Positions 1 to 35,335 of a stretch of 35,335 nucleotides of DNA are shown here, in pieces. Position numbers and translations under genes: made by a program. Numbering within the stretch: the first letter of the stretch is position 1; every line of letters begins with the position of its first letter. Source of the DNA: Planctomycetaceae bacterium (lineage in GTDB: Bacteria; Planctomycetota; Planctomycetia; Pirellulales; UBA1268); NCBI GenBank assembly GCA_947459185.1, contig CANHCU010000029.1:1-35335 (forward strand), written 5' to 3'. The notes under the pieces were generated by a model. The model had not been told where the DNA came from, did not search any database, and saw only the letters and a list, made by a program, of their open reading frames with translations.

Positions 1-1866
1 CATGTGGAACACATGGGGCGTGGCGGTGGCGGCCACGGTCGGTGCCGTCAGCGACGGGGTTGCCGAGAGGAAATGCGCCAGCCAGTTGGTGCTGAAGAGC
101 AGCCAGCCCACCAGCGCCGATGGTACGGCGAGGATCATCAGCGGCCAGGTCATGGGCGCGGGCGACTCGTAGGATTCATGGCCACCGTGCCCACCGTGCC
201 CATGCGCTCCCTCAGGCACCCGCGTCGGTCCGGTGAAGGTCATGAACACGGCGCGGAACGTGTAGAAGGCGGTGAGTCCAGCCGTCACGAGCGACATCCA
301 GAAGAGGATCTGCCAGGTTTCCGGGCGGTCGAGGGCGTCGAGCCCAACGGCGGGGGCGGTGACAGCGGCGTGCGTCGCGTCGGTTGAGAACGCGGCGAGA
401 TGGAACGGACCGCCAGCGGCCGTTGCATGGTGGTCGCCGTGTGCCGATGGCCAGCCCTTGGCGTGCAATGCGGCCAAGATCTCATCCTTGCTGAAGAACC
501 CGGCAAACGGGGCCACGCCGGCGAGCGCCGCGGCACCCACGAAGAACGTGGCCGCCGTGATCGGCATCACCCGCCGCAGGCCGCCGAATCGCCGCATGTC
601 GATCACGCCTCCCATGGCGTGCATGACAGAACCGGCGCCGAGGAACAGGAGCGCCTTGAAGCAGGCGTGCGTGAGCAGGTGGAAGATCGCGGCGGTGAAG
701 CCGAGCAGGGTGCCGGTGCCAAGGCTCGCGAACATGTAGCCCAACTGGCTGATCGTGGAGTAGGCGAGCACCCGTTTGAGATCGTTCTGGACCGTCCCGA
801 TGAGGGCGGCCACAAGTGCCGTCGTGGCCCCGACGATCGAGACCATCGTGAGCGCCCCGGGACAGGAGGCGAAGAGTGGTGCCGATCGCGTGATCAGGTA
901 GATGCCCGCTGTCACCATCGTCGCCGCATGAATCAGTGCGCTGGCAGGCGTGGGGCCCTCCATCGCATCGGGCAGCCAGACGTGCAGCGGCAGTTGCGCG
1001 CTCTTGCCGCAGGCCGCCAGCAGGAGGAGCAGGCAGATCGCAGTGCCCACCGCGCCGCCGACATAGCCCGCCGCATCGGCCAGCCGGGTCTGTCCGAGAA
1101 TGCCCGGCATGATCACGCCATCGGGAGAGATGGTGTCGTGGAAGTCGAGCGTGCCGTAGCTCATCCAGAGTAGGAAGACCGCGATGGCGAGGCCAAAGTC
1201 GCCGACGCGGTTCACGAGGAAGGCCTTCTTCGCGGCGCGGGCGGCTTCCGGCTTCGTGAACCAGAATCCGATCAGGAGGTAGCTGCAGGCACCCACGGCT
1301 TCCCAGAACACGTAGACCAGGAGGAAGTTGCTGGCGGCGACCAGCATCGACATCGAGAAGACGAACATTGCCACCAGTGCAAAGAATCGCGGGTAGCCCG
1401 GATCGTCGTGCATGTAGCCGGTTGAATAGATGGCCACGAGCAGGCCGACGCAGGTGATGATCGTGAGCATCGTCGCGGTGAGCGGGTCGAGACGCAGGGC
1501 CACCGGAATCGAAAAGCTGCGCACGTCCTGGCCGGCCGAGAGGTCGCGGGGTGTCAGGCGGGCATCGGTCGCCGGGCTGCCTTCAGGGGGCGTGTAGGCC
1601 GCATCGAATGAAGCCCACTTCCAGAGCGTCGAGATCATTTCGACCGGGCGGACGGCCTCGGCATGGGGGCCGTGTGCGGGGCTGACGTCACGGGCGGTGG
1701 CAGCCAAGAGCATCACGGCCACGGCAGCGGCGGCAGCGATGCCGGCGATCGCCGGGAGATGGGCTTTGGCACCGAGCGTGCGGCCCAGCAGCACGGTGAG
1801 GATCGCTCCTACCAGGGGCAGCAGCGGCACGAGCACCAGCAGCGTCGAAGGGGAGAATTCTTGCAT
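1..1866 (-). CDS. nuoL: NADH-quinone oxidoreductase subunit L, partial (C-terminus beyond left edge)
   Basis: Large antiporter-like membrane subunit of complex I that moves protons across the inner membrane. The frame is open from the ATG at 1866 to base 1 (622 codons) with no stop, so the gene continues left of the window. The product starts MQEFSPSTLL and has many hydrophobic helices. It carries the family core segments FWEAVGACSYLLIGFWF and VWLPDAMEGPTPASALIHAA, whose Glu and charged residues belong to the proton channel. A His/Gly-rich loop (GHGGHGGHE) lies in the later part, before a final helix. It is the last nuo gene visible and follows nuoK by 73 bases, a wider gap than most in this operon. 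No Shine-Dalgarno sequence is visible before the start. Assignment is by motif and operon position; NuoM and NuoN would be expected further left. Confidence 0.95.
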   Translation of the reverse strand, partial: MQEFSPSTLLVLVPLLPLVGAILTVLLGRTLGAKAHLPAIAGIAAAAAVAVMLLAATARDVSPAHGPHAEAVRPVEMISTLWKWASFDAAYTPPEGSPATDARLTPRDLSAGQDVRSFSIPVALRLDPLTATMLTIITCVGLLVAIYSTGYMHDDPGYPRFFALVAMFVFSMSMLVAASNFLLVYVFWEAVGACSYLLIGFWFTKPEAARAAKKAFLVNRVGDFGLAIAVFLLWMSYGTLDFHDTISPDGVIMPGILGQTRLADAAGYVGGAVGTAICLLLLLAACGKSAQLPLHVWLPDAMEGPTPASALIHAATMVTAGIYLITRSAPLFASCPGALTMVSIVGATTALVAALIGTVQNDLKRVLAYSTISQLGYMFASLGTGTLLGFTAAIFHLLTHACFKALLFLGAGSVMHAMGGVIDMRRFGGLRRVMPITAATFFVGAAALAGVAPFAGFFSKDEILAALHAKGWPSAHGDHHATAAGGPFHLAAFSTDATHAAVTAPAVGLDALDRPETWQILFWMSLVTAGLTAFYTFRAVFMTFTGPTRVPEGAHGHGGHGGHESYESPAPMTWPLMILAVPSALVGWLLFSTNWLAHFLSATPSLTAPTVAATATPHVFHM

Positions 1867-1939
1867 GGAAGAGGCGGACGGCGGATGGATGACGGATGGA
1901 ATGGAAAGGAAAACGGATGCGGCCAGACAGGCCGGCGGC

Positions 1940-2392
1940 TCAGACGTGCTCGCGTTGCAGCGGCTCGTTCTCGTCGGCGGGCGGGAGGACGCCGGCAGGC
2001 GCGAGCGTGGGGAATCGTGGCGGCACCGTGTCGATCGAGGGGAGTTCATGATCGACCGTGCGGGCGACGTTGGCCTCACGGAGCGACTGCCATGCCGCGG
2101 CGTCGAGCCGGCCGGTCCGCGAGAAGGCCTGCAGCACGAAGACCAGCGCCACCGCGGCCTCGCAGGCGGCAACGGTGAGCACGAAGATCACCAGCACGTG
2201 GCCGCCCCAGTCGCCGTGGTAGCGGCTCCACGCCACGAGGCTCACCGAGATCCCCTGCAGCATCATTTCGGCCGCCAGGAACATCACGATCAGGTTGCGC
2301 CGGGTGAGGATGCCGACAAGTCCGAGACTGAAGAGGATGGCACCCACGGTGAGGGCGTTTTGCAGCAGGGGAAGCGACTGCGCGGTGTTCAT
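1940..2392 (-). CDS. nuoK: NADH-quinone oxidoreductase subunit K with C-terminal extension
   Basis: Small membrane subunit of complex I with three transmembrane helices. The first 100 or so residues match the family: helix 1 (about 10-28), the stretch RRNLIVMFLAAEMMLQG with the conserved membrane Glu, and a third helix containing CEAAVALVFVLQAF, which has the second conserved Glu. The usual NuoK is about 100 residues; this one is 150. The extra 45-50 residues (after SRTGRLDAAA) are hydrophilic and Pro/Glu-rich and look like a soluble tail. The ATG at 2392 overlaps the nuoJ stop (ATGA), so translation is probably coupled. Confidence 0.93.
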   Translation of the reverse strand: MNTAQSLPLLQNALTVGAILFSLGLVGILTRRNLIVMFLAAEMMLQGISVSLVAWSRYHGDWGGHVLVIFVLTVAACEAAVALVFVLQAFSRTGRLDAAAWQSLREANVARTVDHELPSIDTVPPRFPTLAPAGVLPPADENEPLQREHV

Positions 2393-3261
2393 CGGGTGGC
2401 ACTCCTGCCGGCGGCGGACCGCGTGGTGGTGGTATCGCCGGCGAGGGCAGCCTCGCCGCGGGAAACGACGGCGATCGCGCCGATGAGCGCCACAAGCAGC
2501 AGAACGCCAGCGGCTTCAACGGCCACGAGATGCCGGCCGAACAGTTCACCACCGAGTCGGGCAACATGGTTCTCGGCCAACGGATCGACGGCAGTCGCCG
2601 TCATGCCGGCGGCAGGGCCGCTTGCGGTGTCGCCTGCGGCTGGGGCCGGTTCGCCAGTAGTCGCGGATGGCGTGGCCGTCGATGGCGAGGCGGTGGTCCG
2701 GGAAGGCGGTTCGCAGCAGGTCGCCGGTCCGGCCGACAACCGGCCGATTGAGAGCGACAGCACACCGAGCAGCACCGCTCCGGCGAGCGCTGACAGGAAG
2801 GGCTCGTTTGAAACGCGATCATACGGAGCGAGGCCCGCCGGCTGCGCGAGCATCAGCACGAAGAGGAACATCACAAGAATAGCTCCGGCATAGACCACGA
2901 TCGTGGCAACACCGAGGAACTGCGCTCCGAGGACCAGGAGCACGCCCGCCACGCCGGCCAGCGAGAGGGCAAACCAGATTGCCGCGTAGACCGGCGACCG
3001 CGACACGATCGTGGCGGCGGCAGAGATGACGGCCACGAGCGACACGATGAGAAACACCGCCTCCTCACCGAGGCCACCGAGCCGGCGACCAGCCGCGATG
3101 AAGGCCGCCAGTGCCGCGAGCCCCAGCAGCGAGCCGAGCCAGCGGATCGAGGCGGTGTCCCGGCCATTCGGCAGCAGGAGCCAGAGGCTCGCGACGGTGG
3201 CGAGCACGGCCCCGGCCAGCAGTGGTCCGGAGGAGAGGGGGGCGAAGGGGAGTGGAGTCAC
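2389..3261 (-). CDS. nuoJ: NADH-quinone oxidoreductase subunit J, with extra N-terminal helices and a loop insertion
   Basis: Membrane subunit of complex I. I start it at the GTG at 3261, which overlaps the nuoI stop (GTGA); an open frame further upstream only reads through nuoI out of phase. The 290-residue product has two hydrophobic segments (about 12-30 and 40-60) before the point where NuoJ usually begins (EEAVFLIVSLVAVIS, about 66). The conserved third-helix segment VVYAGAILVMFLFVLML follows at 122-138. A low-complexity Ala/Thr/Pro/Ser-rich stretch (about 176-226) separates it from the last helix (LVAVEAAGVLLLVALIGAI). Typical NuoJ is 165-200 residues. The insertion lies in a position expected to be a loop between helices 4 and 5. 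The identity is secure; the role of the additions is unknown. Confidence 0.92.
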   Translation of the reverse strand: MTPLPFAPLSSGPLLAGAVLATVASLWLLLPNGRDTASIRWLGSLLGLAALAAFIAAGRRLGGLGEEAVFLIVSLVAVISAAATIVSRSPVYAAIWFALSLAGVAGVLLVLGAQFLGVATIVVYAGAILVMFLFVLMLAQPAGLAPYDRVSNEPFLSALAGAVLLGVLSLSIGRLSAGPATCCEPPSRTTASPSTATPSATTGEPAPAAGDTASGPAAGMTATAVDPLAENHVARLGGELFGRHLVAVEAAGVLLLVALIGAIAVVSRGEAALAGDTTTTRSAAGRSATR

Positions 3262-3791
3262 AGCGTGCCTCCCAGGCTCGCCGACTTCATCGGCTCGGCA
3301 TCCTTCGTCATGTCGTAGACGCTCAGCAGCTTCTCTTTGTCGAAGATCATTTCCTCGCGGCTCTTGCCGGTGAGGTCGAGGAGACTCGTGAGTTCGATCG
3401 CATCCACAGGGCAGGCTTCCTCGCACATGCCGCAGAAGATGCACCGCAGTTCATCGATCGCAAAGCTCTCAGGGTATTTCTCGCGGTCGGGCCAGGGGCT
3501 GTTCGTGGCGACGATGTCGATGCAGTGTGCCGGGCAGGCGGTGGCGCAGAGGAAACAGGCCACGCACTTCACGCGGCCTTCCTGGTCGCGGTTGAGCCGA
3601 TGCACGCCGCGGTAGATGAGCGGGTTGCCCACCGTGGGCCTCTGTTCGGGATAGCTCACGGTCAGCTTCGGGCTCACGAGGTGGCGGGCCGTGGTGGTGA
3701 GGCCCTGCACGAAGAGCGGAAGGTAGAGCCGCTCGGCCAGGCCCAGCGGCTTCTCCTCGATCCAGGTGACGGACGGGTCAGTCGGCTTCAT
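3258..3791 (-). CDS. nuoI: NADH-quinone oxidoreductase subunit I (two 4Fe-4S clusters)
   Basis: Peripheral-arm subunit that carries clusters N6a and N6b and passes electrons towards NuoB. Both ferredoxin motifs are intact: CVACFLCATACP and CIFCGMCEEACP. The ATG at 3791 is chosen over one at 3836 because it begins 1 base after the nuoH stop and has a clear GGAGG about 7 bases upstream. This gives 177 residues starting MKPTDPSVTW, normal for the family. The stop overlaps the nuoJ GTG start by 4 bases. Confidence 0.96.
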   Translation of the reverse strand: MKPTDPSVTWIEEKPLGLAERLYLPLFVQGLTTTARHLVSPKLTVSYPEQRPTVGNPLIYRGVHRLNRDQEGRVKCVACFLCATACPAHCIDIVATNSPWPDREKYPESFAIDELRCIFCGMCEEACPVDAIELTSLLDLTGKSREEMIFDKEKLLSVYDMTKDAEPMKSASLGGTL

Positions 3792-3792
3792 G

Positions 3793-5064
3793 TCAAACCT
3801 CCACCAAATCTTGTTCGCGAAGCGAACGTTCGGCATCGAGCATGGTGTGCGTACGGATGGGCGTATTATCGGTGCCGGAGGGTGTGAGCACGCCGGCGGC
3901 GATCCATCCCAGGAAGAACACCGCCCAGGGAGCGACCAACGCGATCACCCCAGCCGGACCGGCTCCGAATCGCTCGATGAGCTGCGGGCGGAACTCTTCG
4001 ATCGTCGCCACGGTCACAAGGTTGGCGATGCCCAGAGGCAGCATCACCTTCCATGCAAGATTCATGAGCTGGTCGAACCGGAACCGCGGCCAGCTCCAGC
4101 GAACGAGCATGAAGAACAGGATGACGCCAAAGATTTTCGCGGAGAGCACGCCGAAGCGAAGGAACGCACCGAGCCAGGTCACTTCCTGGCTCGAGCCAGT
4201 CACGCCCCAGAGATGCCAGCCTCCGAGGAACATGATCACGATCAGAAAGGCTGCCGTGACCATGTGCAGGAACTCAGCCACGAGAAACAGCAACAGCTTG
4301 ATGCCCGAGTATTCGGTGTGGTAGCCGCCCACCAGTTCCTGCTCCGCCTCCGGCAGGTCGAACGGCAAACGCGCCGCCTCCGCGAAGCTGGCCACGAGAA
4401 AGACGATGAAGCCCAGCGGCTGCGCGAACGCATACCAGACGCCGCTCTCTGCCTGGGCGTTCATGATCACGTCGAGCTTGAGCGATCCGGCCGCGAGCAC
4501 GACGCCGAGAAGGCCGAGGCCAAGCGGGATTTCGTAGGCCACGAGTTGGGCACTGCTCCGCAGGCCTCCCAGGAATCCGTATTTGTTGTTGCTGGCCCAG
4601 CCGCCGAGCAGCACGCCGTAGACCGCGATGCTGGAGAGCGCGAAGACCCAGAGCACGCCGACATCGAGGCCCGGGGCCACAAGGAATGGCACCGGGTCGG
4701 GGAGGCCGGGGATGCCCAGCGGCGGCAGCACACTCCCGAAGGGGATCGCGGCGAAGATCGCCAGTGAGGCCGCCAGGATCACGAGCGGCGCCGCCGTGTA
4801 GAGCACCTTGTCGACGTGACGCGGAGTGAAGTCTTCCTTCATGATGATCTTCAGGCCGTCGGCCAGCGGTTGGCCGAGGCCGAACAGGCTGATCTTCGTG
4901 AGCGGGATGCCGACGCGGTTGGGGCCCTTGCGGTCCTGCACCCAGGCGGCCATCCACCGCTCGACGAGTACGAGGTAGGCCGCCGCCGTCATCAGGCCGC
5001 CGACGAGCAGGCCGATCTTCACGAGCGCAGCGATCGTGGGCAGGAATGGAGTGAGAGCGTTCAT
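3793..5064 (-). CDS. nuoH: NADH-quinone oxidoreductase subunit H
   Basis: Membrane subunit joining the peripheral and membrane arms and forming part of the quinone chamber. Family blocks are clear: ERWMAAWVQDRKGPNRVG near the N-terminus, the GLADGLK-type block (GQPLADGLKIIMKEDF), the Glu-rich quinone loop (FAEAARLPFDLPEAEQELV and GYHTEYSGIK), and RWSWPRFRFDQLM near the C-terminus. I use the ATG at 5064 (MNALTPFLPT), 10 bases after the nuoG stop. An upstream in-frame ATG at 5103 would add 13 polar residues and overlap nuoG. The product is 423 residues, longer than the 320-350 of proteobacterial NuoH because of extra C-terminal residues. Confidence 0.95.
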   Translation of the reverse strand: MNALTPFLPTIAALVKIGLLVGGLMTAAAYLVLVERWMAAWVQDRKGPNRVGIPLTKISLFGLGQPLADGLKIIMKEDFTPRHVDKVLYTAAPLVILAASLAIFAAIPFGSVLPPLGIPGLPDPVPFLVAPGLDVGVLWVFALSSIAVYGVLLGGWASNNKYGFLGGLRSSAQLVAYEIPLGLGLLGVVLAAGSLKLDVIMNAQAESGVWYAFAQPLGFIVFLVASFAEAARLPFDLPEAEQELVGGYHTEYSGIKLLLFLVAEFLHMVTAAFLIVIMFLGGWHLWGVTGSSQEVTWLGAFLRFGVLSAKIFGVILFFMLVRWSWPRFRFDQLMNLAWKVMLPLGIANLVTVATIEEFRPQLIERFGAGPAGVIALVAPWAVFFLGWIAAGVLTPSGTDNTPIRTHTMLDAERSLREQDLVEV

Positions 5065-5074
5065 GGGGTGGTGG

Positions 5075-6700
5075 TTAGGCGAGTTGGTGGATGCGGAGGT
5101 CAACTCCGGTGGCAGGGATCTCGCCGGCGAGCGCCGCGAACGTGGCGGAGGATTCGGCGACCTGCCGCCGCACCGCCGTGGGATCGTAGAGGCCGCGTCG
5201 GCCGAGCATGTTCCAGTAGAGCCGGCCCTCCGGCCAGACGCCCGCGGGCGGACGCACGGCCTGCTCGAAGGTCTGCGCCCGGTGGGCGACGTTCACCCAG
5301 GTGCCGGCCCGCTCCGCGAAGCCTGCGGCCGGGAGCCTCCAGGTCGCGAGCGCCGACAGCGGTGAGTCGAAAAGGTCCTGCACCACGAGGCACTTGAGAT
5401 CGGCGAAGGCGGCGGCGGTGTCGTCGTCGATCCAGGCAGCGGGATACGCGCCGGTGATCCAGGCGGCGTCGGCGTGGCCCGAGCGAACATGCTCGACGAG
5501 TTGGCTCCACGACGGCACAGAGGGATCGAACAGTGCCACGACCCCTTCCACGCCCAGCCGGTTGGGGCACTTCTCGGCACGGATCGTGAAGCCGCCGGGA
5601 AACGTCTCATCGTCCCCGGTCCGCGGCACATGGCCAACCGCGAGGAACGCCTGCGGATCGATCGATCGGGCAACGGCGCAGAGCATCCAGGCCTCCTCGA
5701 CCGTCAGCATCGGCGAGATGGCGACGGCCAGCCGACCGGCAGCCTTGAGATCGGTGCGCAGTCGCGGCACGACATCTGCCCACTCGACGGCCTCCAGCGG
5801 CGTGCTGCGGTCGGTGCTCAGGTTGGCGCGGCGACCGGCGCCCACCAGCCGCGCAGCGTCGTGGATGTGGTGCCAGCCATAGCGGCCCTCGTCGCAGATC
5901 CACCACGTGTTGACGTGCGGATTCTCCCGAGGCTTGAGGCGGTAGATCGTGTCCTGATTGTGCTCGGTGTGGATCGAGCAGCCGGCGGAGCAGCCGCCGC
6001 AGACGTTGGCCTCCCGCTTCATGAACCAGACCCGCTGCTGGTAGAGGAAGTCCTTGTCGCCAAGCGCCCCCACCGGGCAGAGGTCGACGACGTTGCCGGA
6101 GAGCTTGTTGTCGAGCGGATGGCCGGGGAAGACGTCGATTTCTTCCTTGGCGCCGCGGCTGGTGACCATCAACTCGCTCGTGCCCGAAACTTCGCGGGTG
6201 AATCGCACGCACCGCGTGCACATGATGCAGCGGTCGACAAAGAGCGTGACAGTCGGGCCGACGTCGCGACGGCGGCTCGTGAAGGCATGGAGATCGGCCC
6301 GACGCTCCGACTGACCGTGCTGAAAGTGATAGTCTTGCAACAGGCATTCACCCGCCTTGTCGCAGATCGGGCAGTCGATCGGATGGTCGATGAGGAGCGC
6401 CTCTTCGACCCGCGCACGGCTGTCCTTGACCAACTGGCTCTCGGTGACGATCACCGTACCGTCCTTCGCCGGCGTCTGACAGGCGGGCACCAGCTTCGGC
6501 ATCATCGAGATCTTGCCGGTGGCGGCGTCGCGGGTGCCGGTCTCGACCAGGCACATGCGGCAGCTGGCCACGACCGACAGGCCGGGATGCCAGCAGTAGT
6601 GCGGAATCTCCGCGCCGGCGCGGCGGGCGGCCTCGATGCAGTTGAGCCGTTCGTCGGCTCCGATCTCGATTTCCTTGCCGTCAACGATGACTGTGGGCAT
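5075..6700 (-). CDS. nuoG: NADH-quinone oxidoreductase subunit G, short form
   Basis: Peripheral-arm iron-sulfur subunit. In order: an N-terminal 2Fe-2S ferredoxin domain (C36, C47, C50 and a later Cys in VPACQTP), the His/Cys N5 cluster motif (HPIDCPICDKAGECLLQDY), a 4Fe-4S motif (CIMCTRCVRF with a distant DLCPVGAL), and the N7 motif (NVCGGCSAGCSIH followed by WICDEGRYG). The rest resembles a shortened molybdopterin-oxidoreductase domain. At 541 residues it is well short of the 700-900 of many NuoG proteins, with the loss in that vestigial C-terminal domain. The ATG at 6700 has AGGA about 8 bases upstream. It follows nuoF after 36 bases. Confidence 0.94.
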   Translation of the reverse strand: MPTVIVDGKEIEIGADERLNCIEAARRAGAEIPHYCWHPGLSVVASCRMCLVETGTRDAATGKISMMPKLVPACQTPAKDGTVIVTESQLVKDSRARVEEALLIDHPIDCPICDKAGECLLQDYHFQHGQSERRADLHAFTSRRRDVGPTVTLFVDRCIMCTRCVRFTREVSGTSELMVTSRGAKEEIDVFPGHPLDNKLSGNVVDLCPVGALGDKDFLYQQRVWFMKREANVCGGCSAGCSIHTEHNQDTIYRLKPRENPHVNTWWICDEGRYGWHHIHDAARLVGAGRRANLSTDRSTPLEAVEWADVVPRLRTDLKAAGRLAVAISPMLTVEEAWMLCAVARSIDPQAFLAVGHVPRTGDDETFPGGFTIRAEKCPNRLGVEGVVALFDPSVPSWSQLVEHVRSGHADAAWITGAYPAAWIDDDTAAAFADLKCLVVQDLFDSPLSALATWRLPAAGFAERAGTWVNVAHRAQTFEQAVRPPAGVWPEGRLYWNMLGRRGLYDPTAVRRQVAESSATFAALAGEIPATGVDLRIHQLA

Positions 6701-6736
6701 GAATGTTCCTGATGCAATCGAACTGATGGTGCGGCG

Positions 6737-8092
6737 TCAGTGTGATCCGACGATTTGCAGAGCCGGAACGGGATCGGTCACCATCCAGCCCTGCGGATTG
6801 GTCTGCTTGATGTAGTCCTCGAACTCCCCGCGGAACTTCTTGATCGCGTTCTTGATCGGCCAGGCAGCCCCGTCGGCGAGGCCGCAGATCGTCGAGCCGG
6901 GCATCATGCCCATGGTGTTGCCGATCTCGGCGAGCAGGTCGAGGTCTCTGAGGCGACCCTTGCCAGCCTTGATCCGTTCAAGCATCCGCAGCGACCAGCT
7001 TGTGCCCTCGCGGCAGGGCGTGCACTGCCCGCACGACTCGTGGGCGAAGAACCGGCAGGAGTTGTGGAGAAAGTCGACGATACTCACCGTTTCGTCGATG
7101 ACGACGACGGCCGCGGTGCCGAGGCCGAGGCAGCCGACCTTGCCCGGGCCGGCGAAGTCGAGCGGCGTGTCGAGTTCGGCCTCGGTCATCAGGCCCATCG
7201 AGATGCCGCCGGGGATCACCGCCTTGGCCTTGCGGCCCTTCCAGACGCCGCCGCCGAACTCGTCGATGAGTTGTCGTGCCGTGATGCCCAGCGGGGTCTC
7301 GTAGCAGCCCGGCCGCTCGACGTGGCCCGAGAGGCAATAGAGCTTGGGGCCGTAGCTGCCGGGATCGCGGGGGTTGTTCGGGTCGGCGGGCACTCCGATC
7401 GAGCGAAACCAATCGACGCCACGGCGGGCGATTTGGGCCACGCAGGCCATCGTCTCGATGTTGTTGACGACCGTCGGCTTGCGAAAGAGGCCCTCGATGG
7501 CGGGGAACGGCGGCTTGATCCGGGGCCAGGCCCGCTTGCCCTCGAGGCTCTCGATCAGGCCGGTCTCCTCACCGCAGATGTAAGCCGCGGCGCCGCGATG
7601 GAGATAGATGTCGAGCGAGAAGCTGCTCCCCTTGATGTTCTTGCCGAGGTAGCCGGCGGCATAGGCCTCGTCGATCGCCGTCTGCAGCCGCTGCCAACTC
7701 TGCGGATATTCGTAGCGAAGATAGATGTAGGCGGTGCTGGCCCGCGTGGCGTAGGCCGAGAGGATGATGCCCTCGATCACCTGATGGGGATCATCCTCCA
7801 TCAGGATCCGGTTGTTGAACGTGCCCGGCTCGCTCTCGTCGGCATTGATGCAGAGATAGATCGGGCCGGGATGATCCTTGGGCAGGAAGGTCCACTTGAG
7901 TCCTGTCGAGAAGCCGGCGCCGCCGCGGCCGCGGAGGCCCGACGCCTTCACCATCTCGACAACGTCAACGGGCTGCTTCTGCTTCAGCACCTGCTCGAGC
8001 GGCTCATAGCCGCCGCGGCTCCGGTAGCTGGCAATGGTCTGGCCATCGGGCACGCCGACGGCCTCGAGGAGGACCGGTTTGAATGGCTGCAT
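6737..8092 (-). CDS. nuoF: NADH-quinone oxidoreductase subunit F (NADH and FMN site)
   Basis: NADH-oxidising flavoprotein of complex I. The glycine-rich NADH/FMN segment GRGGAGFSTGLKW lies near residue 54. It is followed by the FMN-site block NADESEPGTFNNR, the block YICGEETGLIESLEG, and the N3 4Fe-4S ligands in CGQCTPCREGTSW with the distal Cys in STICGLADG. Length (451) is typical. The ATG at 8092 begins 1 base after the nuoE stop. With nuoE and nuoG it forms the NADH-input module, so this is the 14-subunit NADH-dependent type of complex I. Confidence 0.97.
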   Translation of the reverse strand: MQPFKPVLLEAVGVPDGQTIASYRSRGGYEPLEQVLKQKQPVDVVEMVKASGLRGRGGAGFSTGLKWTFLPKDHPGPIYLCINADESEPGTFNNRILMEDDPHQVIEGIILSAYATRASTAYIYLRYEYPQSWQRLQTAIDEAYAAGYLGKNIKGSSFSLDIYLHRGAAAYICGEETGLIESLEGKRAWPRIKPPFPAIEGLFRKPTVVNNIETMACVAQIARRGVDWFRSIGVPADPNNPRDPGSYGPKLYCLSGHVERPGCYETPLGITARQLIDEFGGGVWKGRKAKAVIPGGISMGLMTEAELDTPLDFAGPGKVGCLGLGTAAVVVIDETVSIVDFLHNSCRFFAHESCGQCTPCREGTSWSLRMLERIKAGKGRLRDLDLLAEIGNTMGMMPGSTICGLADGAAWPIKNAIKKFRGEFEDYIKQTNPQGWMVTDPVPALQIVGSH

Positions 8093-8093
8093 G

Positions 8094-8591
8094 TCAGGTG
8101 GCCCTCGCCCGTGGTTTCTTGAGTTCCGCCTCGGCGGTCTCAGGGGTCATGTTCTTGAGGAGGTCGTCGTTGGCGAGGATGCAGGGGGCGAAATCGCAGG
8201 CCCCGAGGCACTCCGCCGGCTCGATCGTCAACTCGCCGTTGGGCGTCGTGCCGTAGGGATCGATGCCGTTTTTGTGGCAGAGGTGCGTAAGCAACTCGTC
8301 GCCGCCCCGAAGGGCGCACGAGATCGACCGGCAGACGAAGGCCCGCACGTTGCCGCACGGCTTCTCCTGGTGGAAGAACTGGTAGAAAGTGAGGGTGTCC
8401 TGCACCTCGGCCGGGGCCAGTCCCAGCACATCCGCGATCTCTACGACTGCCTGCAACGGCACATATCGAAGTGCCGCGTTGACGATGTGCAACGCGGGAA
8501 GTGTGAGCGCCCGACGATTGGGGTAGCGGGGCGCGAGCGCCTCGATCTGGGCGATCATCTCGTCAGTGAGAATTCTTGGTTGGGCGATCAT
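8094..8591 (-). CDS. nuoE: NADH-quinone oxidoreductase subunit E (2Fe-2S)
   Basis: Thioredoxin-fold subunit carrying the N1a 2Fe-2S cluster beside NuoF. The family segment LTFYQFF and both cysteine pairs are visible: VCRSISC (C-x4-C) and CLGACDFAPC. It has 165 residues, as usual. The start at 8591 gives MIAQPRILTD. The upstream side is unusual for this operon, with 178 bases separating it from the nuoD stop and holding an extended palindrome. Confidence 0.95.
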   Translation of the reverse strand: MIAQPRILTDEMIAQIEALAPRYPNRRALTLPALHIVNAALRYVPLQAVVEIADVLGLAPAEVQDTLTFYQFFHQEKPCGNVRAFVCRSISCALRGGDELLTHLCHKNGIDPYGTTPNGELTIEPAECLGACDFAPCILANDDLLKNMTPETAEAELKKPRARAT

Positions 8592-8603
8592 GGGTGAAGC
8601 TCC

Positions 8604-8742
8604 GGAAGGGCTTGCCCCTGCCGCCTCGCCGGACGTTCGCTACGGCCATCCTGGCCTTCGCTCACTCGATGGCGGCTACGCTCCGCCATCCATGGCTCCG
8701 CTTGCCGCCAACGCCGGCTCAACGACATGGGCAACCCCTTCC
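8604..8742. repeat. Imperfect 139-base palindrome with nested hairpins between nuoD and nuoE
   Basis: Outer arms GGAAGGGCTTGCCC (8604-8617) and GGGCAACCCCTTCC (8729-8742) are complementary at 13 of 14 positions. Two perfect hairpins lie inside: GGCCA/TGGCC (8644-8656, 3-base loop) and GATGGCGG/CCGCCATC (8668-8690, 7-base loop). No convincing coding frame is seen here. This is the largest non-coding gap between genes of the nuo operon in the window. It could be a dispersed palindromic element or an RNA structure that adjusts expression of nuoE onward; the sequence alone does not decide. Confidence 0.6.
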
Positions 8743-8769
8743 TGCTCGACGTTGCTTCAGAACGGTAAG

Positions 8770-10014
8770 TCATCGATCCAGCTCCGCGGCGATGATGTTG
8801 AGGCTGCCGAGCACGGCGACGACGTCGGAGAGCGTGTGGCCGCGGATCAGCTGTGGGAAGAGGGCAAAGTGCAGCACGGAGGGTGGGCGGCATCGCGCGC
8901 GGTAGGCACTCTCACTTCCGTCGCCCACGAGGTAGAAGCCGAGTTCACCGTTGGGGGCCTCGGTCGCTCCGTACGATTCCCCACTGGGAACCTCGAAGCC
9001 GCGGTTACTCATCGACAGTTCGAAGTGGGAGATCGTGCCCTCGATCGTGGAGTAGACCTGCTGCTTGGTCGGCAGGGCCGTCCGCTGGTCGATGCCCACG
9101 TTGACGGGGCCGGCGGGGATGTTTTCGAGCGCCTGCGCCACGATCTTCAGGCTCTCCCGCATCTCGGCCATCCGCACGAGGTAGCGGGCATAGCAGTCGC
9201 CGGCGGACGCGCAGCAGATCTGGAAGTCGAAGTCTTCGTAGGCGAGGTAGGGCTCGTCCTTGCGGAGGTCGCGGGTGACACCGCTGGCACGGGCCACGGG
9301 GCCGGTGGCTCCGCTATTGATCGCTTCCTCTTTCGAGAGCACGCCCACGCCCTTCGTGCGATCCACAAAGATGCGGTTGCGGGTGAGCAGCCGCTCCATG
9401 TCTTCGAGCGTCTTGGGGAAGGTCTTCACGAAGGTGCGGATCTTTTCGATCACCAGCGGCGTGAAGTCCTGCGAGACGCCGCCCACGCGGGTCCAACTGT
9501 TGGTGAACCGCGCGCCACAGAGGGTCTCGAAGATGTCGTAGATCACCTCGCGTTGATAGAACGCGTAGAGGAAGAAGGTGAACGCACCGGTGTCGAGTCC
9601 GACAGCGCCGTTGGAGAGCAGGTGGTCGCTGATTCGGGCCAGTTCCGCGATGATCGTGCGGATCGACCGGCAGCGGGGGGTGAGTTCGATGCCGAGCAGT
9701 TTCTCCACCGCATGGTGCCAGGCCACGTTGTTGGCCATCGGGGAGATGTAGTTCATGCGATCGGTGACCGTCACATATTGGTTGAACGTGAGGTGCTCGC
9801 CGAGCTTCTCGAAGCCGGAGTGCAGGTAGCCCATTTCCGGCATCGCGTCGACAACCCGCTCGCCGTCGAGTTTGAGCACCAGCCGGAGCGTGGTGTGGGT
9901 GGCGGGATGCTGGGGGCCGAAGTTGAGCGTCCAGAGGTAGTCCTCCGACCGCTCGGCCGCGGTGTCGGCGGCCGCATCGCTGCGGAACGATCGTGGGGCT
10001 GGGGCGATGGACAT
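8770..10014 (-). CDS. nuoD: NADH-quinone oxidoreductase subunit D
   Basis: 49-kDa-type subunit at the quinone site, next to NuoB. The product begins MSIAPAPRSF and reaches the family block NFGPQHPATHTTLRLVLKLDG at about residue 30. Further blocks are PEMGYLHSGFEKLGE, the segment around NYISPMANN, SNGAVGLDTGAFTFFLYAF, and a C-terminal SLNIIAAELDR. The usual order of hydrogenase-like large-subunit motifs is kept. I start at the ATG at 10014, because a longer open frame to 10341 overlaps nuoC and lacks family character. 414 residues is typical. It lies 16 bases after nuoC. Confidence 0.96.
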   Translation of the reverse strand: MSIAPAPRSFRSDAAADTAAERSEDYLWTLNFGPQHPATHTTLRLVLKLDGERVVDAMPEMGYLHSGFEKLGEHLTFNQYVTVTDRMNYISPMANNVAWHHAVEKLLGIELTPRCRSIRTIIAELARISDHLLSNGAVGLDTGAFTFFLYAFYQREVIYDIFETLCGARFTNSWTRVGGVSQDFTPLVIEKIRTFVKTFPKTLEDMERLLTRNRIFVDRTKGVGVLSKEEAINSGATGPVARASGVTRDLRKDEPYLAYEDFDFQICCASAGDCYARYLVRMAEMRESLKIVAQALENIPAGPVNVGIDQRTALPTKQQVYSTIEGTISHFELSMSNRGFEVPSGESYGATEAPNGELGFYLVGDGSESAYRARCRPPSVLHFALFPQLIRGHTLSDVVAVLGSLNIIAAELDR

Positions 10015-10030
10015 GGTTGGTTGGCCGTTG

Positions 10031-10558
10031 CTAGCTGTGGTCGCGGGTGATGACGGGGAAGTTGTGCCGCTCGCCGCGGCCCTGGAGCGGATAGTCCTTG
10101 CGGAGAGGGTGGGCGGTGAACTCCTCCGGCATGACGAGGCGGCGGAGATCGGGGTGGCCCGCGAACTGGATGCCAAAGAGATCCCAGACCTCGCGTTCGA
10201 GCCAATCGGCAGCCCGCCAGAGTGGCTCGACACTGCGAACCGTGGGCCACTTCTCGTCGGCCGACACGGGATCGTCGACAAACACCCGCACGGTGAGCCG
10301 TTGGTTGGTCGTGGTGGAGGCGAGCAGGTAGACGAGGCCATACCGCTGCTTCGCGCCGCGGTATTCCAAGTAGTCGACGCAGGTCACGTCGACGAGCATG
10401 TCGAAGCCCTGCTCCTTGAGATGCTCGAGCACCTCGAACGACTGGGCCGCCGGTACGACGAGGCTCGTCTGGCCACGAAACACGGATGACTCCAGCGGCC
10501 CGAAGCGGGCTGTGACCGCGGCCAGAACGTCGTCAACGGCGGGTGGTTCGTAAGGCAT
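10031..10558 (-). CDS. nuoC: NADH-quinone oxidoreductase subunit C
   Basis: 30-kDa-type peripheral-arm subunit. The 175-residue product has the family signature around ERVWDLFGI (here EREVWDLFGIQFAGHPDLRR) and the terminal block FTAHPLRKDYPLQGRGE. The start is uncertain: the ATG at 10558 (MPYEPPAVDD) is used, but an in-frame ATG 12 bases upstream (10570, MAPPMPYE) is equally possible. Neither has a clear ribosome binding site. It sits between nuoB and nuoD in the canonical order, as a separate gene and not as a nuoCD fusion. Confidence 0.93.
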   Translation of the reverse strand: MPYEPPAVDDVLAAVTARFGPLESSVFRGQTSLVVPAAQSFEVLEHLKEQGFDMLVDVTCVDYLEYRGAKQRYGLVYLLASTTTNQRLTVRVFVDDPVSADEKWPTVRSVEPLWRAADWLEREVWDLFGIQFAGHPDLRRLVMPEEFTAHPLRKDYPLQGRGERHNFPVITRDHS

Positions 10559-10601
10559 GGGAGGAGCCATCTGCGGTGGCCAGCGAAGGCGTGGTGGGGG
10601 T

Positions 10602-11237
10602 TCAGGTGCGGTGGGCGGCGGCGGAGAGTTCCCGCTGTGCGACCGGATTGCGGGCGGCGTCGAGCGTGAGCAGTTGATCCGCCTCGACGAGTGCCCGCTT
10701 GCGGAGTTGCCGCTGGCTGGTGTCGAACTCGCGGCCCGTGATCGTGCCTTCGCGTTGGATCTTGTCTTGCAGGTCGATGATGGCCTGGATGAGCTGTTCG
10801 GGCCGCGGCGGGCAGCCTGGCACGTACATGTCAACCGGGATGAAGCGGTCGATGCCCTGCACAACGGCGTAGGTATCGAACACGCCGCCAGTGCTCGCGC
10901 AGGCACCCATCGAGATGCACCACTTCGGCTCGTGCATCTGCTGCCAGATGCGTTGCAGCACTGGGAGCATCTTCATGACAACGCGGCCGGCCACGATCAT
11001 CAGGTCGCACTGCCGCGGGCTGAAGCGGAAGACCTCGGCCCCGAATCGGGCGAGGTCGTGCTTGCTGGCGCCGGTGGCCATCAGTTCGATGCCGCAGCAC
11101 GCGGTGGCGAAGGGCATGGGCCAGAGGCTGTTTTTGCGGCACCAGTTGGCCAGTTCGTCGAGCCTGCTGACCACCACGTTCTCGGGCAGTTCGATCTTCC
11201 CGGGCATGGTCTGTCGTCCCGGCATGTTTAACGCCAT
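10602..11237 (-). CDS. nuoB: NADH-quinone oxidoreductase subunit B (cluster N2)
   Basis: Holds the terminal 4Fe-4S cluster N2 that reduces quinone. Ligands C47-C48 (in [10 protein letters not shown]), C113 (GACAS) and C142 (PGCPPRPE) have the same spacing as the known N2 ligands. The 211-residue product starts at the ATG at 11237, which has GGGAG about 9 bases upstream and overlaps the end of nuoA by 10 bases. The C-terminal 45 residues beyond the core are charged and variable. Confidence 0.96.
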
Positions 11238-11623
11238 CGGAACACTCCCTTTCGCCAGTCGTATGCAAACCCCACGATCACCAGAGCAATAAAGAGCATG
11301 GCGCCGGCGTAGACGAGGCCTCTGCAGGAGACCAACCCGTCGGCGACTGCGGCGTCTATGCCCGCAGCGGACCTGCTGGCAACGGCCCATGGATAGAGGA
11401 AGAGGAGTTCAACGTCGAACACGAGGAACGTGATGGCGACGAGGTGAAACCGCACGTCGAACCGCCGACGGGTGTCGTGGACGGGGTCCATGCCGCTCTC
11501 ATACGGCATTTCCTTGACGGCCCCGCTCCGCCGCGGGCCGATCAGGTTGGCCGTCACCAGCAGGCCCACCGACACCGCCGCCGCGATGGCCACAAAGAGC
11601 AGGACGGGAAGGATGGCGTCCAT
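11228..11623 (-). CDS. nuoA: NADH-quinone oxidoreductase subunit A
   Basis: First gene of the nuo operon; a three-helix membrane subunit. Family features are the first helix, the loop with [12 protein letters not shown] (the conserved Cys of many NuoA loops is Ser here), [22 protein letters not shown] with the conserved Asp and Glu, and a third helix ending in [11 protein letters not shown]. It has 131 residues. No Shine-Dalgarno sequence is seen upstream of the ATG at 11623. The promoter should lie in the 357-base spacer upstream, which also contains a perfect dyad. Confidence 0.95.
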
Positions 11624-11710
11624 GTTGTCCAGGGCGGGTGAAGTTCGGGGTGACGGGCTAGCCGGAGCGCCGGGATGGGTTCCGGTTGTGAAAATCGGCC
11701 GTGGGAGACC

Positions 11711-11734
11711 ACTTCGTGAAATTTGTCACGAAGT
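11711..11734. promoter_or_regulatory. Perfect 24-base dyad upstream of nuoA, operator candidate
   Basis: ACTTCGTGA and TCACGAAGT are exact inverted repeats around a 6-base AT-rich centre (AATTTG). The site lies 88-111 bases upstream of the nuoA start. Size and symmetry fit a dimeric DNA-binding regulator. No T-run follows the stem on either strand, which argues against a simple terminator. The regulator is unknown. Confidence 0.45.
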
Positions 11735-11875
11735 CGATGCCCAAAAAAACCGGGTAGGCGGGTGCCCTCCGGACGGTCGGCATAACCGTCAGAGTTATAC
11801 AGCGCGGACGCTCAGGCGACGAGTCGAGGTCTTTTTCGTGGGAAAACGAATGTTTCACCATCCCCCGGCGTGAGA

Positions 11876-11898
11876 TCCCGTCGCTTACGCTCAGGGCT
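11876..11898 (-). repeat. Dispersed short repeat (AGCCC..GAGCG..AGCGA..GGGA type)
   Basis: Minus-strand AGCCCTGAGCGTAAGCGACGGGA. It is a diverged copy of the repeat at 15270, 16688 and 34417 (plus) and 34356 (minus). It lies 37 bases beyond the hairpin at 11936-11955, nearly the same distance as at the 15215/15270 pair, so the two parts probably form one composite element. Confidence 0.6.
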
Positions 11899-11935
11899 TT
11901 TATTGGGGCGTGGTGCGCGACCGTTCCCATACAAG

Positions 11936-11955
11936 CCCCCGGCGCGAGCCGGGGG
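11936..11955 (-). terminator. Stem-loop terminator after the secreted-protein gene pair
   Basis: On the minus strand CCCCCGGC-TCGC-GCCGGGGG forms an 8-base GC stem with a 4-base loop, followed by CTTGTA. It starts 25 bases after the stop at 11981. The same stem and loop follow the M20 gene at 15215, with a better T-run there. The weak T-run makes this copy less certain as an intrinsic terminator. Confidence 0.6.
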
Positions 11956-11980
11956 ACCGGGTGTTCGCGGGCTGGGAATT

Positions 11981-12802
11981 TCAGAAGCCGCCGAGATTCA
12001 TCGACACGTAGGCGCCAAACGGCCCTGACGTGATCGACATCCCGCTGCCCTTTGCATCCGAGAAAGGCGGCTTGCCGCCACCGCCACCACCACCGCTGCG
12101 GTAGGGGGAATAGGAGGCGCCGCCAGTCCGGCTCATCGCCGCCGCCGAGGCCGCGGCCGTCTGCTGCCGCGCATCCTGAGCCCGCTGCACCAGCTGCTGC
12201 CGACCCTCGTCAAACGCCGCCTGCTGCTGCTGGAGCGTGCCCCGCTTCTGCTCGATCTTCTGGATCTCCAACTGAAGCTGTCCGGCAGTCATGGTCACCA
12301 CGTTGGGCACATCCTTGAGCGCCTCTGCCCGCTTCTGGTCCGACATCACCGACAGATACTGCGCCACCCACGACCGCGCATCCTGAGCCTCCGGGGTATC
12401 GAGGACCTTGAACTTCGCGTCGAGATCATCAAGCAGATACTCGAGATCATGCGACGACATCTTCTCAACCTTGTGGTTGAAGTCGGCCTTGATGTTGCGA
12501 ACCTGCGTGGGCGTGTAGATCGCCTGCGCGGAGAGCCATTCGCCCAGTTCGAAAATCGCCCGCCGCCACCGCGAGCTGTTCATGATCGCGACCTTCTTCT
12601 CCAGATCGCTATCGCCATTGTCATCGTCGTCATTGGCGGTGGCCTTCGGCTCCTGCGGTGCGGATGTTGAAGGGGCCTTGGCGGCCCCGTCGTTCTTGAC
12701 CGGTGGCTGCGCCTCGGACAGCCGGCCGAGGCCGGCCGCCAGCAGCAGGCCGGTGAGCAGCGCGGTGAAAAGGAGACGGATAGAGTGCGGGCGCAATGTC
12801 AT
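11981..12802 (-). CDS. Secreted protein of unknown function
   Basis: A 273-residue product with a clear signal peptide (MTLRPHSIRLLFTALLTGLL, cleavage likely around residues 28-33). Next come an acidic linker (NDDDDNGDSDLEKK), a mostly helical region (about 65-215) with the Gln-rich coiled-coil-like stretch IQKIEQKRGTLQQQQAAFDE, and a Gly-rich tail (RSGGGGGGGK). I recognise no enzyme family. The ATG at 12802 is preferred over upstream frame extension because it has GGGGAG upstream and overlaps the preceding stop (ATGA). It is co-transcribed with the SnoaL-like gene before it. Both products are predicted to be exported, which suggests a shared cell-envelope role. Confidence 0.75.
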   Translation of the reverse strand: MTLRPHSIRLLFTALLTGLLLAAGLGRLSEAQPPVKNDGAAKAPSTSAPQEPKATANDDDDNGDSDLEKKVAIMNSSRWRRAIFELGEWLSAQAIYTPTQVRNIKADFNHKVEKMSSHDLEYLLDDLDAKFKVLDTPEAQDARSWVAQYLSVMSDQKRAEALKDVPNVVTMTAGQLQLEIQKIEQKRGTLQQQQAAFDEGRQQLVQRAQDARQQTAAASAAAMSRTGGASYSPYRSGGGGGGGKPPFSDAKGSGMSITSGPFGAYVSMNLGGF

Positions 12803-13887
12803 CGGGCTGGGCTCCCCTTCGGAGACGTTTGCGGAGAAGTCTGCGGCGATGCCTGGGGTGCGGTCTTTGCGGGCATTTTGCGGATCATCGTCATGCTGAC
12901 GTGCGGCGCATGTTCGCCGCCGACATGAGTGGGCACCGACCGCCATGTGCAGCGGTTGGCGCCGTCGTAGCTGTATATATTGAGCGACGACGTCTGCGTG
13001 CCATCCGGCAGCACGGACATGGTGCGGGCGACCCAGGTGCCGTCGTCACGGGTCCATGTGGCTTCGCCATGGCTGCCGTCGGAGCCGAACGCCCACGACA
13101 CGATCTGCCGCGAGAGTGGATCCCAGCCTATCCGCTGCGTGATGTGCATCGCCGGTAGGCCGTCGCCGGCATCGCCACCCGCTGCGGCCGCTGCCGACGT
13201 GTCGGCGATCTTCATGTCGCGGAGGAGGAACGTGCGGGTGGCGTTCCAGCGGACCGATACCTCGAGCGGTGGCTTGCCGCCTGGCGTCAGTGGCGTCGCG
13301 CCGGCTGCCGGCTCGCGGTCAGGGCGGTCTTCCACGACCGTCCAGTCGCCGACCATCCAGTCGAGGTCGGCGAGTCTGGGAGAGTCGTGAGGAGCCGCAA
13401 CCTGCGACTCACGAACACAGGCCAGCTTCCACGTGCCTTCGTGTCGAACCCATGTCGCGGAAAACCAACCCTTCAGGGCCGCGGTCGCGCCGGGCGGAGT
13501 GACCTCGACCGTTCCATCTTCAACGGCCACGTCCGCCGTGAGCATCCGGAGGTTCGTCTGCTCCATTTGAAATGATGGCCGCGGGGCATCCTTGGTGGCC
13601 GGCGTGATCTGGCCCACCGCCTCGCGGCCGTTCAGCAGGCGGCCGTCGTCATCGACGATGTCGCCGTCGGGTGTCCAGAGGCTCGCGAGCGTTTTCCCGT
13701 CGCCTCGTTCGAATGCCTCCGCGTAGCTACGGATGGCGGCCCTGATCCCAGCCGTGGACTCCCCCTGCTGGGCGGGCGCGGCGTCACATGGCAGCAGGAG
13801 CACGGCGACGAAGGCCACCAGCCATCGGGCGGCTGCCGGACGTGTGTTTGGACGTGTCTTTATGGAGCGTGCTGGTCGGTTCGTCAT
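12799..13887 (-). CDS. Secreted SnoaL-like (NTF2-fold) domain protein
   Basis: A 362-residue product with a signal peptide (hydrophobic segment about 21-40, ending AAPAQ). From about residue 45 to 160 it resembles the SnoaL/DUF4440 fold: IRAAIRSYAEAFERGDGKTL then LASLWTPDGDIVDDDGRLLNG, with WFSATWVRHEGTWKL as the closing strands. A second half (about 170-335) is beta-rich, repeats W-containing strands such as DWMVGDWTV, and ends in a Pro/Ser-rich tail (QASPQTSPQTSPKGSP). NTF2-fold proteins range from enzymes to binding proteins, so no reaction is assigned. Translation is probably coupled to the next gene by a 4-base overlap. It is divergent from the M20 gene, with 106 bases between the two starts. 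Confidence 0.75.
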   Translation of the reverse strand: MTNRPARSIKTRPNTRPAAARWLVAFVAVLLLPCDAAPAQQGESTAGIRAAIRSYAEAFERGDGKTLASLWTPDGDIVDDDGRLLNGREAVGQITPATKDAPRPSFQMEQTNLRMLTADVAVEDGTVEVTPPGATAALKGWFSATWVRHEGTWKLACVRESQVAAPHDSPRLADLDWMVGDWTVVEDRPDREPAAGATPLTPGGKPPLEVSVRWNATRTFLLRDMKIADTSAAAAAGGDAGDGLPAMHITQRIGWDPLSRQIVSWAFGSDGSHGEATWTRDDGTWVARTMSVLPDGTQTSSLNIYSYDGANRCTWRSVPTHVGGEHAPHVSMTMIRKMPAKTAPQASPQTSPQTSPKGSPAR

Positions 13888-13993
13888 GGCGTCATTCTAC
13901 CACCGCCCTGGTGCCGCCGTCTCGCAGGAAGAAACTCGCAGGGTGAAAAAGGAACCTCGCCTGCGGAACAGCCGGTTTGGTAGGTTGGCACGC

Positions 13994-15190
13994 ATGTCCG
14001 AACACGTAGCGACCCTCGCCGATCTCGTCCGCCGTCCGAGCGTGAACCCCATGGGACGGGACGTGTCGGGCCCCGACTATCTGGAGGGTCGGGTCACCGA
14101 CTACCTCGTGCAGCGGTTCATGGCGGCCGGCCTGCCCTGGGTGCGTCAGCCCGTATCGCCGGGTCGCGACAACGTGGTGGCCCGGCTCGACGCCACGGTG
14201 CCAAACGCTCCCACCATCTTCTGGGATGCCCATCAAGACACGGTGCCAGCCGACGGCATGTCGATCGAGCCCTTCACGCCGGTTGTCCGCGACGGTCGGC
14301 TCTATGGCCGCGGCTCGTGCGACGTGAAGGGGGGCATGGCGGCGATGCTCGTGGCGATCGATCGGCTACGGACCTCCGACCGGCCGCGGCTGGCCAACGT
14401 CGTCTTCACCGCCACGGTCAACGAGGAGTTTGGGTTCTCCGGCGCGAAGGCGATCGCGCGGCTCTGGACGACTCCCGCGGCCGAACTCGCTCCAACAGAT
14501 CTGGCGGCCCGCGATCTGCTCGGCGGCACGCCCGCGGCGGCCATCGTCGCGGAACCCACGGAACTCGACATCGTCACGCAGCACAAGGGCGCCGTGCGGT
14601 GGCGGATGCGGGTGCACGGCGTGGCCTGCCACAGCGCGTTTCCCGAGCAGGGCGACAACGCCATCTATCCGGCGGGCCGCGCGATCGGCGCGATCGAGTC
14701 GCTGGCGCGGGAACTGTTGACGAGACAACCCGAGCATCCCTGCGGTCCGCCGACCCTGAACCTGGGCACGATTCATGGTGGCATGGGGGTGAACCTCGTG
14801 CCCGATCTGGTCGTGCTGGAACTCGATCGACGCGTCGTGCCGGGCGAGTCGCCCGAGAAAGCTCGCAACGAGGTGATCGAGCGGATCGCGGCGGCCTGTG
14901 GCTCAGCTCGGATCGAGCACGACGCTCCGTTCCTGGAGAGCGCGGGCCTGCCGGCCAAGGCCGACCGGACCTGGTTCGACAGGCTCACCACCGCCGCCCG
15001 AGGCAAGGGTGTGGCAGCGCGGCAGATCGCCGCCCGCTACGGCACCAACGCCAGCGTGTTTGCGGCCGCAGGCGTGCCGAGCGTCGTGTTTGGTCCAGGG
15101 GCGATCGCCCAGGCCCACACGGCCGACGAGTGGATCGAACTGGCCCAGGTCGACACGGCCGCCGAGATCCTCGCCGCGACCGCGTCGTAG
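13994..15190 (+). CDS. M20-family metallo-deacylase (ArgE/DapE-like)
   Basis: Cytosolic two-metal amidohydrolase of the acetylornithine deacetylase / succinyl-diaminopimelate desuccinylase family. Metal ligands and catalytic residues sit in order: H80 and D82 ([13 protein letters not shown]), D110 ([10 protein letters not shown]), the E144-E145 pair ([10 protein letters not shown]), the acid in AEPTELD (about 187-191), and the C-terminal His of [12 protein letters not shown]. The lid domain [18 protein letters not shown] is present. The start at ATG 13994 gives 398 residues, normal for the family; an open frame to 13733 overlaps the divergent gene. The exact substrate cannot be read from the sequence, and no lysine or arginine pathway genes are adjacent. 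Confidence 0.88.
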
Positions 15191-15214
15191 GGTCGTGCCA
15201 GGTCGATCGAACAT

Positions 15215-15239
15215 CCCCCGGCTCGCGCCGGGGGCTTTT
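15215..15239 (+). terminator. Intrinsic terminator of the M20 gene
   Basis: CCCCCGGC-TCGC-GCCGGGGG (8-base stem, 4-base loop) followed by CTTTT, 25 bases after the stop codon. It is the same stem-loop as at 11936-11955. Confidence 0.8.
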
Positions 15240-15269
15240 ATGGAAGGGGTGCCGTCATCGGCGCATAGA

Positions 15270-15292
15270 AGCCCGGAGCGCGAGCGATGGGA
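15270..15292 (+). repeat. Dispersed short repeat copy
   Basis: AGCCCGGAGCGCGAGCGATGGGA. It lies 35 bases beyond the terminator hairpin at 15215-15234. Together they match the arrangement seen in reverse at 11955-11876. Confidence 0.6.
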
Positions 15293-15419
15293 TCTGGCAC
15301 TCGGGTCGAACCCGGCGGCGGTGCGGAGCCGGCATGAATTCCGCGGCCCGGCTTGGTACAACAACGCTCTCACAGCCGGTATTCATACGTCATTCCCGCA
15401 GCAGGAGCAGTGGTTCATC

Positions 15420-16640
15420 ATGGCAGGCAGGATCAAGGTCGCAGGTCCGGTGGTCGATCTCGATGGCGATGAGATGACACGAATCATCTGGCAGTTCATC
15501 AAGGACAAGCTGATCCTGCCCTATCTCGACCTCGACATCCGCTATTTCGACCTCTCCATCGAAAACCGCGATGCGACCGCCGATCAGGTGACGATCGATG
15601 CCGCCAACGCCATCAAGGAATACGGCGTGGGCGTGAAGTGTGCCACGATCACGCCCGACGAGGCCCGCGTGAAGGAGTTCAATCTCAAGAAGATGTGGAA
15701 GAGCCCCAACGGCACGATCCGCAACATCTTGGGCGGTGTGATCTTCCGTGAGCCGATCATCATCAAAAACATCCCGCGGCTGGTACCCGGCTGGACGAAG
15801 CCGATCGTCGTCGGCCGCCATGCCTTCGGCGATCAATACCGGGCCACCGACGTGAAGATCCCCGGCGCTGGCAAGCTCACGCTCACGTTCACGCCGGCCG
15901 ACGGCTCGAAGCCGATGGAGATGAACGTGTTCGACTTCCCGTCGCCGGGCGTGGCGATGGCGATGTACAACCTCGACGACTCGATCCGCGACTTCGCCCG
16001 CGCGAGCTTCCGTTACGGCCTGGCCCGCAACTACCCTGTCTATCTCTCCACGAAGAACACGATCCTGAAGGCGTACGACGGCCGCTTCAAGGACATCTTC
16101 CAGGAGATCTTCGACGCCGAGTTCAAGGCTGAGTTTGCCGCGAAAGGCATCACCTACGAGCATCGCCTGATCGACGACATGGTCGCCTCCGCGATTAAGT
16201 GGGAAGGCGGCTACGTCTGGGCCTGCAAGAACTACGACGGCGACGTGCAGAGCGACATCGTGGCCCAAGGCTTCGGCTCGCTCGGCCTGATGACGAGCGT
16301 GCTCATGACGCCCGACGGGAAGACGGTCGAGGCCGAGGCGGCCCACGGCACGGTCACGCGGCACTACCGGCAGCATCAGCAGGGCAAGCCCACCTCCACC
16401 AACCCGATCGCGTCAATCTTCGCCTGGACCCGTGGCCTGGCTCACCGCGGCAAGCTCGACAATACGCCCGCCGTGACCCACTTCGCCGACACGCTCGAAA
16501 AGGTCTGCATCGAGACGGTGGAGCAGGGGAAGATGACGAAGGATCTCGCGATCCTGATCGGCTCCACGCAGCCGCATCTCACCACGCAGGATTTCCTGGC
16601 CGCGATCGACGAGAATCTGAAGAAGGCAATGGCGGGGTAG
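15420..16640 (+). CDS. icd: NADP-dependent isocitrate dehydrogenase
   Basis: Oxidative decarboxylation of isocitrate to 2-oxoglutarate with NADP in the TCA cycle, cytosolic. The 406-residue protein is of the homodimeric type II family also found in animals: [42 protein letters not shown] (substrate-binding Ser, Asn and Arg), [14 protein letters not shown] (catalytic Arg equivalent to human IDH1 R132), and [13 protein letters not shown] for NADP. The Tyr and Lys of the active site lie around [17 protein letters not shown] and [13 protein letters not shown]. The start is the ATG at 15420, with AGGAG about 13 bases upstream; an open frame to 14898 is only read-through of the M20 gene. It stands alone between repeat elements. 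Confidence 0.96.
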
Positions 16641-16644
16641 GGCT

Positions 16645-16709
16645 CCCGTGGTCGCGTCGGGCTTGCGTGGGGTTCGTTGGTCATCCAAGCCCGCAGCGCA
16701 AGCAAGGGA
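16645..16709. repeat. Inverted pair of dispersed repeat after icd, possible terminator
   Basis: A good copy, AGCCCGCAGCGCAAGCAAGGGA (16688-16709, plus), faces a degraded opposite-orientation copy beginning TCCCGTGGTCGCGTCGGGCT (16644-16663). Partial pairing of the two would make a large GC hairpin directly after the icd stop, so it may limit read-through into the polysaccharide cluster. Confidence 0.5.
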
Positions 16710-16750
16710 ATGCGTTTGGCGACGTGACATCGGAAAGCCCTGCTGGTTAG

Positions 16751-16759
16751 TGGTAAAAT
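16751..16759 (+). promoter_or_regulatory. Candidate extended -10 promoter for rfbF
   Basis: TGGTAAAAT matches the extended -10 pattern (TG-N-TAAAAT, five of six consensus bases), 47 bases before the rfbF ATG. No convincing -35 box is seen at 16-18 bases upstream. It would begin the plus-strand polysaccharide operon. Confidence 0.35.
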
Positions 16760-16805
16760 TTCCCAGGGTGGATCAGGCAGGCCGGGCTCATAGGAACATG
16801 GTCTC

Positions 16806-17582
16806 ATGGACGTCGTCATTCTCTGCGGTGGCCAGGGTGCGCGGATGCGCGAAGAGACGGAGTATCGTCCCAAGCCGATGGTCGAGGTTGGCGGCCGTCC
16901 GCTCCTCTGGCACATCATGCGGCTCTTTGGCCATTACGGTCTCAACCGGTTCGTGCTCTGCCTGGGCTACAAGGGGAGCATGATCAAGGACTACTTCCTC
17001 AACTACGAGGCGATGACCCAGGACTGTACCGTTGCCGTCGGGGGCCGCCGGCAGATCTGGTATCACGGCAATCAGGAGCCGTTTGATTTCGAGGTCACCC
17101 TCTCCGACACGGGCGTGGAGGCCAACACCGGCGGCCGCGTCAAACACGTCGAGCCCTACGTGAAAGGCGATACATTCATCGTTACCTACGGCGACGGCCT
17201 CGCCGACGTCGACATCGGCAAGCTCCTTGCCTTCCATAAGTCGCACGGCAAGCTAGCCACGGTGACGACCGTCCAGCCGGTGTCGCGGTTTGGCATCACG
17301 ATGCTCGACCAGCACTCCCGCGTGACAAGCTTCTCCGAGAAGCCGAAGGTGGAGGGCTGGGTGAGCGCGGGTTTTTTTGTCTTCGATCGCCGAATTTTTG
17401 ACTATCTCGATGGCGACGAGTCCCTCATCCTCGAGAAGGAGCCGCTGGAACGGCTAGCCGCCGAGGGCCAGTTGATGGCCTACCAGCACGACGGGTTTTT
17501 CTTCGCCGTCGACACATACCGCGACTACCTGCAGGTCAACGACCTCTGGCGTGACGGCCGGGCTCCGTGGAAGGTGTGGTGA
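16806..17582 (+). CDS. rfbF: Glucose-1-phosphate cytidylyltransferase
   Basis: Makes CDP-glucose from glucose-1-phosphate and CTP, the entry step to CDP-3,6-dideoxyhexoses. The 258-residue product opens with the nucleotide loop ILCGGQGARMRE followed by RPKPMVEVGG and LLWHIM, as in RfbF/DdhA. Other family segments are YGDGLADVDI with the metal-binding Asp and the C-terminal GFFFAVDTYRDY. AGGAA lies about 9 bases before the ATG at 16806. It is first in a coupled rfbF-rfbG-rfbH block; the next ATG overlaps its stop by 1 base (TGATG). Confidence 0.96.
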   Translation: MDVVILCGGQGARMREETEYRPKPMVEVGGRPLLWHIMRLFGHYGLNRFVLCLGYKGSMIKDYFLNYEAMTQDCTVAVGGRRQIWYHGNQEPFDFEVTLSDTGVEANTGGRVKHVEPYVKGDTFIVTYGDGLADVDIGKLLAFHKSHGKLATVTTVQPVSRFGITMLDQHSRVTSFSEKPKVEGWVSAGFFVFDRRIFDYLDGDESLILEKEPLERLAAEGQLMAYQHDGFFFAVDTYRDYLQVNDLWRDGRAPWKVW

Positions 17583-18709
17583 TGAGCGTTGCGGACGGCC
17601 TGAAGAGCCTGCGCGGCAAGCGGGTGTTTGTCACCGGTCACACGGGCTTCAAGGGCTCCTGGCTGCTCCTGCTACTCGACCGGCTGGGTTGCCGCGTGAC
17701 CGGCTATTCGCTCGCGGCCCCGACGACCCCCTCGCTCTTCGAGGCCGCACGACTAGTCGACCTGGTGGCAACCCACCATGAGGCCGACATCCGCGACACG
17801 GCCCGTCTGGCGTCCGCTGTCCGGCAGGCCGAGCCAGACGTGGTGCTGCACCTGGCCGCGCAGCCGCTGGTGCGGCTTTCGCACCGTGAGCCGCTCGAGA
17901 CGTTTTCGATCAATGTCGTCGGCACGGCGTCGCTGCTCGACGCGGTGCGCATGTCCGGTAAGCCCTGCGTGCTGATTGCCGTCACCAGCGACAAGTGCTA
18001 CGAGCCCCATGCTGACGGCCGGCCGCACGATGAGGCTGACCGGCTCGGCGGCCATGATCCCTATAGTGCAAGTAAGGGGGCGGCCGAACTCGTGGCCGCC
18101 GCCTACCGCCGGAGCTTCTTTTCGCCAAGCCGACTCGGCGAACATGGCGTCCAACTTGCGACCGTCCGCGCCGGCAACGTGATTGGCGGCGGCGACTGGG
18201 CGGCCGACCGGATCGTCACCGACATCGTGCGGCACCTCGCGGCCGGTGAGCCTGTGCCGGTGCGGAATCCTGCAGCCGTGCGGCCGTGGCAGCATGTGCT
18301 CGAGCCGCTCGCCGGTTATCTGTCGCTTGCCGCCGCGATGCTCGCCGAGCCGGCGGCAGCGTGGTGCACCGGCTGGAATTTTGGGCCGGCGGCTGAGGAT
18401 GACATCACGGTGCAGCAGCTCACCGAGATCTTCATCGACGCCTGGGGCGCCGGACGCTGGGAAGACATGCACGACCCGCGGGCCCCGATTGAAACGCACG
18501 TACTCCGGCTGGCCATCGATCAATCGCTGGCCGCACTGCCATGGCGGCCGCGGTTCTCCTCGAGGGAGGCGATTCAGCGGACGGCGGCGTGGTTTCGGGC
18601 GTTTGAAGCCGATTTCGCGGCCGCCCGATCACTCTGCCTTGCCGACATCGAAGCCTATGAACAGGCTGAGGGAACAAGCCGTATGGTCGGGTCGGGAGCG
18701 AACGCATGA
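17582..18709 (+). CDS. rfbG: CDP-glucose 4,6-dehydratase
   Basis: Extended short-chain dehydrogenase that converts CDP-glucose to CDP-4-keto-6-deoxyglucose. The Rossmann motif [11 protein letters not shown] is at residues 17-27. The catalytic TSDKCYE segment supplies the Thr/Asp pair and [12 protein letters not shown] the Tyr and Lys. [17 protein letters not shown] is characteristic of RfbG. 375 residues, normal length. I start at the ATG at 17582 (MSVADGLK), which overlaps the rfbF stop; GGAAGG lies just upstream. The stop overlaps the rfbH start by 4 bases. Confidence 0.95.
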
Positions 18710-20058
18710 ACGAGCGAGAGCAAAGCGAGGTGTGCGCGAGCCGCACGGCTGACACCGTCCGCGATGAGATCCGCGGCCTCGTGGAGGAATACTGCCGGCT
18801 CGCATTTCCCGACCGACCCTTCCAGCACGGGCAGGCGGTGCCGGTGGCGGGGCGGGTATTTGATGCCCGCGAGGTGGAGCATCTGGTCGACAGCTCGCTC
18901 GACTTCTGGCTCACGACGGGACGATTCGCCGAGGAGTTCGAAAAGCGGTTCGCGGCCCGCGTGGGCACGCGGTGTGCGAGCCTCGTAAACTCTGGCTCGA
19001 GCGCCAATCTCGTCGCGCTTACCGCGCTCACCTCCCACAAGCTGTTTGCCGAGCAACTCGTGCCGGGCGACGAGGTGATCACCGTCGCCGCCGGCTTTCC
19101 GACGACAGTCAACCCGATCCTGCAGAACAACCTCGTTCCGGTGTTCGTCGATGTGGAGCATCCCGAGAAGCGTGCCACCTACAACATCGACGTGAACAGG
19201 TTGGACGCGGCCCGCAGCGACAAGACGCGTGCGGTGATGCTCGCCCACACACTCGGCAATCCGTTCGACTGTGACGCGGTGGCCGACTTCTGCCGGCGGC
19301 ACGACCTCTGGCTCGTGGAGGACTGTTGCGATGCGCTGGGCGCCGAGTTCGCGGGGAAGCACGTGGGCCAGTTCGGCGATCTGGCGACCTGCAGCTTCTA
19401 TCCCGCCCATCACATGACGATGGGGGAGGGGGGTATCGTGTTCACCGATTCGCCGAAGCTCGAAAAGCTCGTGGAGAGCTTCCGCGACTGGGGCCGCGAC
19501 TGCTGGTGCGAGCCAGGCCACGACGACACCTGCGGCAAGCGGTTCGACTGGCAGTTGGGTGACCTTCCACATGGCTACGACCACAAATACATCTACTCCC
19601 ACATCGGCTACAACCTGAAGCTCACCGACATGCAGGCGGCAGTGGGCGTGGCGCAGCTCGACAAGCTCGACGGTTTCATTGCGGCCCGCCGGAAGAATTT
19701 CGCCCGGCTGCGTGCCGGCCTTGAGCCCTTGCAGGACGTCTTCGTGCTGCCCGAGCCCACGCCGGGCACGAACCCGAGCTGGTTTGGTTTCCCGCTCTCG
19801 GTTCGCCCCACGGCGACTTTCACGCGGCGCGACCTGGTCCGGCACCTCGATGAGCAGAAGATCGGCACGCGTCAGCTCTTTGGCGGCAATCTGCTGCGGC
19901 AGCCGGCCTACCATGACAGGCCACAACGCGTGGCGGGGGAGCTCCCCGGCGCCGATTACATCATGCGACACACGCTCTGGCTGGGTGTCTATCCGGGTCT
20001 GTCCGACGCCCATATCGATCATGTCGTCGACACAGTTTCAGCATTCGTGCGGCGCTAG
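18706..20058 (+). CDS. rfbH: CDP-4-dehydro-6-deoxyglucose 3-dehydrase (E1, PMP and 2Fe-2S enzyme)
   Basis: Removes the C3 hydroxyl of CDP-4-keto-6-deoxyglucose using pyridoxamine phosphate and a 2Fe-2S cluster. It belongs to the DegT/AHBA aminotransferase fold, but the Schiff-base Lys is replaced by His: H235 in [14 protein letters not shown], as known for E1. The E1 cluster pattern C-x57-C-x1-C-x7-C is exact here: C208, C266, C268, C276 ([11 protein letters not shown]). These two features separate it from sugar aminotransferases. It has 450 residues and is translationally coupled to rfbG (ATGA). The reductase partner (E3, RfbI/DdhD) is not in this window. Confidence 0.96.
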
Positions 20059-20059
20059 C

Positions 20060-21145
20060 ATGAGCACGATCATTGCTGCTGACATCGCGCGGTTGCTTGC
20101 TCGCACGCCGCTGCTCTGGGAGCCGCTCCGCGGCGCCAGCCTCTTCATCAGCGGCGGCACCGGATTTTTTGGCATCTGGCTCTTGGAAGCCATCCTGGCG
20201 GCCAACCGTGAGCGGTCGCTCGGCTGCCGGCTGATCGTGCTGTCGCGAGATCCGTCACGGTTTGCCGGCAAGGCCCCGCATCTCGCGGCCGACCCGGCAG
20301 TCTCCTTCATCGAGGGCGATGTTCGCAGCTTTCGCTTTCCCGACGGCCCCATCACGCATGTGATTCACGCGGCGACCGAGGCGAGCGCGTCGCTCAATGC
20401 TGATGACCCGCAGGCGATGTTTGACGTGTGTGTCGAGGGTACGCGGCGGATGCTCGCGCTCGCGCAGGAAAAACGAGCGTCTCGATTCCTGTTCACCAGT
20501 TCTGGCGCGGTCTATGGCCGGCAGCCGCCGGAGCTCGCGCACGTGCCGGAAGACTTTTGCGGCGGCCCCGATCCGCTCAATGTGGGCAGCGCCTATGCGG
20601 AGGGGAAACGGGCGGCTGAACTGCTCTGTGCGATCGCGGCACGGTCGTCGGCCGCTCGTGGAGACGGGCTGCATGTGTCGATCGCCCGCTGCTTCGCCTT
20701 CGTCGGTCCGCATCTGCCGCTCGACGTGCACTTCGCGATTGGCAACTTTATTCGGGATTGTGTGGCAGGCGGGCCGATCAGGATCGGGGGGGATGGCACT
20801 CCCTTCCGCAGCTATCTCTATGCGGCTGATCTGGCGGAGTGGCTCTTCACGATCCTGCTGTGCGGCGAGTCTGGCCGGGCCTACAACGTCGGCAGCGAGG
20901 AGGCGGTCTCGATCCGTCACGTGGCCGATCGGGTGGCGGATATCGCGTCAGCGGTCTGGCCCGACCGGGGCCGGCCGGAGATCGCGATGGCGAAGCAGCC
21001 AGCGCCAGGGGTGGTGGCTGAGCGATATGTGCCCAATTGCAGCCGGGCCCGCGAGGAACTTGGCCTCAAACCGGCGACCTCGCTCGACGAGGCAATCCGC
21101 CGTACGCTGATCTGGGCAGCCAGCGATATACTGGCGACATACTGA
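20060..21145 (+). CDS. NAD-dependent nucleotide-sugar epimerase/reductase
   Basis: Extended SDR of 361 residues. The nucleotide motif GGTGFFG is at 32-38, the catalytic Ser in FLFTSSGAVYG and the Tyr/Lys pair in SAYAEGKRAAELL. RSYLYAADLAEWLF and YNVGSEEAVSIRHVAD are typical of epimerase/dehydratase proteins in O-antigen clusters. It begins 1 base after the rfbH stop. By position it could act on the CDP-4-keto-3,6-dideoxyhexose made by RfbFGH, like abequose or paratose synthase, but the sequence does not fix the reaction. A dTDP- or UDP-sugar dehydratase is the alternative. Confidence 0.85.
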   Translation: MSTIIAADIARLLARTPLLWEPLRGASLFISGGTGFFGIWLLEAILAANRERSLGCRLIVLSRDPSRFAGKAPHLAADPAVSFIEGDVRSFRFPDGPITHVIHAATEASASLNADDPQAMFDVCVEGTRRMLALAQEKRASRFLFTSSGAVYGRQPPELAHVPEDFCGGPDPLNVGSAYAEGKRAAELLCAIAARSSAARGDGLHVSIARCFAFVGPHLPLDVHFAIGNFIRDCVAGGPIRIGGDGTPFRSYLYAADLAEWLFTILLCGESGRAYNVGSEEAVSIRHVADRVADIASAVWPDRGRPEIAMAKQPAPGVVAERYVPNCSRAREELGLKPATSLDEAIRRTLIWAASDILATY

Positions 21146-21170
21146 GGAGTGGGTCCGAGGAGGAGGTCTG

Positions 21171-21380
21171 ATGAGGAAATTCACGGCGATCATCGAGCGT
21201 TGTCCCGACACTGGACTGTACGTGGGGTATGTGCCCGGGCTGCCGGGAGCCCATTCCCAGGGGCAGACGATTGATGAGCTGAATGCCAACCTCGCGGAGG
21301 TCATCGAATTGCTGCTCCAAGACGGTGAGCCGGAGCTGGAATCAGAGTTCGTCGGGACGCAGACGGTTCAGGTGGGCTGA
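21171..21380 (+). CDS. HicB-family antitoxin, probably orphan
   Basis: A 69-residue protein with the partial RNase-H-like HicB fold: FTAIIERCPDTGLYVGYVPG, LPGAHSQGQTIDEL and AEVIELLL. The tail EFVGTQTVQVG is of the form that normally precedes a hicA gene. A strong ribosome binding site (GAGGAGG) lies 4-10 bases upstream. A HicB antitoxin neutralises the HicA mRNA interferase and represses its own operon. Here the next codons (from 21384) encode only the first 18 residues of a HicA-like sequence before changing into a membrane protein, so the toxin appears lost. Confidence 0.85.
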   Translation: MRKFTAIIERCPDTGLYVGYVPGLPGAHSQGQTIDELNANLAEVIELLLQDGEPELESEFVGTQTVQVG

Positions 21381-21383
21381 GAC

Positions 21384-23510
21384 GTGGCGAAACGCAAACT
21401 GCCGGTGCTGAAGCCCGCGGAGGTCGTCGCGAGGCTCACGGCGCCGGCAATGCTCTGGTTTTGGGCCGGGCTGGCGTTCGTCGTGGCCGCGTTCGCCCTG
21501 CTCGAACTACTCGATCCGTATTTCTTCTGCCAGGACGACGCCCTTTCGCTCGAACTTCCCGTCGTGCTCATGACGTGCCGGGGCATCTGGCAGGGGCTCG
21601 TGCCTGAATACAACCCCTACATCTTTCTCGGCTCACCGACGCCCTCGATCAGCGGCACCTATCCGCCGATGTACCTCGCCTATGGAATCGCCCGTCACGT
21701 GCTGGGTGACGAGTATGCAACGTTCGACGTGTTCGCGGCGATCCACCTGCTGGCGGGCTATTGCCTCTCATTTCTCGTGGCCAGGCGGCTGGGCATCGGG
21801 CCGGTATTGGCGGCTCTTGCCAGCCTGACGTTCGTGCTCTCCGGCCCGGTGCTCGTGATGTCGCGATGCTGGCATTCGTTCAGCGTGCTGCCCGCAGCCA
21901 TTCCGCTCTTTGCCCTGCTGGTGGACCGGCTGCGGTCCGGCCCGGTGGACTGGCGGTGGCCGGTGGTAACGGGCGTCTCGCTCGGTCTCTTCTACCACTC
22001 AGGGTTTCCGCAGCTCTTCGTACTCGGCTGCGGCCTCATGCTCGTGCACGCAGCGGCGCTGGCGGCGGTGGGGCAGGTGCCCTGGCGGCGGCTCCGGTGG
22101 CTCGTTCCGGCGCTAGCCTTCGGTGCGGCCATCTCCATCCCCGTCTTCTATCAGCAGTGGCGGCTCTCGCGGGAAATGTCGTACATCGACCCCGGCGGTG
22201 GCACCGGCGTGGGAGGCAATCTCCTGTCGATGCTGCTGCCGTATCCGCTCGTACAAGGCACCTTGCCCAATGGCTGGGGCAGCCTGAATCTCGAGTGGAA
22301 CGGCCATTTTTATTATTTCGGCACCGTGCTGTTGATCGCATTCCTTGCGGCGGTCCCGTCGCTCGCGTGGCGGCGGATCGGGGGCCGCTCGCCCATGGCC
22401 ACCGCCGGGGATTCGTCGCGGCTGCAGTTGGCTCTGGTGATTCCGGCGGTCGTCGCCTTCTTACTGTCGCTGGGCCAAGCGGGTGGACTGTGGTGGCTGA
22501 TGGGTCTTCTGCCAGTTGGGCTTCGCAACAACCCGTTCCGGGCCGCGCCGTGGTTTGTGTTCTTCGCCTGCCTCATTGGCGCGAGATACCTCGAGGACTT
22601 TATCGCGTCGCGGCAAGCCCTGGCTGGCCAGACCGCAGCGAACCACCGGTCGCGGCTTCTTGTGGCCATCGCGGGCATCGGCGTCTTGCTGGTTGCCCTT
22701 CACCTCACCCGCGTCGGCATCGCGTTCTACACCTACGGTTTCCGGCCCTATCCGCAACTGCTGGAGGAACTGGCCAACGTGGTTGAGCCGGACGAGAGGG
22801 GCCAACAGCAGCGGATCATGTCGTTTGGAGCGTTGCGGTCGACCGATCCTTCGTATCCCCTCACGATGCCGCACAACCTGCCGTGCCAATACGAGGTGCC
22901 CGCGTTCTTCGGCTACGATCCGCTCGTGCAGCGATTCGGCCGTGTCATTGCCTGCATGGAGAGGCTTGTCGAGCGTCCGCAGGAGACGCTCGCGGCCTAC
23001 GGTGTGCGGTGGCTGCTCGTGCACCGGACGGCCTGGGGAGGCTGGGAGCCGCAGACACCGAATCGTTTCGAGCGCAAGTTTCCGTTCGTCCCACTGCTCG
23101 AAAAACTTGACAGCAACCCGCGGCGGAGGCTCGGGGAACTCGATGACTATGTGAGGGTGTTCGAGATCCCCGATGCGGCACCGCTGGCCTTCGATGCCGC
23201 GCTACGCACGGAGCCGCTCCCGTTGCAGATGAGCGTGGCGGGGCTTGGCATTGACCTGGAGCCGACGGCCGCCGCGCGGAACATCGTGGCGAATTTCCTC
23301 TGGTATCCCGACATCGTGGCGACGGCCGACGGCGCGCCGGTGGCGGTGACCGAAGACGAGTGGCAGCGGATCGTCGTGGCCGCGCCCGTCGGTGCCCGAA
23401 AGATCCGCATCCGCTATGCGCCGCCGCGTGCCACGGGCATCACGATCGCCCTGATCCTGTCGCTTGTGGGCGGCGTGGCGACGCTGGCCTGCCGCAGGGC
23501 TTCAGACTGA
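21384..23510 (+). CDS. Large polytopic membrane protein (GT-C/YfhO-like), N-terminus resembles HicA
   Basis: 708 residues with about a dozen hydrophobic helices (25 to about 450) and a soluble, probably extracytoplasmic C-terminal part, then a final helix near the end (ITIALILSLVGGVATLAC). An acidic pair in the first extracytoplasmic loop (FFCQDDALSL), plus PEYNPYIFLGSPTPSISGTY, fits the general plan of GT-C glycosyltransferases or YfhO-like proteins. The acceptor is unknown. The GTG start, 3 bases after hicB, yields MAKRKLPVLKPAEVVARL, which is how HicA toxins begin. The membrane protein may really start at the ATG at 21450 (MLWFWAGL), with the preceding bases a toxin remnant in frame. Confidence 0.75.
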   Translation: MAKRKLPVLKPAEVVARLTAPAMLWFWAGLAFVVAAFALLELLDPYFFCQDDALSLELPVVLMTCRGIWQGLVPEYNPYIFLGSPTPSISGTYPPMYLAYGIARHVLGDEYATFDVFAAIHLLAGYCLSFLVARRLGIGPVLAALASLTFVLSGPVLVMSRCWHSFSVLPAAIPLFALLVDRLRSGPVDWRWPVVTGVSLGLFYHSGFPQLFVLGCGLMLVHAAALAAVGQVPWRRLRWLVPALAFGAAISIPVFYQQWRLSREMSYIDPGGGTGVGGNLLSMLLPYPLVQGTLPNGWGSLNLEWNGHFYYFGTVLLIAFLAAVPSLAWRRIGGRSPMATAGDSSRLQLALVIPAVVAFLLSLGQAGGLWWLMGLLPVGLRNNPFRAAPWFVFFACLIGARYLEDFIASRQALAGQTAANHRSRLLVAIAGIGVLLVALHLTRVGIAFYTYGFRPYPQLLEELANVVEPDERGQQQRIMSFGALRSTDPSYPLTMPHNLPCQYEVPAFFGYDPLVQRFGRVIACMERLVERPQETLAAYGVRWLLVHRTAWGGWEPQTPNRFERKFPFVPLLEKLDSNPRRRLGELDDYVRVFEIPDAAPLAFDAALRTEPLPLQMSVAGLGIDLEPTAAARNIVANFLWYPDIVATADGAPVAVTEDEWQRIVVAAPVGARKIRIRYAPPRATGITIALILSLVGGVATLACRRASD

Positions 23511-23661
23511 GGCAGTCCGATCATCGCGGCCCGATCAAAACCATTCGGGCCGAGCGGCAGGGGGTCATTCGGCTGCCAAAATGGCTTTTCCCACGTGATT
23601 CGGTATTCTTTCGGAGGGTCGCCTTCGTTCGTTGGTCGGGCGATCCCGTTCTCTTTGTCGC
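23511..23661. other. Spacer before the GT2 gene
   Basis: 151 bases without a convincing gene. It contains TATTCT and GGAGGG sequences near 23604-23618 that might be promoter or ribosome-binding remnants, but their spacing to any good start codon is poor. The relevance is unclear. Confidence 0.3.
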
Positions 23662-24798
23662 ATGTCGTCATCCTCTCTCATGCCACAGGCTGCTCAGATG
23701 GAAGCACTTTCCAATCAGCCAAACACAGGCGCGGGGCATGCATCGCGTCCTGAACTGGCGACGTGGCACGGCGGCCGCCTGTGCCAGAGTGGCCAGGACG
23801 GGCGCCTCCGCCAGGGCGGGCACGTGGGCCTCGTGCTTCCCTGCTACAACGAGGAGGGGAATGTCGATGAGCTCTACGAGCGGCTCGTGACAGTGTTCGA
23901 GGGCCTGCCCGACTACACGTTCGAGATGCTCTTCATCGACAATGCGTCGACCGACGGCACGGCGGCGAAGATCAGGGCGATCGTCACCCGCGATCCGCGG
24001 GTGAAGCTGATCGTCAATGCGAGGAACTTCGGTCACATTCGCTCCCCCTTTCACGCGTTGATGGAATCGGCCGGCGACTGCGTGATCGCGATGTGCACCG
24101 ATCTGCAGGACCCGCCCGAATTGATCCCCCAGTTCATCGCGGCGTGGGAACAGGGTGCGAGCGTGGCGGTGGGGCAGAAGAAGACGAGCGCCGAGTCTGG
24201 TTTGTTCTGGCTGATCCGAAGCCTCTACTACCGCATCGCCAGGTCGATGGCCGAGGTACCGCTGCTCGAGCACGTGACGGGTTTCGGCCTCTACGATCGC
24301 CGCGTGGTGGAGATCATGCGGCGGTTTGAGGATCCCTACCCTTACGTGCGTGGCCTGATCTGCGAGATCGGCCTGCCGATCTCGGTGGTTCAATACGATC
24401 AGCCGTTGCGGAAGCGAGGTATCACGAAGAACAACTTCTTCACGCTCTTCGACATGGCAATGCTTGGGATCACGAGCCACTCGAAGGCGCCGCTGCGGTT
24501 CGCCACATTGTGCGGGTTTCTGTTGAGCGGCCTGTCGCTCGTCGTAGCGATCTTGTTTCTCGTCCTGAAACTGACGTTCTGGTATTCGCTGCCGGCGGGC
24601 TATGCCCCGGCCGTGATCAGCATTTTCTTCCTAGCGTCAGTGCAGATCTTCCTGATCGGGCTGGTGGGTGAATACGTGGGCGCCGTGCTCGCCCAGGTGC
24701 GGCACCGGCCGATGGTGGTGGAGGCGAGCAGGGGGCAAATGCCGACTGCGCCCGTTTCTGAAGCGAGCCCCGCAGGGGGGGCTCGTCATGGAAGCTAA
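23662..24798 (+). CDS. GT2-family glycosyltransferase (GtrB/ArnC/DPM-like)
   Basis: Inner-membrane enzyme predicted to transfer a sugar from a nucleotide donor to a polyprenyl phosphate. The GT-A domain shows LVLPCYNEEGNVDELY, DNASTDGT, and MCTDLQDPPELIPQF (the metal-binding DxxD region). VTGFGLYDRRVVEIMRRF and QPLRKRGITKNNFF mark the bactoprenol glucosyltransferase type. Two transmembrane helices follow (FATLCGFLLSGLSLVVAILF and a second ending LVGEYVGAVLAQ). The start is uncertain: ATGs at 23662, 23680 and 23698 are in frame, none with a clear ribosome binding site. A hydrophilic 50-residue N-terminal stretch precedes the domain. The lipid-linked sugar would suit the GT-C-like membrane proteins nearby. 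Confidence 0.88.
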   Translation: MSSSSLMPQAAQMEALSNQPNTGAGHASRPELATWHGGRLCQSGQDGRLRQGGHVGLVLPCYNEEGNVDELYERLVTVFEGLPDYTFEMLFIDNASTDGTAAKIRAIVTRDPRVKLIVNARNFGHIRSPFHALMESAGDCVIAMCTDLQDPPELIPQFIAAWEQGASVAVGQKKTSAESGLFWLIRSLYYRIARSMAEVPLLEHVTGFGLYDRRVVEIMRRFEDPYPYVRGLICEIGLPISVVQYDQPLRKRGITKNNFFTLFDMAMLGITSHSKAPLRFATLCGFLLSGLSLVVAILFLVLKLTFWYSLPAGYAPAVISIFFLASVQIFLIGLVGEYVGAVLAQVRHRPMVVEASRGQMPTAPVSEASPAGGARHGS

Positions 24799-25238
24799 CA
24801 ACGTGGTGGTGCCCGCGACGGTGCCGTCGTGGGAGCCGCGGACCGTACGGTTCGACGATTTGCATGACGGCGTGCCGGTGATCGTCGGGGCCGACGATCA
24901 CATGGGGCTGGCCGTCCTGAAAGCAGGGGACGGCGGTGCTTGTCTATCCGCGGCTATGCTCGCAGGAGGGCGCGAGTCTCGATGCGGTTGTAAAGGTATG
25001 TGGCTCCACATCTGCCTCCCATTCCGGCAGTTGCACCATTCAGTGTCCGTGGCACGGCAGAAAGCTCCGGCCGATACGCACCGTGGCCTTGCTGGCCGTC
25101 GCATCGACCTACGAGACCGACTGGCATTCCTACGAGGTGGCGGCGGGCGGCCTGACGATCACCAGCAAGAACACGTTCGGCGAGCACCTTCGGAATACCG
25201 ATTGGTGCCATTCGGCTCGGCCCGTGGGAGGGGTTTGA
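24788..25238 (+). pseudogene. Frameshifted Rieske-like protein gene
   Basis: Starts at ATG 24788 inside the end of the GT2 gene (11-base overlap) and reads MEANNVVVPATVP through VRFDDLHDGVPVIVG and AVLKAGDG. Meaningful sequence then continues in the next frame from about 24936 (VYPRLCSQEGASLDAVV, then CTIQCPWHGRKLRPI) to the stop at 25236-25238. One extra base around 24915-24935 would explain it. The second half has the CPWH (C-x2-H) ligand pair of Rieske 2Fe-2S domains, but the first pair, normally C-x-H, reads CSQ. With a frameshift and a lost His ligand, it is most likely dead. A sequencing error could explain the frameshift but not the lost ligand. Confidence 0.65.
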
Positions 25239-25244
25239 GCAACC

Positions 25245-25550
25245 ATGAGTGACACCCAACCCGAGCCCGCGACCTACGCCCATCGCTGCTGTCCAGCCTG
25301 TGGCAGTGATCGGCGTGATCAGCAGTCGGTGCACAGCGATCCGCCGGCCGAGCAGCTGCCGTTTAAGCGGGTGCTTGAGCAGTGGGAAACCCATGTTTTC
25401 AACGTCAAGACCTACTTCAGCTCCTTCCGCTGCGGTGAGTGCGGGCTGCTCTACTGCCCGTACTACCCGCCGCCTCTGGGGAACATTCCGGCCATCGTGC
25501 ACAAAAAGAACGGCCATCCACACTCGTCATCAACAAGGGATAGCGTATGA
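25245..25550 (+). pseudogene. Truncated zinc-ribbon methyltransferase N-terminus
   Basis: 101 codons. It has two cysteine pairs (CPACGS at 16-21 and CGECGLLYC at about 63-71) of the zinc-ribbon that begins many class I SAM-dependent methyltransferases of polysaccharide clusters. The sequence departs from that pattern after LLYCPYYPP and stops 30 residues later (KKNGHPHSSSTRDSV) with no methyltransferase domain. It could still be a small zinc-ribbon protein, but a deletion remnant is more likely. Its stop overlaps the next ATG by 4 bases. Confidence 0.55.
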
Positions 25551-26896
25551 CGGATCTCTTTGGAATGAGCGGCGACGAGCAACGTATGCGGTCGCGTGCT
25601 CAGGTCATCGCCATCGTGATCTCCGCGGGCTTCGTGGCGGCGGTGTATTTCCATTACTGGCTCGCCGCGTACGAAGGCTTGTCATATCCTCGGGCGACGT
25701 ATCTCTGCCGCACGGATGACAACATGCCACTTGCCACGATGCACGTGCCGTGGTCGGTCGTTTCCAGGCGTCATTGTTTTGGCGATTTGTATGCGCCCTA
25801 TCTGCAGACGCTTCGCCTCGCTCCATACGCTTCGGAAGGGATATTTCCAAGCAATTACTTGCCGTTTACCCACGCGCTGATGCTGCCGGCCACTTTTCTG
25901 CCGTACGATCTGCTTCTGCCGTCGTACCTAGCCTGCTTCGCCGCAGGCACGTTCGCGTTTTGTCTTTGGGGCGTCAGGGAACTGCCGTGGACAGATCGCC
26001 TCGTTTTCGCAGTGCCGATGGCGCTCATGTCGTATCCGCCGCAGTTCTTGATGGATCGTGGCAACCTCGAGGGGGTGGTGTTTGCATTTACCGCGCTCTT
26101 TTACATCTGCTATTCGCGGAGGAAAACCAATGCGGCGGCCTGCTTCTTGGCCGCGGCGATCGCGATGAAGGGCTACCCGGTGGCCTACTCGCTGCTTTTC
26201 GCTCTCAATGCGCAGTGGCGGCAGCTGTTTCTCTGCGCTGCGGTGTCGATCGCTTTGACGCTCGCCAGCGCTGCCATCTTCGAGGGGGGCGTGATCCATA
26301 ACATGATGGCGATTTCCGCGGGGGTCGAACACTATCTCTCCATCGTGCAGACTGACGAAGGTGTCAGGCATGCATGCAGCCTGTATGGTTTGCTGACGAT
26401 CCTTCACCGTAATCTGTTTGGCTTTTCCACCTTGATGACGACAGCATCTTTCTGTCTCGACAACTACAAGTGGATTCAGGCGATCCTTGGTCTCAGCCTC
26501 TTCGCAGCATGCGTAGTTCTGCCTCTCCGGCTGTGGGAAGTCCTTAGCCTTCTAACATTGTCTTTCCTTTTGCTGCCGCTGTCAGCGCATGAATATCGGC
26601 TGATTCATCTTTTCCTACCGATTATCGCATTCATTCGCTGCAAGAAGAGGGATTCTCACGTACTCCAGACCGCCACCGTTGCTGCATTGCTGCTCGTGCC
26701 AAAAGCTTTCATGTACGTTGAACGGGAAATAAGTATCGGTTGTGTCATCAATCCGGTTCTGATGATCATCGCGGCGATCTTCATTTGCCTGCGTGCGACC
26801 AGCCGACAGGACGAACAGCCTCCATTGATGGTTCACATGTGGAAGTGCGGTCTGGCGATAAAGCAACACCCCTTCTGTAAGTCGCGGTTGTCATAG
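25547..26896 (+). CDS. GT87-like membrane glycosyltransferase, paralogue A
   Basis: 449 residues with about ten hydrophobic helices, resembling the polyprenol-phosphate-mannose-dependent GT87/DUF2029 family. Recognisable blocks are GIFPSNYLPFTHALMLP, LMSYPPQFLMDRGNLEGVVF, AAAIAMKGYPVAYSLLF, SLYGLLTI, and HEYRLIHLFLPIIAF. These blocks recur in the same order in the convergent gene at 26989-28332, so the two are paralogues. Base composition is visibly less GC-rich than upstream genes, especially in the last 400 bases, which hints at separate ancestry. It probably adds a sugar to a growing glycan on the outer side of the inner membrane; donor and acceptor are unknown. Confidence 0.78.
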   Translation: MTDLFGMSGDEQRMRSRAQVIAIVISAGFVAAVYFHYWLAAYEGLSYPRATYLCRTDDNMPLATMHVPWSVVSRRHCFGDLYAPYLQTLRLAPYASEGIFPSNYLPFTHALMLPATFLPYDLLLPSYLACFAAGTFAFCLWGVRELPWTDRLVFAVPMALMSYPPQFLMDRGNLEGVVFAFTALFYICYSRRKTNAAACFLAAAIAMKGYPVAYSLLFALNAQWRQLFLCAAVSIALTLASAAIFEGGVIHNMMAISAGVEHYLSIVQTDEGVRHACSLYGLLTILHRNLFGFSTLMTTASFCLDNYKWIQAILGLSLFAACVVLPLRLWEVLSLLTLSFLLLPLSAHEYRLIHLFLPIIAFIRCKKRDSHVLQTATVAALLLVPKAFMYVEREISIGCVINPVLMIIAAIFICLRATSRQDEQPPLMVHMWKCGLAIKQHPFCKSRLS

Positions 26897-26968
26897 GTGG
26901 GTCATCTGGCTTCCATGTTCAGGTAGGCACGTTCGGTTTGCCAGTCGTCGCTTATGACCTGCCCCCAG

Positions 26969-26986
26969 GAACAACGCTCGTTGTTC
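26969..26986. terminator. Hairpin between the convergent GT87-like genes
   Basis: GAACAACG-CT-CGTTGTTC is a perfect inverted repeat lying just outside the stop codon at 26989-26991 and 73 bases after the stop ending at 26896. Neither side has a strong T-run. It may serve as a two-way terminator or transcription barrier where the two polysaccharide operons meet. Confidence 0.5.
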
Positions 26987-26988
26987 AG

Positions 26989-28332
26989 TTAGGGTTTCGC
27001 GCTCCAGCAGACCAGCCCTGTGCGGTCGCGGAGGCGTACTCGATTCGCCCGATGCAGTCCGTGGCGTTCGTAGGCGGCGAAAAGCGTGCGTGCAAGCAGA
27101 ATGAGCATGAGGAGCGGATTCAGCACGCTATTGAGCGACGTTTCGTGGGCAAGAATGATGAACGACTTGGGCACGAGCAGTAACGAAAACAGCACCGTAT
27201 TGAGTAGGCCGTTGGCACGATCCGTCTTTGAGTTCACGAACAACGCGAACGGGATCATAAGGTGGATAAGCCGGTAGTCGGGAGAGCCCTGTGGCAGCAG
27301 TACAAGGCACACTGTCGTGATGGTGGCCATTTCCCACAACTTCATGGGTAGCAGGATGCAGGCCGCTATGGAGCTTATAAGGATTGCACCGGCAATAAGG
27401 GAGTAAGAACTGAGCAGGGCGTTCCAAATGGGGGAAACGCTCGGGGAGAACTGCGACAACCACGCACCTATGGTGAAGAGTCCATACAGGCTTGACGAAT
27501 GGTTGGCCGACTCCAGCCCCGCAGTCACATTGCCGGAATAATTCAAAAGAACGGATATCAACCGCAACACGGAGATGTGTACCGGGCGAGTCATCAGCAG
27601 GAGGCTGACAATCGTAAGAACTGCCGCTGTTCCCACTGCGATGCCGACACCACGGCGTTTCGCAGCCCGGTAGAAGAGGGGGAGAAAGACGATGGGGACG
27701 GCCTTCATCGCGATCGCGGCACCTAGGAAGGTGGCCGAGGAAACGAACTGCCGGCGGACGAGGAGGACGATGAAGCCAGCCAGAAATGCGAATACGAAGG
27801 CCTCGATGTTGCCCCGGTCGACGACCACCTGGGCCGGGTAGTTCATCAGCGTCAGCGCAGCGATCGAAATGGCGTCCGTGTACGGATCGCCCGTGCGCAT
27901 GAAGTGCCAATTAAAGGCAAAGAGAATCGCGGCGAAACCAGTGATAAAGATGCCGACCGCCCATGGATAGGGCACGAGCGTGAGCGGATACGGCAACATG
28001 GCGCCGAAGGGAAAGTAGTTGCTCGGGAAACTTCGCGGGTCGCCAAAAGGCTGGGGGATCGATGCGAAGTAGGGATCGCGGTTTTCCGCGTGGATACAGA
28101 CCGCCAAGAGGTCTCCGAAGGAATGATTCTTGGTGACGATGTTGTCGATAAACATCGTGTCGCCTGGGCGGAGGAGATACGTCGAATACGGATACCGATA
28201 TCCGCAGTAGGCCCCGTACCAGTAATGCAGGAAGACCGATAGGGCGAAGCCCACCATCAAGATGAGAGTGGCAAGACGAAGTTTGTCGGCCTTGGAGAAA
28301 CTCCGGCCGGCTGCTGGGGTGGGGGCGGGCAT
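26989..28332 (-). CDS. GT87-like membrane glycosyltransferase, paralogue B
   Basis: 447 residues, about ten helices. It shares with the gene at 25547 the blocks HYWYGAYCGYRYPYSTYLL, RSFPSNYFPFGAMLP, LMNYPAQVVVDRGNIEAFVF, GAAIAMKAVPIVFLPLF, SSSLYGLFTI, PDYRLIHLMIPFALF and LLLVPKSFI. The ATG at 28332 has AGGAG about 9 bases upstream and lies 4 bases after the FGE-like gene's stop, so it is the last gene of the minus-strand operon. A polyprenol-linked sugar is the likely donor by family; the product is unknown. Confidence 0.78.
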   Translation of the reverse strand: MPAPTPAAGRSFSKADKLRLATLILMVGFALSVFLHYWYGAYCGYRYPYSTYLLRPGDTMFIDNIVTKNHSFGDLLAVCIHAENRDPYFASIPQPFGDPRSFPSNYFPFGAMLPYPLTLVPYPWAVGIFITGFAAILFAFNWHFMRTGDPYTDAISIAALTLMNYPAQVVVDRGNIEAFVFAFLAGFIVLLVRRQFVSSATFLGAAIAMKAVPIVFLPLFYRAAKRRGVGIAVGTAAVLTIVSLLLMTRPVHISVLRLISVLLNYSGNVTAGLESANHSSSLYGLFTIGAWLSQFSPSVSPIWNALLSSYSLIAGAILISSIAACILLPMKLWEMATITTVCLVLLPQGSPDYRLIHLMIPFALFVNSKTDRANGLLNTVLFSLLLVPKSFIILAHETSLNSVLNPLLMLILLARTLFAAYERHGLHRANRVRLRDRTGLVCWSAKP

Positions 28333-28336
28333 GAGA

Positions 28337-29239
28337 TCACTCCTCTACCGCGATGACTCGAAACCCCACCGTGTCCTCCACGGCGAATCGATTGGCATGA
28401 TCGCGGCGTGCCGAACGGCAATCAAGTGCCCGGGAGTCCCAACCGCCGCCGCGAAAACCGGCGTCATCATACAGGAGCAGGTAGGCGTCGAGTTGCCCTG
28501 CGATGCGATCGAGCAGATTCCCGGGGCTGTATTTATCGGCGCAGCATTCGGCGACATTGCCGTGCATGTCGTAAAGCCCCCAGGCATTCGGCGGATAACT
28601 GCCCACAGGCCGTGGACCGAGTTCGCTGCCCGAGGCCATTCGTTCGGTCACCGCAAACCTCGCCTGTGGATCCGCCAGTGATACACCCGTGTTGTAGGGA
28701 GTAAGCGTGCCTGCCCGGCATGCATACTCCCACTCCAATTCCGATGGGGTCATGTATGTTCGCCCATCGACCATGGTCAAACGGTTGCAGAAAACCCATG
28801 CATCAGACATTCGGACATTCTGTACCGGGAGCCGATCGCCGACGAACCGGCTCGGATTGAATTCCATGATCGCGTTCCACTCGGCCTGCGTGACCTCGGT
28901 CTGAGAGATATAAAACGGCCGACCAAGCCGTTGTGTCCGTTGCTCTTCGTCTTCGCCACGGCCCACTTCATCTGTTGGCGAGCCCATGCGGAGTTCTCCG
29001 ATCGGCACGCGGATCATCCGCATGCCGATGCTGTTTACAAATGACTCGACCCCCTCCGGCACCGGCAGGTCAGTCGGAGAGTTATTCACAGGGCGGTCAC
29101 CACGGCGGGGCAGGTCGGTACGAAAATAGCTCTCCGTTCGCCGGGGCAGGATGCAGCAGAACAGCAGCACCGCGCCGGCAATGCAGCCTAGGAGCCGGCT
29201 ATGACGTCGGGCATACGCCACGATTGTCTGGAGCGACAT
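28337..29239 (-). CDS. Membrane-anchored FGE-fold (sulfatase-modifying factor family) protein
   Basis: 300 residues from the ATG at 29239, beginning with a membrane segment (LLGCIAGAVLLFCCILP), so the domain is probably extracytoplasmic. An in-frame TTG at 29308 would add 23 residues. From about 70 the FGE-sulfatase domain is complete: FVNSIGMRMIRVPIGELRMG, ISQTEVTQAEWNAIM, PVQNVRMSDAWVFCNRL, TPSELEWEYACRAG, WGLYDMHGNVAECCAD, and RGGGWDSRALDCRSARRDH. True formylglycine enzymes use a pair of C-terminal cysteines; only one Cys is visible in the matching region here, and no sulfatase is nearby. A binding or other oxidative role in glycan export is therefore as likely. Planctomycetes have many such proteins. 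Confidence 0.82.
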   Translation of the reverse strand: MSLQTIVAYARRHSRLLGCIAGAVLLFCCILPRRTESYFRTDLPRRGDRPVNNSPTDLPVPEGVESFVNSIGMRMIRVPIGELRMGSPTDEVGRGEDEEQRTQRLGRPFYISQTEVTQAEWNAIMEFNPSRFVGDRLPVQNVRMSDAWVFCNRLTMVDGRTYMTPSELEWEYACRAGTLTPYNTGVSLADPQARFAVTERMASGSELGPRPVGSYPPNAWGLYDMHGNVAECCADKYSPGNLLDRIAGQLDAYLLLYDDAGFRGGGWDSRALDCRSARRDHANRFAVEDTVGFRVIAVEE

Positions 29240-29324
29240 CGTCGTTTCCGGAGTGGACAAGGTGCTGACTTTCTGGGCGGCAGGTGATTGTGGCGATGTC
29301 TCTGCCAACTGCCCGCGACGGTGG

Positions 29325-30413
29325 CTACAGTCCCCGCTCGTAGATCTTCGCCTTGAGCTGCTCGTCTTCCGCGTAGGGTGAATCGATCATATCGATCATC
29401 ACGGGGGCGTCCTTCGCACACGCCGCGGTCATCCGATGACCATATCGACCGAGCATCAGTTCCCGGCACGAGATCTGCCCCTTCTGAAGCGGGATCGCCA
29501 TGTAGATGTCGTCTTCCGTCAGCATCTGGCCCGGCTGCAGTTCGTGCTTCGCGTACACTCCGCGAATGTAGGAGTCGAGGTAGGCCGTCTCCTTCGCCAG
29601 CGGCAGTTTTCGGCCCGTTCTCGACGTGCCGCAAAACGTCACCGCCCGATGAAACGACTTGAACCAGGTGTCGATCTGCGAGGGCAGCGACGAATAGCTC
29701 GCGGGCTGGAAGCCGTCGGAGTTGATGTCGATGTGCCGCTCGAACGTGCGGACGCCCTTTCCGTAGGCGATCATCACGCTCGCCGCCCAGTCACCATGCT
29801 CGTGGCAGGAATAGCCGATCGTGTGGCCCGGATACCGTTCCCGCAGGAAGTCCACCTGCTCGAGTTCCGCCTCGCTGTCCTCGTGTGGATAGGCAGCCAC
29901 GCAATGATTGATCGCCAGCGGGATGTTGCGATTCTCGAAGAAGGTGACTACGTCATCCATGTCCTTGAGCGGGGTGCCGCCAAAGGAGACGATACAAGGC
30001 TTCCGTGTTTTCGCGATTCGCTCCAAGAGCAGCCAGTCGTTCGAGTCAGCGCTGGCGATCTTGATGATCGGCAGATCGAATTCCACGCACCAATCGACCG
30101 ACTTTTCGTCGAAGGGCGTGGCCATCGGGATGCAGCCGCTCTTGCGGATCGCGACCACCATCTCCTCGTAGTCGCTCTTGCGCAGCTTTGTATCGAGCAC
30201 GCGACGGATGTAGCGGATGTCCTCGCGGTCGCGAAAGTCCTTGTGAACGAAGCTGTCCACGTCGCGAAATTGCAGCTTGATCGCCGCCCGCACGTTGTTG
30301 AACCGGACGATCCGGCTGTGTTCCCGGATGATGGCCAACCCCCGCTCGAGGCTGCCTTGGTGGTTGTTCGTCATCTCGAGGACGAACAGGTTTTCAAAGA
30401 TGTCGCGGCTCAT
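29325..30413 (-). CDS. NeuB-like sugar-acid synthase (PEP condensation) with SAF domain
   Basis: Member of the N-acetylneuraminate synthase family, which condenses phosphoenolpyruvate with an aldose to give a 2-keto-3-deoxy sugar acid. TIM-barrel motifs in order: [66 protein letters not shown] and [10 protein letters not shown]-terminal SAF (antifreeze-like) domain includes [20 protein letters not shown]. The 362-residue length is normal. The start overlaps the stop of the cyclase gene (ATGA). No CMP-sugar synthetase or GlcNAc epimerase is in the window, so sialic acid is not implied. The substrate is unknown, and the coupled cyclase suggests the product is ring-closed. Confidence 0.88.
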
Positions 30414-31552
30414 GCGGTGGGTTTCCCAAGACCTGCGCTGGAATCCGTGCCCATTATGCCCCCGGAAAATCCGCTGTCGATGAGCCGGCGAATTGTCGGC
30501 CAAACGAGCCCAGCGACCTGCTCGGGAGTGAGCGACATCCGCTCCATCGCGCCATAGCCGCGGGTGAGAATGCATGTCAGGCCGGTCGCGGAGTTCTTCT
30601 TGTCCTTGGCCAAGGCCTGTAGCAGTTGCTCGCGGCCGACGCTCGCGAGCCTCTCTGCGTAGGGCTCGTGCCACGGCCGCAGGAGTGAGAAGAGCCGTTC
30701 GGCGTGGACGACGGGCACCATGCCCAACTCGGCGGACAGTGCCGTCGCCGTGAGCATTCCCAGGATGACGGCAATCCCATGAGGGATTCCGTAGTCGGAG
30801 ACCGATTCGTAGGCGTGCCCGAATGTGTGGCCGTAATTCAAGAGCAGCCGCTGACCACGGTCGAACTCGTCCGCCTCGATGACGGGCTGCTTGACGTCCA
30901 TCGACCGCCGCACCCAGCGAGCCAGGAACGACTCCCTACGATCGTCGGCGAAAGCTTCAAATCCAACCAGATCCCTCATCAACTCCTCAAACCCCGCCTC
31001 GCTCGACAACACCTGCAACTTGATCACCTCGCCGAGGCCGGACCGCAATTCGTCGTAGGGAAGCGTCCGCAACACATCCGGCACGAGCAAAACCCTGTGC
31101 GGCGGATAGAACGTGCCGAGTTGATTCTTGTAGGAACCGATGTTGATGGAGCTCTTGCTGCCGATGCAACTGTCGGCCTGCGCCAGGAGCGTCGTGGGAA
31201 TGAGGACCCAGCGAATCCCCCGCGACAGCACCGACGCAATGAAGCATCCTGCATCCTGAAGCACGCCGCCGCCGATGACGACGAGCGTGCCGCTACGTTT
31301 CAGATTGCGCTCCAACAAATCCAGAAACACCCGCTCGAGCGCCCCGTATGACTTGGCATGCTCGGAAGCCTCGAGGCTCACGATTCGGGATTCCGGCAGT
31401 CCCTGCCGGCGTGCTGCTCCGAGGCGGTCGAGGAGCACGCTGTCGACCAGAAAATGCATCTGATCGAGTCGCCCGAGCGACTCGATCGCCGCATCCAGGG
31501 TCAGGAATTCCTCGACCGTATAGGGGTGTGCCCGGCTCTGGATCGTGCGCAT
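30410..31552 (-). CDS. 3-dehydroquinate synthase family sugar-phosphate cyclase
   Basis: 380 residues from the ATG at 31552 (weak GAGAG upstream). NAD motif [12 protein letters not shown], then [21 protein letters not shown]. Active-site residues of fungal dehydroquinate synthase are all found with matching spacing: D127, K133, K142, N143, E175, K178, K221, R235, N239, H242, H246 and H258 ([14 protein letters not shown] and YGIPHG). The complete carboxylate-binding set speaks for a DAHP-like substrate and not for a cyclase of carboxylate-free sugars such as valiolone synthase. It could be the cell's only aroB. However, its place between an SDR and a NeuB-like gene, with overlap, suggests a dedicated polysaccharide or special-sugar role. 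Confidence 0.88.
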
Positions 31553-31583
31553 TGTGAAGTCTCTCTTGCGGGGTGGCCCTGCA

Positions 31584-32264
31584 CTACTGGCACGTGAATC
31601 CACCGTCCACGAGCACCGTCTGGCCGGTGAGATACGTGTTGCGGCCGGAGACAAGAAACGCCGCAACCTCCGCCAGTTCTGCCGCTTGAGCCATCCGTCG
31701 TAAAGGAATGGAGGCCTCGATGGCCCTGAGAGCCTCCGGTGGATTGTTCTTGCGGGTCAGTTCCGTGTCGACGTAACCGGGCGCCAGTGCATTCACGAGC
31801 ACACCGCTCGGTCCAAACTCGACCGCAGCCGTGCGGGTGAGCGAAGCCAACGCTGCTTTTGTCATCGAGTAGGCAGCGCGACGCTCCCGCGTGACCACCG
31901 CGAAGATGCTGGCCACGTTGAGGATTCGCCCCCAGCCGCGGGCGGCCATCTGCGGGGCGATTGCCTGCGTCAGGCGAAGCGCCGCCGTCAGGTTGACCTG
32001 CATCATTGCATGCCATGCCGAATCGTCGATCTCCTCGATCGATCGCAGGATGTTGATGCCGGCATTGTTGATGAGCACATCAACGGGTTCGTTGGCATGG
32101 CGACTGAGGTATGCATCAATCGATCCCGGTGCCGCCAGATCAAGCTCATTCCGCGACGGCGTGCGGACCTCATGCCCATCCTCCCGCAATCTGGCGGCGA
32201 TCGCCGCGCCGATGCCACGGGCTCCGCCAGTGACAAGAATCGTTCTCGCAACTTCCGTACTCAT
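31584..32264 (-). CDS. SDR-family oxidoreductase (FabG-like)
   Basis: Classical short-chain dehydrogenase, 226 residues. TGGARGIG cofactor motif near the N-terminus, LINNAGIN, catalytic Ser in ILNVASIFA, YSMTKAAL with the Tyr and Lys, and GYVDTELTRK. It reduces a ketone or oxidises an alcohol with NAD(P). The start at 32264 has GGGGAG just upstream and overlaps the stop of the ThDP-enzyme gene by 4 bases (ATGA). In this operon it probably acts on a sugar intermediate, as a reductase would after a ThDP-dependent ligation or a cyclisation. An acyl-carrier role is less likely without other lipid genes. Confidence 0.88.
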   Translation of the reverse strand: MSTEVARTILVTGGARGIGAAIAARLREDGHEVRTPSRNELDLAAPGSIDAYLSRHANEPVDVLINNAGINILRSIEEIDDSAWHAMMQVNLTAALRLTQAIAPQMAARGWGRILNVASIFAVVTRERRAAYSMTKAALASLTRTAAVEFGPSGVLVNALAPGYVDTELTRKNNPPEALRAIEASIPLRRMAQAAELAEVAAFLVSGRNTYLTGQTVLVDGGFTCQ

Positions 32265-34072
32265 GCTCTCCCCATTGAATCTGACGGCATGTTGCTCTGA
32301 AGTTCCTCCCGCGACAAAAACGGCGCCATGTCCTCCAGCGAAGACGTGACCATGCTGCCATCCTCGAGTTTCCGCGACGAGAGCTTGGGGGCGAACGGCT
32401 GCGCGAGATCCAGCACGACCTCGCACATGGCCGCCCCGGCGTGGGCCAACGTCCGTGCGATGGTTTCCTGGAGATCGGCATGCCGCGAGCATCTTTCGAA
32501 GGGCATGCCGAAGGCGGCCGCCAGCCGGCCAAAGTCGGGAAACGACAGCCCCGAGTCGGTGCCGCAGCCGACGATGCGGCCGGCGAAAAAGCTCGACTGG
32601 GTTTGTCGAATCGAGTGATACCCGGAGTTGTTGAGCACGAAGACCTTCACGGGGAGATTGTTCCCCACGATCGTCTGCAGCTCCTGCAGGTTCATCATGA
32701 TGCTGCCATCGCCGGCCAGGCATGTCACCCGGGTGAGTTCCGGCTTCGCGATAGCCACGCCGATCGCCGCCGGAAGGTCGTAGCCCATGGAAGCGCAGCC
32801 CGAGTTGTGAAAAAGCCGCTGCCCCTTTTTCACGATCGCAGCCTGAAATGCCGTCACGCAGGCCGTGCCGTCGCCGCAGGCGATCACGTCGTTGTCGGCG
32901 AGTTGCTCGAAAAGCCGCTGCATGAAGCAGTAGGGGTTTACCGGCTCTGGCTTGGACCAGTATTCCGGAAGCACGACCGGATAGCGTTTGACCCGCTCGC
33001 GGCACCATGCCAGCCAGTCGCCGTGCCGCGGCTTCCATGCGGCGGTAGCGGCGTCCAGCAGCGGCAGAAACTCAGCCAGATCGGCATGGATTTTCTGGTC
33101 GATCGAGAGCGTCGGCTTGTCGAGTTCCGCGGCGTCGACGTCGACCATGATCCGGTGGGCGTTTCTCGCAAAGCTTTTCCAGTTGTAGCTGACGAGGCGG
33201 ATGTTGAGCCGGCAGCCGAGTACGAGCACGAGGTCGGCGTTCTGCACGGCGAAATTGCCGGCGCGGTTGCCGAGCGAGCCCGGCCTGCCTGCATACGCCG
33301 GGTGATCGTCGGGCAGAAGATCGTTGGAGTTCCAGGCTGTGACCACTGGCACCCCCAAGCGATCTGCCAACGCGAGAAACCGGTCATACTGGCCGGAGAG
33401 ACGAATTCCGGTGCCCGCATAGATCACCGGCCGGGCGGCCCGGCCGAGTCTGGCGACAACGTCCTCAACCTGCACGGGCAGGTCGCTCGTGCGAAAGGGC
33501 GACAAGTCTTCCTGAGGATCGTATGGCTTGAGAGCGGCCGGATCGATCAGCGTTGCCTGCACGTCGACAGGCACATCGAGCCACACGGGCCCCGGCCGTC
33601 GAAACGTCGCCAGATGCAGCGCCCTTTCGAGGTGGTATCGAATACTGGCTGGATCGTCGATCAGTGCGCAATATTTCGTGACGCCGCGGACCATGCCAAT
33701 GACATCCGCTTCCTGATCACCCAGTTGCCGCAACGGCAGCCCCGTCGACTGCACCAACGTCTCGCGCTTGACCTGCCCGGAGATCACCACCATCGGCATC
33801 GAGTCAACGTAGGCGCCAAAGACGCCATTGATGGCGTTGATCGCCCCTGGGCCGGTGGTCACGTTCACGGCGGCCAACCGCCCCGCGACGCGATAGTAGG
33901 CCTCCGCGGCCATGGCGCAGGCCTGTTCGTTATGGCAGAAGACAGGCACAAGCCCCGGGCAGTTGCCCAAGGCGTCGTTGAGGTGCATCGCCCCGCCGCC
34001 CGTCACCATGAAGACATGGCGAATTCCGGTGGCCAGAAGGCGATCGGCGATGAAATCGGCTACTCGTTGCAT
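32261..34072 (-). CDS. ThDP-dependent acetolactate-synthase-like enzyme
   Basis: 603 residues with the three-domain plan of the acetolactate synthase/pyruvate decarboxylase family. The catalytic Glu is E49 in CHNEQACAMAAEAYY. A central dehydrogenase-like domain (about 190-340, VIYAGTGIRLSG) follows, and the C-terminal ThDP-binding motif runs from AGDGSIMMNLQE to FVLNNSGYHS. GDGTACVTAFQAA and the Gly-Ser-Met turn (CASMGYDLPAAIG) are typical. The start at 34072 (MQRVADFIAD) gives the normal N-terminus. It is not biosynthetic IlvB by context: no ilvN or ilvC is near. It resembles in kind YerE, which attaches a two-carbon unit from pyruvate to a CDP-keto-sugar, but benzoylformate- or sulfopyruvate-type roles are possible. 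First gene of the minus-strand operon. Confidence 0.85.
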   Translation of the reverse strand: MQRVADFIADRLLATGIRHVFMVTGGGAMHLNDALGNCPGLVPVFCHNEQACAMAAEAYYRVAGRLAAVNVTTGPGAINAINGVFGAYVDSMPMVVISGQVKRETLVQSTGLPLRQLGDQEADVIGMVRGVTKYCALIDDPASIRYHLERALHLATFRRPGPVWLDVPVDVQATLIDPAALKPYDPQEDLSPFRTSDLPVQVEDVVARLGRAARPVIYAGTGIRLSGQYDRFLALADRLGVPVVTAWNSNDLLPDDHPAYAGRPGSLGNRAGNFAVQNADLVLVLGCRLNIRLVSYNWKSFARNAHRIMVDVDAAELDKPTLSIDQKIHADLAEFLPLLDAATAAWKPRHGDWLAWCRERVKRYPVVLPEYWSKPEPVNPYCFMQRLFEQLADNDVIACGDGTACVTAFQAAIVKKGQRLFHNSGCASMGYDLPAAIGVAIAKPELTRVTCLAGDGSIMMNLQELQTIVGNNLPVKVFVLNNSGYHSIRQTQSSFFAGRIVGCGTDSGLSFPDFGRLAAAFGMPFERCSRHADLQETIARTLAHAGAAMCEVVLDLAQPFAPKLSSRKLEDGSMVTSSLEDMAPFLSREELQSNMPSDSMGRA

Positions 34073-34126
34073 GCTCTTTGCGGGGTCGCGGCAGCGATTC
34101 GGACAACACTCCCTCCAGCCACCCAA

Positions 34127-34135
34127 AGCATACCA
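34127..34135 (-). promoter_or_regulatory. Candidate extended -10 for the ThDP-enzyme operon
   Basis: The minus strand reads TGGTATGCT, an extended -10 pattern (TG-N-TATGCT, four of six consensus bases), about 55 bases before the ATG at 34072. No good -35 is visible. Tentative. Confidence 0.25.
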
Positions 34136-34355
34136 CGGCCATCAGTCTGACCGATGACATCGCGGAAATCACGTCGCGAGATTCGGGCCCGGTTGCAAGC
34201 CTTGCCCCCGAGGAGCCATGCACGCGTTTGCGTTTCTGTCGGAGGTGGAATGGAAAAACTCTTCCGCCGACTCTGGCGCGTGGCTCGCGTTTCCCAAGGG
34301 GATGATCGTGCCGGGGTAAACGGCTGTTGGTGGCCTTGGTGGGGCCGACGCGGAT

Positions 34356-34438
34356 TCCTCTCGCTGGCGCTTCGGGCTTGGATGGGAGCAGGTGTCACGC
34401 GGGAAGGTGCCATCCAAGCCCGCAGCGCAAGCAAGGGA
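34356..34438. repeat. Inverted pair of dispersed repeat (large hairpin)
   Basis: The minus-strand copy AGCCCGAAGCGCCAGCGAGAGGA (34378-34356) faces the plus-strand copy AGCCCGCAGCGCAAGCAAGGGA (34417-34438). With flanking CCATCC/GGATGG the arms pair over some 23 bases with few mismatches. The element lies 23 bases after the transporter stop codon and may also serve as a terminator. Confidence 0.65.
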
Positions 34439-34461
34439 CCTGCCCGGCGAACGCTTGGGCC

Positions 34462-35335
34462 TCACCCCGCCCAGAGGCCCGTGGCCTTCATGATTTCGAG
34501 CGTGAGGATGATCGCCACGCCCATCAGCGATTCCCCCGCGATCAGCCCGCTCGACACCGGCACCGTGTAGGTCTCGCCCGCCTTCGGTGATGTCCGCGCG
34601 ACCAGCCACGCAATCAAAGCGCCCACAAACATCGCGATCGAGTTGAAGGCCGGAATCACTCCCGCGATCCCCAGCCCCGTCGTCGAAGGAATCCACGGCT
34701 TCCATTTCTTCGGCGCAAACTCCTCCAAGAGCGTGAGCACCACGCCGAGCAACGCCCCCACCACGATCGCCGCAAGCGCGCCCTTCGGCAGGGCATGCAG
34801 GCCCTGCGCGAGCAGCCGCGCCACTCCCTCCCAGACCTTCGCCGCGGGCGCCGGCAGCTCCGCCGAACCGAGCCTGCCGGGATTGCTCTGCACCACGAAG
34901 ATATAGGCCGGCACTGAAATCAGCGTGCCCGCGACCACGCCAAAAAGCTGCGAGATCGTCTGCTTCCGCGGATTCCCGCCGAGTAGGTAGCCGCTCTTCA
35001 AATCGGTGAGCAGGTCGGCCGCATGCGAGGCCGCCCCCGACGTAATGCAGGCCGTCATCAGGTTGGTCGTGATGTTCGACGGCGCGATCACGCCATAGAG
35101 CAGCTGCGTGATCTTCCCCATCGCCCCGATCGGCGTGATGTCGGTCTCGCCCGTCGCCCTCGCCGCCACGATCGAGAGCAGAAATGTCACCAGCACCGCG
35201 AGGATGCCCATCCACCAGGTGATGCCAAAAAGAAAATGGCCGAGCACCACGCAGGCGGTGCCCGCCAGGCCCACGCCAATCACGAACCACGAGGCCGGCA
35301 CCTCGATGTGCGCCAGTTCGTCGTCGATTCGCTCA
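34462..35335 (-). CDS. OPT-family oligopeptide transporter, C-terminal part (N-terminus beyond right edge)
   Basis: Inner-membrane transporter of the OPT superfamily. The frame is open to the right edge, where it reads ERIDDELAHIEVPASWFVIG, so the gene starts outside the window. The stretch ATGETDITPIGAMGKITQLLYG is the family signature, followed by NLMTACITSGAASHAADLLTD and GYLLGGNPRKQ. Six or more helices remain, with PSTTGLGIAGVIPAFNSIAMFVG and a C-terminal GLIAGESLMGVAIILTLEIM, also typical. OPT proteins carry peptides or metal-ligand complexes; the substrate is not predictable here. It is not part of the sugar operon, from which repeats separate it. Confidence 0.9.
   Translation of the reverse strand, partial: ERIDDELAHIEVPASWFVIGVGLAGTACVVLGHFLFGITWWMGILAVLVTFLLSIVAARATGETDITPIGAMGKITQLLYGVIAPSNITTNLMTACITSGAASHAADLLTDLKSGYLLGGNPRKQTISQLFGVVAGTLISVPAYIFVVQSNPGRLGSAELPAPAAKVWEGVARLLAQGLHALPKGALAAIVVGALLGVVLTLLEEFAPKKWKPWIPSTTGLGIAGVIPAFNSIAMFVGALIAWLVARTSPKAGETYTVPVSSGLIAGESLMGVAIILTLEIMKATGLWAG

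Follow-up and report, generated by a model that had tools for sequence, protein, structure and literature searches.

Gene content of the window

The window, the entire 35,335-nucleotide stretch of a Planctomycetaceae bacterium analysed here, carries four genes on one strand, in which two of the three junctions are ATGA overlaps and the third is a gap of 31 bases, in agreement with what a sequence-only reading of this DNA had described:

32261..34072, minus strand: ThDP-dependent YerE/JanthE-like carboligase (603 aa; Pfam TPP_enzyme N/M/C)
31584..32264, minus strand: SDR reductase (226 aa; Pfam adh_short_C2)
30410..31552, minus strand: TIGR04425 AroB-related, cyclase-like protein (380 aa; Pfam DHQ_synthase and DHQS_C)
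29325..30413, minus strand: NeuB-like PEP-dependent synthase (362 aa; PF03102, 118 bits)

Comparison with related loci showed that this gene order recurs in Verrucomicrobiota, being identical in Verrucomicrobia bacterium IMCC26134 (L043), and is kept across phyla, which bears out the earlier suggestion of a conserved operon. That reading had also stated that genes for shikimate, CMP-sugars or branched-chain amino acids are absent nearby, a statement that stands only in part, as it overlooked CDP-sugar genes in the same window (16806-20058). These are located some 9 kb from the ThDP operon, on the opposite strand, and are accompanied by two further genes of interest:

16806..17582, plus strand: rfbF, glucose-1-phosphate cytidylyltransferase (TIGR02623, 316 bits, cut-off 300.25)
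17567..18709, plus strand: rfbG, CDP-glucose 4,6-dehydratase (TIGR02622, 420.9 bits, cut-off 278.45)
18706..20058, plus strand: rfbH, CDP-4-keto-6-deoxyglucose 3-dehydrase (NF011936, 710 bits, cut-off 423; FYPAHH motif)
20060..21145, start codon not fixed, plus strand: NAD-dependent epimerase/dehydratase-family protein (Pfam Epimerase)
23632..24798, plus strand: GT2 glycosyltransferase (PF00535)

Together, the products of rfbF, rfbG and rfbH make CDP-4-keto-3,6-dideoxyglucose, and the FYPAHH motif of RfbH places a His at the PLP lysine position. The epimerase/dehydratase-family protein, which is 52-55% identical to the products of genes beside the ThDP operons of four related loci (L045, L049, L050 and L051), is a candidate for the reduction or epimerisation that would follow the ThDP step. 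Likewise, the GT2 protein (56% identity to the GT2 of related operons, 34% to that of a mycobacterial operon discussed below) is a candidate for transferring a branched sugar.

An AroB relative that is not the housekeeping enzyme

The AroB-like protein is distinct from housekeeping AroB, as had been suspected, and groups with the hypothetical family TIGR04425 of AroB-related putative sugar phosphate phospholyases, by far its best model in profile searches (383.5 bits against a cut-off of 400, with relatives of the same clade scoring 306 to 434). With the aroB model TIGR01357 it reaches 257.6 bits, below the cut-off of 305, and in a tree it falls in a clade apart from AroB with a support of 100. 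A canonical aroB is present elsewhere in the genome (C92; 370 bits, cut-off 305), as are three DAHP/Kdo8P-synthase-family proteins, which bears on the earlier question of whether other aroB and aroF genes exist there; moreover, 16 of the 19 genomes checked have a separate canonical aroB. The objection that the four genes are merely a chance arrangement around a housekeeping aroB, raised from the outset as the one that would undo the proposal, could draw on the 257.6 bits with the aroB model, but the separate aroB, the well-supported clade and the order conserved elsewhere leave it with a practically negligible probability.

Each of the 15 catalytic positions of dehydroquinate synthase (DHQS) that were checked is preserved, among them the Arg that binds the carboxylate, the Asn and the second His, so that the earlier observation on the active site holds. 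The same positions are kept in 162 related proteins, except for one Lys that is a His in 56 of them and an Arg in one. The carboxylate-binding Arg is found in 162 out of 162, as would be expected if the substrate of TIGR04425 proteins is a 2-ulosonate. While the protein thus shares with shikimate AroB both the fold family and the catalytic positions, it differs in its score, its clade and its family-specific residues near the active site (Q99, W115, C129, S135, G174 and D231), and, as we propose below, in stopping before ring closure. The family is widespread, with more than 500 matching stretches in bacterial genomes; in an isolate-phage collection, the AroB-like query gave aroB-level matches only and the NeuB query one weak match. 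Within the open-access literature we found no paper on TIGR04425, or on a dehydroquinate synthase tied to such operons, and subscription papers and theses, among them a dissertation that PMC12247030 cites for longer-branched sugars, may propose some of what follows.

Candidate enzymes for a 2-oxo acid and its ligation

The NeuB-like protein has 3g8r as its best solved structure and keeps the KLQ, TPFD, Lys, His and Glu-x-His family positions in an alignment, confirming that its PEP-condensation motifs are intact. Like the NeuB, PseI and LegI synthases it belongs to a family that condenses PEP, and the metal and PEP positions are conserved, but it scores far under their cut-offs (108.1 bits against 340.25 for the PseI model, 101.4 against 399.65 for the NeuB model) and its partners are not nonulosonate genes. 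Sialic-acid-type synthesis was rejected on these equivalog scores and on the lack of partner genes in the operon. In the sister locus L045, the slot held here by NeuB is occupied by an HpaI-like aldolase, and both families make 4-hydroxy-2-oxo acids. The HpaI-like aldolase retains the Glu and Asp metal ligands, yet its activity is uncertain because the pyruvate-binding Arg is replaced by a Lys and the catalytic His of HpaI is lost.

For the ThDP enzyme, in which the GDG...NN motif is present, the best solved structure is 8rph, that of JanthE (E 2.8e-128, 432 bits), followed by acetolactate synthases at about 229 bits. An acetolactate synthase for amino acids was discarded as a candidate, the protein being far below the corresponding cut-offs. 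Its nearest characterised relative is the ketone-accepting JanthE, and we propose that it is a YerE-like carboligase which would couple a 2-oxo acid to a ketosugar. Like YerE (yersiniose), ErwE (erwiniose) and JanthE it is a ThDP enzyme of the decarboxylase type, and the window also carries genes for a CDP-3,6-dideoxy-4-ketohexose, which supports the previous idea that it carbon-branches a surface sugar. YerE uses pyruvate as donor, whereas here a dedicated set of NeuB-like, AroB-like and SDR proteins would build a seven-carbon one. The acceptor of YerE and ErwE is CDP-4-keto-3,6-dideoxyglucose, and for both ErwE and MMAR_2332 of Mycobacterium marinum the preferred donors are 4-hydroxy-2-oxo acids (PMC12247030). 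Among the more than 200 YerE-like enzymes, most lack a known product, and the substrates of JanthE are not known either (PMC12188165, PMC12247030). With rfbFGH in the window, a CDP-3,6-dideoxy-4-ketohexose is the most likely acceptor, and the ulosonate would therefore be the acyl donor rather than the sugar itself.

Co-occurrence in related loci

We surveyed 161 related loci, 60 with a ThDP gene and 101 without. A NeuB (13) or an HpaI-like aldolase (42) is found in 55 of the 60 ThDP loci, never both together; of the five that hold neither, three end at a contig edge, and in two the slot is taken by an antisense ORF call. Among the loci that lack ThDP, only six have a NeuB or an aldolase, three of these on short contigs. 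RfbH is present in 33 of 58 ThDP-type loci compared to 7 of 89 others. In 138 of the 161 loci the SDR gene directly precedes the AroB-like gene, and this pair also occurs in many loci devoid of ThDP, NeuB or HpaI-like aldolase genes. TIGR04425 loci without ThDP often contain cytidylyltransferases of the CMP-ulosonate type, enzymes that require a free anomeric C2.

The mycobacterial locus and caryophyllose

In 6 of 396 Mycobacterium genomes, rfbG-rfbH are located beside the genes rfbF-GT2-ThDP-aldolase-SDR-AroB-like. The set in one of these (G647) adjoins PKS, FadD, MmpL, condensation-domain (PapA) and second PKS genes, the same neighbours as in the lipooligosaccharide (LOS) locus of M. marinum (PMC4403928), so that by gene content the two loci appear to match. 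Gene counting then equates MMAR_2333, MMAR_2332, MMAR_2331, MMAR_2330 and MMAR_2329 with GT2, ThDP, aldolase, SDR and AroB-like, respectively. Deletion of MMAR_2331, MMAR_2332 or MMAR_2333 in each case results in the absence of caryophyllose, which is 3,6-dideoxy-4-C-(D-altro-1,3,4,5-tetrahydroxyhexyl)-D-xylo-hexopyranose (PMC5706390). For the genes matching MMAR_2329 or MMAR_2330 we found no mutants in the literature, and the link of the AroB-like and SDR proteins to caryophyllose consequently rests on operon context.

The acyclic side chain of this sugar corresponds to a C7 3,7-dideoxy-hept-2-ulosonate minus CO2 with each atom accounted for: its terminal CH3 marks the position from which phosphate is lost in DHQS chemistry, and its 2'-CH2 the site of condensation with PEP or pyruvate. 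Compared to the M. marinum locus (MMAR_2329-2336 by gene counting), the window has the same rfbF, rfbG, rfbH, GT2, YerE-like ThDP, SDR and TIGR04425-type AroB relative, and the caryophyllose-type set is complete, with a NeuB-like synthase replacing the HpaI-like aldolase of mycobacteria. Further differences are that the proteins are only 37-47% identical to those of the mycobacterial operon (37% for the ThDP enzyme, 47% for the SDR), and that the rfb genes lie at a distance from the ThDP operon.

It could be argued that a branched sugar is indeed made, but that only NeuB provides the ThDP donor while the AroB-like protein and the SDR act elsewhere, e.g. on a heptose phosphate, or on a tetrose before condensation. 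The frequency of the pair in loci without the other genes fits this, as do three or four mycobacterial operons that have ThDP and aldolase genes but no SDR/AroB-like pair. A HAD phosphatase in place of the pair was looked for in such operons and seen in one of three, a weak observation. Conversely, the conserved carboxylate-binding Arg indicates a 2-ulosonate substrate, and elimination plus reduction would yield exactly the terminal CH3 and the 5'-OH that the branch of caryophyllose has, and we regard this alternative as unlikely.

Proposed pathway

So what would a dehydroquinate synthase relative contribute to a branched sugar? From the gene content we infer the following reactions and substrates, none of which would involve a retained ring. 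RfbF, RfbG and RfbH would supply CDP-4-keto-3,6-dideoxyglucose as acceptor. The NeuB-like enzyme would join PEP to a tetrose 4-phosphate, of which erythrose 4-phosphate is the probable one, giving a 3-deoxy-hept-2-ulosonate 7-phosphate that is predicted to be D-ribo, the C4 epimer of DAHP. The earlier idea that it likely provides the AroB-like enzyme with a 3-deoxy-ulosonic acid is supported. The AroB-like enzyme would carry out the DHQS steps of transient oxidation at C5, loss of phosphate from C7 and re-reduction at C5, acting as a phospholyase whose product is a 7-methyl-6-ketone in open-chain form and not a carbocycle. Reduction of the 6-ketone by the SDR would yield 3,7-dideoxy-hept-2-ulosonate, which the YerE-like enzyme would decarboxylate, attaching the resulting six-carbon acyl group at C4 of the CDP-ketosugar. 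The 1,3,4,5-tetrahydroxyhexyl branch would then arise through a further reductase, before the branched sugar is placed in a surface glycan by a glycosyltransferase.

The assignment to a branched sugar is strong, and the product is most likely a long-branched 12-carbon surface sugar like caryophyllose. We consider the explanation as a whole, a pathway of the caryophyllose kind with phosphate elimination by the AroB-like enzyme, to be probable, and the non-cyclising chemistry in itself is favoured to a similar degree. The sequence-only reading had instead envisaged that the AroB-like enzyme closes the NeuB-like product into a true carbocycle, which would be quinate-like and would become a carbocyclic surface sugar through reduction and branching by the SDR and the ThDP enzyme. 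DHQS chemistry does normally end in cyclisation, all its catalytic residues are kept, and an ulosonate-forming enzyme is coupled to the DHQS relative in one operon. However, the same SDR/AroB-like pair occurs in the operon matching the locus of caryophyllose, which has no carbocycle and whose CH3-ended side chain fits phosphate elimination. Furthermore, a cyclised product would be a tertiary alcohol and not a 2-oxo acid, and therefore cannot be the decarboxylated donor; rfbFGH provide a different ketone acceptor; and the cytidylyltransferases of ThDP-less loci need the free C2. As such, the carbocyclic product is less likely than the open-chain route, and we hold it to be quite improbable. A bradyrhizose-like bicyclic sugar was also considered, because its genes are not known; nothing links it to the operon.

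How long sugar branches are made, and which acids are the natural donors of YerE-like enzymes, are the questions addressed by the open-chain route: with it, the operon family provides a complete proposal, traced atom by atom, for long branches like that of caryophyllose. It suggests the conversion of a shikimate enzyme from ring-closer to deoxygenator, a cousin of AroB apparently being used to strip phosphate and not to close a ring. More broadly, TIGR04425 may represent a new activity, in which a full DHQS active site releases open 7-deoxy-6-oxo-hept-2-ulosonate for reduction by a dedicated SDR. The pair would then be a general device for heptulosonate 7-deoxygenation in many phyla and phages, serving branched sugars alongside ThDP ligases and, in the larger number of loci that lack ThDP, CMP-activated 7-deoxy-heptulosonates; this we find plausible, if not quite probable. 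The proposed route gives a widespread hypothetical family a testable role, and each step of the pathway is open to examination with purified proteins.

The operon in context

As judged from gene content and from comparison with related loci, the four-gene operon is a putative NeuB variant of the pathway towards caryophyllose-type branched sugars. The positions of its genes match the sequence-only reading exactly; all four are encoded on the minus strand, with ATGA overlaps at two junctions and a 31-base gap at the third, and are followed directly by a further gene on that strand:

34072-32261, minus strand, ThDP enzyme (Pfam TPP_enzyme N/M/C)
32264-31584, minus strand, SDR (Pfam adh_short_C2)
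31552-30410, minus strand, AroB-like protein (Pfam DHQ_synthase and DHQS_C)
30413-29325, minus strand, NeuB-like protein (Pfam NeuB)
28337-29308, minus strand, FGE-sulfatase-domain protein (Pfam), directly downstream of the NeuB gene

Against NCBIfam models, the AroB-like protein reaches 383.5 bits for TIGR04425 (AroB-related putative sugar phosphate phospholyase; cut-off 400) and 257.6 bits for aroB (cut-off 305). It was rejected as the housekeeping AroB on account of this sub-cut-off score, of a separate canonical aroB, whose existence the sequence-only reading had raised as a question, on another contig of the genome (C92; 370 bits, above the aroB cut-off), and of a branch with support 100 that splits TIGR04425-type proteins from AroBs in our tree. 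The genome also encodes three proteins of the DAHP/Kdo8P-synthase family. TIGR04425-range scores were obtained in only 5 of 392 sampled genomes of the phylum Planctomycetota and in none of 11 other genomes of the same order, which makes the module patchy. Moreover, the protein falls inside a Verrucomicrobiota clade (support 100), and this nesting suggests horizontal transfer.

Architecture of related loci

An alignment of five AroB-like proteins, run against 84,980 genomes, retrieved at least 569 relatives, and 123 were found in viral contigs. Gene order was examined for the best 80 of each set and four planctomycete loci, thus for best matches rather than a random sample; a usable AroB-like call was available at 161 loci, of which 138 have an SDR gene directly upstream of the AroB-like gene. 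In type I loci, the ThDP, SDR and AroB-like genes are accompanied by NeuB or else by a divergent aldolase of the HpcH/HpaI family. Type II loci carry the SDR and AroB-like genes without ThDP, NeuB or aldolase, and a GmhA-like SIS isomerase is present in 73 of 89 of them versus 0 of 58 type I loci. Among 60 ThDP loci, NeuB occurs in 13, the aldolase in 42 and both in none; three of the remaining five end at a contig edge, and two have an antisense ORF call in the expected slot. NeuB or aldolase was found in 6 of 101 loci without ThDP (three of the six on short contigs), and p-values for this co-occurrence ignore relatedness.

The co-occurrence of the four families proved to be conserved: the exact ThDP-SDR-AroB-like-NeuB order recurs in three Verrucomicrobiota loci (L042, L043 and L046), and in a fourth (L061) with small ORF calls in between. 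The tree sister of our protein (support 97) belongs to a myxobacterial locus, L045, in which the order is ThDP-SDR-AroB-like-aldolase, the aldolase occupying the NeuB slot. Given this shared slot and their mutual exclusion, NeuB and the aldolase look like replacements for one reaction, in which PEP or pyruvate is used to build a 4-hydroxy-2-oxo (3-deoxy-2-ulosonic) acid. The aldolase has Lys in place of the pyruvate-binding Arg and lacks the HpaI catalytic His, while its Glu and Asp metal ligands are kept.

Acceptor genes and ThDP enzyme

RfbH, the CDP-4-keto-6-deoxyglucose 3-dehydrase, is encoded in 33 of 58 type I versus 7 of 89 type II loci. A search of the genome located its RfbG and RfbH inside the window and none elsewhere:

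16806-17582, plus strand, rfbF (316 bits, cut-off 300.25)
17567-18709, plus strand, rfbG (420.9 bits, cut-off 278.45)
18706-20058, plus strand, rfbH (710 bits, cut-off 423)
21384-23510, plus strand, open frame of 708 aa that matches no Pfam family, separating rfb genes from GT2
23632-24798, plus strand, GT2 glycosyltransferase (56% identity to GT2s of type I loci)
25547-26896, plus strand, and 26989-28332, minus strand, convergent pair of GT87 membrane glycosyltransferases, lying between the rfb cluster and the ThDP operon

An epimerase-family gene after rfbH shares 52-55% identity with genes near other type I operons. The RfbF/G/H product, CDP-4-keto-3,6-dideoxyglucose, is the acceptor of YerE and ErwE (PMC12247030). 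The solved structure closest to our ThDP protein is that of JanthE (8rph; 432 bits), which is YerE-like and joins 2-oxo acids to ketones; acetolactate synthases come next, at 229 bits.

Mycobacterial operons and the caryophyllose branch

The same aldolase is present in 10 of 396 genomes of Mycobacterium (the genus of locus L108), six of which have rfbG-rfbH divergent from rfbF-GT2-ThDP-aldolase-SDR-AroB-like. In one genome (G647), neighbouring genes encode a 2123-aa polyketide synthase, an AMP-binding enzyme, an MmpL protein, a condensation-domain protein and a second large, synthase-sized frame that is split over two loci; this is the order published for MMAR_2340-2344 of the LOS locus in M. 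marinum (PMC4403928, PMC5706390). Counting back from pks5 gives predicted assignments of MMAR_2333 as GT2, 2332 as ThDP, 2331 as aldolase, 2330 as SDR and 2329 as AroB-like, the first fitting the published GT-A annotation and the second the published YerE-like description (PMC12247030). Deletion of MMAR_2331, 2332 or 2333 halts LOS at a precursor without caryophyllose (PMC5706390); we found no mutants of the mycobacterial SDR or AroB-like genes in the literature.

Caryophyllose is 3,6-dideoxy-4-C-(D-altro-1,3,4,5-tetrahydroxyhexyl)-D-xylo-hexopyranose (PMC5706390). Its branch, C1'(OH)-C2'H2-C3'(OH)-C4'(OH)-C5'(OH)-C6'H3, would correspond to C2-C7 of a 3,7-dideoxy-hept-2-ulosonate that loses C1 as CO2 and has its new ketone reduced, an atom accounting that we infer as a whole. 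C2'H2 would be the methylene from PEP or pyruvate, and the D-erythro arrangement of C4' and C5' is as expected from erythrose 4-phosphate. The C3' configuration is opposite to that of DAHP (D-ribo, not D-arabino), which would explain the need for a dedicated synthase in a cell that already produces DAHP. The terminal CH3 could arise by DHQS-type phosphate removal from C7, with the C6-C7 enolate being protonated instead of attacking C2, after which the SDR would reduce the C6 ketone. Read in this way, the AroB-like protein would be a phospholyase without a retained ring, and we propose a new role for TIGR04425. Of what was initially suggested from sequence, the unusual surface sugar with a carbon branch, supplied by NeuB, is right in outline; the carbocycle is probably wrong.

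ThDP and aldolase occur without SDR and AroB-like genes in three or four mycobacterial operons. Such operons would fit branches that still end in CH2OH, as in gastriose. Three Mycobacterium loci with rfbH, ThDP and aldolase and no SDR/AroB-like pair (L239, L242 and L243) serve as a natural control for what the pair does; one of the three, L242, has a HAD phosphatase in its place after the aldolase.

Type II loci and viral contigs

Type II loci extend across many phyla, comprising L064-L120 in bacteria and many of L122-L199 on viral contigs. Their bacterial partners are mostly Gfo/Idh/MocA and D-2-hydroxyacid dehydrogenases, and a CMP-ulosonate-type cytidylyltransferase is frequent. Lactonase-like genes (6-phosphogluconolactonase, arylformamidase-like) also occur. 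This gene content suggests that the type II set forms a heptulosonate oxidatively, and the product looks like an undescribed CMP-activated 7-deoxy-heptulosonate. Such a route would explain why all 162 aligned TIGR04425-type proteins retain the DHQS residues, the carboxylate-binding Arg among them. Family-specific residues (Q99, W115, invariant C129, S135, P150, G174 and D231) are grouped around the catalytic positions. At the position of the catalytic Lys (K197 in A. nidulans, K178 here), 56 of 99 type II proteins have His and nearly all type I proteins have Lys, a possible marker of substrate change.

Both branched-sugar and heptulosonate cassettes occur on IMG/VR contigs among L121-L200, for example L129 (328 kb) and L135 (157 kb). 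No terminase match was obtained on the NeuB-bearing viral contigs among those checked; a terminase is encoded on 5 of the 21 contigs checked, which shows that at least some of the cassette-bearing contigs are real phages.
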